This document shows positions 1-64,000 of a DNA stretch of 64,000 bases, piece after piece. The notes under the pieces were generated by a model, which saw only the letters and a list, made by a program, of their open reading frames with translations, was not told the DNA's origin and ran no database searches. The stretch's first letter is position 1; each line of letters begins with the position of its first letter. The stretch comes from Acidithiobacillus caldus ATCC 51756 (GTDB taxonomy: Bacteria; Pseudomonadota; Gammaproteobacteria; Acidithiobacillales; Acidithiobacillaceae), in contig NZ_CP005986.1 of the NCBI RefSeq assembly GCF_000175575.2, positions 2,375,001 to 2,439,000 of the forward strand, written 5' to 3'. A program made the translations under genes and the position numbers.

Positions 1-1
1 G

Positions 2-43
2 GAGTCGGTTTTTCTCGCTCTGACCAGTGGGGAGCGTACATGA
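2..43 (+). CDS. ABC transporter ATP-binding protein, C-terminal end only (partial)
   Basis: Only the last 13 codons lie in the window; they read ESVFLALTSGERT and then TGA. The pattern (L)E-x-V-F-L-A-L-T-x-G is typical of the extreme C-terminus of ABC-2/daunorubicin-type exporter ATPases. The stop overlaps the ATG of the next gene (ATGA), which implies translational coupling with a permease-like protein. The assignment rests on one short motif plus the neighbour, so it is tentative, but the pairing makes sense because the next protein looks like an ABC permease fused to a protease. Confidence 0.6.
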   Translation, partial: ESVFLALTSGERT

Positions 44-2271
44 CGGCTGCCTGGCGCAGCCTGCGACCAGCGCTTTTTTTGCGCGACAATTTCTACGCGC
101 TACTTGGAACCCTGATTCTCTTTATCCTGGTCTTAAGCCTGGGGCAGAGCAAGGTGCAGGTGGACCACTGGCATCCGAGTCACGCGTGGGCCGCCGAGTT
201 TTCGCGCACCCTCTTGGGCTTTGGCTTGCTCATGCTGAGTGCCGGGCTTTTCGTACACTACTGGCGTATCGTGAGCGAGCCCCTCGTCTTCCCGGTGCCG
301 CGCTTTCGCCGCGACCATCGCTGGCTTTTTTCAGCCCTGGTCGTCCTCTTGGCCGTTTTTGCCGCAGCCGTGCTTTTGCGGCGGGATGCGCCACTCCCGG
401 GGGCCTTGTTGCTTCCGCTCCCCTTCATTCTCAATGGCGTGGGTATAGCGGCATTCCTGGGATCGCCAATGGCAAAGGCCCAAGGCGCGAACCGCTGGCT
501 CGGGCCGTTGTTACTGTTACCTTCCTACCTCATCATTTTCATCGGTCCGCTCTACTGGAGCATCGGTACCCTGGCACCCGCCCTGGCCATTCCCCTGGCG
601 CTGCTCGCGGCGGTCATCATCGCCCTGGCCCTGGTGCATACCCCCCAAGAGCTGCGAACGCGCATCGCCGCGCGCCGTACGGCACGCTGGACGCTACCGC
701 GCCTACCCGTGGATGGTATCCGTCGGATCCTCGCTTGGACGCCAGGGCCAGCGCGCTTTGCGCCCTGGGTATACGGTCCAAGACGCTTTGGGATTCTGGG
801 GACCATGCTGAGCCAAGGGATAAACTTCGGAGTCTTTGCGCTCATCTTCTTCGCATTCCTGCACTGGGGGGCCCATCCGCCGCCGGGTACGGACCCGCTG
901 CGGTTGATTATCGTCCGCGCCTTGTCCTTCGCCAGCCTCTTCGGCTTAGCGTGGGGAAGTTGGATAGTGCGCCATTTCGAGTGGCAAAGCCTCTTGCTCA
1001 CGGGCGCCTGGGGAGACCGGCGTGGGGAGATGGTGGATCGCTGGTTGGGCGACTATGCCCGGCATCTTTCCGTGCTCGTCGCCGCGAGTCTGCTCGTGCC
1101 CCTCATCCTGATGGCGCTTTTGCCGATTCCCATGTCAACGCTGTTGGCAACGCTCTGCATCTTTGCCGCCGCCCTGGTCGTCAATGCCTATCTGCCCTTG
1201 ACGGCGGTGGCCCTGGGTGCCTTCCGCGGATTGGGCTATGGCCTCGTCGTCAGCCTCGGCGCCTTGGGCAACTTCCTCCTACTGAGCCTTTTGCTGGGCT
1301 TTTGTCTGCTCGCTCCAGCGGGCGTGCGGAGTTTCTCACCCGCGTGGGATTTCAGTTTGAGTCTCGTTGCGCTGGTCTTCATCCTGCTCGTTCACCAGCG
1401 GGCCAAGGCCCGATTGCAGGGCGCGGACTGGCTTTTGACGGGCTTGGCCAAGGGACCGGCGCCCACCTTGGCGTCGGCGCGGGGACGGGAACGACCCTGG
1501 ACCGCCTTCGCTGGCCTGCTGCTCATGCTGGCTTTATTTTTGGGTCAGCTGGGCGTGACCATTCTCGCCCTTTTCGTGCGCGGCTTTTGGATTGGCGTGG
1601 AGCTCGGGATGCGCTATGCCGCGGAACATGTGCCCGTGCCCGTCAGACTCATCCACTCGACCATAGCGCAGGTGAGCCTCGACTTTCGGATTTGGACGGG
1701 GCTCCTCGCCTATATCGTCACGGCCTTGGCATTGCTGGGTTTCCTTTATTGGTACCTGAGCCGCGAACAATGGCGCAGCCCAGCGCAGGTGGCGTGGTGC
1801 CCACCGAGCACGACCCGCGCTTACCCAGTCGCTTTTGTATTGGGCGTGCTGCTCGCGGCCCTGAGCGCCCTGCTCTTCATCGCCTTTCCACCGCCCGAAC
1901 ACCTGAGCCCACAGAGCTTGGGGATATTCGATGCCTTTCACCTGCCGGGCTGGCCCAACTACGTGATGATCCTGCTCACCGTGATCCTGGCACCGGTGAC
2001 CGAGGAGATCGTCTTTCGCGGGGCGGGGCTCGCGGGTCTGCGGCGGCGTCTGTCGCCCTGGGTAGCGGGAAGCATCGTGACCCTGCTCTTCGTCCTCGCC
2101 CACGTGCCCTCCAAGATCGACGACTTCCACTATCCCGAGGCTCTGCTCATCATCGCCGCTCTGGGCACCGCCCTACTCTGGCTGCGCCTCAAGTACCGGT
2201 CGCTCTGGCCGCCCATTTTTCTTCACGCCCTGTGGAACGCAGCCGCCGTGGCGGCGGTCCTTCTGCACTAA
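40..2271 (+). CDS. ABC-permease-like membrane protein fused to a CPBP (CAAX-type) intramembrane protease
   Basis: This is a 743-residue polytopic membrane protein. Roughly residues 1-570 form many hydrophobic segments resembling an ABC-2 export permease. The last ~170 residues carry the CPBP/Abi glutamic protease signature: EEIVFR near 655-660, an FVLAH block with His near 688, and HALWN near 729-733. These are the expected Glu, Arg and His/Asn active-site residues, so the protease is probably active. ATG at 40 has GGGGAG upstream and overlaps the stop of an ABC ATPase, so the two are probably one export or peptide-maturation unit. Substrate unknown. The gene faces ldt tail to tail. Confidence 0.8.
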   Translation: MTAAWRSLRPALFLRDNFYALLGTLILFILVLSLGQSKVQVDHWHPSHAWAAEFSRTLLGFGLLMLSAGLFVHYWRIVSEPLVFPVPRFRRDHRWLFSALVVLLAVFAAAVLLRRDAPLPGALLLPLPFILNGVGIAAFLGSPMAKAQGANRWLGPLLLLPSYLIIFIGPLYWSIGTLAPALAIPLALLAAVIIALALVHTPQELRTRIAARRTARWTLPRLPVDGIRRILAWTPGPARFAPWVYGPRRFGILGTMLSQGINFGVFALIFFAFLHWGAHPPPGTDPLRLIIVRALSFASLFGLAWGSWIVRHFEWQSLLLTGAWGDRRGEMVDRWLGDYARHLSVLVAASLLVPLILMALLPIPMSTLLATLCIFAAALVVNAYLPLTAVALGAFRGLGYGLVVSLGALGNFLLLSLLLGFCLLAPAGVRSFSPAWDFSLSLVALVFILLVHQRAKARLQGADWLLTGLAKGPAPTLASARGRERPWTAFAGLLLMLALFLGQLGVTILALFVRGFWIGVELGMRYAAEHVPVPVRLIHSTIAQVSLDFRIWTGLLAYIVTALALLGFLYWYLSREQWRSPAQVAWCPPSTTRAYPVAFVLGVLLAALSALLFIAFPPPEHLSPQSLGIFDAFHLPGWPNYVMILLTVILAPVTEEIVFRGAGLAGLRRRLSPWVAGSIVTLLFVLAHVPSKIDDFHYPEALLIIAALGTALLWLRLKYRSLWPPIFLHALWNAAAVAAVLLH

Positions 2272-2383
2272 GGCGTTGGGGGCTCGGGCCGGGGGGCGTA
2301 ACCTTCCCGCCGACATCAACCTGTGGGGCGCATGAGCGGCGTCGTGTTCCTTGGGTCCGCCAGGTGGGTCTGTACGTGGCGCT

Positions 2384-3424
2384 TCAGGTGCTCGGAGCCT
2401 CGCCTCCCGGCGGCGTGGCCTGATTGGCATCGGCACCGTAGGGGGCATAGCGATAGGGTTCTGCTGGCAGACTTTGGACTATCTGCTCTAGGCTCGGGGC
2501 CTGAACATCGATGGGTGTCGGGACCGTATTGGGCTGGTGCACCAGGTCGATGACTCGCTGCCAATTGATGATGGGCTTGGTCTGGGTGCCGGCAAGGTAG
2601 CGGGTGATGGCATCCACCGCCCGCTGCTGGGGAGAGTTGGGATCCTTGTACTCCGGAAGGGGCTGGAAGGACTGGAGGTAGAGATGACCATCGCCGTCAC
2701 TGCCGACGAGATACGGTGCATCGATGCTGCGCACCGGGGTTCCCACTCGAACCATCTTGAAGAGCTGCACTTCGTTCTCGGGATAGACGTGGAAACAGCC
2801 GTGGCTGACGCGCATGCCCACACCCCAGGGCTTGTTGGTACCGTGGATGTAGATCTGCGACCAGCCCGTCTCGAGCGCGAGCTCTCCCATGGGGTTGTCC
2901 GGCCCGGGCGGAAAATAGGCGGGGATGGGTTCGCCGGCCTTGGCGTGCTCTTCCTGAATGTTCTTGGGCACCGTCCAGCTGGGGTTCTTGACCTTGGCGA
3001 TGATCCGAGTGCTGCCCAAAGGATCGGGCCACTTGGGCCGGAAAATACCGACGGGGTAGGTATAGACGACCTTTTGTTCCGGCGGAAAGTAGTAGAGTCG
3101 GCGCGCCGGGATGTCGATGACGATACCGACCCAGGGTTTGGGGGGGAGGATATATTCGCTGGGGATCAGCACCCGCGTACCGGCACCGGGCAGCCACGGA
3201 TCCACGCCGGGGTTGGCGGCTCGGATCTCGTTGTAGCCGATGTCGTAGTGACGGGCGATATCCAGCAAGGTGTCCTGCTGACGAGCGGTCACCACCCGCA
3301 GCTTGCCGACCATGTTGGAGCCCGGCGGCGGCAACGGGAATTCCGCTGCCGCCGCGGGCAGTGCGAGGACCGTCGCCAGAACCGCAAGACCAAGCCCCGA
3401 GTACCGCCATCTACGCATCGCCAT
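2384..3424 (-). CDS. L,D-transpeptidase (YkuD) with LysM domain, periplasmic
   Basis: The 346-residue product begins with a signal peptide ([13 protein letters not shown] through PAAAA). A LysM peptidoglycan-binding segment follows (about 45-95), then a YkuD catalytic domain. The family forms 3-3 cross-links or anchors lipoproteins through a catalytic Cys. The active-site motif is SHGCFH: Ser, His, Gly and Cys are conserved, but the usual Arg two residues after Cys is His. The ATG overlaps the rof stop as TGATG, so it was preferred over an ATG 21 nt upstream. Last gene of the ftsK-serS leftward block. Confidence 0.88.
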   Translation of the reverse strand: MAMRRWRYSGLGLAVLATVLALPAAAAEFPLPPPGSNMVGKLRVVTARQQDTLLDIARHYDIGYNEIRAANPGVDPWLPGAGTRVLIPSEYILPPKPWVGIVIDIPARRLYYFPPEQKVVYTYPVGIFRPKWPDPLGSTRIIAKVKNPSWTVPKNIQEEHAKAGEPIPAYFPPGPDNPMGELALETGWSQIYIHGTNKPWGVGMRVSHGCFHVYPENEVQLFKMVRVGTPVRSIDAPYLVGSDGDGHLYLQSFQPLPEYKDPNSPQQRAVDAITRYLAGTQTKPIINWQRVIDLVHQPNTVPTPIDVQAPSLEQIVQSLPAEPYRYAPYGADANQATPPGGEAPST

Positions 3425-3640
3425 CACCCAACCGACTCCATCCATGCCAGATCCACTACCTGTTCCTTGCCATCCTCCGAGCGCAGGCGCAGGTATTCGC
3501 GCCCCTTTTCCGTCCAGACATCGGCGATGATACCACGCAACTCGCGACCATCGCGCAACTGCAGCCGTACCCGCCGCCGCTGTATGGCGGCGAGTTCCAA
3601 TTCGCTGTGTAGCGCGCAGCCGATGGGAATGTAGGGCGGC

Positions 3641-3651
<11 letters not shown>
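3424..3651 (-). CDS. rof: Rof-like Rho-binding antiterminator
   Basis: This 75-residue product matches the E. coli Rof (YaeO) fold pattern by eye: Y-x-P-I-x-C near the start, then an S-E-L-E-L-A block, then a small Sm-like beta-barrel ([16 protein letters not shown], then EYLRL). Rof binds Rho and inhibits transcription termination. The start is GTG at 3651, which overlaps the end of serS by 11 nt and has a strong GGAGGT at good spacing inside the serS 3' end. Its stop overlaps the next ATG. Very short genes like this are often missed. Expression is likely tied to serS by translational coupling. Confidence 0.75.
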
Positions 3652-4909
<1,258 letters not shown>

Positions 4910-4914
4910 GACGG

Positions 4915-6228
4915 TCAGTCTCCTGGGCCCTTGCGATGGGCGGCAATCCAGCGCAGACGCTCGCCCATGCGTTGCTCGAAGCCGCGCTCGGAGGCCTGGT
5001 ACCAGGGCCCAGAGAGGCCGGCGAGGGCCTCGGGAAGATAGGTCTGCGCCGGCGCGATGGCGTCGGGAAAATCGTGATCGTATTGGTAATCGCGACCGTA
5101 ATCCAGATCCTTGAGCAGCTTCGTCGGCGCATTGCGCAGATGAAGAGGCACCGGATGGCTGGGCTGGCGCCGAATCGCCTCCTGCACCTTTTTCCAGGCG
5201 CTGTAGGTGCGATTGCTCTTGGGGCAGCTGGCCAGGTAGACAGCGGCCTCGGCCAGCGCCAGCTCACCTTCCGGGCTGCCCAAAGCCTGAAAGGCAGCCC
5301 GAGCGGCCAGGGCTATCTCCAGGGCGCGCGGGTCGGCAAGCCCCACATCCTCCACCGCCACACGGATCAGGCGGCGGGCGAGGTAAAGGGGATCGGCGCC
5401 GCCATCGAGCATGCGCGCCAGCCAGTAGAGGCTCGCATCCACATCGGAGCCACGCAGAGATTTGTGCAAGGCCGATATCTCGTCGTAAAAATGCTCTCCA
5501 CCCTTATCGAAGTGGCGCCAAGCCTGCCCCGCCGCTGCCGCCAGCACCGGCGTGTCCAGCCGGCGCCGACCATCGTGCAGAGGGGCCAACTGCACGGCAA
5601 GGTCCAGTATGTTCAGCAATCTGCGCGCATCGCCATCGGCCTGGGCAAGCAGCTGCGCACGGGCCGAATCGGGAAGCTCCACCGCCAGGTCGCCGAGACC
5701 GCGCTCGCGGTCGTGCAGGCTGCGTTCCAGAATCGCTGCGAGCGCTTCCTGCCCAAGGGGCTCGAGTACGTAAATGCGGATCCGGGACAGGAGAGCACCA
5801 ACCAGGGCGAAGCTGGGATTCTCTGTCGTTGCCCCGATGAGGGTGAGCGTACCTTCCTCCAGGTGGGGAAGCAGGGCATCCTGCTGAGTTTTGTTGAAAC
5901 GGTGGATCTCGTCGATGAAGAGCACCGTCGACTCACCCCGCCCACGTCGCTCCGTGGCCACGGCCGCCGCCGCGCGCAGCTCTCGAACACCACTGTCCAC
6001 GGCGGAGAGGGTGAGCACCTCGGCACCCTGCTCAGCCGCCAGGAGGTGTGCAAGGGTCGTCTTGCCGACTCCAGGCGGTCCCCAGAAGACGAGGGAGTGC
6101 AGAGACTTTTGCCGCAGCATGGCGGCGATGGGCCCAGCAGGACCCAACAACCGTTCCTGGCCGATGAACTCGGCGAGGGAGCGCGGGCGCATGCGCGCCG
6201 CCAAAGGCCGCGAATCGCTACCGGTCAA
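4915..6228 (-). CDS. rarA: replication-associated recombination ATPase RarA (MgsA)
   Basis: The 437-residue AAA+ protein has Walker [10 protein letters not shown] near 51-59, Walker [10 protein letters not shown] near 102-110, the sensor segment [10 protein letters not shown], and the C-terminal tetramerisation region typical of the RarA/WRNIP1 family. It acts at stalled replication forks and on clamp-loader-like substrates. It sits 33 nt downstream of ompP1 and immediately upstream of serS, as in other gammaproteobacteria apart from the inserted ompP1. Confidence 0.95.
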
Positions 6229-6261
6229 TGCAGATCGCTCGCCCCAACGGTGGCAAGGGCC

Positions 6262-7359
6262 TCAAAAGCTGCGGGAAATGGCAGCTCCAAAGGTAAAGGC
6301 GCTGGCCTTGTAGTCGCCGGGAGCCACGGTGATGCCACTGCCGGGTAGGGTATAGGCCCCAAGCCCGGTGCTGCCGGAGAAGGCATAGGCGGCACCGATG
6401 TCGTAGTGCCAGGGGCCAAGGCCAATCCCTAAGCCAAAGCCTGCCAGATTGCTGCTGGTGGCGGGGACAGCCACGCCGACGGCATCGCCACGGCTCGGAT
6501 CGCCCTCATGGGCGATGCCGGCACGCACGGCAAGGTCCTGATTGAGGTGGTAGCTCATTCCAAGGCGATAGGCGAGACTCGATTTCCAGTGCAGACTACC
6601 GTAGTACGGCAACTGCGCGTTGCTCCAATCGGTCCAGTCGACGTCCAGCTCGGTGGCAAAGGCCTTGGTCCAGCGGTAACGCAGCCCCGCCTGGACACGA
6701 CCGGGCAGATCCACGTGTCCACCGCCGGCAGCGATACTGGCGGGGGAGCGGTAGCTCAGGGCAGCGTTCAGGGTCTCGGTGGTGTAGAACAGTGCGACGT
6801 TACCGCCGACACCACCGCCGTTGGCGGAGATGGGGCCAAAGTGCCCACCCAGGGTCTGATAGTAGTCCAGACCAACGCCAACGCTCAGGTCCGGCAACAC
6901 GAGGTAGGCCACGCTGGGATTGATATCCAGTACCCGAAGACTGTTCTTGAGATAGGGGCTGCTGCTGCCCAAAGCTCCCGGCGCCCAGGTATCGCGGATG
7001 CTGTAGGGGGAGGTAATGGCGATGCCCGCCGACAGCGGCAGGGCCGAAAAGCGATGGCTGAAAAAGAGATTGGGAAGGATATTGGTGTTGGTCTGCGCGC
7101 CGACGCTGCCGTCGGGGCCCGCGTAGGTGTAGCTTGGCCGCTGCGCCAGCAGCTCCAGGGCAGCGCGATTGCCCGGGAAAAAGACCATGGTCGCGGGATT
7201 GTCGGCAAGGCTGCTCACGGGTTCGCCATCGGCCAGGGTTGCCCCTCCCTCGGAGAGCGCAGCCACACTGGTGGGCACGGTATAGCCTGCGGCCCAGGCA
7301 GAACCACTACCGGTCAATGCCAGCAGGGCCAGAAACAGGGGAGCAGTAGAGCGTCGCAT
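6262..7359 (-). CDS. outer-membrane long-chain fatty acid transporter, FadL/OmpP1 family
   Basis: The 365-residue product has a signal peptide (MRRSTAPLFLALLALTGSGSAWA). The mature N-terminus carries the NPA motif (LADNPATMVFFPG) of the FadL hatch domain. Alternating amphipathic beta strands follow, and the C-terminus is a terminal Phe (ISRSF), as expected for BamA-dependent barrels. FadL proteins import hydrophobic compounds. GGAGGA precedes the ATG at 7 nt. It is inserted between lolA and rarA, which are adjacent in E. coli. The substrate cannot be judged from sequence. Confidence 0.85.
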   Translation of the reverse strand: MRRSTAPLFLALLALTGSGSAWAAGYTVPTSVAALSEGGATLADGEPVSSLADNPATMVFFPGNRAALELLAQRPSYTYAGPDGSVGAQTNTNILPNLFFSHRFSALPLSAGIAITSPYSIRDTWAPGALGSSSPYLKNSLRVLDINPSVAYLVLPDLSVGVGLDYYQTLGGHFGPISANGGGVGGNVALFYTTETLNAALSYRSPASIAAGGGHVDLPGRVQAGLRYRWTKAFATELDVDWTDWSNAQLPYYGSLHWKSSLAYRLGMSYHLNQDLAVRAGIAHEGDPSRGDAVGVAVPATSSNLAGFGLGIGLGPWHYDIGAAYAFSGSTGLGAYTLPGSGITVAPGDYKASAFTFGAAISRSF

Positions 7360-7376
7360 GGATCGATCCTCCGGGA

Positions 7377-8039
7377 TCAGGGATTACTGAGCACGTCCAC
7401 CCCCTTGGGCGGGACGAACTGAAAGACGTGAGCGGCAACGGGGGCATTGACGCGTACCTTGGTGAAACGCAGCAGCGTGGTCTGGGAAAAGGCATCTTCC
7501 ATGCGCATCTCGCGCAGTTGCCCACGGCCATCGAAACCCAGGCGCAGGGAGGTGAAGCCTTGCGTCTGCCCCTCCTTGGGTTCCAGCAGCACCCACTGCA
7601 GACCAGCCTTGGCCGGCAGGGCCTTGACCTTGAAGTCTTGATCCAGGGTATCGCGACCGGCGATGAGGGCGGCGGGGGTCGAACCCAGACTTTTGCCCAA
7701 GGGCTGGACCGTCACCTGCTGCAACGCGGGCTCATACAGCCAGACGCGCTCGCCATTGGAGACGATCACCTGGCCATTGGCGCCGGCATAGTCCCAGCGG
7801 AACTTTCCCGGCCGGGAGACCCACAGGCGCCCACTGGCGCGCTTGATGATCTCACCCTGGGCGTTGGCGATCTCCTGACTGAAGTCGGCGGTGACGGTGT
7901 GGGTATCCTGAAAAAAGCGGTGCAGATCCTGCACGGCACCGGCTGCCTGGGCAACACCGACGAGCAGAAGGCCCAGGGTAAAGCCCATCAACCAACGCCA
8001 CAGCAGCCCGATCCCGCCGCGCCTACGCTCAGTCTTCAT
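7377..8039 (-). CDS. lolA: outer-membrane lipoprotein carrier protein LolA
   Basis: The 220-residue periplasmic chaperone carries lipoproteins from LolCDE to LolB. A signal peptide (residues 1 to about 35, ending AQA) is followed by the LolA fold: FSQEI, then [13 protein letters not shown], then the [10 protein letters not shown] strand. The chosen ATG at 8039 overlaps the ftsK stop by 11 nt and has AGGTCGGG upstream; an ATG 24 nt further upstream would put extra residues before the signal peptide. Same gene order as E. coli (ftsK-lolA-rarA). Confidence 0.93.
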
Positions 8040-10413
8040 CCCGACCTGGTGGGGGTCCGCCATAGATTTCTCTGCTCCCGTTACTCTGCAGTGGCCCGAC
8101 TACACCCGCCCGTTCCATGGCTTCGACCATGCGAGCCGCGCGATTGTATCCTACTTTGAGCTGACGCTGCACGTAGGAGATGCTGGCCTTGCGGCTGCGG
8201 GTGACGATGGCCACGGCCTGATCGTAGAGCGGGTCCGTTTCGGCGTCGTCGTCGTCACTACCACCCTCCCCGTCCTCGCCCTGACCCGCCAGGATGTCGG
8301 CATCGTAATCGGGCGCGCCGAGACTGCGCAGGGTATCCACCACACGATGTACCTCTTCGTCACTGACGTAGGCACCGTGGACGCGCTGGGGATAGCCCGT
8401 CCCAGGCGGCAGGTAAAGCATATCGCCTTGCCCCAACAAGGTTTCCGCGCCCATCTGATCGAGGATGGTGCGCGAGTCGATCCGCGAGGATACCTGAAAG
8501 GCTATCCGCGTTGGAATGTTGGCCTTGATGAGGCCGGTGATGACGTCCACCGACGGCCGCTGGGTGGCCATGATCAGGTGCAGGCCAGCCGCTCGCGCCT
8601 TCTGTGCGAGACGCGTGATCAGGGTTTCCACCTGCTTGCCCACTACCATCATCAGATCGGCAAACTCATCGATGACGACGACGATGGCCGGCATCGGTTT
8701 GAGCGGCAAGGGTTGACCATCGGCGTCGCGATCGGGTCCGAGAACGTGCTCACCGCGACGCTCTGCCTCGTGCAGCTTCTGATTGTAACCGCCCAGATTG
8801 CGGACCCCGATGTGGGCCATGAGCTTGTAGCGGCGCTCCATCTCCGCCACGCACCAGCGCAGGGCGTTGGCCGCCTCCTTCATATCCGTCACCACCGGCG
8901 CCAGCAGGTGAGGGATTCCCTCGTAGACCGAGAGCTCCAGCATCTTGGGATCCACCAGGATCAGACGCACCTCGGCGGGCGTCGCCTTGAAGAGGAGACT
9001 CAGGATCATGGCATTGACGCCCACGGATTTGCCGGCACCCGTCGTACCCGCCACCAGAAGGTGGGGCATGCGCGCGAGATCCGCCGCCACGGGCTGGCCG
9101 CCGATATCCTGACCGAGAGCAAGGGTCAAAAGGCTCTTGCTCTGAGTGAAGGCGGGACTGGAGAGGATCTCCGTCAGCCGGACGATGCGCCGGCGGGGGT
9201 TCGGAACCTCGATCCCCATGGTGGCCTTGCCCGGAATGGCTTCCACCACCCGTACCCGCGCCGCCAACACCCGCGCCAGATCCTTGCTGAGGCCGGCTAC
9301 CTGACTGACTTTGACGCCGGCAGCGGGCTCGATCTCGAAGCGGGTGATGACGGGCCCCGGGTGGGCAGCCACCACGCTCGCCTGCACACCAAAGTCGGCC
9401 ATTTTTTCTTCCAGGAGACGGGAACGTGCCGCCAGTTCCTCTGGACTGCCCGTCAAGCCCGGATCCAGGGGATCAGCCGGGTCGAGCAGCGCCAGAACGG
9501 GCAGACCGCGCTCGTCCAGGGCCGCCATGCTCAAGGGAAGTTGCCGCTCCGCAGCGCTGGACGGGCAGGCAGCCGTCGCGCCGGGCGAGCGCCGTGGTCC
9601 CGCAGCGGGTGGGGGCGATCCCGCGGTGAGGACGGCAGGCGGCGGCGCCGCAGGGCCAGGCGGCTGGACAGCCGAAGGCTCGGGTCGCGAGACCGAAGGC
9701 ACGGGGGCAGCAGAGCCATCTTGGCCTTTCTCGCGCCGTCGCCATGGACGGGGCAAAGCGGACAGGCGCAGGTGCAGGCGAGGTCGCGGCAGACCTGGTA
9801 GGGACCATCCGCTAAAGGCGGCGCGCGCCCGCCGTGGCGATACGGCGAAAATCAGGGCCAGGCTCAGGATGAGCAGCGACAACTCCACCAAGAGGAGACC
9901 ACCCACGCCGATCCTGGGCAACAGCAGCGCCAGAATGGCCTCACCCAGAAGACCGCCCGCACTTTGGCTGGGAAAGGGCCAGGAGGCCGCCGGCCAGAAT
10001 TGCGCCGCCATGGTCGAGATCGTCGCCAGCAGGGGTAGCATGGCGACGGGCCGCCACCATGGAAACGGCTGCCGCCAGAAGGTTTGCCGGGCGAGACCCC
10101 AGGCCCAGTAGAGCAGGAGAACGGGGAAGATCCAGGCCGATACGCCCACCAGCTGGATCAAGGCGTCGGCAAGGTTGGCTCCCGCCGTGCCGCCAAGATT
10201 GCGCACGCCTTCACCCCTTCCGCTGTTGAACCAGTTCGGATCGAGGGGATGGAAGCTGTACACGGCCATGGCCGTAAAGGCACCCAGCAGGGTGAGCATC
10301 AGGAGCCAAAGCTCGGTCTTGCGCAGGTGCGAAAAAAGCGCGAGACGCCGCCGCGGTGCCGGGGCACCCTTGCGCGATTTGGAACGGGCGGCGTCGGAGC
10401 TGACACTGGGCAT
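8029..10413 (-). CDS. ftsK: DNA translocase FtsK
   Basis: The 794-residue protein has an N-terminal multi-pass membrane domain (about 35-200), a short proline/alanine-rich linker (about 230-340), the RecA-like motor with Walker A (GTTGAGKS, about 455-462) and Walker B ([13 protein letters not shown]), and a C-terminal winged-helix gamma domain (about 730-790) that reads KOPS. It coordinates chromosome dimer resolution with division. ATG at 10413 is chosen because the upstream in-frame extension is non-homologous. It lacks a clear ribosome-binding site, and a promoter-like sequence ends just before it, so a leaderless mRNA is possible. Confidence 0.95.
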
Positions 10414-10420
10414 CGCTCGG

Positions 10421-11618
<1,198 letters not shown>

Positions 11619-11625
11619 TGGCGTC

Positions 11626-12222
11626 GTGGGGCGGATACCGAGGCCCAGGCCGCGATCCGCAAGACCGGTCGCCCCAGGCGCGGGACCGACTCCGGAGGAA
11701 TCTGCGCTGTTTCGGGGAAGCGTTGGTCCAATTCGCCCCTTCCCTGCTCCGGAACCTCCACCTCGACCGGCGCCACCGCCGCCGGAAGCACGTCAGCGGG
11801 AGGCCGACGAACGGGCAGTCATCGCTGCCCTGGACGACCCGTCTCCCGAAGACATGGCGTGGCTCAATGGCGACGAATGGGTATTTCTGCGACCGGGGCT
11901 GCCCCAGACGCTCCTGCGCGACCTGCGCCGAGGGCGGATACGTACCCAAAGCGACCTCGATCTCCACGGTCTCGTAGTGGAGGAGGCCCGCTTGGCCGTG
12001 GCCCAATTCCTGCAGGATGCTCGTCGCCAGCGCCTGACCTGTGTCCGCATCATCCACGGCAAGGGCCTTGGGTCGCCGGGGCAGGTGCCCGTCCTGAAAC
12101 GCCTGGTGGGCTTGTGGCTGATGCGCCGTCAGGAGGTCCTGGCCTTCACCCAGGCCCACCCGGCCGAAGGCGGTGGTGGCGCCGTGCGGGTGCTGCTGGG
12201 ACGCGGCGCCAAGGGACGCTGA
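11626..12222 (+). CDS. Smr-domain protein (SmrB/YfcN-like)
   Basis: The ~198-residue product has a basic, proline-rich N-terminal half and a C-terminal Smr domain: DLHGLVVEEA (about 118-127) and RIIHGKGLGS, both hallmark motifs. Small Smr proteins such as SmrB cleave mRNA at collided ribosomes, but family members vary. The start is uncertain: GTG at 11626 is the first plausible codon after the trxB stop and has only a weak ribosome-binding site. Probably cotranscribed with trxB. Confidence 0.8.
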   Translation: MGRIPRPRPRSARPVAPGAGPTPEESALFRGSVGPIRPFPAPEPPPRPAPPPPEARQREADERAVIAALDDPSPEDMAWLNGDEWVFLRPGLPQTLLRDLRRGRIRTQSDLDLHGLVVEEARLAVAQFLQDARRQRLTCVRIIHGKGLGSPGQVPVLKRLVGLWLMRRQEVLAFTQAHPAEGGGGAVRVLLGRGAKGR

Positions 12223-12325
12223 GCAGGGACAAGCTGGCGTAGCCGCAGGCCGGATTGCACACCAATACCGCCCGGGCTATGACGGACACCCGCCACCGCC
12301 AGAGCGCCGCACGTGCCCGGCGGGT

Positions 12326-12787
12326 TCAGCGTACTTGCAGGGAGTCTGCCGGTTCCCACTTGCTGCGACTGGGCAGGTCGCCATCGGCGTCGGCCAAGGC
12401 CGCGAGGATGGGACAATGCTCCACGGGCCCACGGCCGGGACAGCGCTCGGCCTGTTGGGCAAGGGCGTCGCGCATGCGCCTAAGGTCGGCGATCTTGCGA
12501 TCGATATCGCCGATCTTGCGCTCCGCCAAGGCCTTCACCGCCGCCATGTCGCTCTCGGGCTGATGGCTGATGTCCAGCAGTTCCTTGATTTCGCTCAGCG
12601 AGAAGCCCAGATTCTGGGCGCGACGGATGAAGCGCAGGCGCGCCTCGGCCTCGCCATCGTAGAGCCGATAGTTGGATTGTGTGCGTTGCACCGGACGAAT
12701 CAGGCCGATGCGCTCATAATAGCGCAGGGTTTCCGCCGCCAGTCCCGCCTCGCGCGCCAGACGCCCAATGGTCACGTGATTGTTCAT
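12326..12787 (-). CDS. MerR-family metal-responsive regulator (CueR/ZntR-like)
   Basis: The 153-residue protein has an N-terminal MerR helix-turn-helix (TIGRLAREAGLAAETLRYYERIGLI), a long dimerisation helix and a C-terminal Cys-x8-Cys loop (C-P-G-R-G-P-V-E-H-C-P-I-L). That loop is the metal-binding element of this group. The residue aligned by eye with the selectivity position (Ser77 of CueR, Cys79 of ZntR) looks like Met or Asp, not Cys or Ser, so the ligand is unclear. ATG at 12787 has GGAAGGGAG. No metal efflux gene is adjacent. Confidence 0.85.
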   Translation of the reverse strand: MNNHVTIGRLAREAGLAAETLRYYERIGLIRPVQRTQSNYRLYDGEAEARLRFIRRAQNLGFSLSEIKELLDISHQPESDMAAVKALAERKIGDIDRKIADLRRMRDALAQQAERCPGRGPVEHCPILAALADADGDLPSRSKWEPADSLQVR

Positions 12788-12810
12788 GACTCCCTTCCTG
12801 TAATTAGCTG

Positions 12811-12827
12811 GACAACAGCCTGTAGTC
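12811..12827. promoter_or_regulatory. imperfect dyad upstream of merR, possible autoregulatory operator
   Basis: GACAACAG-c-CTGTAGTC is an 8-1-8 inverted repeat with one mismatch, lying 24-40 nt upstream of the merR ATG. MerR proteins bind dyads inside the promoter spacer. I could not identify convincing -35 and -10 boxes around it, so the assignment is weak. Confidence 0.3.
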
Positions 12828-12865
12828 TATCGTAAAGCGTTCCTATAAAGCAAAACCCGTGGGGA

Positions 12866-13933
12866 TCATCGAGCCTGGGTCTGCACGCCTAGGGCCTCCA
12901 GAGCCACCGTAGCAAAGCTGCCGGAGGGCAGGGAGAAACGCAGGTCGAGGCCCTCGTCGTCGACCCACTCCCAGGAGCACTCCCGCACACGACAACGCAG
13001 CGCCCGCCGTGCTGCCCGCAAGCCCTGCGCGCCGAGGCGATCGGCCCAGGATAGTCCGTTCTCGGGGAACTCCGGCGGCCCCATCCAGGCCGCCAGCGCC
13101 GCTTGCTCCACCTGCGCCGCTTCGTCCTCGGGGCCGTCGGTACCCGACCCGGGCAAAGGACCGCTGGGGTGCAGATCCCAAGCGTGCAGACGCGCCTCGA
13201 GCGCGGACCAGTCCGCGTCGCTCCGTCGGGCAAGAAAATGACTGTGCGAACCCTCGAGCTGCACACGCTCTCCCGGGAGCAGAGTCTGCCAACTGCCCGT
13301 GCGTACACGCTCGGTCAAGACGGCATTGAACAGCGCCGATCGCGCCGCCGACCACAAAAGGCCCCGCTGCCCGCGCTGCAGACGCTGGCCGGTACCGGCA
13401 AGGAGCCGGGCAGCTGCAGCAAGATTATCGTGACCGAAGCGCTGGCCCCCAAAATAATTGGGGAATCCCAGACGCTCCAGACGGTGTAGCGCTACGTCCC
13501 AGTCCCGGCGACTGCCACGCAGTACCCGAAGGGACAGGCGAAAGCGATTGCCCAGGTGCGCCCCGCGGCGCAGCTTGCGATCGTGGCGATGGCGTTCCAA
13601 AATCTTCAGGTGTTCGTTTTCCAGCACCGTCCAGTCTGGCTCGGCCCTGCCCGGCACGGGGACGGTAAAAAACTGGCGAGTCCGGGCGTGGCGATCCTTG
13701 AGGCCGGCGTAGCCGATGTCGCGCACATGGACACCGGCATGACGGGCGAGACGACGCGCCACCTCCTCGGTGTTGAGGCCACATTTTTCTATGTGCAAGA
13801 AGACATGCTCACCCACGCCGCTGGGTTGAAAGGGGAGCAGTTCCTGGACGAAGAAGGTATCCGGCCCACGCCGGAGAACTCCGCCGATGTCCTCGTCCAG
13901 CCTGGGATACTGGCGCTCCAGGCCGCTAATCAT
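12866..13933 (-). CDS. truD: tRNA pseudouridine(13) synthase TruD
   Basis: The 355-residue enzyme isomerises U13 in tRNA-Glu and related tRNAs. It has the catalytic motif [10 protein letters not shown] (Asp near 82), the NYFGGQRFG block and the TruD insertion domain. The ATG overlaps the end of ispF by 8 nt. The order ispD-ispF-truD is common in gammaproteobacteria and implies one transcript. Confidence 0.95.
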
Positions 13934-14408
13934 GGGCGATCAGGCAAACGGCGTGGGTAGCGATACCCTCGCCCCTGCCGGTGTAACCCAGATGCTCCGT
14001 GGTGGTGGCCTTGATGTTCAGACGATCCTCGCCAAGCTGCAGATCATCGCAGAGGTTGCGGCGCATGCTGGGGATGTGTTCCGCCAGGCGGGGACGCTGA
14101 CAGACCACCGTCGCATCGACGTTGATGGGTTGCCAGCCCCGTTCGGCCAGCAGCTCGCGGCAGTGGCGCAGCAGGATGCGCGAATCGACTCCGGCGAAAC
14201 GTGCATCGGAATCGGGAAAATGGCGACCGATATCGCCCAGGGCCGCAGCCCCCAGCAGCGCATCGCAGATGGCGTGGATCAAGACATCGGCGTCGGAATG
14301 GCCAGCCAGACCCAAGGCAAAGGGAATGCGCACTCCACCAAGGATGAGTGGTCGCTCCGCCACCAGGGCGTGGACATCGAAACCGTGACCGATACGCAGT
14401 TCGCTCAT
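13926..14408 (-). CDS. ispF: 2-C-methyl-D-erythritol 2,4-cyclodiphosphate synthase
   Basis: The 160-residue enzyme of the MEP isoprenoid pathway has the metal-binding GHGFDVHAL (Asp-x-His), the [10 protein letters not shown] block and the C-terminal [13 protein letters not shown]. Its ATG overlaps the ispD stop (ATGA), so translation is coupled to ispD, which supplies the precursor two steps earlier. Confidence 0.97.
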
Positions 14409-15127
14409 GCTGCTCCTCCTCCGCTCCCGTGCGCCGCGAGAATGGCCGATGCCAGCTCGAGATCGTCGGGGTAAGTGATCTTGATATTGTCGCTACGCCC
14501 GCGTACCAGGCGTGGATGCCAGCCCTCCCGCTCCATGGCAGAGGCCTCATCGGTAATGGCCAGGCCCTGCTCCTTGGCACGGGTCAGGGCCGTCAACAGC
14601 GGACCCAAGGGAAAGGCTTGGGGTGTCAGGGCACCCCAGAGGTGGTGGCGATCGACGGTACCCAGACTGTGCCCCGCCTCCTCCCGTTTCAGGGTATCGG
14701 CTACCGGCACCGCCAGCAGCGCCCCCTGGGGGCTATCGGGCAAGACATCGAGGAGGGCATGCAGGTCTCTATCGCGCAGGCATGGCCGGGCGGCGTCGTG
14801 CACCAGCACCCAATCCTGACCGAGAGCCCCCTGGGACAGCAGCGCCTCGAGCCCCAGGCGCACCGAATCGGCGCGCTCGGCACCACCGACGACGGGCGGA
14901 AGGAGTCGTTCCGCCACGGCACCCAGCAAATGGCGCCAGACGCCCGTGGCCAGATCTTCGCCCGGCAGCGCGAGCTGCACACCCGCGATCCGTTCCTCAC
15001 CCAGGAAGGGGGCGATGGCGTGTGCCAACACCGGGCGGTCCATGAGGGTGAGATACTGCTTCGCCTGGGCCGAGCCAAAGCGTTGCCCCCGCCCTCCGGC
15101 CGGGATGACCACCCAGATCTTGTCCAT
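14405..15127 (-). CDS. ispD: 2-C-methyl-D-erythritol 4-phosphate cytidylyltransferase
   Basis: The 240-residue enzyme makes CDP-methylerythritol in the MEP pathway. The nucleotide-binding loop [11 protein letters not shown] is at 8-18 and VHDAARPC is in the middle. ATG at 15127 with AAGGGA upstream is chosen over an ATG 171 nt upstream because that extension has no family match. First gene of the ispD-ispF-truD unit, divergent from mfd. Confidence 0.95.
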
Positions 15128-15192
15128 GCACTTTCCCTTGTTACTTGCCCTGGCTGCGGCACCACGGCAGATGATAACGCGACGCCCCGCAT

Positions 15193-15220
15193 TTTGCAGT
15201 TTTCGCGGTCCCCTTATAGA
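15193..15220 (+). promoter_or_regulatory. candidate mfd promoter
   Basis: TTTGCA (15193-15198), a 16-nt spacer and TATAGA (15215-15220) lie in the AT-richer part of the ispD/mfd gap, 31 nt before the mfd start. Confidence 0.4.
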
Positions 15221-15251
15221 CTGAGCCCCTTCGTCGTAGGGAAGCATCGGC

Positions 15252-18200
15252 TTGGGAGCAGAGTTTTCTTTGGGGGCCGCCCCTGGTCCGGGGGTCATCC
15301 ACAGCTTCAGTCAGTGGCACGGCGCGGCGGGACCCTGGCTCGCCGCCCAGGCCGTGGGCCGCTGGCAACGACCGATACTGGCCATCGTCAACAACGCCCG
15401 GGAGCTGGATGCCTGGGTTCGGGAGTGGCGCTTCTTCGCGCCGCAGCTGGGCGAGGCCCTGGTCTTCCCCGATCGCGACATCCTTCCCTACGATCGCTTG
15501 AGTCCGCCGGCGGAAGCCACGGCAACCCGTCTGGCGACCCTGGCAGCCCTGCCCCGTTGGCGCGGAATCTGCGTGACCTCCGTGGCCGCCGCCCTGCAAA
15601 AACTGCCACCGGCGAGCTTTCTGGATCAACACGCCCTCGTCCTGCGGCGCGGCGACCAACTCGAGCCCGAGCACTTTCGCCAACGCCTGGTGGACGCCGG
15701 CTATCGCGTCGTCGCCGAAGTGTCGGAGCCGGGCGAACTGGCCTGGCGTGGGGGCATCATCGATCTGTTCCCCAGCGGCAGCGCCATGCCCTACCGTATC
15801 GAGCTCTTCGACCGCGAAGTGGAGAGCATCCGCTCCTTCGACCCCGAAAGCCAGCGGAGCCTTGCGCCGGTGGCGGAGGTTTCGACCCTGCCAGCCCGTG
15901 AGCTGCCCGTGGACGAGGGCGCTCTGCAGGCCTTCCGCGCACGCTTTCGTGCCCGCTTCAGCGGCGATCCGCAACGTGCCGAAATCTACCGGCGCGCAAG
16001 TCAGGGAGCCGTTCCCGCCGGCGCCGAGCACTATCTGCCCTTGTTCTTTGAAACGCCGGGCAAGCTTTGGGATTTCCTCCCCCGCGATGCCATCCTGCTA
16101 ACGCCCCCGGGCCTGGCCGAGGCATTGGCGCAGGTCCGCACGGACTGGCAGGAGCGTTACGAGGAGCACCGCCACGACCCAAGCCATCCCCTCTTGAGCC
16201 CCGAAGAGTTGCTATGGGATCCGGCCACCTGGCAAGCCGGCCTCGCGGCGCGCGGGCGTCTGGCGGCAGATACGGGGAGCGCGGCCCAGGCCCTGCCACT
16301 GGCGCCACCGCCAAGCTTGCAGGCCGATCTGGACCAGCCCCTGGCGGGCCTCGATACCTTTCTTGCGGGTCTGCCCGGTGGCGCCCGTGCCCTCATCGCC
16401 GCCGAATCGCCGGGACGCGCCGAGGCCCTGGCCGAGCACCTCCGCCAGCACGGCCATACGCCGGAACGCTGCGCCGACTGGCCCAGTTTCCTCAGGACCG
16501 AAAGCCCCATTGCCCTGGCCGTAGCCCCCCTGGAAAGGGGTCTTCTGGAGATGCGTGGCGGTAGAATCCAGCGCGCCCTCGTCTCCGAGGCGCAGATCTT
16601 CGGTGATCGGATCTTTGCCCAGCGACGCAGCCGCAGCGCCCGCCGTCGCAGTCAGGAGCACCTGATCCGCGACCTCGGCGAGCTGCAGGCCGGCGACGCG
16701 GTGACCCACGAAGACTATGGCATCGGTCGTTTCCGCGGCCTGGAAACGCCCTTCGTAGCCGCGGGCGACGTCAACGAGTACGTGGTCCTCGAATATGCCG
16801 GCGGCGATCTGGTCTACGTTCCCGCCGACCACCTGGATCGGATCGCCCGCTATATTGGCAACGGCGTGGACGAACCGGAGCTCACCCGCCTGGGCAGTCG
16901 TTCCTGGGACAAGGCCAAGGCGCGCGCCCGGGCCAAGGCAGTGGACGCGGCCAGTGAGCTGCTGGACATCTACGCCCGGCGTGCGGCCCGCCCGGGACGC
17001 GCCTTCCCACCCCCGGACGAGCGTTACTGGGACTTTGTCTCCCGCTTCCCCTTCGAGGAAACCCCGGACCAGCAGGCGGCCATCGATGCCGTCATCGCCG
17101 ACATGACACGGACGCAGCCCATGGATCGGCTGATCTGCGGCGATGTCGGTTTTGGCAAGACCGAAGTGGCACTGCGCGCCGCTTTCCTGGCGGCGGCGAG
17201 CGGTGCGCAGGTAGCCGTGCTGGTTCCCACCACCTTGCTCGCGCAGCAGCATTTCGAAAACTTCCGCGACCGTTTCGCCGGACTGCCCATCCGGGTCACC
17301 GTCCTGTCGCGCTTTCAAAATGCCCGCGAGCGCCGTGAGATCCTGGCACAGCTGGCCAGTGGTGCGATCCGCATCGTCATCGGCACCCACCGCCTGCTGA
17401 GCCGCGACGTGCGGTTCTGCGATCTGGGTCTGCTCATCCTCGATGAGGAACACCGCTTTGGCGTGCGCCAGAAAGAACAGATCAAGGCTCTGCGCTCCGA
17501 GGTGGATGTGCTGACCCTCACCGCCACCCCCATCCCCCGGACCCTCAACCTGTCCCTGGCGGGACTGCGCGATCTGTCCATCATCGCCACCCCGCCGGAG
17601 CGACGCCAACCCGTTCGCACCTTTGTCCAGGTCTTCTCCGAGGACCTGGTACGCGAAGCCTGTCAGCGCGAACTGCACCGCGGCGGCCAGATCTATTATC
17701 TGCACAACGAGGTCCGGGACATCGAGCGCAGCGCGGCCACACTGCGGCGCCTGGTGCCGGAAGCGCGCCTGCGCGTCGCTCACGGACAGATGCCGGAGGC
17801 CGAACTGGAGAGCGTGATGCTGGACTTCTACCACCAGCGCTTCGATATCCTGCTGTGCACCACCATCATCGAATCGGGCATCGACAACCCCAGCGCCAAC
17901 ACCATGCTCATCGACCGCGCCGACCGCTTCGGCCTTGCCCAGTTGCACCAGCTGCGCGGTCGCGTTGGGCGGTCGCACCAGCGCGCGTACTGCTATCTGT
18001 TTACCCCCGATCCCCGCGCCATGACGGAAGATGCGCGCCGGCGACTGGACGCCATCCAGTCCCTGGAGGACCTGGGCGTGGGTTTCGCCCTCGCCAGCCA
18101 CGACCTCGAGATCCGCGGTGCCGGAGAACTGCTGGGCGATGCCCAGAGCGGGCACATGGAAGAGGTCGGCTTCACCCTCTTCATGGAGTGGCTCAACGAG

Positions 18201-18701
18201 GCGGTGGATGCCATCCGTGCCGGCCGCGATCCCCAGAGTCTCGCCGAGAGTCGCGCGGAGGGACCGCGCATCCACCTCAACATTGCCGCCCTCATACCCG
18301 CCAGTTACATCGGCGACGTCCACCTGCGTCTGCAGTTTTACAAACGCCTGGCGCGGATTCGCAAGATTGACGAGATCGGCGAACTGATGGTGGAACTCAT
18401 CGATCGTTTTGGTCCGATCCCGGCAGAGCTGCGGGCCTTGCTCTGTCAGACCCACCTGCGCCTGGTGGCTCAGGAAATGGGTGTGTTGGCCATCGATGCC
18501 GGGCCCGCCGGCGCCCGCCTGGAATTTGCCAAAACGCATCGCGTCGCACCGGAAAAGGTCATCGCCCGCCTGCAGCAAAATCCCTCGGAGTTCCGTCTGG
18601 AAGGTGAGCAGATACTGCGCTGGCGCCGTGATCTGCCCGAGGGTGAGGCGCGTTGCGAGGCCACCTTGACACTCATCCAATCCTTGAGGAGAACGCCATG
18701 A
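15252..18701 (+). CDS. mfd: transcription-repair coupling factor Mfd
   Basis: The 1149-residue SF2 translocase (E. coli Mfd is 1148) removes stalled RNA polymerase and recruits UvrA. It has an N-terminal UvrB-like module, the CarD-like RNA-polymerase-interaction domain (about 480-550; GDAVTHEDYGIGRF), Walker A GDVGFGKTE (about 629-637), the DEEH box (LDEEHRFGVRQKE), the TRG region and a C-terminal UvrA-masking domain. The start codon is TTG at 15252 with AGGGAAG upstream; a second TTG 18 nt later is possible. The stop overlaps serB. Confidence 0.96.
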   Translation: MGAEFSLGAAPGPGVIHSFSQWHGAAGPWLAAQAVGRWQRPILAIVNNARELDAWVREWRFFAPQLGEALVFPDRDILPYDRLSPPAEATATRLATLAALPRWRGICVTSVAAALQKLPPASFLDQHALVLRRGDQLEPEHFRQRLVDAGYRVVAEVSEPGELAWRGGIIDLFPSGSAMPYRIELFDREVESIRSFDPESQRSLAPVAEVSTLPARELPVDEGALQAFRARFRARFSGDPQRAEIYRRASQGAVPAGAEHYLPLFFETPGKLWDFLPRDAILLTPPGLAEALAQVRTDWQERYEEHRHDPSHPLLSPEELLWDPATWQAGLAARGRLAADTGSAAQALPLAPPPSLQADLDQPLAGLDTFLAGLPGGARALIAAESPGRAEALAEHLRQHGHTPERCADWPSFLRTESPIALAVAPLERGLLEMRGGRIQRALVSEAQIFGDRIFAQRRSRSARRRSQEHLIRDLGELQAGDAVTHEDYGIGRFRGLETPFVAAGDVNEYVVLEYAGGDLVYVPADHLDRIARYIGNGVDEPELTRLGSRSWDKAKARARAKAVDAASELLDIYARRAARPGRAFPPPDERYWDFVSRFPFEETPDQQAAIDAVIADMTRTQPMDRLICGDVGFGKTEVALRAAFLAAASGAQVAVLVPTTLLAQQHFENFRDRFAGLPIRVTVLSRFQNARERREILAQLASGAIRIVIGTHRLLSRDVRFCDLGLLILDEEHRFGVRQKEQIKALRSEVDVLTLTATPIPRTLNLSLAGLRDLSIIATPPERRQPVRTFVQVFSEDLVREACQRELHRGGQIYYLHNEVRDIERSAATLRRLVPEARLRVAHGQMPEAELESVMLDFYHQRFDILLCTTIIESGIDNPSANTMLIDRADRFGLAQLHQLRGRVGRSHQRAYCYLFTPDPRAMTEDARRRLDAIQSLEDLGVGFALASHDLEIRGAGELLGDAQSGHMEEVGFTLFMEWLNEAVDAIRAGRDPQSLAESRAEGPRIHLNIAALIPASYIGDVHLRLQFYKRLARIRKIDEIGELMVELIDRFGPIPAELRALLCQTHLRLVAQEMGVLAIDAGPAGARLEFAKTHRVAPEKVIARLQQNPSEFRLEGEQILRWRRDLPEGEARCEATLTLIQSLRRTP

Positions 18702-19807
18702 GCAGTACGCGCCTTGCGATTTTGAGCCCATCGGCGGTGGGGCCCATGCCCCTGCCGGCCATCGTCGGCAGCATCGTCCAGGGGCATCTGGAGCAGCGGG
18801 AGGTCTGGGGCTGCTGGCTGCAGGATTGGGAACTGCCGGTGTCCGTGAGCGAGCTCAGCCCGGTGCTGGATGAGTTGGGGCGCCAGTGTCTCGCCCAGGG
18901 GCGAGAACTTTTCTGGACAGCCCGGGACCAGAACGAGGTCCGCTTGCGCCTCGTCCTGCAAGGAGAAGGCGCCGCCACACCCCTGCGGCGTGCCTTGACC
19001 GCCCTGAAGCTGCAGGGCTTCACCCCGGCGCGGGTGTTGGAGGCGCAGGGCCGGGTGCTGGCGCTGGAGATCTTCGGGCCGGATCTGTCCCTGCCCCTGG
19101 GCAATCATCGGCTCGCCGAAGCCATGGAAGGTCTCGCGACGGACGCTGCCCTGGCACCGTTCTGGTCCCCGGATCATTTTCGGCTGCTGGTGAGCGACAT
19201 GGACTCGACCCTACTCAGTATCGAATGCATCGATGAGCTGGGGGAACACCTGGGCCTCAAGCGCCAGATCGCCGCCATCACCGAACGCTCCATGGCCGGC
19301 GAGCTGGATTTTCGCAGTTCCCTCCTGGAGCGTACCCGGCTGCTGGCCGGGACTCCTGCCAGCGCCATCGATGCGGTCATCCGCGATCGTCTGCAGCTCA
19401 ATCCCGGCGCGCGCGAACTCATCGCCGCCGCCAAGCGCCACGGCGTGCAGACGGCGGTGGTTTCTGGCGGTTTCACCCAGTTCACCCGGCACCTGCAGGA
19501 GTCTCTGGACCTGGACTACCAGTTTGCCAATACCCTGGAAATCCGCGACGGCAAGCTCACGGGTGTGGTACTTGGGGACATCGTCGATGCCGAGGCCAAG
19601 GCCAATATCCTGGAACTGCTGGCCATCACCGCCGGCACCGATGCCAAGCGCTGTGTGGCCATCGGTGATGGCGCCAATGACCTACCCATGCTGCGCAAGG
19701 CCGGAGTGGGCATTGCCTACCACGCCAAGGCCACCGTGCGCGCCCAGGCAGACTTCCAGATTCGCCACGGCGGGCTGGATGCCGCCATCGCCTACCTCGG
19801 CTGGTGA
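18698..19807 (+). CDS. serB: phosphoserine phosphatase
   Basis: The 369-residue HAD enzyme performs the last step of serine synthesis. An N-terminal ACT-like region (about 1-150) precedes the HAD core: SDMDSTLLSIECIDE, with nucleophile D167 and acid D169, then VVSGGFTQF and the GDGANDLPML metal motif. The ATG overlaps the mfd stop (ATGA) with GAGGAGA upstream, so it is coupled to mfd. Confidence 0.95.
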   Translation: MSSTRLAILSPSAVGPMPLPAIVGSIVQGHLEQREVWGCWLQDWELPVSVSELSPVLDELGRQCLAQGRELFWTARDQNEVRLRLVLQGEGAATPLRRALTALKLQGFTPARVLEAQGRVLALEIFGPDLSLPLGNHRLAEAMEGLATDAALAPFWSPDHFRLLVSDMDSTLLSIECIDELGEHLGLKRQIAAITERSMAGELDFRSSLLERTRLLAGTPASAIDAVIRDRLQLNPGARELIAAAKRHGVQTAVVSGGFTQFTRHLQESLDLDYQFANTLEIRDGKLTGVVLGDIVDAEAKANILELLAITAGTDAKRCVAIGDGANDLPMLRKAGVGIAYHAKATVRAQADFQIRHGGLDAAIAYLGW

Positions 19808-19818
19808 GCCAACTCCTC

Positions 19819-19846
19819 TTGCACTTTTTTAGACAATATATAAAAT
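19819..19846 (+). promoter_or_regulatory. candidate promoter of the peroxiredoxin-glutaredoxin gene
   Basis: TTGCAC (19819-19824), 16 nt, TAAAAT (19841-19846). It lies in a strikingly AT-rich 75-bp gap between serB and the peroxidase gene, about 36 nt before its ATG. Confidence 0.45.
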
Positions 19847-19882
19847 AAGATCAGTTTTAATCTAACAGCACAGGAGATGGTC

Positions 19883-20626
19883 ATGAAACTCACCAACAAG
19901 GAAGGCCAGGCGGTTCCCCAGGTCGTTTTCCGCACCCGCGAAAACAACCAATGGCGCGACATCAGCAGCAAGGAACTCTTCAGCGGGCGCACGGTAGTGG
20001 TCTTCGCCCTCCCCGGGGCCTTCACCCCCACCTGCTCCTCCAGCCATCTGCCCCGCTACAACGAGCTTGGACCTACCTTCCGCGAGAACGGTGTCGATGA
20101 GATCCTCTGTATCTCCGTCAACGATGCCTTCGTGATGGAGGCCTGGGCGAAGGAACTGGCCGTAGAGAACGTCCGCCTCATCCCCGACGGTAACGCCGAG
20201 TTCACCGCCGGCATGGGCATGCTGGTGGACAAGAGTGACCTTGGCTTCGGTCGGCGCTCCTGGCGCTATTCCATGCTGGTGCGTGACGGCATCATCGAAA
20301 AGATGTTCATCGAACCCGACAAGCCCGGCGATCCCTTCGAGGTCTCCGATGCCGACACCATGCTGCGCTATCTCAATCCCGAGGCACGCGAGCCAGAGTT
20401 CATCGCCTTGTTCACGCGCGAAGGCTGTCCGCACTGCGCCCGCGCCAAGCAGATGCTCAAGGATCGTGGTCTTGCCTTTGAGGAGATCCGCACCGGTATG
20501 GGCACCGGTGTGAGCTCCCGCAGCATCCGTGCCGTCAGCGGCCGCTCCACGGTACCGCAGGTCTTCATCGGCGGCCGCCACATCGGCGGCGCCGACGATC
20601 TGGCCCGCTACCTCAGCGCCCAGTAA
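19883..20626 (+). CDS. hybrid peroxiredoxin-glutaredoxin (PGdx type)
   Basis: The 247-residue fusion has a Prx5-type peroxiredoxin (about 1-165; peroxidatic C51 in PGAFTPTCSSSHLP) and a C-terminal glutaredoxin (about 172-247; C182-P-H-C185, then TVPQVFIGGRHIGG). Such fusions, as in Haemophilus, reduce peroxides with glutathione through their own glutaredoxin domain. ATG at 19883 is preferred over ATG 19877 because the AGGAG site abuts the first and sits 6 nt before the second. Glutathione reductase is the next gene, giving a complete NADPH-GSH-peroxide pathway. Confidence 0.95.
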   Translation: MKLTNKEGQAVPQVVFRTRENNQWRDISSKELFSGRTVVVFALPGAFTPTCSSSHLPRYNELGPTFRENGVDEILCISVNDAFVMEAWAKELAVENVRLIPDGNAEFTAGMGMLVDKSDLGFGRRSWRYSMLVRDGIIEKMFIEPDKPGDPFEVSDADTMLRYLNPEAREPEFIALFTREGCPHCARAKQMLKDRGLAFEEIRTGMGTGVSSRSIRAVSGRSTVPQVFIGGRHIGGADDLARYLSAQ

Positions 20627-20631
20627 AGCTC

Positions 20632-20655
20632 GAGGGGGTGTGCGAACACCCCCTC
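20632..20655 (+). terminator. perfect 10-bp hairpin with GNRA tetraloop between prx-grx and gor
   Basis: GAGGGGGTGT-GCGA-ACACCCCCTC is a perfect 10-bp stem capped by a GCGA loop, 6 nt after the prx-grx stop. No T-run follows, so it may be a partial terminator, a processing site or a 3' stabiliser. Confidence 0.5.
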
Positions 20656-20679
20656 CTCTCCACAATCGGGGGTTCCGGA

Positions 20680-22041
20680 ATGTCCCATCACCACGAATTT
20701 GACTATGTCGTCATCGGCGGGGGCAGCGGCGGCATCGCCAGTGCGAACCGCGCCGCAAGCCATGGCGCGCGGGTCGCACTGATAGCTGCGGGGCCCCTCG
20801 GGGGTACCTGTGTCAATGTCGGCTGCGTCCCCAAAAAACTGTTCTGGAACGCTGCCCAATTGGCCGAGGGCGCGCAACTCGCCCGCAGTTATGCGCTGTA
20901 TGGGGACGCACCCGAGTTTCGCTGGCCGGAGTTCACCCAACGTCGGCAGGAATACATCGGCAGGCTCAACGATCGCTATGCCGAGGGCCTCGCCAGTAAT
21001 GGGGTCACGCTCTTTCGCGGTTTTGGGCAGCTTGCGGGCGAGCATCGGGTCCGTGTCGACGGCAAGACTGTCCTCGCGGCCCCACACATCCTCATTGCGA
21101 CGGGCGGCGAGCCCATCCGCCCGGATCTTCCCGGTGCCGAACTGGGCCTGGACTCCGATGGCTTCTTTGCCCTGCAGGAGCAGCCGCGTCACGTCGCCGT
21201 CGTCGGTGCCGGGTACATTGCGGTGGAGCTGGCGGGACTGTTGCAGAGTCTCGGCAGCAGAGTCTCCCTGGTGATGCGGCGCAATCACTTTCTCCATGGT
21301 TTCGATGCCATGTTGCGCGAGGGCCTGATGGAGGCCATGGCAGCAGCAGGGGTCACCCTGTTACCGAAAAGACAGGTGTCGCGCCTGGTGCGTGGCGCCC
21401 GGGGTCTGGAGCTGCATTTTGCCGATGGCGAGCGTTTGCAGGGAATCGACACGGTCTTGTGGGCCGTGGGACGACGTCCGCGCAGCCGCGACCTGAATCT
21501 CGAAGCCGTGGGCGTCTATCCCGACGACGCGGGCTACCTGCCCGTCGACCGCTATCAGAACACCCGGGTCGAAGGCATCTATGCCGTGGGCGACGTGACG
21601 CGGGCACCGGCACTCACCCCCGTCGCCATCGCCGCTGGGCGACGCCTGGCCGATCGGCTTTTCGGGGGCCAGCCGGAGCGCCACCTAGACAGCAGCCTCA
21701 CCCCGACGGTCATCTTCAGCCATCCGCCCATCGCCACCGTCGGGCTGACGGAGTGCGAGGCGCAGGAACGATACGGCGCCGACAACGTGCGTGTCTACCG
21801 CAGCCGCTTCACTCCCCTGCTGCGGGCGCTGGATCGGGACCACCCCCAGGTCACCCACATGAAACTCGTCACCACCGGTGCCGAGGAGCGCATCGTCGGC
21901 CTGCATGCCCTGGGAGATGGGGTGGAAGAGATGCTGCAAGGCTTTGCCGTGGCTATCCGCATGGGCGCGCGCAAACGCGATTTCGACGACACCATCGCCA
22001 TCCACCCCACGAGTGCCGAAGAGTTCGTCACCATGCGCTAG
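20680..22041 (+). CDS. gor: glutathione-disulfide reductase
   Basis: The 453-residue flavoenzyme has the FAD motif GGGSGG (13-18), the redox pair C44-VNVG-C49, the NADPH domain (GAGYIAVELAGLLQSLG followed by RRN, whose Arg favours NADPH), a second FAD motif (AVGDVTR) and the C-terminal HPTSAEEFVTMR with the catalytic His of the partner subunit. ATG at 20680 is chosen by homology. It follows the peroxiredoxin-glutaredoxin gene and would regenerate its glutathione. Confidence 0.94.
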   Translation: MSHHHEFDYVVIGGGSGGIASANRAASHGARVALIAAGPLGGTCVNVGCVPKKLFWNAAQLAEGAQLARSYALYGDAPEFRWPEFTQRRQEYIGRLNDRYAEGLASNGVTLFRGFGQLAGEHRVRVDGKTVLAAPHILIATGGEPIRPDLPGAELGLDSDGFFALQEQPRHVAVVGAGYIAVELAGLLQSLGSRVSLVMRRNHFLHGFDAMLREGLMEAMAAAGVTLLPKRQVSRLVRGARGLELHFADGERLQGIDTVLWAVGRRPRSRDLNLEAVGVYPDDAGYLPVDRYQNTRVEGIYAVGDVTRAPALTPVAIAAGRRLADRLFGGQPERHLDSSLTPTVIFSHPPIATVGLTECEAQERYGADNVRVYRSRFTPLLRALDRDHPQVTHMKLVTTGAEERIVGLHALGDGVEEMLQGFAVAIRMGARKRDFDDTIAIHPTSAEEFVTMR

Positions 22042-22049
22042 GGACTACG

Positions 22050-22892
<843 letters not shown>

Positions 22893-23438
22893 TCAATCCT
22901 CCGTAAGCGCAAAGATGCCCGGAGCGTTGCGTCCCAGACCGCGCGCATCGAGCCCATAGCCAAAGACGAAGCGATCGGGCACTTCCAGACCCACATAATC
23001 CACCTCCACCTCACGTTCCCGTGGGCGACGCTTGCGCACCATCACCGCCGAGCACACCTTTGCCGCCCCGGCGTCGCGACAGAACTCCTGCAGGGCCAGC
23101 AGGGTGAGCCCCTCGTCCAGAATATCGTCTATCAGCAAGACGGTGGCATCGCGCAGGTCGGCACGCGGTTGCAGCCCCCAGACGAGATCGCCGCCCCGGG
23201 TCTCGGCACCGTAGCGACTGAGCTGCACACAGTCGAGATAGAGGGGGAAATGCAGGTGCGGCAGGATCTGCCCTACCACCACCACGGCGCCCGAGAGCAC
23301 ACAGAGCACCACCACGGGCCGATGCAGGGCACCGGCTTCCAGATCCCTGGTGATGGCAACGGCCATCCGCTGGATGGCCGCTTCGACCTCCGCCGCCCCA
23401 TACAGGGGTTCGGCGGGGCCCAGGTGACTGGGGTGCAT
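22893..23438 (-). CDS. hpt: hypoxanthine(-guanine) phosphoribosyltransferase
   Basis: The 181-residue type I phosphoribosyltransferase has the PRPP loop LLIDDILDEGLTL, the SGAVV block and a C-terminal FVFGYGLDARGLGRN segment typical of HPRT. It converts hypoxanthine or guanine to nucleotides. It is sandwiched between mtnP (3 nt downstream) and the DsrE-like gene (4 nt upstream), indicating one transcript for purine salvage. Confidence 0.92.
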   Translation of the reverse strand: MHPSHLGPAEPLYGAAEVEAAIQRMAVAITRDLEAGALHRPVVVLCVLSGAVVVVGQILPHLHFPLYLDCVQLSRYGAETRGGDLVWGLQPRADLRDATVLLIDDILDEGLTLLALQEFCRDAGAAKVCSAVMVRKRRPREREVEVDYVGLEVPDRFVFGYGLDARGLGRNAPGIFALTED

Positions 23439-23442
23439 GGTC

Positions 23443-23820
23443 TTAGTAGGTAAAGGTCACGACATCGTCGTCCATGGCCTGCTCGATGACGTAAGCGCCA
23501 CCGACCACGTCCGAGATCTCGGGAATCAGACCGTCCTTGTCCACATCCCAGAGCTCCAGCGTGGGCGTGCAGACGAAGAACTTCACACCGGCTTCGTGCG
23601 CGTCCTTGATGAAGTCGTACACGCTCTTGGGGCTACCGGGCATGACGTGCATCTTTTCCGCCACACCCTTCTTGGCCAGCTCGCCCGCGCGAGCGGTCAG
23701 CACTACCTCTACCTCGAAGTCCATGGCGGCAGCCACGGTGGCCTGGAAGAAAGGCGCGCCCAGCTCCTGGGGGTTGGCGGGATCGGTATTGACCATGACC
23801 ATCAACAATTTATCTGCCAT
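23443..23820 (-). CDS. DsrE/F-family protein
   Basis: The 125-residue single-domain protein has the DsrE fold pattern: LLMVMVNTDPANPQEL, central AAMDFEVEVVLTARAGEL, then FFVCTPTLELWDV. One Cys sits in the VCTPT loop, the position of the sulfur-carrying Cys in DsrE and TusD. Relatives relay persulfide sulfur in sulfur oxidisers and in tRNA thiolation, though many are uncharacterised. AAGGAG lies 6 nt before the ATG. First gene of the dsrE-hpt-mtnP unit; the link to purine salvage is unexplained. Confidence 0.8.
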   Translation of the reverse strand: MADKLLMVMVNTDPANPQELGAPFFQATVAAAMDFEVEVVLTARAGELAKKGVAEKMHVMPGSPKSVYDFIKDAHEAGVKFFVCTPTLELWDVDKDGLIPEISDVVGGAYVIEQAMDDDVVTFTY

Positions 23821-23895
23821 TTTCTACTCCTTGCCTAAGAATCCCGCACATAGTAACGGCGACGGCGCCCGGATGCACCATGAATTGATTGATTC

Positions 23896-23910
23896 GCGCA
23901 TAAAATGCGC
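23896..23910. repeat. 15-bp palindrome in the dsrE-like upstream region
   Basis: GCGCAT-AAA-ATGCGC is a perfect 6-3-6 inverted repeat, 76 nt upstream of the DsrE-like gene and 15 nt after the YtxH gene stop. It could be an operator or a weak terminator for the preceding leftward genes. No T-run is attached. Confidence 0.35.
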
Positions 23911-23924
23911 CATGGAGGGCGCGA

Positions 23925-24287
23925 TCAATCGTCCCGACCGCCATCGAGCTCCGCCATCCGTCGCTGGCGGCTGGAGCGCAACAGAATTTCTCGCTCTTCG
24001 GCAAGGGCCCGTTTGGCCACGCGGATGGCCTCCTGCAGATCCTGGCGCTTGGCCTCGACCAGGTCACCGCCAGCATCCACAAGCTGCGCGGTTTTCTCCT
24101 GGATCTCCTCCAGCAGCACGTTGATGCGCTCTTCTGCTGCTTCCTGCAGGTCTTCCAGCTGCGCCCGCCCACGCTCCAGCGCGCGCCGCAGCTCTTCCCG
24201 CGTTTGCGCACCGCTGGCCGGTGCCAGCAGAAGGGCACCCACTGCACCCACGACCACCCCCAGGATAAAGCCTTCGGCATTTCGCAT
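23925..24287 (-). CDS. YtxH-like membrane-anchored coiled-coil protein
   Basis: The 120-residue protein starts with a glycine-rich membrane segment (GFILGVVVGAVGALLLAPASG, YtxH/DUF883-like). A long charged coiled coil follows (residues 25-110: RREELRRAL, AEERINVLLEEIQEK). AAGGAG precedes ATG 24287 at 8 nt. It follows a DUF948 gene, a pairing seen widely. Function is unknown; related proteins are envelope-stress or ribosome-associated. Confidence 0.75.
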   Translation of the reverse strand: MRNAEGFILGVVVGAVGALLLAPASGAQTREELRRALERGRAQLEDLQEAAEERINVLLEEIQEKTAQLVDAGGDLVEAKRQDLQEAIRVAKRALAEEREILLRSSRQRRMAELDGGRDD

Positions 24288-24335
24288 GGATCTCACTCCT
24301 TCGTTGACCAAACCCGACCGAGACAGCGCGGCTTT

Positions 24336-24689
24336 TCAGCGACGCCGGAAGAAATAACGCAAGCCAACCCGAACGGCACGATACCACAGACCGATCTCGC
24401 GCAGCGGCAGCACCAGCGTGTCCACGCTTTCGCGCAACTCACGATCGACATAGCGCAGACTGGCATCCACCCGTTCCACCTGACGGCCACCCAGCTTGAT
24501 GAGGTGCTGGACTTGATGCACCGCCGTTTTCAGCTCAAAGAGCGCCGGCGACAGATCCTGCTCCACCCGCGCCAGCACCCGCTCCAGCCGCAGAAAGGTA
24601 CGCACGACCACCCCCGCCGTGACCGCCAGAATCAGCAGGATCAATAACATGCAAACAGCGATGATCGTCAGCGCAGTACTGGTGCCCAT
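24336..24689 (-). CDS. DUF948-family membrane protein
   Basis: The 117-residue protein has one N-terminal transmembrane helix (about 6-30, LTIIAVCMLLILLILAVTAG) and a cytoplasmic amphipathic helical region (LERVLARVEQDL, VQHLIKLGG). This matches DUF948/YtxG-like proteins, usually encoded beside YtxH, as here. Function unknown. Confidence 0.7.
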   Translation of the reverse strand: MGTSTALTIIAVCMLLILLILAVTAGVVVRTFLRLERVLARVEQDLSPALFELKTAVHQVQHLIKLGGRQVERVDASLRYVDRELRESVDTLVLPLREIGLWYRAVRVGLRYFFRRR

Positions 24690-24776
24690 GCCTCTTTGCC
24701 TTTTCCGTCCTTTACCGCTCAGTATAGCGGCCCGAGGCCGGCGGCGTAAAACGTCGATCCCCCAAACCCACGGGGA

Positions 24777-25133
24777 TCACCCCAGCCGCGACCACACCAG
24801 AAAGATCGTCACCAGCACGGCGGCAACACCGAGGACCAGCACCGCCGCAGCCGCAAAATCCTTGACGCGACCGATGCGCGGGTCATATTCCGGACTCACC
24901 CGATCGGCCAGATTCTCGATGGCGGTATTGAGGAGTTCAGCGGCGAAGACCACCGCGATGAGGACGGTGACCAAGGCCCACCACAGCGGCGATGCGCGCA
25001 AGGCCAGCAACAGCACGACCGCAAAGAGCGCGGCCAGGAGCTCCGTGCGCAGGCTATGCTCCTCGGAAATGGCCCGGAAAAGGCCGCGCAGGGCATTGCG
25101 CGAACGCTGCCAGAGGGAACCGCGCTTGCTCAC
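24777..25133 (-). CDS. dgkA: diacylglycerol kinase (DgkA family)
   Basis: The 118-residue membrane enzyme has three transmembrane helices and the signature [14 protein letters not shown] (Glu and Asn of the active site), then KDFAAAAV. It phosphorylates diacylglycerol released by membrane-derived oligosaccharide synthesis or related lipid turnover. The GTG start overlaps the radC stop (GTGA), so translation is coupled to the frameshifted radC frame. Confidence 0.93.
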
Positions 25134-25805
25134 CAACCGCCCACCTCGCGCAGGGATACGGCTTGGGTCTCACCAACGACGAAATGGTCGAGAAGGCGGA
25201 TGTCCAGAAGCTCCAGAGCCTGCTCCAGCCGCTGCGTCAGCTGGCGGTCGGCCAGACTGGGCTCCGCCACCCCCGACGGGTGGTTGTGGGCGACGATGAG
25301 GGCGGCGGCATTGAGCTCCCAAGGCCCGTTTCGCCACCTCACGAACGTAGACGCTGGCGGCGTCGATGGTGCCCTGGAAGAGTTCCTCGAAGCGCAAGAC
25401 CCGGTGCCGATTGTCCAGAAACAGCACGAGGAAGACCTCCCGACTGCGATCCCGCAGGATCAGACGCAGATATTCCGCCACCCGCCGCGGCGAGTCCAGG
25501 GCTTCACCGCGGTGCCAGTTTTCCGCCATGTGGCGTCGCCCCATCTCCAGCACCGCCTGCAATTGCGCGTACTTGGCCATGCCCAGGCCACGCTCGGCGC
25601 AGAACTCGGCAGCACTGGCGGTGAGCAGACCGCGCAAACCCCCGAAGCGTTGCAACAAACCCCGCGCCATCTCCACCGCACTTTGCCCCTGCACCCCAAC
25701 CCGCAGAAAGATGGCCAAGAGTTCAGCGTCCGACAGACTCGCCGCCCCTTTTTCCAACAAACGCTCCCGTGGCCGCTCGGCAACGGGCCAATCGCGGATG
25801 GTCAT
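25130..25805 (-). pseudogene. radC: radC, interrupted by a one-base insertion
   Basis: The first frame (25805 down to the shift) encodes the RadC N-terminal helix-hairpin-helix domain and most of the JAB/MPN domain up to REVAKRAL. The second frame resumes with [16 protein letters not shown] and runs to the stop at 25130. The junction is a CCC run at 25318-25320 (GGG on the coding strand); removing one base joins the frames into a 224-residue protein, matching the family (E. coli 222). The metal site HNHPSG lies after the shift. A recent frameshift or a sequencing error are the likely explanations. RadC function is itself unclear. Confidence 0.88.
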
Positions 25806-25861
25806 ACGCTCCCTCCTTCACGTACACTGACGCCATGTTATTGGATAGCCCATTGAACGGT

Positions 25862-27058
25862 ATGGACCCCCTCCATGGCAAGCGCATCCTGCTGCTCATC
25901 GGCGGCAGCATCGCCGCCTACAAGAGCCCGGAAATCCTGCGTCTGCTCCAGGCTCGGGGAGCTCGCGTCCGCTGTGTCCTGAGCACCGCCGGCGCGCGCT
26001 TCGTGACTCCGCTCACCCTCCAGGCCCTGAGCGGCGAGGCACCGCGCCAGGATCTCTTCGCTGCCGAAGAAGAGGCCGCCATGGACCATATCCGCTTGGC
26101 CCGCTGGGCCGACGCCCTGCTCTACGCGCCCATCTCCGCCAACGGTCTGGCCCGACTTGCCCTGGGATTGGCGGAGGATCTAGCCGGCACCATCGCCCTG
26201 GCCAGCCGCAACCCCCGTTTTTTGGTGCCCGCCATGAACTGGGCCATGTGGGAGCACCCTGCCACCCAGCGCCACGTCGCCCAGCTGCGCGACGACGGCG
26301 CCGTCTTCATCGGTCCCGAGGCCGGTGACCTGGCCTGTGGCGAAACGGGTAGCGGGCGCATGGTTTCCCCGGCGGACATCGTCGCGCGGCTGGCGTTGGA
26401 GCTCGGACCGGGAGACTGGCGGGGACGGCGGGTTCTGGTCAGCGCCGGACCTACCTGGGAAGCCCTGGATCCCGCTCGGGGTCTCGGCAACCGCGCCAGC
26501 GGCCGCCAGGGTTTCGCCCTGGCTCAGGCCGCCGCCGAGCGGGGCGCCGAGGTCCTCCTCGTGGCCGGTCCCTGCGCCCTCCCCACCCCCGTTGGCGTCC
26601 AGCGGCGCGATGTGGAATCCGCCCGGGACATGCTTGCCGCCATCCTCGAGGCACTCGGCGATCGACCCTACGATCTTTTCCTTGCCAACGCCGCCGTGGC
26701 CGATCATCGCCCGGCTTCGGCCTCCGCCATCAAGGGCCGCAAGGGTGAAATACCGGACTCCCTGCCCCTGGTCGCCAACCCGGATATCGTGGCGAGCGTC
26801 CATGCCTGCCCGCAGCGACCACACTGCATCGTCGCCTTCGCGGCGGAAACGCGCCCAGATGTCACCACCGCCGCGCGCAAGCTGTGGCGCAAGGGGGCCG
26901 ACGTGGCCGTGATCAACGATCTCGAGGCCGGAGCCATGGGCGGTACGGAGAATGCCTGCACCCTGGCATGGGGAGAGCAAAGCCTGAACCTGCCCCGACA
27001 GAGTAAATTGTCCCTGGCCCGGGCCCTGCTGCGCGCCCTCGACCCCTGTCTCTCGTGA
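25862..27058 (+). CDS. coaBC: bifunctional phosphopantothenoylcysteine decarboxylase / phosphopantothenate-cysteine ligase
   Basis: The 398-residue enzyme carries out two steps of coenzyme A synthesis. The N-terminal flavin decarboxylase has GGSIAAYK, catalytic His in MDHIRLARWAD, PAMNWAMW and the Cys motif ACGETGSGRM. The C-terminal CTP-dependent ligase has SAGPTWEALDPARGLGNRASG and the NDL-plus-Asn segment. ATG 25862 places the family start correctly; ATG 25835 is possible. Neither has a strong ribosome-binding site. Followed by dut with a short gap. Confidence 0.94.
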   Translation: MDPLHGKRILLLIGGSIAAYKSPEILRLLQARGARVRCVLSTAGARFVTPLTLQALSGEAPRQDLFAAEEEAAMDHIRLARWADALLYAPISANGLARLALGLAEDLAGTIALASRNPRFLVPAMNWAMWEHPATQRHVAQLRDDGAVFIGPEAGDLACGETGSGRMVSPADIVARLALELGPGDWRGRRVLVSAGPTWEALDPARGLGNRASGRQGFALAQAAAERGAEVLLVAGPCALPTPVGVQRRDVESARDMLAAILEALGDRPYDLFLANAAVADHRPASASAIKGRKGEIPDSLPLVANPDIVASVHACPQRPHCIVAFAAETRPDVTTAARKLWRKGADVAVINDLEAGAMGGTENACTLAWGEQSLNLPRQSKLSLARALLRALDPCLS

Positions 27059-27066
27059 GGAAGCCT

Positions 27067-27519
27067 ATGGAATCCATTGCCCTGCGCATACTCGATCCCC
27101 GCCTCGGGCGGGACTGGCCCCTTCCCCACTACGGCAGCGCCGATGCCGCCGCCATGGATCTGCGGGCCTGTCTGGAGGAGCCCCTGGAACTCCAGCCCGG
27201 CGAGACCGCCCTGGTCTCGGCGGGTTTTGCCATGCACATCGGCAACCAAGGTGTAGCGGCACTGCTCCTGCCGCGTTCCGGCCTCGGCCACCGGGGTCTC
27301 GTGCTGGGCAATCTCGTCGGGCTCATCGACGCCGATTACCAGGGGCCTGTCAAGATCTCCCTGTGGAACCGCAGCCAAAGCCAGCAGCGCATCGAGGTGG
27401 GGGAACGGGTCGCCCAGATGCTCCTGGTACCGGTACTGCGTCCCCAGTGGCAGGTGGTGGAGGAGTTTGCGCCCAGCCAACGTGGCGCGGGCGGTTTCGG
27501 CAGCACCGGCAGTCATTGA
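27067..27519 (+). CDS. dut: dUTP diphosphatase
   Basis: The 150-residue trimeric dUTPase has the five motifs: AAMDLRA, PRSGLGHRG, VGLIDADYQGPV, RIEVGERVAQML and the C-terminal arm RGAGGFGSTG. It removes dUTP and supplies dUMP for thymidylate. ATG 27067 has GAGGAAG, 8 nt after the coaBC stop. The coaBC-dut order is conserved in gammaproteobacteria. Confidence 0.97.
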   Translation: MESIALRILDPRLGRDWPLPHYGSADAAAMDLRACLEEPLELQPGETALVSAGFAMHIGNQGVAALLLPRSGLGHRGLVLGNLVGLIDADYQGPVKISLWNRSQSQQRIEVGERVAQMLLVPVLRPQWQVVEEFAPSQRGAGGFGSTGSH

Positions 27520-27539
27520 ACGGGAGTCGGTAACAGACC

Positions 27540-28082
27540 ATGCTGGAACGCGTTTTTGAATGGTTGCTCTGGAACTCCCGCTTCGTCGTGCTCTCGGCGG
27601 TGGTGGCGAGCCTTCTCGTCGCCTTCGGCATCTTCATCATGACCTCCGTGGACGCCTGGGCGCTCCTGGAGCACATCGCCCACTACAGCGTGGCTGTCCT
27701 GACCCAGGAGCAGCGTGCCGACCTCCACGCGGAAATCGTCGCCCACGCCGTCAGCATCGTCGACGGCTACCTCCTCGCCACCATCCTGCTCATCTTTGCC
27801 CTGGGGCTTTACGAACTCTTCATCAGCAAGATCGATATCGCAGGGGAGAGCAAGGGCTCACGCGTCCTCTTCATTCGCAGCCTGGACGAACTGAAGGATC
27901 GTCTGGCCAAAGTCATTCTGATGATTCTGGTGGTGAGTTTCTTCGAGCGGTCCTTGGCCATGCACGTCGGCACCTTCGTGGACCTCCTCTATCTCGCCAT
28001 CGGCATTGCCCTGGTCGCCCTGGCCTTGTTCTTGAGCCACCGCGCCAGTGCTGGCCACGAGGACGGCAGGGAGGAACACTGA
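27540..28082 (+). CDS. UPF0114 (YqhA-family) membrane protein
   Basis: The 180-residue protein has about four transmembrane helices (15-35, 75-100, 120-140, 145-165) and the characteristic LGLYELFISKID segment of UPF0114. Function unknown. It follows dut by 20 nt and ends in a hairpin shared with dcd. Confidence 0.8.
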   Translation: MLERVFEWLLWNSRFVVLSAVVASLLVAFGIFIMTSVDAWALLEHIAHYSVAVLTQEQRADLHAEIVAHAVSIVDGYLLATILLIFALGLYELFISKIDIAGESKGSRVLFIRSLDELKDRLAKVILMILVVSFFERSLAMHVGTFVDLLYLAIGIALVALALFLSHRASAGHEDGREEH

Positions 28083-28110
28083 AGGCCGGAGCACTCCCCG
28101 AGGCCTTCAG
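28079..28110. terminator. candidate bidirectional terminator between UPF0114 gene and dcd
   Basis: CTGAAGGCC and GGCCTTCAG form a perfect 9-bp stem with a 14-nt loop. It begins at the UPF0114 stop and overlaps the dcd stop. No T-run on either side, so termination strength is uncertain. Confidence 0.45.
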
Positions 28111-28673
28111 GCCCGCGGCAAGGTGACTCCGGACTGGCCCTGGTATTTGCCGCGGCGATCGGAGTAGGAGACCTCACAGACTTCGTCGGACTCCAGGAAG
28201 AGCACCTGGGCGACTCCCTCATTGGCGTAGATCTTGGCCGGCAGGGGCGTGGTATTGGAAAACTCCAGGGTAACGTAGCCTTCCCATTCGGGCTCGAAGG
28301 GCGTGACATTGACGATGATGCCGCAGCGGGCGTAGGTGGACTTGCCCAGACAGATGGTGAGGACGTTGCGAGGGATGCGAAAGTACTCGACGGTCCGCGC
28401 CAGGGCAAAGGAATTGGGGGGGATGATACAGGTATCCCCTTCGAAGTCGACGAAGGAATCCTCGCTGAAATCCTTGGGATCGACGATGACGCTGCGCACA
28501 TTGGTGAAGACCTTGAACTCGTTGGCGCAACGAATATCGTAGCCGTAGGAGGACAGGCCATAGGAAATGATGGGACGACCATCCACCTCGCGCACCTGTT
28601 GCGGCGCGAAGGGTTCGATCATGCCACGTTCCATGGCCATGGTGCGGATCCAGCGGTCGGATTTGATGCTCAT
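28107..28673 (-). CDS. dcd: dCTP deaminase
   Basis: The 188-residue trimeric enzyme converts dCTP to dUTP, the substrate of dut encoded convergently next door. Motifs: [29 protein letters not shown] (the conserved catalytic Arg-Cys region) and the C-terminal GKYQGQ(S)GVTLPR. ATG 28673 is preferred to a TTG two codons upstream. Last gene of the long hrcA-dcd leftward run, 6 nt after mrp. Confidence 0.95.
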
Positions 28674-28679
28674 GGCCAA

Positions 28680-29756
28680 TCAGCGGTTCTGGATCACGAT
28701 ATTCGGGAACTTGTGGCTGTGATCCACCGCCTGCAAAGCAAGACGTCCAGCGGTATGCCGAGCCAGCTCCCGGTAGATCTTGGCCAGGGGCGAGTCCGGC
28801 GCGGCCACCACCGTCGGCGCGCCGTTGTCCGCCTCGTCGCGGATGCGCCGATCCAAAGGCACGGCGCCCAACAGTTCCACCCCGTACTGCTCGGCCATGA
28901 GGGCACCGCCGCCGTGCCCGAAAATATCGTCCTCGTTACCGCACTTGGGGCAGATGTAAAAACTCATGTTCTCGATGATGCCGAGGATGGGCACCCCGAC
29001 CTTCTCGAACATCTTGAGCCCCTTGCGGGCATCCAGCAGCGCAATGTCCTGGGGGGTCGTGACGATCACGGCACCGGAGACCGGCACCTTCTGCGCCAGG
29101 GTCAGCTGGGTGTCACCGGTACCCGGGGGCAGATCGATGACCAGATAATCCAGTTCGCCCCAGCGGGTATCGGACAAGAGCTGCTCCAAGGCCTGCATGA
29201 CCATGGGACCGCGCCACACCATGGGGGTCTCTTCGTCGATGAGAAAACCGATGGACATGGCCTTGATGCCGTGCCCTTCCAGCGGTTCCATCTTCTTGCC
29301 GTCCTTGCTGGTGGGCTTGCCGGAGATGCCGAGCATCCGCGGCTGGCTTGGGCCGTAGATATCGGCATCGAGCATCCCCACCGCCGCACCTTCCTGGGCC
29401 AGGGCCAGGGCGAGGTTGACGGAGGTGGTGGATTTACCCACACCGCCCTTGCCCGAGGCCACGGCGATGATGTTTTTGATGCCGTCGAGGAGCTTCACAC
29501 CCCGCTGCACCTGATGCGAGTGAATCCGATGGCCGACCTGCACGGCGGCCTCAACACCCGTATCCCGCTCGATCTGCGCACGTATGCGTTCGCCAAGCTC
29601 CGCCGCCACACCGGCGCTGGGATAGGGAAGCTCGATCTCGACGCGGGCGTCGGTCACGCTCTTCAGCACCTTGGCGCTGGCCAGATCCCGGTTCAGATAG
29701 GGGTCCGTGATGGCTTTCAGGGACTGCTCTACCGTTTCCTTCTGCAATGCACTCAT
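28680..29756 (-). CDS. apbC: Mrp/ApbC-type iron-sulfur cluster carrier ATPase
   Basis: The 358-residue protein has an N-terminal DUF59/MIP18 domain (about 8-85), then a deviant Walker A P-loop GKGGVGKST near 104-112, the switch region DLPPGTGD, and the CPKCG motif (C-x2-C) that binds the bridging [4Fe-4S] cluster. It carries Fe-S clusters to apo-proteins. ATG has GGGGAG upstream. Neighbours: an IsdG-like heme or quinol monooxygenase and dcd. Confidence 0.95.
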   Translation of the reverse strand: MSALQKETVEQSLKAITDPYLNRDLASAKVLKSVTDARVEIELPYPSAGVAAELGERIRAQIERDTGVEAAVQVGHRIHSHQVQRGVKLLDGIKNIIAVASGKGGVGKSTTSVNLALALAQEGAAVGMLDADIYGPSQPRMLGISGKPTSKDGKKMEPLEGHGIKAMSIGFLIDEETPMVWRGPMVMQALEQLLSDTRWGELDYLVIDLPPGTGDTQLTLAQKVPVSGAVIVTTPQDIALLDARKGLKMFEKVGVPILGIIENMSFYICPKCGNEDDIFGHGGGALMAEQYGVELLGAVPLDRRIRDEADNGAPTVVAAPDSPLAKIYRELARHTAGRLALQAVDHSHKFPNIVIQNR

Positions 29757-29786
29757 GACTCGACTCCCCGCCCCTTGCCCATGGTC

Positions 29787-30098
29787 TCACGGCTTGCCGG
29801 CGCTGATGATGACCTCGTGCTGTTCGATCCCGCCGCCCTCACCGAAGGCTTCCTTGGGCAGCGGGTTCTGGTGTGCCGCCTTGAAGTCGTCGCTGCGCAT
29901 CCAGTTCTGGAAGGCCTCGCGATTTTCCCAATGGGTCAATACGATGTAGACCCCATTGTCGTCCACGGGGCGGAGTATTTCCATGCGCACGAAGCCCGGT
30001 TGCTTGTCCACTTCGCCGGCGCGTCGGCGGAAGCGCTCCTCGAAATCCTGGCGATACTCGGCCCGAACCGGAACCCGATTGGCAACGACGTAATGCAT
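29787..30098 (-). CDS. antibiotic-biosynthesis-monooxygenase fold protein, possible IsdG/MhuD-like heme monooxygenase
   Basis: The 103-residue ABM-fold protein has Asn7, Trp66 and His76, matching in position the Asn-Trp-His triad of the heme-degrading IsdG/MhuD family (Asn7, Trp66/67, His75/77). Heme degradation would release iron. Many ABM proteins with unknown substrates share the fold, so this is a hypothesis. GGGAG precedes the ATG. It lies between dapB and the Fe-S carrier gene. Confidence 0.75.
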   Translation of the reverse strand: MHYVVANRVPVRAEYRQDFEERFRRRAGEVDKQPGFVRMEILRPVDDNGVYIVLTHWENREAFQNWMRSDDFKAAHQNPLPKEAFGEGGGIEQHEVIISAGKP

Positions 30099-30132
30099 GA
30101 GTTCGATCTCCCGAAGGCGTTTCAGTGACCCC

Positions 30133-30960
30133 TTATCTTACGCGAGGCGCGGCCCGCAGACCAAGGACATCCTGCATGTCGTAGTGGCCGGGGCTGCGCT
30201 GCCGTACCCAGGATGCCGCCCGCAGCGCCCCCTCGGCAAAATTGCGGCGGCTGCCAGCGCGATGGGTCAGCTCCAGACGCTCACCCGCTCCGGCAAGCCA
30301 CACGCTGTGCTCACCCACCACGTCGGCGGCGCGCAGACTCGCAAAACCGATGGAACCGGGCTGCCGAGGCCCAGGCGCCCCATTGCGATCCCAGCAGGCG
30401 ACGGCATCCAGATCCACTCCCCGGCCCGCCGCCACGGCTCTGCCAAGCTGCAGGGCCGTGCCCGAGGGCGCGTCGCGCTTCTGTCCGTGGTGCGCCTCCA
30501 GGATCTCCACGTCGTAATCCTCGCCAAGGGCCGCCACTATCTGGGGCAGGAAGGCCGTGAGGACGTTGACCCCCACACTCATGTTGGGCGCCTGAACCAG
30601 GGGGATGGAGCGTGCCAGGGCATCGATCTCGGCCTGCTGCTCGGCGCCAAAACCCGTGCTCCCCAGGACCACCGCCCGGCCACTGGCGGCCGCGGCGTGA
30701 AGGTGTTTCAGGGCGATGTCCGCGGGCGCAAACTCGATGAGCACGTCAAAATCGTCGAGGACCGCGTCCAAGCGGTCGCAGACCACAACACCCAGATCCC
30801 CCACCCCTGCCAGCCGCCCGGCGTCCTCGCCGAGGTAGTCTGCGCCGGGACGACCGATGGCGGCACCGAGGCGCAGATCCGCGTGCTCGACAAGGGCCGC
30901 AACCAGGGCACGTCCCATCCTGCCCGCCACCGCATCCACCGCAACTCGAGTCGGCGCCAT
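30133..30960 (-). CDS. dapB: 4-hydroxy-tetrahydrodipicolinate reductase
   Basis: The 275-residue enzyme of lysine and diaminopimelate synthesis has the catalytic motif [16 protein letters not shown] and the NMSVGVNVL segment. The nucleotide motif reads [11 protein letters not shown], whereas the family usually has a Gly where the second Ala stands (for example AGAGGRMG), so one loop glycine is missing. The ATG overlaps the dnaJ stop (TGATG), coupling it to the heat-shock operon. Confidence 0.93.
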
Positions 30961-32087
30961 CAGAAGCCCATCCGATCCACGAAATCCTTCACCTTGTTCC
31001 ACCAGCTCTCCTGCTGCGGATGCTGAACCTCCTCGCCGCGCTCATTGGCGAACTCCTGCAGGAGTTCGCGTTGGCGCGCCGACAGGTGCACCGGAATCTC
31101 CACCTGCAGACGGCAATGCAAGTCGCCCGTGAGCTTGCTACGCACCCCCTGTACCCCCTTGCCGCGCAGTCGAAACACGGCTCCGGACTGGGTGCCGGGA
31201 TTGACCTGTATCCGGGCGCGACCGGTCAGGGTCGGAATCTCCAGCTCTCCACCAAGAGCCAACGTGGTGAAGCTCACGGGGACTACGCAGTGGAGATCGT
31301 CGCCATCGCGCTCGAAGAGGGGATGTGGACGCACCCGAATCTCGATGAACAGATCCCCCGAGGGCGCACCCCGCTCCCCCGCTTCACCCTCACCGGCAAG
31401 GCGGATGCGATCCCCCGTATCCACCCCCGCCGGAATCTTGACTTCGATGCTGCGCGTCTTACGCACCCGCCCATGCCCGTTGCATTGCGGACAGGGCTCC
31501 TTGATGATCCGGCCCGAACCGCCACAGTCGGGACAGGGGCGGGTGACGGAAAAGAAACCCTGCACCATGCGCACCTGCCCACGTCCGCCGCAGGTTCGGC
31601 ATTCCACGGTGCTGCTGCCGGCCTTGGCACCGCTGCCGCCACAGCTTTCGCAGACGCTGGAGCTGGGGATGGAAATGGTGACGGTCTTGCCCTGGGCTGC
31701 TTCCTCCAGGCTGAGTTCCAGTTCGTAGCGCAGGTCGGCCCCACGCCCCGGGTCGCGTCCGCCAAAACCGCGCCCGAAGGCCTGCTCGAAGAGATCCCCG
31801 AAGATGTCGCCAAAACCACCGCCGGCAAAGCCGCCAGCACCGAAGCCCGGCCCGCCGCCACCCTGGACGCCGGCGTGGCCAAAGCGATCGTAGGCCTGCC
31901 GCTTCTGTGGATCGGAAAGCACCTCATAGGCCTCGCTGATCTCCTTGAAGCGTTCCTCCGCCTGGCTGTCTCCGGGATTGCGGTCCGGGTGGTAGCGCAT
32001 GGCAAGGCGACGGTAGGATTTCTTGATCTCACCGTCGTCCGCCGTGCGGCTGACCTCGAGTACCTCGTAGTAATCTCTGCTCGCCAT
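30960..32087 (-). CDS. dnaJ: chaperone DnaJ
   Basis: The 375-residue co-chaperone has a J domain with HPD (YHPDRNPGD, about 32-40), a Gly/Phe-rich linker (76-110), four zinc-binding CxxCxGxG repeats (about 148-216), two substrate-binding beta domains and a C-terminal dimerisation tail. It stimulates DnaK ATPase. 62 nt after dnaK; overlaps dapB. Confidence 0.97.
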
Positions 32088-32149
32088 GTACCTGCTTCCA
32101 GAATGGGCAAAGGGAGGCCGTGCGCCTCCCCTTCCGCTTTACCGAAGAT

Positions 32150-34063
<1,914 letters not shown>

Positions 34064-34105
34064 GTGTCTGTCTCCTGATTTCTGAATGGATTCGCTTGCG
34101 AATGC

Positions 34106-34684
34106 TTACTGACCCTGACTGTCGGAGCCCGGATCCCGGCCCGCTTCCCCGCTGGCGGCCTTGGCCACGGTAACCATGGCTGGACGCAAGAGGCGGTCGT
34201 GGATGACATAGCCCTTCTGATGCACGGCCAACACCCGGTTCGGCTCCCCTTCCGCCTCCACCATGGCAATGGCCTGGTGACGATGGGGATCGAAACGCGC
34301 CGCCTCGGCCTCCACCGGCGCCACGCCCGCCTTGGCCAGAGCCTGAAAGAATAGACTCAGGGTGTTCTCCAGCCCCTGGCGCAACTGGGCCACGCCCTCA
34401 CCGCCCGCCACCGGCGTCGACAAGGCCAACTCGAGGCTGTCCACCACCGGCAGAAGCTCTCGGGCAAAACGCTCGACGGCATAATTGCGCGCGTCCTCCA
34501 TCTGCCGCTCCAGCCGTTTGCGCAGATTCTCCATATCCGCCAGCGCGCGCAGATAATCGTTGCGATACTGCTCTGCCTGCTCTTGCCAGTTGGGCTCCGG
34601 CTGCGCGGCATCCGCGTCCTTGCCGACCCCCTCTGCCGCCGCCTTTTCCGTGCCCTGCTGATCCTGCTGTTCCGCTTCTGTCAT
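34106..34684 (-). CDS. grpE: nucleotide exchange factor GrpE
   Basis: The ~192-residue DnaK exchange factor has an acidic, glutamine-rich N-terminal tail, a long coiled coil (about 35-95; YRNDYLRALADMENLRKRLE) and a C-terminal beta domain with KGYVIHDRLLRPAMVTVA. ATG 34684 is used; a TTG two codons earlier is nearer the AAGGAG and cannot be excluded. Confidence 0.96.
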   Translation of the reverse strand: MTEAEQQDQQGTEKAAAEGVGKDADAAQPEPNWQEQAEQYRNDYLRALADMENLRKRLERQMEDARNYAVERFARELLPVVDSLELALSTPVAGGEGVAQLRQGLENTLSLFFQALAKAGVAPVEAEAARFDPHRHQAIAMVEAEGEPNRVLAVHQKGYVIHDRLLRPAMVTVAKAASGEAGRDPGSDSQGQ

Positions 34685-34740
34685 GGCCAAACCGCTCCTT
34701 CATTGCCCCGCATCAGATATGGGGCGCGCCAATCGCCATT

Positions 34741-35781
34741 TCAAGGGTGACCGGGCAACTCCGAGGACAGGGCCTTGCCCAAGGCCCGCGCCGTGCCGTC
34801 CACCAGGGGAATGATCTCGTGATAGGGCATGCGCATGGGACCGATGACGCCGATGACGCCCACCACCTCGCCATCGACGCTGTAGGGCGCCGCCACCACG
34901 CTGCAGTCGGCCAGAGGGGCATAACCCGACTCCTCGCCGATGAACAGACGGACATCGCTCCCGCGCACACTCTGGTCCAGGAGGTGTACCAAATCGCGTT
35001 TACGCCGCACCGCCTGCAGGAGTTCGCGCAGGCGCTCGTTATCGGCAAAGTCCGGCAGATCCAGCAGTTGCAGCTCCCCTTCGATGAGGATGCGCTCGGC
35101 GTCGGCATCGAGCATCTCCTCACCCAGCTCCATGGCGTTGCGCAGGATGCGGTCCAGTTCGTCGCGATTGTCCTGCAGGTCACGCTGCAACTGCCACAGA
35201 ATGTCCTGGAGGGGTCTACCGCCGTACGTGGCATTGAAATAGTTGGCAGCCTGGGCCAGCTGACCCTGATCCAGGGCTTGCTCGACGCGGATGAGCCGGT
35301 TCTCCACATCGCCCCGGTCGGTGACGAAGATGGCGAGCACCTCGCGCTCCCGCAGCGCGAGGAAATCCACGTGTCGAAGAATCCGCGTCGCACGCCGCGG
35401 CACACGGACGAAGCCGGCCATGCGGGTAAGCTGCGACAGCACCTCGGTGGCCGCGTGCAGGACCTCGTCGGTATCGGGTATGTGCTCGCCGATGTGCCGC
35501 AACACGAGACGCCGCGCCTCCGGGGCAACCGGCAGGGTCTGCAGGAGCGAATCCACGAAAAAACGATAACCGGCCCGGGTAGGCACGCGCCCGGCGGAGG
35601 TGTGGGGGGCCATGAGCAGACCTTCGTCCTCCAGGTCCGCCAGTACGTTGCGCACCGTCGCGGCACTGATCTGCAAACCGGAATCCCGGGCAAGCTGACG
35701 GCTGCCCACGGGCACGCCGCTGGCGATGTGTTGTTCGATGAGCTGTTTGAGGAGATGCTGGGCGCGAGCATCCAAAGCCAT
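34741..35781 (-). CDS. hrcA: heat-inducible transcription repressor HrcA
   Basis: The 346-residue repressor has an N-terminal winged helix (LKQLIEQHIASGVPVGSRQLARDSG) and the GAF-like HrcA dimerisation domain. It represses chaperone genes by binding CIRCE, a perfect copy of which lies 56-82 nt upstream of its own ATG. GGGAGG is 6 nt before the start. First gene of the operon. Confidence 0.97.
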   Translation of the reverse strand: MALDARAQHLLKQLIEQHIASGVPVGSRQLARDSGLQISAATVRNVLADLEDEGLLMAPHTSAGRVPTRAGYRFFVDSLLQTLPVAPEARRLVLRHIGEHIPDTDEVLHAATEVLSQLTRMAGFVRVPRRATRILRHVDFLALREREVLAIFVTDRGDVENRLIRVEQALDQGQLAQAANYFNATYGGRPLQDILWQLQRDLQDNRDELDRILRNAMELGEEMLDADAERILIEGELQLLDLPDFADNERLRELLQAVRRKRDLVHLLDQSVRGSDVRLFIGEESGYAPLADCSVVAAPYSVDGEVVGVIGVIGPMRMPYHEIIPLVDGTARALGKALSSELPGHP

Positions 35782-35836
35782 AGAAACCTCCCCGCCGAGT
35801 CAACGCCTGGTGCGGGCTACACCCCGTGCACAGCCC

Positions 35837-35863
35837 TTAGCACTCAACCCTCGCGAGTGCTAA
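35837..35863. promoter_or_regulatory. CIRCE operator (HrcA binding site)
   Basis: TTAGCACTC-N9-GAGTGCTAA, a perfect consensus CIRCE. It lies just downstream of the promoter-like sequence for hrcA, so HrcA bound here would block initiation or early elongation. Confidence 0.97.
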
Positions 35864-35864
35864 C

Positions 35865-35893
35865 ACTGTATCAGAGCCGCGCAGATCACGCAA
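35865..35893 (-). promoter_or_regulatory. hrcA operon promoter
   Basis: On the minus strand TTGCGT (35888-35893), a 17-nt spacer and TACAGT (35865-35870) form a sigma-70-type promoter that ends next to CIRCE. Confidence 0.55.
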
Positions 35894-35931
35894 AGCGATG
35901 GCGGCAGGGCCCCAAGGCCCGGCGGCGCCGA

Positions 35932-36087
35932 TTACTTGATCTTGTCTTCCCGATAGGCGACGTGCTTGCGCGCCTTGGGATCGTACTTCATGAACTCCAG
36001 CTTGTCCGGAGTGGTCTTCTTGTTCTTGTTGGTGGTGTAGAAATGTCCCGTTCCCGCGGTGGACACCAGTTTGATCTTGTCACGCAT
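35932..36087 (-). CDS. rpmG: 50S ribosomal protein L33
   Basis: The 51-residue protein reads [19 protein letters not shown] and continues with the Lys-rich [15 protein letters not shown] and the end YREDKIK, matching the Cys-free form of L33. GGGAGC lies 6 nt before the ATG. It follows rpmB, as in most gammaproteobacteria. No zinc-binding Cys pairs, so it is the zinc-independent type. Confidence 0.96.
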
Positions 36088-36111
36088 GATAAGCTCCCGA
36101 GTCCGGTTGTC

Positions 36112-36348
36112 TTAAATCTTTTCGCCCGCGGCACGCAGCTCCGCCAACACCACGTCGATACCCTTCTTGTCGATGGTGCGCATGCCTTTGGTGCTCACCC
36201 GCATCCGCACCCAGCGCTGCTCGCTCTCTACCCAGAAGCGATGGTACTGGAGGTTAGGCAGGAAACGTCGACGCGTCTTGTTGTTGGCGTGGGAAACGTT
36301 GTTTCCGGCCATGGGCTTCTTGCCCGTGATCTTGCATACTCTGGACAT
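36112..36348 (-). CDS. rpmB: 50S ribosomal protein L28
   Basis: The 78-residue protein begins [20 protein letters not shown] with the typical [15 protein letters not shown], and ends in the LRAAGEKI tail. It is the usual family length. The ATG at 36348 is used; an in-frame ATG 27 nt upstream would add non-homologous residues. Cotranscribed with rpmG. Confidence 0.97.
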
Positions 36349-36512
36349 GGCAACATCCCTCTGAAAAAGGGGCACTTTATATCACAGCAATCGGGCACTT
36401 GCCAGCCCCGGGGCGGCATCGCCCAGCCGCCGCGAGCCCGCGACGCTCGGCCAGTGTTCGGCCCGGGATAGCGCCCTTCACCGGGCTACATCCTTGGCCC
36501 CGCCCACAGCGC

Positions 36513-38060
36513 TCAGACGCCCTTCGCCCAGGTTTCCCTCAGCTTATTGGCCGCTTGCTGGATCTCGGCGCGCGTTGCCGCATCCAGAGATTCCAGGTGC
36601 TTCCACTGCAGGGCCGTGCGCGGGTGGCGGGCAAAGGGGTCGGCATGGCGTATCAGGAAATCCCAGTACAAGGTGGTGAAAGGACAGGCCTTGGCGCCGA
36701 CACGCTCCTGCGGTCGATAGGGACAGCGGGCACAATGGCCGGTCATGCGCGCGATATAATGGCCACTGGCCACATAGGGTTTGGAGGCGACCCGCCCGCC
36801 ATCGGCGTATTGCGACATACCCAGAACATTGGGCAATTCCACCCACTCCACGGCGTCTACATAGATGGCCAGGTACCAGGCGTGAATCGCCTTGGGTGCT
36901 ACCCCCAGGAGCAAGGCAAAGAGGCCCGTGATCATGAGGCGCTCGATGTGGTGGGCATAGCCGTAATCCAGGGTCCGTTGCAGCACATCCCGCAGACAGG
37001 CCATGTCTGTCTGCGCCGACCAATAGAACTGCGGCAGGGGCTGCTCCGCGCCCAGGGCATTCTCCTCTAGATAGTCGGGCATGTAGCGCCAGTAGATACC
37101 ACGCACGAATTCCCGCCAGCCGAGGATCTGGCGCACGAAACCCTCGGTGGCCGCAAGGCTTGCCTCGGCCCTGGCGTGGGCACCCAAGGCCGCCTCGATG
37201 ACCCGTTGCGGATGCAGCAGCCCAAGATTCATGGCGGCGGACAGGCGCGAGTGATAGAGCCACACTGCGCCGGGCCAGGATGCATCCTGAAAACTGCCGA
37301 AGCTCGGCAGCCGCTGGGCGATGAAATCCTCCAGTGCGGCCTCGGCCTCGATCATGGTCACTGGCCAGTCGAAGTGCGCGAGGCTGCCGGGATGATCCGG
37401 GAACTCTCGCTCCACCACGGTCAATACCTCCCGGGTAATGGCGTCTGGGGCAAAGGCCAGTGGTTCCGGTAACCAGCCCGGTCCAGCCTTGCCAAAACTG
37501 TGGCGGTTCTCGCTGTCGTAATTCCAACGGCCGCCGAGGGGCTGATCGCCCTCCATGAGTATCCCGGTGCGTCGACGCGCGTGGCGGTACCAGAATTCCA
37601 TGCGATGCTGACGCTGCGCTCCGGCCCAGCTCTGGAACTCCTCCCGGGTAAAGAGAAACTGGCTTGCCGGCCAGAGCTCGAACTCCGTTCCAGCGGCGTT
37701 GGCCAGGTCCCGCAGCCCCTCGGCCAATGCCCAGGTCCCCGGCTCGTGCAGGGCCAATCGCTGTGGGGCAAACCGTCGTAGGGCAGCCGCTACCGCCGTC
37801 ACCAGGTCGTCGTAAGGATGTTCCGCCAGCGCCCAGTATTCCACCCGCAGACCGCGCTGGCGCAGGGCCTCGGCACCATGGCGCATGGCGCTGAGAAAGA
37901 GGGCAATTCGCGCCTTGTGCGACCACACGCGCTGCGCTTCGGCGCGCGCTTCCACCAGCAGGCACAGATCTCGCTCGGGATCTACCGTGGCGAGATGCGG
38001 GCTGTGCAGGTCCAGATGATCCCCCAAGAGCAGCACCAGACGGCGCACCGGCTTCGACAT
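36513..38060 (-). CDS. Fe-S cryptochrome/photolyase (FeS-BCP, PhrB-type (6-4) photolyase)
   Basis: The 515-residue protein (COG3046 type) has an N-terminal Rossmann domain and a C-terminal FAD and Fe-S domain. Cysteines at 355, 443, 446 and 459 have spacings of 88, 3 and 13, the same as the [4Fe-4S] ligands of Agrobacterium PhrB (350, 438, 441, 454). That family repairs (6-4) photoproducts with light. Start is ATG 38060 with GGAGG; longer starts add a non-homologous tail. Divergent from the FAD/CFA cluster across a palindromic operator-like site. Confidence 0.92.
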   Translation of the reverse strand: MSKPVRRLVLLLGDHLDLHSPHLATVDPERDLCLLVEARAEAQRVWSHKARIALFLSAMRHGAEALRQRGLRVEYWALAEHPYDDLVTAVAAALRRFAPQRLALHEPGTWALAEGLRDLANAAGTEFELWPASQFLFTREEFQSWAGAQRQHRMEFWYRHARRRTGILMEGDQPLGGRWNYDSENRHSFGKAGPGWLPEPLAFAPDAITREVLTVVEREFPDHPGSLAHFDWPVTMIEAEAALEDFIAQRLPSFGSFQDASWPGAVWLYHSRLSAAMNLGLLHPQRVIEAALGAHARAEASLAATEGFVRQILGWREFVRGIYWRYMPDYLEENALGAEQPLPQFYWSAQTDMACLRDVLQRTLDYGYAHHIERLMITGLFALLLGVAPKAIHAWYLAIYVDAVEWVELPNVLGMSQYADGGRVASKPYVASGHYIARMTGHCARCPYRPQERVGAKACPFTTLYWDFLIRHADPFARHPRTALQWKHLESLDAATRAEIQQAANKLRETWAKGV

Positions 38061-38158
38061 AGTTCTACCTCCCGAACAGGACAGCCCACCCATCGTTTTG
38101 GTCGGCACCGCGGCTGCCGCCACGATGGAGAGGACAGCGGGCAAGGCGCAGATCGCCC

Positions 38159-38188
38159 TTGCACGACGCCATCGATTTGTACTATACA
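38159..38188 (+). promoter_or_regulatory. candidate promoter of the FAD oxidoreductase / CFA cluster
   Basis: TTGCAC (38159-38164), 18 nt, TATACA (38183-38188). The -10 is inside the palindrome TGTACTATACA, so a protein bound to it would block transcription. The leader to the ATG at 38311 would be about 115 nt. Confidence 0.45.
38178..38188. promoter_or_regulatory. candidate LitR-type operator, copy 1 (TGTACTATACA)
   Basis: TGTA-CTA-TACA is an 11-bp palindrome in the photolyase/FAD-oxidoreductase divergent gap. Its reverse complement is identical to the site at 48078-48088 beside litR. CarH and LitR regulators bind TGTACA-like half-sites (from memory of the family). The identity and positions suggest one regulator. 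Confidence 0.6.
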
Positions 38189-38310
38189 TAAATTCAACAG
38201 ACACAGAACAGGTTCACCAGGGGGAGCTGTGGCATCCGCGTCGGCAACGCTTGCGTAATGGCAAGGAGTGGAGCGGCACACGAGCTCTCGCAGCTAAAGG
38301 AAAGTGAAGG

Positions 38311-39624
38311 ATGCGTGTAGCAGTCATTGGAAGCGGCATAGCGGGTCTCGGGAGCGCCTGGCTTTTGCGTCAACAGCATCACGTCACCCTCTTCGAGGCA
38401 GACTCCCGTCCAGGTGGCCACACCCACACCGTCGACATTCCCTGGAATGGGCGCAATATCGCCGTGGACACGGGGTTTCTCGTATGCAACGACTGGACCT
38501 ACCCGCATCTGCTCGGCCTCTTTGCCGAAATCGGTATCGAGACGGCTCCCAGCAACATGTCGTTCAGCGTCCGCATCCGCGAGTGGGACTTGGAGTGGAG
38601 CGGAACCGACCTCGCCGCGCTCTTCGCGCAACGGCGTAATCTCGCACGGCCGAAGTTCTGGAACCTGCTGCGCGATATCCTGCGTTTCAATCGCGATGCC
38701 AAGGCCTGGCTACGCTCCGCGGCGGACGATTGCACGCTCGGCGAATTCCTCCAGCGCGGCGGCTACGGGCTGTGGTTTCGAGAGGGCTACCTGCTACCCA
38801 TGGCGGCGGCCATCTGGAGCTGCCCCGTGGCCCGGATGGCGGACTATCCCGCCCGCTCGCTCCTGCATTTTTACGAGAACCACGGGCTGCTCAACGTATT
38901 TCGACGACCCCAGTGGCGCACCGTGCAGGGCGGCGGCCGCGAATACGTACAGCGCATCCTCGCGCAACTGCCTGATGTCCGCCTTGGCCAGGCGGTATCC
39001 GCCCTGCGCCCCGCCCACGGCGGCGGCATCCTCGTCCACACGGCGGCAGGCGCTGAACACTTCGACCTCGTGGTCTCGGCCGTACACAGCGATCAGGCCG
39101 AGACGCTGGTGCGGGATTCGTGGCCTGCTACGGCAGACGCCCTGAGTGCCATTCCCTACCAAGAAAACCAAGCCTGGCTGCACCACGACCGCAGTTTCCT
39201 GCCGAAGCGCGAAGCCGCCTGGTCGGCCTGGAATTTCCATCAGGAACAGCAGCGGGACGGGCAGCGCGTCGTCGCCGTGAGCTACCTCATCAATCGCCTG
39301 CAGCCCCTGGATGTGGACGAGCCCATCATCGTCACCCTGAATCCCGAGCGTGAACCCGATCCCACTTTGGTGTGGCGCCGGATCCAGTATGCCCACCCCG
39401 TTTTCGACCACGCCGCGTTGTCGGCGCAGGAAGCCCTGCGTGCACGCCAGGGGATGGATGGACTGTATTTTGCCGGTGCCTGGCTGGGTCACGGTTTTCA
39501 CGAGGACGGCCTGCGCAGCGCCGTCGCCGTCGCCAACGCCCTGGGTATCCTCGCGCCATGGCAGGACGCCGCTGAAACCTGCGCAGCCCCGGAGGAGGTC
39601 TTGTGTCCCCAGCCAGCCCTGTAA
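38311..39624 (+). CDS. FAD-dependent amine-oxidase-like oxidoreductase (COG2907)
   Basis: The 437-residue flavoprotein has an N-terminal GSGIAGLGSAWLL dinucleotide motif, PGGHTHTV and a C-terminal FAD segment (DGLYFAGAWLGHGFHEDGL). Homologues sit next to DUF1365 and CFA-type methyltransferase genes in stress- or light-induced clusters; in Rhodobacter the related set makes or modifies unusual membrane fatty acids (furan fatty acid genes ufaD/ufaM are one known case). Its exact substrate here is unknown. AAAGGAAAG precedes the ATG. Overlaps the next gene by 22 nt. Confidence 0.82.
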   Translation: MRVAVIGSGIAGLGSAWLLRQQHHVTLFEADSRPGGHTHTVDIPWNGRNIAVDTGFLVCNDWTYPHLLGLFAEIGIETAPSNMSFSVRIREWDLEWSGTDLAALFAQRRNLARPKFWNLLRDILRFNRDAKAWLRSAADDCTLGEFLQRGGYGLWFREGYLLPMAAAIWSCPVARMADYPARSLLHFYENHGLLNVFRRPQWRTVQGGGREYVQRILAQLPDVRLGQAVSALRPAHGGGILVHTAAGAEHFDLVVSAVHSDQAETLVRDSWPATADALSAIPYQENQAWLHHDRSFLPKREAAWSAWNFHQEQQRDGQRVVAVSYLINRLQPLDVDEPIIVTLNPEREPDPTLVWRRIQYAHPVFDHAALSAQEALRARQGMDGLYFAGAWLGHGFHEDGLRSAVAVANALGILAPWQDAAETCAAPEEVLCPQPAL

Positions 39625-40367
39625 AAGGCGCGCTACTGTCGAGCGAGGTGGTACACCGGCGCCTGCAGCCGCGTCGGCCGGGCTTTCGCTACGGGGGCTT
39701 CCACCTGTGCTTCGACCTGGGTGACGAGTCAGCGGTGCAGCGGGTCTTGTCCGGCTTCTGTCCAGTACGTTTTCGTGTGGCGGACCACGGCGCCCGCGAC
39801 GGCAGTCCGCTCTTGCCCTGGATCCAGGATATTTTTTCCCGACATGGCATCGTCGCCGAGCGCATCGTGTTGGTCTGTTATCCGCGCCTGTGGGGATACA
39901 CCTTCAAACCCGTGAGTTTCTGGCTGGGTTTGGATGCGGCGGGCCACCTGCGCGGGGTGCTGGCGGAGGTCAACAATACCTTTGGCGAGCACCACAGCTA
40001 CGTCCTTGCCCACGACGATCGTCGCCCCATCGCCGCCCAAGACTGGCTCGAGGCCCACAAGGTCTTCCACGTCTCACCCTTCTTCAGCGTTGCGGGCCAC
40101 TATCGCTTTCGCTTTGGTCTCGATGCGCGACACTTTCGGGCCGACATCCACTACCTGGACGACTCCGGCCAGGTGCTGCTCGTCACCCAGCTGGCGGGTG
40201 AGCGTCGGGGTCTCAGTCGCGCCGCCATCTGGCGCAGTGTGGCGCGCTATCCCCTGATGACCCTGGCCGTCACCGGACGCATCCACTGGCAGGCGCTGAA
40301 GCTCTGGCGTACCCACATTCCCTTCCATCCCAAACCCCATCCCCCTTCCGAGGAGATCAGCTCATGA
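39603..40367 (+). CDS. DUF1365 protein
   Basis: The 254-residue protein has the DUF1365 signature: RRPGFRYGGFHLCFDL, CYPRLWGYTFKPVSFWL, then LAEVNNTFGEHHSYVL and HKVFHVSPFF. Function unknown; almost always encoded between an FAD oxidoreductase and a CFA-type methyltransferase, as here. GTG start at 39603 has GGAGGAGG, inside the end of the previous gene. Stop overlaps the next ATG (ATGA). Confidence 0.88.
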   Translation: MSPASPVKGALLSSEVVHRRLQPRRPGFRYGGFHLCFDLGDESAVQRVLSGFCPVRFRVADHGARDGSPLLPWIQDIFSRHGIVAERIVLVCYPRLWGYTFKPVSFWLGLDAAGHLRGVLAEVNNTFGEHHSYVLAHDDRRPIAAQDWLEAHKVFHVSPFFSVAGHYRFRFGLDARHFRADIHYLDDSGQVLLVTQLAGERRGLSRAAIWRSVARYPLMTLAVTGRIHWQALKLWRTHIPFHPKPHPPSEEISS

Positions 40368-41581
40368 ATACCGTTACCGCGACCCCGGCGCGGCGCAATA
40401 CCCGTCTGCCCACCTCGGCGCGCTTGCTCTTCAATCTGTTGGAAAGGCTGCCGGAGGGACGTCTGACGGTGCGCGGCCCCAGTGGCGAGATCTGGACCTT
40501 CGTCGGCGAGGTCGATGGGATCGAGGCCGAATGGCTCATCCACGACTGGGCGGCGGTCAACGCCACCCTGCGCGATGGCGACATTGGTTTCGGTCGCAGC
40601 TACCGTGAAGGGAGCTGGGACAGTCCCGATGTCACGAGCCTGATCCGCCTGGCCCTGCGCAATCGCCACCTATTGGAGCAGTACATCCAGGGACACTGGG
40701 CGCGGCGCGGGCTGTACTGGCTTGCCGATCGGCTGTTGCGGCGCAATAGCCGCACGGGCAGTCGCCGCAACATCGCCCAGCACTACGACCTGGGCAACGA
40801 CTTTTATCGCCTTTGGCTCGATCCCAGCATGACCTACTCCAGCGCCTACTATGGCAACCAGCGCGAGCAGAGCCTGGAGTCGGCCCAGCAGGCCAAGTAT
40901 CAGGCCGCCCTGGAGGCTCTGCAGCTGCAACCCGGCGCGACGATCCTGGAGATTGGCTGTGGCTGGGGAGGCTTTGCCGAGCATGCAGCCCGTCGCGGTT
41001 ATCGCGTGCGCGGCCTGACCCTGTCCCGGGAACAGCGCCAATACGCCGAAGAGCGCATTGCCCAGCGCGGACTCGCCGAGCTCGCCAGTTTTCACTACCA
41101 GGATTACCGCGACGAGGTGGGCCACTACGATGGTATCGTCTCCATCGAGATGTTCGAGGCCGTGGGCCAAAAGTGGTGGTCCACCTATTTCGGCCAGATC
41201 CGCCAACTGCTGCGGCCCGGTGGCCGGGCGCTGATCCAGACCATCAGCATTCGCGATGACCGCTTCGAGCGTTACGCCGGTGGTTCGGACTTCATTCGCC
41301 GCTACGTCTTTCCCGGCGGCTTCTTGCCTTCACCGGCGCGCTTCTCCCAGAGCCTGGTGGCGGCGGGGCTGCAGGTGCTGGGCCGTCTCGATTTTGGTCT
41401 GGACTATGCCACCACCCTGCAGCATTGGCGCGAATCCTTCGATCGTGAGACCAAGGCCCTGGGCGAGCTTGGCTTCGACGCCGCCTTCCGCAGGCTGTGG
41501 CGGTTTTACCTCAGCTACTGTGAGGCGGGCTTCGCCGAGAGAGAGCTGGACGTTGGCCAATGGACGCTCTGCCATGCGTGA
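40364..41581 (+). CDS. cyclopropane-fatty-acid-synthase-like SAM methyltransferase
   Basis: The 405-residue methyltransferase has the SAM motif LEIGCGWGGFAEHAA (about 193-207), the CFA-type lipid segment (NIAQHYDLGNDFYRLWLDPSMTYSSAYY) and a C-terminal FERY/GGSDFIRRYVFPGG block. It could form cyclopropane rings or, as in UfaM-type enzymes, methylate vaccenate in furan fatty acid synthesis. The neighbouring FAD and DUF1365 genes favour the latter type of cluster but do not prove it. Confidence 0.88.
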   Translation: MNTVTATPARRNTRLPTSARLLFNLLERLPEGRLTVRGPSGEIWTFVGEVDGIEAEWLIHDWAAVNATLRDGDIGFGRSYREGSWDSPDVTSLIRLALRNRHLLEQYIQGHWARRGLYWLADRLLRRNSRTGSRRNIAQHYDLGNDFYRLWLDPSMTYSSAYYGNQREQSLESAQQAKYQAALEALQLQPGATILEIGCGWGGFAEHAARRGYRVRGLTLSREQRQYAEERIAQRGLAELASFHYQDYRDEVGHYDGIVSIEMFEAVGQKWWSTYFGQIRQLLRPGGRALIQTISIRDDRFERYAGGSDFIRRYVFPGGFLPSPARFSQSLVAAGLQVLGRLDFGLDYATTLQHWRESFDRETKALGELGFDAAFRRLWRFYLSYCEAGFAERELDVGQWTLCHA

Positions 41582-42128
41582 TCGGCGCCCACAAGGTCTC
41601 GTGGCGGTGCTGCTGCTGGTCGCGGCCCTCGGCGCGCCCGCGTATGCCGCAGCGGGCGTCGACGTCCCCCTGCCCGAACGCGCGGCGGCACAGGTGGAAG
41701 GTTTGCATCTCCTCGGCGCCGGACATCTGAACTGGTTCGTCTTTAGCGTCTACGATGCCGCGCTGTACGTCACCGGCACCAGCTACTCGCCCGAGCGCCC
41801 CTTTGCCCTGGCCATCCGCTACGAGCGCAATTTCAGCGCCGCCGAACTTGCCCGTACCTCCCTCAAGGAAATGCTCAAGCTCAACCCCGATGGCCATGCG
41901 CACAAGGCACGCTGGGCGCAGGATCTGGAACGGGCCTTTCCCAGCGTCAAGAGCGGCGATGTGCTGGTGGGCCTCTGCGTTCCCGGCCAATACACCGAGT
42001 TCTTTTTCAACGGCAAGCCCTTCAGCCGCGTCGACGATCCGAGCTTCGGTCCTGCCTTCTTCAGCATCTGGCTGAGCCCGAAAACCCCCGTCCCCGAGTT
42101 GCGCAAGGCCCTGTTGGGGGACTCGTGA
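41574..42128 (+). CDS. chalcone-isomerase-like periplasmic protein
   Basis: The 184-residue protein starts with a signal peptide (MRDRRPQGLVAVLLLVAALGAPAYA). The body fits the chalcone-isomerase-like fold: VFSVYDAALYVTGTSYSP, RYERNFSAAELA and the C-terminal PSFGPAFFSIWLSPKTP. Bacterial members are often fatty-acid-binding proteins without catalysis. ATG at 41574 overlaps the methyltransferase stop by 8 nt. Fits a lipid-modifying cluster. Confidence 0.82.
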   Translation: MRDRRPQGLVAVLLLVAALGAPAYAAAGVDVPLPERAAAQVEGLHLLGAGHLNWFVFSVYDAALYVTGTSYSPERPFALAIRYERNFSAAELARTSLKEMLKLNPDGHAHKARWAQDLERAFPSVKSGDVLVGLCVPGQYTEFFFNGKPFSRVDDPSFGPAFFSIWLSPKTPVPELRKALLGDS

Positions 42129-43435
42129 CGGCGCGCCCAAGGCACACTCTGGGCTGGCTCGCCGGCCGTCCGGCAGCACGTCTGCTCGCGGCCTACGCGC
42201 CCCTGGGTCTGCCTCTGGCCTTTGGAGCCCTGCCCGTCTACCTCCTCATTCCGCACCTCTACGCTACCCGTTACGGCATGTCTTTGGCGCTCCTCGGCGG
42301 GCTCTTGCTAGTGCTGCGTCTTGCCGATGCCGTGCTGGATCCCCTCATCGGCCACTGGAGCGACCTGTGGGCCGAGGTCGCCGGGAGCCGGCTGCGCCTG
42401 ATCCTGGCCGGGATACCCGGGATGATCCTGGGATTTTTTCTGCTCTTTCAGCCTTGGCAGCAGGTGGGTCTGGTGCCCAGTCTGGCCCTGGCCTTGGCCA
42501 TCTTCTATGTGTCGTACAGCCTCACCAGCCTCAATTATCAGGCGCTGGGCGCAGAATTGACCCAGGATTACAACGGTCGCACCTGGTTCACCACCGCTCG
42601 CGAGGCAGGGGCGCTGGTGGGTGTGCTTCTCGCCGCGGCCTTGCCCCAGTTTCTGGAAAGGCGCTTTGGCGCTGGCCCCGGTCTCGACATTTTCGTGCTG
42701 GTCTTCGCGCTGACCTTGGTCACGGCCTTCGCGCCGCTGTGGCGACCAGCGATGCGGCGGCCGGTGACCGGCAACCGCAAACCCTGGTGGACCTTCTACG
42801 AGCCCTTGCGCCGACCGCCGTTGCGCCGACTGCTGGAGGTGTACACCCTGTCGCAGATGGGTAATGCCATTGCCGCGACCCTGTTCTTTTTCTTCGTCGA
42901 CGAGATCCTCCACTCCAAGGTCCTGGCGCCACTCTTTCTTTTGGTGTACTTCCTGTCCGGGGCCTTGGGCATGCCCGTCTGGCTTGCCCTGTCGACGCGC
43001 CTCGGCAAGGCCCGCACTTGGTCCTCGGCCATGCTGCTCAGCATCCTGGCCTTTACCAGCGCCGTGTTCCTGGGACCTGGCGATGCCTGGGCCTACGGGG
43101 CCATCTGTGTCCTCACGGGGCTGACGCTAGGTGCCGATCAGGCCCTACCGCCGAGCATTCTTGCCGACCACACCGATTACGACAGCGATGCACGTGCCGG
43201 TAATTATTTTGGCCTGTTCAATTGGGTTGCCAAGGCCGCCACGGCCCTGGGCGCCGGCATCATTCTACCCCTGTTGCAGTGGTCGGGTTTTCGCCCGGGC
43301 GAGCACCTGTGGTTACTCAGCATCGCCTACGCCATCGTCCCTGCCCTCATCAAGGTGGCGGCCATACTGCTCATGGAGCTTCGGGCCGTCGAAGCGCAAA
43401 GCACCGTAGTACTCAAGAAGGGAGTTGCCTCATGA
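42125..43435 (+). CDS. MFS transporter, GPH (sugar/cation symporter) type
   Basis: The 436-residue membrane protein has about 12 helices and the GPH-family motif DAVLDPLIGHWSD near 68-80, with a second-half motif near GADQALPPSILADHTDYD. Despite the sugar-symporter label, cluster members may transport lipids. GTG start overlaps the previous stop (GTGA). Same position as the symporter gene of the Rhodobacter RpoE-ChrR-linked cluster (from memory). Confidence 0.83.
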   Translation: MTARPRHTLGWLAGRPAARLLAAYAPLGLPLAFGALPVYLLIPHLYATRYGMSLALLGGLLLVLRLADAVLDPLIGHWSDLWAEVAGSRLRLILAGIPGMILGFFLLFQPWQQVGLVPSLALALAIFYVSYSLTSLNYQALGAELTQDYNGRTWFTTAREAGALVGVLLAAALPQFLERRFGAGPGLDIFVLVFALTLVTAFAPLWRPAMRRPVTGNRKPWWTFYEPLRRPPLRRLLEVYTLSQMGNAIAATLFFFFVDEILHSKVLAPLFLLVYFLSGALGMPVWLALSTRLGKARTWSSAMLLSILAFTSAVFLGPGDAWAYGAICVLTGLTLGADQALPPSILADHTDYDSDARAGNYFGLFNWVAKAATALGAGIILPLLQWSGFRPGEHLWLLSIAYAIVPALIKVAAILLMELRAVEAQSTVVLKKGVAS

Positions 43436-44025
43436 AGACCACAAGCAAAGTCGTCCTCGGTGTTGCGGTTCTGGCCGCCCTGTCGGGCTGCGCCACCGTG
43501 CCCAAGGACTATGCCCATACGACACCCAAATTCAGCCTCAAGGAATTCTTCAACGGCCCCATCGTTGCCACAGGCATGTTCCAGAACCGGTCGGGCAAAG
43601 CCGTCAACCGTTTCGTGGTGCGCATGATGGGTACCTGGGAGGGCAATCAGGGAACCCTGGTGGAGCATTTCACCTACATCGATCCCGATGGCAAGAAGAC
43701 CTACGCCGACCGCACCTGGCACCTCACCCAGGTCAATGACCATGAGTTCACGGGCACGGCCGAGGGCTCGGCGGGAGACGTGAAAAGCGCCGCGGGCAAG
43801 GCCTATGGCTTTGCCCTGCACTGGAGTTACGACGTCAAACAACCCGTTGGCAAGAGCTTCTACAATCTCCACGCCGACGACTGGATGTACATGATCGAGC
43901 CGGACGTCGTCATCGATCGCACCGATGTCACCTGGTATGGCATACACGCAGGGGAAATCACCCTGGAGATGCACAAGCTCCCGGACACCGCCGCCAATCG
44001 GGCCATGGTGATGGCGGCGCACTGA
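43432..44025 (+). CDS. DUF3833 lipoprotein
   Basis: The 197-residue protein has a lipoprotein signal (MKTTSKVVLGVAVLAALSGC, lipobox LSGC) and the DUF3833 domain: FFNGPIVATGMFQNRSG, MGTWEGNQGTL, GTAEGSAGDV and DDWMYMIEPDVVIDRT. Function unknown. It is a paralogue of the product of 50116-50694. ATG overlaps the MFS stop (ATGA). Last gene of the rightward overlapping cluster. Confidence 0.85.
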   Translation: MKTTSKVVLGVAVLAALSGCATVPKDYAHTTPKFSLKEFFNGPIVATGMFQNRSGKAVNRFVVRMMGTWEGNQGTLVEHFTYIDPDGKKTYADRTWHLTQVNDHEFTGTAEGSAGDVKSAAGKAYGFALHWSYDVKQPVGKSFYNLHADDWMYMIEPDVVIDRTDVTWYGIHAGEITLEMHKLPDTAANRAMVMAAH

Positions 44026-44052
44026 GGGGAGACTTCCCGAAGCACGACTCCG

Positions 44053-44068
44053 GCCCGCCTTGGCGGGC
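44053..44068. terminator. candidate bidirectional terminator
   Basis: GCCCGCC-TT-GGCGGGC is a perfect GC-rich hairpin in the 59-bp gap between convergent DUF3833 and SDR genes. No T-run is attached on either side. Confidence 0.45.
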
Positions 44069-44084
44069 GGGGTTGCGGGTGCCT

Positions 44085-44828
44085 TCAGTTCGCCGTCACC
44101 AAGGGACGGATGGCCGTGAACCCACCATCCACCGGGAGGATCTGTCCGGTGATGTTGCCGTTTTCCGGGTCGACCAGGGTCAAGAGCATACGCGCCACCT
44201 GCTCCGCTGGAATCAGGCCACCCAAGGGATATTGCCGGGCGGCCAGTTCCCGCGACTGCGGGTTCCGCAGCAGATGTGCCGCCGCCCGACTGTCCATGAG
44301 ACCCGAGGCCACGGCATTGACGCGAATGCCGTCGCGGGCGTGGGTGGCAGCCGCCGCCCGAACCATGGCCTCGAGGCCCCCTTTGGCCGCCGCTACGGCC
44401 TCATGGAAGGCCACCCCGATCGCGGCGACCACCGACGACACGAAGACAGCGGCGCCGCCGCCACCGACGCGCCGCCGTGCCGCAACGAAGGCGCGCAGAG
44501 TAAAAAAAGCGGAGTCCAGGTTGGCGGACAGACATTGGCGGTACTGCTGCTCCGAGGTCTGGCCAAGACCCGCCAGCAGGAAGGAACCCGCCAGATGTAC
44601 CAGGGCATCCGGCACTGCCTGCGCTTCTTGCAGGGTCCGAAAGAGCGTGTCCGCCTCTTCCATCCGCGCGACGTCGGCACGCAACCAGCGGACTCCATCG
44701 GGCGCCGCGGTCGGCGGGGCTCCTCGACTCACGGCCAGGACTTCCCAGCCCTGAGCGATGGCCATGGGTATACAGACTTCCGCCAGTGCGCCACTTGCGC
44801 CGGTGATCAACAGTTTGCCTTTACTCAT
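44085..44828 (-). CDS. short-chain dehydrogenase/reductase-fold protein lacking the catalytic Tyr
   Basis: The 247-residue SDR-fold protein has the cofactor motif ITGASGALAE (8-17), the NAG-like HLAGSF and NANLD-like SANLDS. The active site reads S131-S132 then V145-A-A-A-K149: the YxxxK tyrosine is replaced by Val, so canonical dehydrogenase chemistry is unlikely. The C-terminus GNITGQILPVDGGF is normal. Last gene of the pyp operon, 72 nt after the ligase. Confidence 0.85.
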   Translation of the reverse strand: MSKGKLLITGASGALAEVCIPMAIAQGWEVLAVSRGAPPTAAPDGVRWLRADVARMEEADTLFRTLQEAQAVPDALVHLAGSFLLAGLGQTSEQQYRQCLSANLDSAFFTLRAFVAARRRVGGGGAAVFVSSVVAAIGVAFHEAVAAAKGGLEAMVRAAAATHARDGIRVNAVASGLMDSRAAAHLLRNPQSRELAARQYPLGGLIPAEQVARMLLTLVDPENGNITGQILPVDGGFTAIRPLVTAN

Positions 44829-44900
44829 GCTCGTCTCTCTCCCGGTGTGCTGCGTCCATGGGTGCCATTCCCACAGCGGGGCTGCGGGATCTGGCCTTGC

Positions 44901-46277
44901 TCAAACCGTCCGACCCGCACCGGCAGCACCGCGGACGATGCCGCTCCAGTGCGCGTAGAGTTCACCGCGCTGTACCTTGCCACTGGGGCCAAGGTAGGGA
45001 TCCCAGAAAGCCTCGCCCGCGATGCGCAGGGGGTAGGGTTCGTGCCAGCGCCGCCGCAGCGATGCCTCCTGCTGCGGGCCAGGATCGCCGTGCAGTCGCG
45101 CCAGGGCGAGGGGATGGCGGGCACCGGGACCACCGAGCACGAGCGTCGCAATCTCCGGGTAACTCGTCAGCAGACGCAACTCCTCCAGCTCTGGCTCGAC
45201 GTTGCGGCCATCGGCCAGAACGAAGCGTGCATCGCGGCGTCCCAGCCAGTACCAGCAGCCGTCATCGCCACAGCGCACGACATCGCCGCTATCCACCCAG
45301 GCATCGCGCCGGATGGGATGCCAGTGGCCCGCCCGCCACTCCCCCAGCGCCTGGCCGGGTGAGCGGTAGTGCAGGGTACCGGCACGCTGCTCCACCTCCA
45401 CCAGGGCGCGTCCGAGAAAGGCCGGACGAAAATCGCCGGGATCTCCCAAACAGACGCCCGGCCCCGCCTCGGTCTGCCCATAACCCACCCGCAACGCACT
45501 GCCGCGCAGGCGCCGGGCGAGCTCAGCCGAGATGGGCGCACCACCAACGATGCCGCCAGCCAATGCGCCGATCTGGGTGTCCTGCAACAGCGCCGCCACC
45601 CGCGGTACGACAAAGACGTGGGTAAAGGACTCCTGGCGGAAAGTGCCGAGCGCAGCGACCCGTAGGCTCGAGCCACGGGCAAGGGTGGGTAAAAGCTCCA
45701 GCACTCCGGCAAAGACGTGGGTCCAGGGCAGACAATTACGGACAAGACTGTCGCGCTCCAGGGCAAGCCGGGGCAGATGGCTCTGTACCTGCCAGAGCAG
45801 GGCCGCGTGGGTGAGCCCGAAGACGCGCGGCGCGTGCATGCTGGCGGAAGTCCACAACATCAGCGCCAGGTCCTCGGGATCCAGCGGCGCCTCACCTCGC
45901 CGTTCTTGCCGTCGCGTATGTACGCGTCCAAGGCCGTGCCAGATCAAAAGGTCCGGCCTCAGGGAATCCACGGCACTGACCGTCTGCGCGCCGCGCCACG
46001 CCGGCAGAGGACAAAAAATGCCGTCCAGCATCCAGGTCGCGAGCAGGGTGGCGATATAGATGGGGCTATTGGGTAGCTGGACGGCCACCCGCGGGCGCTG
46101 GGGCAGAGACAGGCGGCGCCAGTGACTGGCCAGACGCCGCGCCCAGGCCCAGAGCGCCGGCCCTGGCCAGATCCGGGCTCCCCCAGCGGGGTCCGGCGTC
46201 TGCCACTCCAGGGCGAAGCCGCTGTGCAGACCCGCCTCGAGGATCTGCAGCAGCGCCTCCCTAGTCGACGTGCTCAT
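44901..46277 (-). CDS. adenylate-forming ligase, possible p-coumarate:CoA ligase for PYP
   Basis: The 458-residue AMP-binding enzyme family member has an A5-type GYGQTEAG and DSGDVV (A7), GRRDARFVLADGRNVEPELEE (A8) and a C-terminal Lys in GPSGKVQRGEL (A10). The P-loop usually TSGTTGxPK reads TSASMHAPR (143-151), a strong departure. Position two genes after a PYP homologue recalls the pyp-pCL pairs of Halorhodospira and Rhodobacter, so a role in chromophore activation is plausible. Start ATG 46277 overlaps the previous gene by 17 nt. Confidence 0.75.
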   Translation of the reverse strand: MSTSTREALLQILEAGLHSGFALEWQTPDPAGGARIWPGPALWAWARRLASHWRRLSLPQRPRVAVQLPNSPIYIATLLATWMLDGIFCPLPAWRGAQTVSAVDSLRPDLLIWHGLGRVHTRRQERRGEAPLDPEDLALMLWTSASMHAPRVFGLTHAALLWQVQSHLPRLALERDSLVRNCLPWTHVFAGVLELLPTLARGSSLRVAALGTFRQESFTHVFVVPRVAALLQDTQIGALAGGIVGGAPISAELARRLRGSALRVGYGQTEAGPGVCLGDPGDFRPAFLGRALVEVEQRAGTLHYRSPGQALGEWRAGHWHPIRRDAWVDSGDVVRCGDDGCWYWLGRRDARFVLADGRNVEPELEELRLLTSYPEIATLVLGGPGARHPLALARLHGDPGPQQEASLRRRWHEPYPLRIAGEAFWDPYLGPSGKVQRGELYAHWSGIVRGAAGAGRTV

Positions 46278-46596
46278 GCTCGTCCACGAAACGCAGCAGG
46301 CGTCCGATACATGCCCGTACCTCGACACGGACGCCCTCGGGCAGCTGCGCCTCCAGGGCGGCAACATGGGCGTCGATTTCCTGCAGCGTCGCGCTCTGCT
46401 CCGCCGTCAGGAAGCCCCGACCGTCGCCTTGGTAGGCGTTGTTCAGCAGATGCCAGACACCACGCAGGATCAGGTAGGACAGGAATTGCTGCTCCCCTTC
46501 CAGCCCTTGGGTGTGGAAATTCTGGGCGCGCAGGATCTCCATCCACTCCAGAAAGTCGGTGAGGGTATAGCTGGATACTTCCAGGGCTGCGTTCAT
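46261..46596 (-). CDS. hypothetical protein between pyp and the ligase gene
   Basis: The 111-residue protein looks largely helical. It has no signal peptide, no membrane segment and a His/Glu-rich end (RFVDEHEHVD). I do not recognise the family. Its ATG overlaps the pyp stop (ATGA), and its end overlaps the ligase start by 17 nt, so it is translated together with them. Coupling suggests it acts with the PYP-like protein or its chromophore, but this is inference. Confidence 0.7.
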   Translation of the reverse strand: MNAALEVSSYTLTDFLEWMEILRAQNFHTQGLEGEQQFLSYLILRGVWHLLNNAYQGDGRGFLTAEQSATLQEIDAHVAALEAQLPEGVRVEVRACIGRLLRFVDEHEHVD

Positions 46597-46997
46597 CCGA
46601 GATCCTCGAACAAGGGTATGACGCGGTCGACGAAGAGGAAAACCAGGGGACTCTGTGCCGGTCGGTACAGCATGTGGATGTGGGCGGAGACGGGCCGGAT
46701 TCGGTAGGTAAAGGTATAGAAGAAATGCTCGTCGAGGCTGCCCCGCTCCAGACCTGCCCGAAAACGGCCGCGGAACAATCGGCTTGCGGTACAGGGCGCG
46801 ACGTCGTCAAAAAAGGAATGGTTGAGCACCTCACTGGCCGGCAAGCCACTGAGTCGCTCCTCCGCCTTGTTGAAGATTCGTACGATCGCCTGGACATCGA
46901 GGCCGATGATGCCAAAGCTCTGCTGATCCGCGAGGGCCTGATTCAGGCTGTCCAGATGCTCGCTAATAGCCTGTGGGACAAAACCTTTCCTGGGCAT
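46593..46997 (-). CDS. pyp: photoactive yellow protein (PYP) homologue
   Basis: The 134-residue PAS protein, numbered from ATG 46997, aligns without gaps to Halorhodospira PYP over the key positions: Cys69 in DVAPCT (p-coumaroyl attachment), Glu46 conserved, Tyr42 replaced by Phe, Thr50 by Ser, Arg52 by Leu. It has the FGIIGLD start of the PAS core and the FxYTFxY strand, and ends FVDRV like PYP. PYP is a blue-light sensor. A GTG 15 nt upstream is another start. First gene of an operon with a ligase, and divergent from litR. Confidence 0.88.
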   Translation of the reverse strand: MPRKGFVPQAISEHLDSLNQALADQQSFGIIGLDVQAIVRIFNKAEERLSGLPASEVLNHSFFDDVAPCTASRLFRGRFRAGLERGSLDEHFFYTFTYRIRPVSAHIHMLYRPAQSPLVFLFVDRVIPLFEDLG

Positions 46998-47049
46998 CTG
47001 CGAGTCACCCACGGCGTCGATCGGTAACGGTCAAGCTGCCTTGTGCCAT

Positions 47050-47134
47050 TTTTGTCCAAGCTTGGGTAAAATGAAAAGCCTGAGCGAAGGGTAACCCGCC
47101 CGTCCGCAATGTCAAGGTACCGTCTTGGACAAAA
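47050..47134. promoter_or_regulatory. inverted repeats in the pyp/litR control region
   Basis: TTTTGTCCAAG (47050-47060) recurs as its exact reverse complement CTTGGACAAAA (47124-47134), overlapping the litR start. The first copy is also half of a near-perfect dyad, TTGTCCAAG followed by CTTGGGTAA (47052-47069). A TTGTGC (47041-47046) and a TAAAAT (47067-47072) flank the dyad with a 20-nt spacer, as in MerR-type promoters. Possible autoregulatory site. Confidence 0.45.
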
Positions 47135-48069
47135 CAAATACACAGCAACCCGAACACCCCGACGACACGCCCCAGTTCCCCATCAGTGTGGTGGAACAGG
47201 AAACCGGCATATCCAAGGAGCTGCTGCGCATGTGGGAACGGCGCTATGGATTTCCGGTGCCGACCCGGGATGCCGCCGGTAACCGGCTGTACAGCCGCCG
47301 TCAGATCCTGCGCCTGCACGACATCAACCGGCTTCTGGGAGCCGGCTACCGGCCCGGCTTCGTCGTTGGCGCCGATCCGCAGCGTCTGGAGCGCCTCCTG
47401 CGCGAGATCCCCAGCCCGGCCACCGCCAACCCGCGCGCCCATCCGGCCCTGGACAAGGCCTGGAGAGCCCTTGCGGAGATCGATCTGCGCGGACTGCGCC
47501 ACCTGCTGCGGCAGGAGCTGGCCCGAGAGGGTGCACAGGACTGGGTCATGGAACTGGCTGCCCCCCTCCTCCACCGCATGGCGCGCAGCCGCTTGGATGA
47601 GAGCCTGCCCACTTTTGTCGAGCGGGCGGCCCAGGAACTGTTGCTGGAAACCCTGGAATTGGCCGCCGCCCAAATTCCACCCGCACCCGAGGACAGCCTG
47701 CGGATTCTGCTCATGAGTCTTCCCGGCGAGGGGCGTCCCCTGGAACTGCAGATGACGCGCATCCTGCTCCTGGGCAAGGGTGTGGACGTGCTTTTTCTGG
47801 GCCCGGAACCGCCCCTGGAAGACGTGCTCCCCTGCCTGCAGCACTGCCCGGTCCACGTCGTGCAGCTCGCCATTTCCGCTGCCTCCGTAAACGGTGACAG
47901 TCGTCAGTGGATTAGACAGATCCAGGACAGTATCCCGCCCAGCATCAGCCTCTGGCTGAGCGGCAGCGGTGCCGCCGAATTGAAGGAGACCCACAACGGT
48001 CCCTGTTTTGCCCGACTCCAAGAGCTGTTGAGCGCCGTCGAGCACTGGAATCCGGGCAATCTCGGCTGA
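47125..48069 (+). CDS. LitR/CarH-family MerR regulator without cobalamin ligands (class II LitR type)
   Basis: The 314-residue protein has an N-terminal MerR helix-turn-helix (about 20-75: ISVVEQETGISKELLRMWERRYGFP), a four-helix-bundle region (about 105-185) and a Rossmann-like B12-type domain (190-314). The ligands of CarH are lost: the His of the helical E-H pair is Arg167, the ExHxxG motif reads E202-G-R204-P-L-E207, and the Trp of the cap position is Met152. So it probably cannot bind adenosylcobalamin. TTG start has AAGGT upstream. Divergent from pyp. Confidence 0.85.
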   Translation: MDKTNTQQPEHPDDTPQFPISVVEQETGISKELLRMWERRYGFPVPTRDAAGNRLYSRRQILRLHDINRLLGAGYRPGFVVGADPQRLERLLREIPSPATANPRAHPALDKAWRALAEIDLRGLRHLLRQELAREGAQDWVMELAAPLLHRMARSRLDESLPTFVERAAQELLLETLELAAAQIPPAPEDSLRILLMSLPGEGRPLELQMTRILLLGKGVDVLFLGPEPPLEDVLPCLQHCPVHVVQLAISAASVNGDSRQWIRQIQDSIPPSISLWLSGSGAAELKETHNGPCFARLQELLSAVEHWNPGNLG

Positions 48070-48077
48070 CCACATTT

Positions 48078-48088
48078 TGTATAGTACA
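48078..48088. promoter_or_regulatory. candidate LitR-type operator, copy 2 (TGTATAGTACA)
   Basis: TGTA-TAG-TACA palindrome located 9 nt after the litR stop and 6 nt upstream of a TTGACA -35 element for the HdrA-like gene. It is identical (reverse complement) to the site at 38178-38188. Confidence 0.6.
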
Positions 48089-48093
48089 GACAG

Positions 48094-48122
48094 TTGACAC
48101 GGCAGCGTGGGGCTCCTACACT
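48094..48122 (+). promoter_or_regulatory. strong promoter of the HdrA-like gene
   Basis: Consensus TTGACA (48094-48099), 17 nt, TACACT (48117-48122). It is followed by GGAGG ahead of the ATG at 48153. The operator-like palindrome lies directly upstream. Confidence 0.7.
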
Positions 48123-48152
48123 TTCATCGTGACGACAGCGGAGGATCTCTTC

Positions 48153-49214
48153 ATGGCACGTCACGACACGGTTTTGGTAGTAGGGGCGGGCCCGGCGGGT
48201 CTGTCGGCGGCGGCCACGGTGGCGGCCATGGGCAAGAAGGCGGTCATCGTCGAGAAGGAAGACGTGCTTGGCGGCGCCCCCATCATCTCCGGCTATTCCA
48301 AGCTGGTGCCCTCGGGCGAGTGGGCCAAGGACGCCATCGGCCGCATGGTCAGCCGTGTGGACGGCAATGGCAACGTCAGCATCCACAAGTCCACCAAGGT
48401 GACTCAGCTGGATGGCGAGGCCGGTAATTTCACGGCGCACCTGAGCAATGGCCAGCAGGTGGAAGCGGGCAGCATCGTCCTGGCCACGGGCTTTACCCAT
48501 TTCGATTCCATCAACAAGCCCGAGTGGGGCTTCGGTACCTACGAAGACGTCCTCACCACCACCCAGATGGAGCAGATGGTGGGTACCGGCCAGATTCGCT
48601 GTCCGTCCGACGGGCGCGTGCCCGAGCGGGTGGCCATTCTGCTGTGCGTCGGCTCCCGCGACCGGCAGATCGGCCGCGAGTGGTGCTCCAAGATCTGCTG
48701 CACCGTCTCCACCAACCTCGCCATGGAGATCAAGGAGCTGTCGCCTTCCACGGACGTGTTCATCTACTACATGGACATCCGCACCTTCGGGCTCTACGAG
48801 GACAAGTTCTACTGGAAGAGCCAGGAAGAGTACAAGACCAAGTTCGTCAAGGCGCATATCGCCGAGGTGACCAAGTCCCCGGACGGTCGGCTCCTGGTCA
48901 AGGGTGAGGACACCTTGGTCAAGCGCCCCATCGTGATCCCCATGGACATCGTGGTGCACGCCATCGGCATGGATCCCAACGCGCTGAATCCCGAGATTGC
49001 CAAGGTCTTTGGCGTTGGTCTTGAGAAGCACGGCTTCATCGACCGCGCCGAGCAGTACACCAACAGCCAGGGCACGACGCGCAAGGGCATCTACGTTTGT
49101 GGCGCCGCCACGGGTCCCGAGACCATCGACGACTCCATCGCCCAGGGTCAATCGGCGGGCTCCCGCGCGGTGGCGGATCTCTATCAGGCGGCTGCCCTCG
49201 CCGTCAACGCCTGA
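48153..49214 (+). CDS. HdrA-like FAD oxidoreductase (sulfur-oxidation sHdr type)
   Basis: The 353-residue flavoprotein has the FAD motif GAGPAG (11-16), LGGAPIISGYSK, and the HdrA hallmark CVGSRDRQIGREWCSKICC, with Cys178, Cys182 and Cys183 of the CxxxCC type. It also has the FIYYMDIRTFG block and the AAT-rich FAD end. In sulfur oxidisers, HdrA works with HdrB and HdrC in the sHdr-LbpA pathway that oxidises sulfane sulfur to sulfite. Here no hdrB or hdrC is adjacent, so this may be a stand-alone paralogue. ATG 48153 has GGAGG. Confidence 0.85.
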   Translation: MARHDTVLVVGAGPAGLSAAATVAAMGKKAVIVEKEDVLGGAPIISGYSKLVPSGEWAKDAIGRMVSRVDGNGNVSIHKSTKVTQLDGEAGNFTAHLSNGQQVEAGSIVLATGFTHFDSINKPEWGFGTYEDVLTTTQMEQMVGTGQIRCPSDGRVPERVAILLCVGSRDRQIGREWCSKICCTVSTNLAMEIKELSPSTDVFIYYMDIRTFGLYEDKFYWKSQEEYKTKFVKAHIAEVTKSPDGRLLVKGEDTLVKRPIVIPMDIVVHAIGMDPNALNPEIAKVFGVGLEKHGFIDRAEQYTNSQGTTRKGIYVCGAATGPETIDDSIAQGQSAGSRAVADLYQAAALAVNA

Positions 49215-49227
49215 GGAGGAAACCGCC

Positions 49228-49431
49228 GTGGATATGCGCAGAAGCTATCTCACTCAAGCGTTGGTTTGGTTCGTGGCGGCCGTGGTGTTTCTGGCCATCG
49301 GCAGCTCCGCCGAGCCCCTATGGCTGGTGAACGGTCTGATTCTGTTCATTCTCTCCCTATCCCGCGCCGCGCAATGGACGCTTGCCGAGCGTCTCGAGCC
49401 GGTGCCGGTTGGAAAAGTTTTCAAACGTTGA
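49228..49431 (+). CDS. small membrane protein downstream of the HdrA-like gene
   Basis: The 67-residue protein has two predicted membrane helices (about 10-30 and 33-50: ALVWFVAAVVFLAIGSSAEP, WLVNGLILFILSL). I do not recognise it. GTG at 49228 has GAGGAGGA at 7 nt. Its spacing of 13 nt to the HdrA-like gene suggests an operon. It is followed by a strong terminator. Confidence 0.6.
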   Translation: MDMRRSYLTQALVWFVAAVVFLAIGSSAEPLWLVNGLILFILSLSRAAQWTLAERLEPVPVGKVFKR

Positions 49432-49445
49432 TTCTGGTGGCCTTT

Positions 49446-49470
49446 GGGGAGCGCTTGCTCCCCTTTTTTT
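49446..49470 (+). terminator. rho-independent terminator
   Basis: GGGGAGC-GCTT-GCTCCCC is a perfect 7-bp stem followed by seven T. It ends the HdrA-like transcript, although the next gene starts 13 nt downstream. Confidence 0.85.
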
Positions 49471-49482
49471 CAGGAGGACTCT

Positions 49483-50103
49483 ATGCGATCCAACGAAAAA
49501 TGGTTTGATCAGGCAACGACTTGGTTATTGTGTCATCCCCGCTTCCTGGGGATTCGGGCAGCGATTTTTCTGGCCTATGCCCTGGCGGTTGTCTTGTTCG
49601 CCCATCAGTGGCTGGTGCTGACCCTGGGCTTTTTTGCTGCATACAATCTTGGCCACGGCATTTTCTGTCTGTGGCACAATTTGCGCAGTGGGGCTTCGAT
49701 TTCCGTCCTACGCGGCCTCATCTGGCGCTCCTGCGCGGATGTCGCCGTGGGTACCAGCGTCTTGGTCGGATTGTTCTCCGGAGCGGCCATGTCCGCGCTG
49801 ATGCTCGTCGCCGGTATTTGGTTCTTGGGCGCGGCCATCCTCGAATTCCGCTGGCTCATGCACAACCACCGAAATTGGGAACACTTTTTTGTGAGCGCCC
49901 TCGCGCTGTATTTGCCCTTTGCCTATCTGCTCCAGATACTTTTTGTACTGGGCCGGGGATCGAGCAGCGTCGATCTCTTCAGCGTGAATGCCATGGCCAT
50001 CGCCCTGGCGGCGGCTGCCCTTGCTGCCCTCGCCGCGACCAATCTCCCGGCTCGTCGACATCGGCGTCCCACTGTGCGATATAGTCTGGTAACGCAAGCC
50101 TGA
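49483..50103 (+). CDS. multi-pass membrane protein (HdeD/DUF308-like)
   Basis: The 206-residue protein has about six hydrophobic segments and resembles HdeD-type proteins in spacing (LFAHQWLVLTLGFFAAYNLG; GIWFLGAAILEFRWL). AGGAGG lies 6 nt before ATG 49483. It is separated from the HdrA-like gene by a terminator but no promoter was visible in the 13-nt gap, so it may be expressed by read-through. Function unknown. Confidence 0.6.
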   Translation: MRSNEKWFDQATTWLLCHPRFLGIRAAIFLAYALAVVLFAHQWLVLTLGFFAAYNLGHGIFCLWHNLRSGASISVLRGLIWRSCADVAVGTSVLVGLFSGAAMSALMLVAGIWFLGAAILEFRWLMHNHRNWEHFFVSALALYLPFAYLLQILFVLGRGSSSVDLFSVNAMAIALAAAALAALAATNLPARRHRRPTVRYSLVTQA

Positions 50104-50115
50104 GGAGCGCGCGAC

Positions 50116-50694
50116 TTGACCGGACCCCAGAACTACTCGAGTAAAATTCGTTCCTATGGCCAATCCGTACCGGAGTTCCGCCTCGATGGGTTCTTCCGCG
50201 GACCAAGTGTCGCCACCGGGATCTTTCAGGATCGCCGCGGGCGGGTCCGCAATCGCTTCGTCATGCATCTGCTGGGCGATTGGGAGGGCGAGCGGGGTAG
50301 CTTGAGCGAGCGCTTCCTTTTCCTGGACGATCGCGGCCAGGCCACGACAGCGGAGCGCCTCTGGCAGCTGAGGCTCGAGGATGACGATCACTTCATTGGC
50401 ACCGCCAGGGGCAGTGCCGGTGATATCGTCGGTGAGGCCACGGGCGAACGTCTCGGTTATGCCATGCACTGGCGTTATCGGGTGCGTCAGCCCGTGGGTG
50501 ACAAGTTCTATACCCTGAGCGCCGACGACTGGATGTATCTCATCGACACCGATCACGTCATCAACCGCACCCGGATGTTCTTTCTGGGCTTTTTCATTGG
50601 CGAGGTGAGTATCGAGATCCATCGTCTGGCCGATACACCGGACAACCGTGCCGCCATGGAGCGCTGCCCAGCCCCTGGCGAGCCCATCCGATGA
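50116..50694 (+). CDS. DUF3833 protein, no signal peptide (second copy)
   Basis: The 192-residue paralogue of the 43432-44025 lipoprotein shares the FFRGPSVATGIFQDRRG, LGDWEGERGSL, GTARGSAGDI and DDWMYLIDTDHVINRT blocks. It has no signal peptide or lipobox, so it would be cytoplasmic unless a start was missed. TTG at 50116 has GAGGAG at 9 nt; the real start is uncertain. ATGA overlap with the SDR gene. DUF3833 and SDR neighbours recur in RpoE-ChrR-type stress clusters (from memory). Confidence 0.75.
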   Translation: MTGPQNYSSKIRSYGQSVPEFRLDGFFRGPSVATGIFQDRRGRVRNRFVMHLLGDWEGERGSLSERFLFLDDRGQATTAERLWQLRLEDDDHFIGTARGSAGDIVGEATGERLGYAMHWRYRVRQPVGDKFYTLSADDWMYLIDTDHVINRTRMFFLGFFIGEVSIEIHRLADTPDNRAAMERCPAPGEPIR

Positions 50695-51476
50695 ACACCG
50701 ACTTCTGGCGTGGCAAGCGCTGCTGGCTGGTGGGCGCGAGCTCCGGCATCGGCGCCGCCTGTGCCCGGGCGCTGGCCGATGCGGGGGCTCGCGTTGCCAT
50801 CAGTGCGCGCGATCAGGCCGCCCTGGATGCCCTGTTGGCAGAACTCCCACAGGGCACGGCAGAGGCGTCCAGCGCGCATCTCGCCGTGGCCGTGGATGTC
50901 CGCTCCGACACGGCTGTGGCCAGTGCCTGGGAGCGCGTCCACGGGGTCTGGGGCGGCGTCGATCTGCTCCTGTACCTGGCGGGTAACTACCTGCCCGCCA
51001 GGTCGTGGGACCTGGACGTCGGGCGCGCCCAGGACATTCTCGATATCAATTATCTGGGGGCACTGCGCGCGGTGTCTTGTGTGCTGCCCGGTTTCCTTGC
51101 GGCAGGGGCTGGCCACATCGCCCTGACCTCCAGCGTCGCCGGCCTGCGCGGTCTGCCCAAATCCCTCTACTACGGCCCCAGCAAGGCGGCGCTCACCCAC
51201 CTTGCCGAGATTCTGCGCCTGGATCTGGAATCGCGGGGCGTGCGGATACAGGTCATTCACCCCGGTTTCGTGGCCACCCCCCTCACGGCACAGAACGACT
51301 TTGCCATGCCTCACCTTCTCCAGCCGGAGGAGGCGGCGCAATTGCTGCTGCGCGGGCTGGAACGCAAGGCCTTCGAGGTCCATTTTCCGAAGGCCTTTAC
51401 GCGCCGCTTTCACTGGCTGCGCTGCCTGCCCTACTCCTGGTACTTCCCCCTCATTCGCCGCGCCACCGGTCTCTAG
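50691..51476 (+). CDS. short-chain dehydrogenase/reductase
   Basis: The 261-residue SDR has the cofactor motif LVGASSGIGAA (13-23), a complete active site with Ser in LTSSVAG and YYGPSK (Tyr-x-x-x-Lys), and PGFVATPLT. The substrate is unknown. Its C-terminal tail (FHWLRCLPYSWYFPLIRR) is unlike most SDRs and may attach to membranes. Coupled to the DUF3833 gene by overlapping ATGA. Confidence 0.88.
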   Translation: MNTDFWRGKRCWLVGASSGIGAACARALADAGARVAISARDQAALDALLAELPQGTAEASSAHLAVAVDVRSDTAVASAWERVHGVWGGVDLLLYLAGNYLPARSWDLDVGRAQDILDINYLGALRAVSCVLPGFLAAGAGHIALTSSVAGLRGLPKSLYYGPSKAALTHLAEILRLDLESRGVRIQVIHPGFVATPLTAQNDFAMPHLLQPEEAAQLLLRGLERKAFEVHFPKAFTRRFHWLRCLPYSWYFPLIRRATGL

Positions 51477-51551
51477 ACGTCCCGGCGGCGGCAGACCTCG
51501 CAGCACTCGTCTAGACTGTAGGGGTGTGTTCGTTGCAAAGGAGATCCGCCC

Positions 51552-52109
51552 ATGGCCGTAGAGATGAAAGTATTCAGCACCGGAATCGATCCCCAGGACT
51601 GGATTCCCGAGCGCTTCACCAAGCCTGGCGGCGGCGTGACCCCGCCCATCTTCTGGCAACATCTGCCCGAGAAGACGCGCAGTCTCGTCCTGCTCATGGA
51701 ACACCGTGAGGCCAAGCCCGAAGCACGCGTCTTTTGGCTCGTCTACGATATCCCGCCCAAAGCGGAGGGCATCCACGAGGGCGGGCCTCTGCCCGCTGGA
51801 GCCAAAGTCGGTCGCAACAGTTTTGGCGAGGTGGGCTACCGGCCGCCCGAGGCCAGCGCCGACCGCTCCCTGCAGCATTACGACTTCCTGTTGCTGGCAA
51901 CGGATCTGGCCAGCCTCGGCTTGCCCGAAGGCGCCGATTGGGAGGCGGTGAAGCAGGCCCTGAAGGGTCATCACGCACCCGAGGATCTGGCACCGCCGCC
52001 AGCCATCGACGTCCGCGCCCGTGAGTTGCACCCCTTAAGCCACGTGCTCGACCATGCGGAATTCTCGGGGCACTTTGCGCTGGACATCGACGCACCGGCA
52101 AAGACCTGA
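51552..52109 (+). CDS. YbhB/YbcL-like (PEBP) protein, divergent
   Basis: The 185-residue protein has the PEBP pattern: a PPIFWQHLPEKTRSLVLLMEH block, FWLVYDIPPKAEG and GYRPPE. The usual ligand-site Asp-x-Asp is absent, so phosphatidylethanolamine binding is doubtful. AAAGGAGA lies 7 nt before the ATG. It may end the light/stress island. The C-terminal 35 residues are not family-typical. Confidence 0.75.
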   Translation: MAVEMKVFSTGIDPQDWIPERFTKPGGGVTPPIFWQHLPEKTRSLVLLMEHREAKPEARVFWLVYDIPPKAEGIHEGGPLPAGAKVGRNSFGEVGYRPPEASADRSLQHYDFLLLATDLASLGLPEGADWEAVKQALKGHHAPEDLAPPPAIDVRARELHPLSHVLDHAEFSGHFALDIDAPAKT

Positions 52110-52129
52110 GCCAGCCAAAACGCAGAGCG

Positions 52130-52156
52130 CGGCACGCCCAGGCTTCGGGCATGCCG
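52130..52156. terminator. candidate bidirectional terminator, YbhB/nrdB
   Basis: CGGCACGCCC and GGGCATGCCG pair with one mismatch around a 7-nt loop, in the 130-bp gap between convergent genes. No T-run. Confidence 0.5.
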
Positions 52157-52239
52157 CATCGCGGCAGGAAGGCCCGCAGCAAGATCCCTTGGATGGAAGC
52201 CCTTGCGCCGTGAAGATTCCTCGGGTCTGGGTACCCGCC

Positions 52240-53364
52240 TCAATCCCAGCTCAAGGCACCGCCCGTCTGATATTCCGTTACCCGGGTCTCAAAAAAGTTC
52301 TTTTCCTTTTTGAGGTCCATCATCTCGCTCATCCAGGGGAAGGGGTTCTGGATGCCGGCCCACTGGACCGGAAGCCCTAGCTGCTGGAGGCGACGATTGC
52401 CGATATATTTGACGTAGTCCTTGAAGATCGGTGCGTTCAGACCGAGAACTCCCCGGGGCATGGTGTCGTCGGCGTAGGCGCATTCCAGTTCAACACCCTT
52501 GCGGATGAGGGAGACGATCTCTTCCTGAAAGGGCTCCGTCCACAAGTCCGGATTTTCCACCTTGATCTGGTTGATGAGGTCGATGCCGAAATTGCAGTGC
52601 ATGGACTCATCGCGCAGGATGTACTGATACTGCTCCGCCGCACCCACCATCTTGTTTTGCCGACCCATGGCCAGGATTTGGCTGAATCCCACATAAAAGA
52701 AGGTCCCTTCCATGATGGCGGCGAACACGATGAGGGAACGCAGCAGTTTCTGATCGTTCTCGGGCGTACCGGTGTGGAAGGAGGGATCGGTCAGGGTGCG
52801 GATGAAGGGCAGGAGAAACTCATCCTTGGCCCGGATCGAGGGCACCTCATGGTACATATTGAAGATCTCGCCCTCGTCGAGGCCAATGGACTCGACGATG
52901 TACTGGTAGGCGTGGGTGTGGATGGCCTCTTCGAAGGCCTGCCGCAAGAGATACTGGCGGCACTCGGGCGCCGTGATGTGGCGATAGGTGCCGAGGACGA
53001 TGTTGTTGGCGGCCAGGCTGTCGGCCGTGGTGAAAAAACCGAGGTTGCGCTTGACGATGCGCCGCTCGTCCTCCGTCAGGCCCTTGGGGTCTTTCCACAG
53101 GGCGATGTCCCGGGCCATCTGCACTTCCTGGGGCATCCAGTGGTTGGCACAGGCGGCCAGGTATTTGTCCCAGGCCCAGTGGTACTTGAAAGGCACGAGT
53201 TGGTTGACATCGGCGCTACCGTTGATGATGCGCTTGTCCTCGGCCCGTACCCGCTCGAAGCTCTGCGCCTCGATGCTCCCGTCCCGGCCAAGATCCGGGT
53301 GTTCCTTGTACGCAGGCAGGACGCGCACGGGATCGGGGCGGCTGGTTTCTTCGAAATTCAACAT
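52240..53364 (-). CDS. nrdB: class I ribonucleotide reductase, small subunit
   Basis: The 374-residue R2 subunit holds the di-iron/tyrosyl radical site. Ligand segments: [28 protein letters not shown] (Glu, His and the radical Tyr in the E. coli Tyr122 position), and [15 protein letters not shown] 53364 has GAGGAG at 9 nt. It follows nrdA by 25 nt. Confidence 0.96.
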
Positions 53365-53389
53365 GGTTCGTGCTCCTCGTCGGATGGGT

Positions 53390-56227
53390 TCACTGGCAGG
53401 CTTCGCAACCGGGATCTTCGATGGCACAGGCTTTCACCTGTCCGGGCACGGCGTTGAGCACGCCCTTGCTCACCGTCGACTTTTCCGCAGCGGTCGCCCC
53501 CAGAGAGCGCAGGTAGTAGGTGGTCTTCAGACCACGTCGCCAGGCCAGGCGATAGGTCTCATCGATCTTTTTGCCCGAGGGCTGACCGAAGTAGAGGTTG
53601 AGACTCTGGGACTGATCCAGCCACTTCTGACGCCGGGCCGCCGCTTCCACCAACCACTGCGGATCGATCTCGAAGGCGTTGGCGTACAGCGGCTTGAGGG
53701 CCTCCGGAATACGGTCGATGGGCACGACGGAGCCGTCAAAATATTTGAGATCGTTGACCATGACCTCGTCCCACAGATCGGCCGCCTTGAGATCGCGCAC
53801 CAGATAGGCGTTGACCACGGTGAACTCACCGGACAGGTTCGATTTCACGTACAGGTTCTGGTAGATGGGCTCGATGCCCTGGCTGACGCCGACGATGTTG
53901 GATATGGTGGCGGTGGGGGCGATGGCCAGACAGTTGCTGTTGCGCATGCCACCTTTCACCTTGGTGCGCAGGCTCTCCCAGTCCAGACGCTGGCTACGGT
54001 CCACATCGACACCCGCCACCCGACTACGGGCCAGTAACTCGATACTGTCCAGGGGCAGGATTCCCTGACTCCACAGGGATCCGGGAAAACTGCGATAGCT
54101 CCCCCGCTCCCGGGCGAGATCCGCCGAGGCATCGATGGCATGGTAACTGATGAGTTCCTGGCTGATGTCGGCAAACTCTACCGCTGCCTGGGAAGCGTAG
54201 GGAATGCGCAGGGCGAGGAGCGCATCGGAGAAACCCATGAGGCCAAGGCCCACGGGCCGATGACGCAGGTTGGAATTGCGCGCCTTGGCGACGGCGTAGT
54301 AATTCATGTCGATGACGTTGTCCAGCATGCGCATGGCCACCCGCACCGTCCGCGCCAGCTTGTCCGTATCCACCAGGGCCAGGAGTTCATCGGCGCTGGC
54401 CTCCGTGCGCAGACCCTGGCCTGGCAGGCCGGCACGGAGATGGGCGACGAGGTTCACGGAGCCGAGGTTACAGACGGCAATTTCCTTGTCGCTGGTATTC
54501 AGGGTGATCTCGGTACAGAGATTGGAGCTGTGCACCACGCCCACGTGTTGTTGTGGACTGCGCAGGTTGCAGGGATCCTTGAAGGTGATCCAGGGGTGGC
54601 CCGTCTCGAAGAGCATGGTCAGCATCTTGCGCCAGAGCTGCAGAGCCGGCAGGCGCTTGAAGAGGGTAATCTCACCGGCATCGGCGAGGCGCTCGTAGTG
54701 CTCGTAACGCTCCTTGAAGGCCTGCCCCGTCAGATCGTGCAGATCGGCCACCTCATTGGGGCTGAACAAGGTCCACTGGCCATTGGCCTCTACCCGCTCC
54801 ATGAAGAGATCGGGGATCCAGTTGGCGGTGTTCATGTCGTGGGTACGGCGCCGGTCATCGCCGGTGTTCTTGCGCAGCTCCAGAAACTCCTCGATGTCCA
54901 GATGCCAGGTTTCGAGATAGGCGCAGACCGCCCCCTTGCGCTTGCCACCCTGGTTGACGGCCACGGCGGTGTCGTTGACCACCTTCAAAAAGGGCACGAC
55001 CCCCTGCGACTTGCCGTTGGTGCCCTTGATATAGGAGCCCAGCGCCCGCACCGGCGTCCAGTCGTTGCCGAGGCCACCGGAATATTTGGACAACAGGGCG
55101 TTGTCCTTGATGGCCTCGTAGATGCCGTCCAGATCGTCCGCCACCGTCGTCAGGAAACAGCTGGACAGCTGCGGGCGCAGGGTGCCGGCATTGAACAGGG
55201 TCGGGGTGGAACTGACGAACTCAAAGCGCGACAGCACCTCGTAGAAGGCAATGGCCTGCTCTTCGCGATCGATTTCTTCCAGCGCCAGACCCATGGCCAC
55301 CCGCATCCAGAAGGCCTGGGGCAGCTCGATGCGCCGCTCACGCACGTGCAGGAAATAGCGGTCGTAGAGGATCTGCAGGCCGAGATACTGAAAATCCAGA
55401 TCCCGCTCCGGCCGCAAGGCGGCGGCGATCCGATCCAGGTCGAACTGCGCCAGACGCGGATCGAGGAGCTCGTGCTGGATACCCGTGCGCAGATAGTCCT
55501 TGAAATATTCGGGATAGCGCTGCGCCATCTCGGCATGGGTGGCTGGCTCGCCCAGCACCTCGCGGCGCACACGGTCCAGCAGCAGGCGGGCGGTGGCATG
55601 GGCATAGGCGGGATCCTGTTCGATCAATACCCGACAGGCGAGGATGGGCGCCTGGAAGAGCTCCTCCTCACTGATTCCGTCGTAGAGGTTGCGCTGCGTG
55701 GCCTGGAGAATGGCGTCCACGGACACGGCCTCACCCAGACCGCTGCAGGCCTCACCGATCACCTGGCGCAGACGCTCCAGATCCAGGGGCTGTTCCGAGC
55801 CGTCGGCGTGGCGCACCCGCAGGATCGGGGCACTGGCTGGGCTGGCCTCGCGCTTCTGCGCCCGCTCGCGCGCGCGCTCCTCGCGGTAGAGCACGTAGGC
55901 CCGCGCCACCTCGTGTTCGCCAGCACGCATCAGGGCCAGCTCCACCTGATCCTGAATGTCCTCTATGTGCAGCGTACCGCCCCCTGGCTGGCGTCGCTCG
56001 AGGGTCTCCACCACCTGTGCCGTGAGGCGGCCGACCAGATCGCGTACCCGGGCGCTGGCCGCGCCGGTACCACCGTCCACGGCCAAGAAGGCCTTGGTCA
56101 TGGCCACCTGAATCTTGCTGGCGTCGAAGGGTACCACACTGCCGTTACGGCGGATCACACGATACCGACCGAGGTCGGCGCGCACTTCCAGGGCTTCGGA
56201 CTGGGCACTGCGGGCAGGCGAGGACAT
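53390..56227 (-). CDS. nrdA: class I ribonucleotide reductase, large subunit
   Basis: The 945-residue R1 subunit has two N-terminal ATP-cone domains (about 22-115 and 134-225), the barrel with the catalytic Cys and Asn/Glu segments (SSCFLTT, NLCTEI), and a C-terminal CEAC pair for re-reduction. ATP cones give dATP allostery. AAGGAGA precedes the ATG at 9 nt. Controlled by two NrdR boxes upstream. Confidence 0.97.
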
Positions 56228-56270
56228 GCTGCGATTCTCCTTGGGTTCTGGACCGGACCTTGGCGTTTCT

Positions 56271-56317
56271 CAACTAAATATAGTCCTCTGATCTTTTCTG
56301 TCAACTAGATATTGTGT
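56271..56317. promoter_or_regulatory. tandem NrdR boxes upstream of nrdA
   Basis: CAACTAAATATAGTCC (56271-56286) and CAACTAGATATTGTGT (56302-56317), 31 bp start to start, three helical turns. Both match the NrdR consensus (ACACTATATATAGTGT-like) at the AT core. They lie 44-90 nt upstream of the nrdA ATG, so NrdR would repress nrdAB when dATP is high. The nrdR gene is not in the window. Confidence 0.85.
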
Positions 56318-56455
56318 GGATAAGCCGGTTGACGACCCCTGGAAAAGCTGTGGACGAACCCTCCGCCGTGGTCTCGCGACTTAGCTTAGTTTTATACTTG
56401 TTCTAGATTATCCGGAGGTGCATACTGTCGTAGATGCCCGCTCAGGAGAATCCCC

Positions 56456-57901
56456 ATGTCGCAATCCGCCCTCGAAATCGCCAAGGCCACCCTGCTCGCC
56501 CCCGGGAACATCGGCGAGCCGGCACTGGAGCGGGTCTTTGCCCAGCTGTCGCGACGGGCGCTGGATGATGCCGATCTGTATTTCCAGTACAGCCGCAGCG
56601 AGGGTTTCAGCCTGGAAGAGGGAGTGGTCAAATCGGGCTCGCACCACATCGAGCAGGGTGTCGGCGTACGCGCCATTCAGGGGGAGCGCCAGGGCCTGGC
56701 CTACTCCGATGAGATCGCTGTGGACGCCCTGTTGGGCGCAGCCGAGGCCGCGCGCGCCATCGTTCACCACAGCGGTGAGCAGCGCTCCCTGGTGTGGCAG
56801 CGGCGCCAGGGTCTGGAACTCTACCCGCCCGTCGACCCCCTTGCGGATCTGGCGAGCGAGGAAAAGGTGGCAGTGCTGGAGCGGGTCGAGGCGGCGGCAC
56901 GGGCGGCGGATCCGCGCGTGGTTCAGGTCATGGCAAGCCTCAGTGCCCGCTTCGAGGCGATCCTGGTGGCGCGCCTGGATGGCAGCATGGCGGCGGACGT
57001 CCGGCCTCTGGTGCGTCTCAATGTGTTGGTCATCGTCGAATCCGGAGGGCGGCGAGAACAGGGCACGGCAGGCGGCGGTGGGCGCAGCGACTACCGTAGC
57101 TTCCTCGCTGGCGGCGCCGCGGAGCACTACGCCCGCGAGGCCGTGCGCCAGGCCCTGGTGAATCTGGAAGCGCGCGACGCTCCCGCCGGTACCATGGACG
57201 TGGTGCTTGGGCCGGGCTGGCCGGGCATCCTCCTGCACGAGGCCATCGGCCACGGTCTGGAAGGGGATTTCAATCGCAAGGGGACCAGTGCCTTCAGCGG
57301 TCGCGTGGGCGAGCGGGTGGCCGCCCCCGGAGTCACCGTGGTGGACGACGGCACCCTGAGCGGGCGCCGCGGCAGCCTCAATGTCGACGACGAGGGCACT
57401 CCGACCCAATGCACGGTGCTCATCGAGGACGGATTTCTCAAGGGTTACCTGCAAGATACCCTCAATGCCCGGCTGATGGGTACGCACTCCACTGGCAACG
57501 GACGCCGGGAGTCCTATGCCCACCTGCCCATGCCGCGCATGACCAATACTTACATGCGCGCCGGGGACCGCGATCCCCGTGAAATCATCGCCAGCGTCAA
57601 GAAAGGCCTGTATGCAGTGAACTTCGGCGGCGGCCAGGTGGACATCACCAACGGTAAGTTCGTCTTCTCGGCGTCGGAGGCCTATCTCATCGAGAATGGG
57701 CGCATCACCCATCCCGTGAAAGGGGCAACCCTCATCGGCAACGGCCCCGATGTACTCACCCGGGTCGAGATGGTCGGCAACGATCTGGCCCTGGATACGG
57801 GGGTAGGCACCTGCGGCAAGGATGGTCAGAGCGTGCCCGTGGGCGTCGGTCAGCCGACCCTGAAAATTCGCGATCTTACGGTGGGCGGGACGCAGGGATG
57901 A
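56456..57901 (+). CDS. tldD: TldD metalloprotease subunit
   Basis: The 481-residue protein has the zinc motif HEAIGH (His261, Glu262, His266) in the HExxxH form used by TldD. TldD with TldE (PmbA) processes microcin and other peptides and the CcdA antitoxin. tldE is not adjacent. AGGAGA lies 7 nt before the ATG. Divergent from nrdA across an AT-rich gap. Confidence 0.95.
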
Positions 57902-57930
57902 ACGGCGTCTTGACTATCCTGGATTTGCGG

Positions 57931-57959
57931 TTGTCAGTATCGAGTTACCGGGATACACT
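57931..57959 (+). promoter_or_regulatory. candidate ftsH promoter
   Basis: TTGTCA (57931-57936), 17 nt, TACACT (57954-57959). It is 57 nt before the ftsH ATG. Confidence 0.6.
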
Positions 57960-57992
57960 CCTTATTGCTCTGGGTTTTTTACCCTGTCTAAG

Positions 57993-58008
57993 CTCCCTTC
58001 GGGGGAGG
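57993..58008 (+). promoter_or_regulatory. hairpin overlapping the ftsH ribosome-binding site
   Basis: CTCCC (57993-57997) and GGGAG (58003-58007) form a 5-bp GC stem with a 5-nt TTCGG loop. The 3' arm is inside the GGGGGAGG ribosome-binding site, so folding would hide it. FtsH is a heat-shock protein, so a temperature effect is conceivable. Confidence 0.4.
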
Positions 58009-58015
58009 TGAATAG

Positions 58016-59935
<1,920 letters not shown>

Positions 59936-59937
59936 GC

Positions 59938-60804
59938 ATGGCGGCGGCGAACCCCGCCCTAGGGCGCTCCCGGTGGCTGGAGCGCCCTTCTGTTATGGGC
60001 ATACTGAACGCCACCCCCGATTCCTTCTCCGACGGCGGCAAACACGTGTCGGTGGACGCCGCTGTGGCACGTGCGCGCACCTTCCTCGCCCAGGGCGCCG
60101 ACATCATCGATATCGGTGCCGAATCGACCCGCCCCGGCGCGCCGGACGTGGATGAAAAAACCGAGATGGCGCGCCTGCTGCCCGTCGTCGAGGCAGTGGC
60201 AGCCAGCATCCCCCTCCCCATCTCCATCGATACCCGCCGCGCGCGGGTGATGCGGGCCGCGCACGCTCTCGGTGCACGCATGATGAACGACGTCAGCGCC
60301 CTGCGCGACGATCCCGATTCCCTGCGCACTGTGGCCGAACTCGATCTCGATGTCTGTCTCATGCATCGACGCGGCACGCCCCAGACCATGCAGCAGCAGA
60401 CGGATTATGCGGACGTGGTAACGGAGATACGCGATTTTCTGGCCGAGCGTGTGCGCGCCTGTCGGGCCGCGGGCATCGCCGCCGAGCGCATCGTCCTGGA
60501 CCCTGGGATCGGCTTTGCCAAGGATCTGGACGGCAACCTGCGCCTTCTGCGTGGCCTCGATGCCCTGCAGCGCTTGGGTTTTCCCCTGCTCGTCGGTGTT
60601 TCGCGCAAGGGCTTCATCGGCACCCTCACGGGCGAGGCAGAACCAGCGGCACGAGACCCGGGCAGTGTTGCCGCTGCCCTTTGGATTTCGGCACGGATCG
60701 GTCCGGCCATCTTGCGCGTGCACGATGTGGGGGCTACGGTACAGGCGCTGCGAGTGTGGGCTGCCCTCGACGCAGACGGGGATCCGGATTCAAGGAAAGG
60801 ATAA
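59938..60804 (+). CDS. folP: dihydropteroate synthase
   Basis: The 288-residue TIM-barrel enzyme of folate synthesis, the sulfonamide target, has VMGILNATPDSFSDGG, DIIDIGAESTRPGA, MNDVSAL, and the C-terminal GVSRKGFIG. ATG is 2 nt after the ftsH stop. The order ftsH-folP-glmM is as in E. coli. Confidence 0.96.
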   Translation: MAAANPALGRSRWLERPSVMGILNATPDSFSDGGKHVSVDAAVARARTFLAQGADIIDIGAESTRPGAPDVDEKTEMARLLPVVEAVAASIPLPISIDTRRARVMRAAHALGARMMNDVSALRDDPDSLRTVAELDLDVCLMHRRGTPQTMQQQTDYADVVTEIRDFLAERVRACRAAGIAAERIVLDPGIGFAKDLDGNLRLLRGLDALQRLGFPLLVGVSRKGFIGTLTGEAEPAARDPGSVAAALWISARIGPAILRVHDVGATVQALRVWAALDADGDPDSRKG

Positions 60805-60807
60805 GAC

Positions 60808-62172
60808 ATGGCACGACAGTTTTTTGGTACCGACGGCGTCCGCGGACGGGTGGGCGACCTGCCCATGCACCCCGAGTGGGTGTTGCGTCTGGGCTGGGCG
60901 GCGGGGCATGTGCTCACCGCCGGGGCCCAGGGACGGCCGCGGGTCGTCATCGGCAAGGACACCCGCCTGTCCGGCTATCTCCTGGAGTCCGCCCTGGAGT
61001 CGGGCCTCGCCGCCGCCGGCGTGGACGTGCTCCTCGTCGGCCCCCTGCCCACTCCCGCCATCGCCTACCTCACGCGCACCCTGCGGGCCGATGCGGGAAT
61101 CGTCATCAGCGCCTCCCACAATCCCTTCCCCGACAACGGCATCAAGTTCTTTTCCGGTGATGGCCTCAAACTTGCCGACGAGATCGAAGAGGCCATCGAA
61201 GCGCGCATGAACCTGCCTCTGACCTTGCCCGAGGCGGATCGCCTGGGCAAGGCGCGGCGCGTGGACGATGCCGCCGGACGTTATGTCGAGTTCTGCAAAA
61301 CGACCTTCCCCAGCCATCTCGACCTACGCGGTTTGCGCCTCGTATTGGATTGTGCCCACGGCGCCACCTACAAGGTCGCGCCCATGGTGTTTGCCGAACT
61401 CGGCGCCCAGATCGAGGCCATCGGCGTGCAGCCCGATGGCCTCAACATCAACGCCGAGGTCGGCTCCACCGCACCCGAACTCCTGCGCAGCCAGGTAGTG
61501 GCCAGCGGCGCCGACATGGGGATCGCCTTCGATGGCGACGGCGATCGTCTGCTCCTGGTGGACGGCGAGGGCGAGCTCTGGGACGGCGACAGCATCCTCT
61601 GGCTGCTGGCAGGCGCCATGCGCGAGGCCGGCACCCTGAACGGGGTGGTGGGCACGCTGATGAGTAACCTTGCCTTGGAGCAGGCTTTCGCGGATTGGGG
61701 AGTGCCCTTCGTCCGGGCGGCGGTGGGCGACCGCTACGTGCTCGAGCAGATGCGCGCCCGCGGCTACCCCCTGGGAGGCGAATCGTCCGGGCATATCATC
61801 ACCCCCGCCAATACCACCGGCGACGGTATTCTCGCCGCCTTGCAGGTGCTCGCCATCGTGCAGCAGCGGCGCCAGCCGCTGCACGCCCTGCGCGGCGACT
61901 TTCGTCTCGCGCCCCAGATCCTGCGCAGTCTGCCCATAACCGACGCGCGCGCTTTCGTGCAGCGTGCCGATGTGCAGGAGGCCATCCGCCGCACCGCCGC
62001 CGAGCTTGGCGGGCGCGGCCGGCTCCTGGTGCGCCCGTCGGGGACCGAGCCCCTGCTGCGGATCATGGTGGAGGCCTCGGATCACGCGACGGCCGAGGCT
62101 GCGGCAACCGGCCTTGGTGAGCGTCTTACCCTGCTCTACCACGAACAAACCAGGGCTTGCGCCTCAAATTGA
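60808..62172 (+). CDS. glmM: phosphoglucosamine mutase
   Basis: The 454-residue enzyme makes glucosamine-1-phosphate for peptidoglycan and lipopolysaccharide. It has the phosphoserine motif SASHNP with Ser103, the metal loop DGDGDRLLL (Asp triplet) and the C-terminal RPSGTEPLLRIMVE phosphate-binding loop. AAGGATAAG precedes the ATG. Follows folP by 3 nt. Confidence 0.97.
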   Translation: MARQFFGTDGVRGRVGDLPMHPEWVLRLGWAAGHVLTAGAQGRPRVVIGKDTRLSGYLLESALESGLAAAGVDVLLVGPLPTPAIAYLTRTLRADAGIVISASHNPFPDNGIKFFSGDGLKLADEIEEAIEARMNLPLTLPEADRLGKARRVDDAAGRYVEFCKTTFPSHLDLRGLRLVLDCAHGATYKVAPMVFAELGAQIEAIGVQPDGLNINAEVGSTAPELLRSQVVASGADMGIAFDGDGDRLLLVDGEGELWDGDSILWLLAGAMREAGTLNGVVGTLMSNLALEQAFADWGVPFVRAAVGDRYVLEQMRARGYPLGGESSGHIITPANTTGDGILAALQVLAIVQQRRQPLHALRGDFRLAPQILRSLPITDARAFVQRADVQEAIRRTAAELGGRGRLLVRPSGTEPLLRIMVEASDHATAEAAATGLGERLTLLYHEQTRACASN

Positions 62173-62239
62173 CCGCCCTGGGCAGAGTCTTTACACTCGT
62201 CGCCTTGTTTAGGAAACAGCGATAAGAGGAAACCGACGC

Positions 62240-63019
62240 GTGCGCCCCATCATGGTAGCGGGAAATTGGAAGATGCATGGCCTCAGTGCCGATGCCCAGC
62301 ATCTGACCCAGTCCATATTGGACGCGGGTCTCGAGCCCACCGTGCCGGAGGTCGTCCTCTTTCCCCCTTTCACGCTCCTGCACACCGTAAGCCAGGTGGC
62401 CAAGGGTACCGCCCTGCGCTGGGGAGGACAGAACCTGTTCTGGGAAAACCAGGGCGCCTACACCGGTGAGATCTCCGGTTCCATGCTGCGCGACATGGGC
62501 TGCCGCTACGTCCTCGTGGGGCACTCGGAACGGCGCCAGCTCTTTGGCGAAACGGATGCCGTCGTCCTGCGCAAGGCGCAGGCAGCCCTGCACACCGGCC
62601 TGATACCGGTCATCTGTGTCGGCGAGACCGGAGACGAACGCCAAGAGGGAAAGACCAATGCCGTGTTGCGGCGTCAGATCGAGGCCTTGACGCCGGTGCT
62701 GGAACACCAGGGCGGGGGACATCAACCGCACCTGGTGCTGGCCTACGAACCGGTGTGGGCCATCGGTACCGGCCTGACCGCAACGCCCGAGCAGGCCGAA
62801 GAGGCACACGCTTTCATCCGCTCCCTGGTGGCAGAACACACTCCGGCACTGGCCAAAAAGCTGCTCATTCTCTACGGCGGCAGCGTCAAGGCGAACAACG
62901 CCGCAGCACTCTTCGCCGCCGAGGATATCGACGGTGGTCTCGTGGGTGGCGCCTCCCTGCAGGCCGGCGAGTTCATCCAGATCTGTCGAGCCGCGCACAG
63001 CGTCGGTCGAGGAGTCTAA
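62240..63019 (+). CDS. tpiA: triosephosphate isomerase
   Basis: The 259-residue enzyme has GNWKMHG near the start (Lys12 equivalent), the catalytic HSERR (His) and AYEPVWAIGTG (Glu) motifs, and GGSVKANN near the end. GTG start at 62240 has AGAGGA at about 10 nt. Sits between glmM and secG, an order common outside E. coli. Confidence 0.97.
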   Translation: MRPIMVAGNWKMHGLSADAQHLTQSILDAGLEPTVPEVVLFPPFTLLHTVSQVAKGTALRWGGQNLFWENQGAYTGEISGSMLRDMGCRYVLVGHSERRQLFGETDAVVLRKAQAALHTGLIPVICVGETGDERQEGKTNAVLRRQIEALTPVLEHQGGGHQPHLVLAYEPVWAIGTGLTATPEQAEEAHAFIRSLVAEHTPALAKKLLILYGGSVKANNAAALFAAEDIDGGLVGGASLQAGEFIQICRAAHSVGRGV

Positions 63020-63025
63020 GGCGAC

Positions 63026-63433
63026 ATGTACGATTTTCTCTTGATTCTGCAGGTCATCATCTGCGTGGTATTGGTGGGTCTCGTACTGATCCAGAAAGGT
63101 CAGGGCGCGGACATCGGCGCCGTGTTTGGCGGCGGTGGTTCCCAGACCGTATTTGGTGCGCGCGGTGCCGGTAATTTCCTTAGCCACACTACGGCGGTGG
63201 TAGGAGCGCTGTTCTTTCTCAACAGCTTGGGACTGGCTTACCTTTCCGACCACGCGAGCCGCTCCGTGAGCTCCGGCATCGCCCTTCCGGCGGCGTCGGC
63301 GCCGGCTGCCGCGGCTCCCGCAGCGGCGGCTACAGGCTCCAGCACTCAGGCCGGCGCCAGCGCCCAGGCTCCAGCCTCGGCAACGACGTCCGCGTCCCAA
63401 GCCCCGTCCAAAGAGGTCACCCACAAGCCTTGA
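63026..63433 (+). CDS. secG: preprotein translocase subunit SecG
   Basis: The 135-residue protein has two transmembrane helices (about 3-22 and 52-72) with LIQKGQGADIGAVFGGG between, the SecG signature. The alanine/serine-rich C-terminal tail (85-135) is longer than in E. coli (110 residues). ATG is 6 nt after the tpiA stop. The tRNA-Leu gene follows, as in E. coli secG-leuU. Confidence 0.95.
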   Translation: MYDFLLILQVIICVVLVGLVLIQKGQGADIGAVFGGGGSQTVFGARGAGNFLSHTTAVVGALFFLNSLGLAYLSDHASRSVSSGIALPAASAPAAAAPAAAATGSSTQAGASAQAPASATTSASQAPSKEVTHKP

Positions 63434-63467
63434 CCTTGGTCTTGGAGCATGAGACATTTGTGTCATA

Positions 63468-63553
63468 GCCGAAGTGGTGAAATCTGGTAGACACACCGTC
63501 TTGAGGGGGCGGCGGCGCAAGCCATGCCGGTTCGAGTCCGGCCTTCGGCACCA
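63468..63553 (+). tRNA. tRNA-Leu (GAG anticodon)
   Basis: An 86-nt class II tRNA gene with encoded CCA. The acceptor stem GCCGAAG pairs with CTTCGGC, the discriminator is A, the anticodon loop reads CTTGAGG (anticodon GAG), the variable arm is long, and the T-arm is GCCGGTTCGAGTCCGGC. Same position as leuU in E. coli, after secG. Confidence 0.96.
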
Positions 63554-63556
63554 AAC

Positions 63557-63579
63557 ACAGCCCGCGTGGCTGTTTTTTT
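63557..63579 (+). terminator. rho-independent terminator of tRNA-Leu
   Basis: ACAGCC-CGCGT-GGCTGT is a 6-bp hairpin followed by seven T. It ends the transcript 4 nt after the CCA. Confidence 0.85.
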
Positions 63580-63672
63580 GTCTCTGGGCTTTTCCACGGC
63601 ATTGATTATACAGATAAAAATTATTTTATGACTTCCTGGTGAAGTCCGGAATTCGGCGGAGGGGTGTAGCGG

Positions 63673-64000
63673 ATGTTGGATCACTATCTACCCGTACTCA
63701 TTTTCTTGCTGGTTGCCCTGGTGGTGGGTATCGTGCCGCTGTGGCTGGGATCCAACCTCGGCCCCAAACGGCCGGACAGCGAAAAACTCTCCCCCTACGA
63801 ATGCGGTTTCGAGGCCTTCGAGGATGCGCGCGTCAAATTCGACGTGCGGTATTACCTGGTCGCCATCCTTTTCATTCTGTTCGATCTGGAAATTGCCTTT
63901 CTTTTTCCCTGGGCCGTGGTCTTTGACGCCATCGGTGTGACGGGTTTCCTTGCCATGATGATTTTTCTGGCCATTCTCGTGGTCGGTTTCATCTACGAGT
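63673..64000 (+). CDS. nuoA: NADH-quinone oxidoreductase subunit A (partial, runs off the window)
   Basis: The first 109 residues match NuoA: N-terminal transmembrane helix ([19 protein letters not shown]), the conserved loop [21 protein letters not shown], then helices [19 protein letters not shown]. It is the start of a complex I operon that continues to the right. ATG 63673 has GGAGGGG. It is the first gene after the tRNA terminator. Confidence 0.96.

Follow-up and report, generated by a model that had tools for sequence, protein, structure and literature searches.

In Pseudomonas mendocina, the illuminated blue-light receptor PmSB-LOV binds the HTH domain of the regulator PmlR2 and thereby releases PmlR2 from the DNA, and the light-induced pmlR1 region of this organism encodes PhrB, an SDR, an FAD oxidoreductase and UfaM (PMC9758184). 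In E. coli, BluF antagonises BluR (PMC3509220). Photolyases and CFA synthase are induced by blue light in V. cholerae (PMC5241685). A survey published in 2025 and covering 984 PYPs names signal transfer by single-domain PYPs as an open gap (PMC12826048).

Here, we describe a locus of Acidithiobacillus caldus ATCC 51756 in which the gene of a PYP homologue (pyp) lies next to the gene of a LitR/CarH-type regulator (litR). The window, i.e. the whole stretch of DNA analysed, comprises 64,000 nucleotides, and positions in it are listed in Table 1. Like PmSB-LOV/PmlR2 (PMC9758184), the locus combines the gene of a single-domain blue-light receptor with a nearby LitR without functional B12 binding, and its putative regulon likewise contains a photolyase, an SDR, an FAD oxidoreductase and a CFA-like UfaM. 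However, the receptor is a flavin LOV protein there and a PYP here. The E. coli BluF/BluR system (PMC3509220) also consists of a separate blue-light receptor and a MerR-like regulator encoded alongside it, with antagonism there and proposed antagonism here, but its receptor is a BLUF-EAL protein, BluR is a paralogue of MlrA and the targets are biofilm genes. Gene identities, conserved pairing, loss of the B12 contacts and shared boxes were computed in this study. We consider it probable that PYP and LitR form a split LitR system in which PYP is the subunit that senses light, and that this system controls the photolyase and membrane-lipid genes.

Table 1. Features of the pyp-litR locus and its surroundings (positions in the window)
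Feature	Position	Strand	Basis
Photolyase, PF04244 (FeS-BCP/PhrB-like) family, E 1e-69; longest ORF	36513..38204	-	family match
Strict dyad TTTGTACTATACA, between photolyase and FAD-oxidase/lipid operon	38176..38188	+	motif search
COG2907-like amine-oxidase/FAD protein	38311..39624	+	family match
DUF1365 protein	39603..40367	+	family match
CFA/UfaM-like methyltransferase	40364..41581	+	family match
MFS_2 transporter	42125..43435	+	family match
DUF3833 lipoprotein-like protein	43432..44025	+	family match
SDR1, FabG-like short-chain dehydrogenase; end of pyp operon in this genus	44085..44828	-	family match
ANL (AMP-forming) enzyme overlapping X110; candidate ligase for chromophore activation	44901..46277	-	family match
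X110, small all-helical protein without known family; start overlaps pyp stop	46261..46596	-	sequence, predicted fold
PYP-type photoreceptor (pyp), 134 aa from conserved ATG	46593..46997	-	PDB relatives, pocket residues
Shared pyp-litR control region, 127 bp	46998..47124	.	sequence
Second box TTTTGTCCAAG, 5' of TAAAAT -10-like sequence facing litR	47050..47060	+	sequence
-35 TTGACA of predicted pyp promoter, 13 nt past box TTTTGT	47110..47115	-	promoter layout
Operator-like box TTTTGTCCAAGACG, 5' of pyp -35, overlapping litR start codon	47121..47134	-	motif search, promoter layout
LitR/CarH-type MerR regulator without cobalamin ligands (litR), 314 aa, TTG start	47125..48069	+	MerR HTH, CarH structures, contact-residue alignment
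Box TTTTGTATAGTACA and -35 TTGACA, predicted promoter of HdrA-like gene	48075..48099	+	motif search, promoter layout
HdrA-like FAD oxidoreductase encoded 3' of litR; ATG probably at 48153	48129..49214	+	family match
Second DUF3833 protein	50116..50694	+	family match
SDR2, short-chain dehydrogenase	50691..51476	+	family match
Phosphatidylethanolamine-binding protein (PEBP)	51552..52109	+	family match

Divergent pairing of pyp and litR in Acidithiobacillaceae

As originally predicted, pyp (ATG at 46997) and litR (TTG at 47125) are arranged back-to-back over a spacer of 127 bp, and the divergent pair proved to be conserved across genomes, being present in 13 of 13 PYP-bearing Acidithiobacillaceae. 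PYP was found in 13 of the 57 relatives searched, all 13 being members of this family of acidophilic sulfur bacteria, and the AMP-forming enzyme is encoded downstream of pyp in each of them. Orthologues of LitR (E<1e-90) are confined to these 13 genomes, a search of 18 further Acidithiobacillia having yielded none, and those of the ANL enzyme (E<1e-110) and the DUF3833 marker have a distribution identical to that of PYP and LitR (13 of 31 Acidithiobacillia). The PYP-LitR pair is not due to chance, and the co-occurrence of PYP, LitR, the ANL enzyme and DUF3833 in these genomes strongly suggests that they make up a functional module; as the genes are linked and gained or lost as a block, the 13 species do not represent 13 independent tests.

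No PYP-LitR neighbours outside the Acidithiobacillaceae were seen in the flanks examined in a shallow search of 369 genomes of the class, 398 genomes of the phylum (the two samples partly overlap) and a plasmid collection. LitR-type matches were taken from the class genomes and plasmids, PYPs from the class and phylum samples, and the gene-by-gene reading of the flanks excludes four further phylum matches (L132-L135). Plasmid-borne pyp genes of Caballeronia and Sphingomonas (L138, 5001-6596; L141; L142) lie beside AMP-binding and GGDEF/EAL genes and carry the annotation PYP or 'phosphonate transporter', the latter apparently being a misannotation of PYP. In Comamonas endophytica (L137, 4366-8906) a BLUF gene and the gene of a B12-type LitR, both surrounded by chemoreceptor genes, are separated by a few genes and thus not adjacent; this is possibly another photoreceptor-LitR association. 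The cluster in its Acidithiobacillus form was also seen on contig L006, which bears the label Phycisphaera mikurensis (MAG SulCav_PC08), apparently as a result of misbinning.

A LitR-type regulator without cobalamin ligands

A MerR HTH was detected in LitR, and the nearest structures were those of Thermus CarH (E 1e-16; Foldseek E 4e-16). The AlphaFold model (mean pLDDT 84) comprises HTH, helix bundle and Rossmann-like parts. With its MerR HTH and the predicted CarH-like C-terminal domains, the protein falls into the LitR/CarH family, and it resembles Thermus CarH and class I LitR in domain order and predicted fold. The difference lies in the cobalamin contacts, which we take to be W131, H142 and H177 in Thermus CarH. 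All three are replaced in 13 of 13 PYP-associated LitRs and retained in 11 of the 11 nearest LitRs, which come from other Pseudomonadota; the combination W131, E/H142 and H177 expected of class I LitR, the B12 photoreceptor, was likewise found in none of the 13. The regulator had thus been described correctly as lacking the cobalamin ligands, with a CarH-like fold still predicted. Its assignment to class II LitR was not supported by the features compared here. Class II proteins contain a recognisable PF02607 and are said to be without the Rossmann part, whereas LitR gave no Pfam match to PF02607 (B12-binding_2) at E<=0.1 and has a predicted Rossmann part. Moreover, the relevant promoters contain no near match to TRTACA-N12-TGTAYA, the Pseudomonas class II LitR box, and no LOV gene is adjacent.

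The 13 PYP-associated LitRs form one clade in the tree (support 100/100). In the simplest reading, the ancestral LitR was B12-sensing and its sensor was lost in the PYP-bearing lineage. Some of the B12-type LitR relatives have similar kinds of neighbours, as judged from the sequences, for example a COG2907-like FAD protein (L109, L111) or, in the case of L116, SDR, DUF3833-like and PEBP-like proteins. The HTH of LitR is far more conserved than the remainder of the protein would lead one to expect: its identity is 77% among the PYP-associated LitRs versus 53% among the B12-type proteins, at equal helix-bundle identity (33%). The raised conservation would fit an added partner, PYP, on the HTH; relaxed constraint on the C-terminal part of LitR could equally give this pattern.

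A divergent PYP with a conserved pocket

The ORF of pyp spans 46593-47012 (-) and includes the conserved ATG. Solved relatives of the protein are all PYPs or PYP-derived (best phmmer E 3e-18). Its top family match, NCBIfam photo_yellow (TIGR02373), scores 85.2 bits and does not reach the curated cut-off of 143, indicating a divergent PYP. The pyp gene differs from that of the nearest relative by 68 nucleotides, of which 57 fall on third codon positions, and this excess implies strong purifying selection.

In the alignment, Cys69 (thioester) and Glu46 (proton donor) as well as Phe62, Val66, Ala67, Pro68, Thr70 and Phe96 are invariant in the PYPs of the 13 species and in that of Halorhodospira halophila, to which the protein is thus similar in family and pocket residues. 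An exact PYP chromophore site had been claimed: Cys69, Glu46 and the VAPCT block are indeed present, but the pocket is inexact, as residue 42 is Phe instead of Tyr in 13 of 13 species. Position 42 is Tyr in 90.8% and Phe in 8.9% of PYPs (PMC12826048); Phe42 is a known natural alternative and does not disqualify the protein as a PYP. Besides Phe42, Ser50 and a C-terminal FEDLG tail distinguish it from the H. halophila protein. The short tail reads EDLG in 12 of the 13 species and EDLA in one.

The pyp operon and chromophore supply

The reading frames of pyp, X110 and the ANL enzyme overlap or abut, both here and in related species, which suggests an operon with translational coupling. X110 has four predicted helices and an invariant NNA-Q-DG-FL core, is missing in A. 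concretivorus (L004/L015), and gave no family match and no significant match in a fold search. The original prediction had overlooked the AMP-forming enzyme, encoded by the next gene but one from pyp, and the absence of an ammonia-lyase. No aromatic ammonia-lyase (PF00221) was recognisable in the A. caldus genome or in 12 PYP-bearing relatives, so that the TAL-type lyase and pCL expected for chromophore supply in the PYP family were not found together in any of the 13 genomes; a PF00221 lyase is present in 7 of 9 other PYP genomes sampled. H. halophila, in contrast, has a TAL + pCL operon, whereas in the A. caldus genome no TAL is recognisable, the ligase shows no recognisable kinship to those known from PYP systems and the apparent partner of PYP is LitR. 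When the ANL enzyme was compared by blastp with three ligases encoded beside pyp in Caballeronia and Sphingomonas, no match was significant. Dohmen et al. found few pyp operons with TAL and suggested a TAL gene at another place in the genome or uptake of p-coumarate (PMC12826048). In contrast to a TAL outside the operon, whole genomes are without a recognisable lyase here. The 1.4-kb gap after the ANL gene in Acidithiobacillus was considered as a place for an ammonia-lyase, but the gene in it, judged from its sequence, seems to encode an amino-acid-permease-like membrane protein and no lyase. In Acidithiobacillus sensu stricto (L003, L005, L008, ~12100-13480) the permease-like gene follows the ANL gene directly; it is conceivable that it imports an aromatic precursor.

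Either the chromophore is provided by another route or by uptake, or it is a different chromophore, or PYP is not photoactive. In the last case, PYP would be a ligand or redox PAS sensor without a source of p-coumarate that still feeds LitR; the missing lyase and the seemingly unrelated ligase speak for this. We regard this as very unlikely because the pocket is strictly conserved; in addition, the AMP-forming enzyme is always part of the operon and a photolyase is among the targets. We infer that PYP carries a chromophore. It is possible, though rather doubtful, that the chromophore is made without an aromatic ammonia-lyase and with the help of the unrelated AMP-forming enzyme, or that it is other than p-coumarate. 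For instance, 4-hydroxybenzoate might undergo one fatty-acid-type elongation via the ANL enzyme and the FabG-like SDR1.

Shared operator-like boxes and the putative regulon

A TTTTGT-N5-ACAAAA-type dyad, distinct from the TRTACA-N12-TGTAYA box of PmlR2, is located at three places, namely in the pyp-litR spacer, 5' of the HdrA-like gene and in the gap between photolyase and lipid genes. The pattern TTTGTMNNNKACR has three matches in the window versus 0.16 expected; one is at the start of litR, one lies 5' of the HdrA-like gene and one is in the photolyase/lipid operon gap. Genome-wide, the relaxed pattern yielded 28 matches versus 12 for the reversed control and is thus not specific by itself. 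The strict dyad TTTGTANNNTACA occurs twice in the whole 3.0-Mb genome, both times in the pyp-litR cluster. Its core TGTATAGTACA recurs in related PYP-bearing genera, at cluster positions where placeable, whereas relatives lacking PYP did not show it. Close to the litR start, the spacers between pyp and litR contain a dyad of variable sequence, TTTTGT(A/C)-N3-(T/G)AC(A/G) (in variant form in L014), and the dyad is perfect in some species (TTTTGTCCAGTACAAAA in L008). TTTTGT-N13-TTGACA is identical at the promoters predicted for pyp and the HdrA-like gene, with two occurrences in the window versus none in 100 shuffles; across species it is seen again 5' of the HdrA-like gene and, in most of them, 5' of pyp. 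From position and distribution, we infer that LitR binds the boxes.

The flanking genes had been predicted to match a light-induced LitR regulon. This is borne out by the photolyase, SDR, FAD protein and CFA-type methyltransferase, which are found in the P. mendocina regulon as well (PMC9758184), and a link between the pyp-litR pair and these genes is supported by the shared operator-like dyad. The alignment of the photolyase begins at residue 43 of the longest ORF, and its true start is probably further in. The HdrA-like flavoprotein is 88-96% identical across genera, compared with about 60% for PYP, and its gene has the same box-to-promoter layout as pyp. Being of the sulfur-metabolism type, it is an odd member of a putative light regulon.

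The box before pyp would make this gene a LitR target as well as a possible input. PYP and LitR might then be co-regulated neighbours instead of partners, with LitR answering another signal such as ROS and controlling pyp and the photolyase, while PYP signals elsewhere. In support of this, the MerR regulator of the V. cholerae light response has been proposed to sense ROS (PMC5241685). However, no other signalling gene is conserved beside pyp, and the sensor contacts of LitR were lost in exactly the PYP-bearing lineage. We therefore consider mere co-regulation decidedly unlikely and favour a partnership of PYP and LitR.

Proposed mechanism

Given the known BluF-BluR and LOV-PmlR2 switches and the conserved HTH of LitR, we propose that lit PYP acts on LitR. 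In the dark, LitR would occupy the TTTTGT-N5-ACAAAA-type boxes beside the -35 regions of pyp and the HdrA-like gene and at the photolyase/lipid promoters, and would also sit on its own gene. Blue light would convert PYP into its signalling state, which would contact LitR, most likely at the HTH domain, and alter its DNA binding. As a result, the photolyase, the membrane-lipid genes and pyp itself would be induced. The regulator would descend from a LitR that bound cobalamin and later lost its B12 contacts.

By analogy, lit PYP most likely acts as an anti-repressor, i.e. light would relieve repression. The pair might instead work as an activator, light-state PYP helping LitR to recruit RNA polymerase. 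At pyp and at the HdrA-like gene, the box lies immediately 5' of the -35 TTGACA, a classic activator position that would also suit this mode. Nevertheless, a site abutting the -35 region can repress as well, and the LitR/CarH proteins and BluR characterised in the cited work (PMC9758184, PMC3509220) are light-relieved repressors, so that activation appears unlikely. It shares the pairing with the anti-repressor reading and differs in sign; the likelihoods given to the two are not additive.

Implications

A literature search of titles and abstracts, covering few subscription journals, returned no paper relevantly tying PYP to LitR, MerR or Acidithiobacillus, nor any on photoreceptors of Acidithiobacillus. 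Among the PYP neighbours mentioned in the main texts of the 2025 survey (PMC12826048) and of a 2022 survey (PMC9664959) there are neither MerR regulators nor photolyases; supplementary tables or other sources may contain the gene pair uncommented.

The two-protein logic of a photoreceptor and a MerR-type regulator is already known, and PYP in this role is apparently a new part and a third receptor family. To our knowledge, no PYP has been assigned such a role. The locus raises the question of how a PYP chromophore is supplied without the known lyase, and it provides PYP with a candidate signalling partner, candidate targets and a candidate operator. If the proposal is true, PYP would join BLUF and LOV among the receptor families working through MerR-type regulators, and the Acidithiobacillaceae would offer an example of a B12 light sensor replaced by another receptor.
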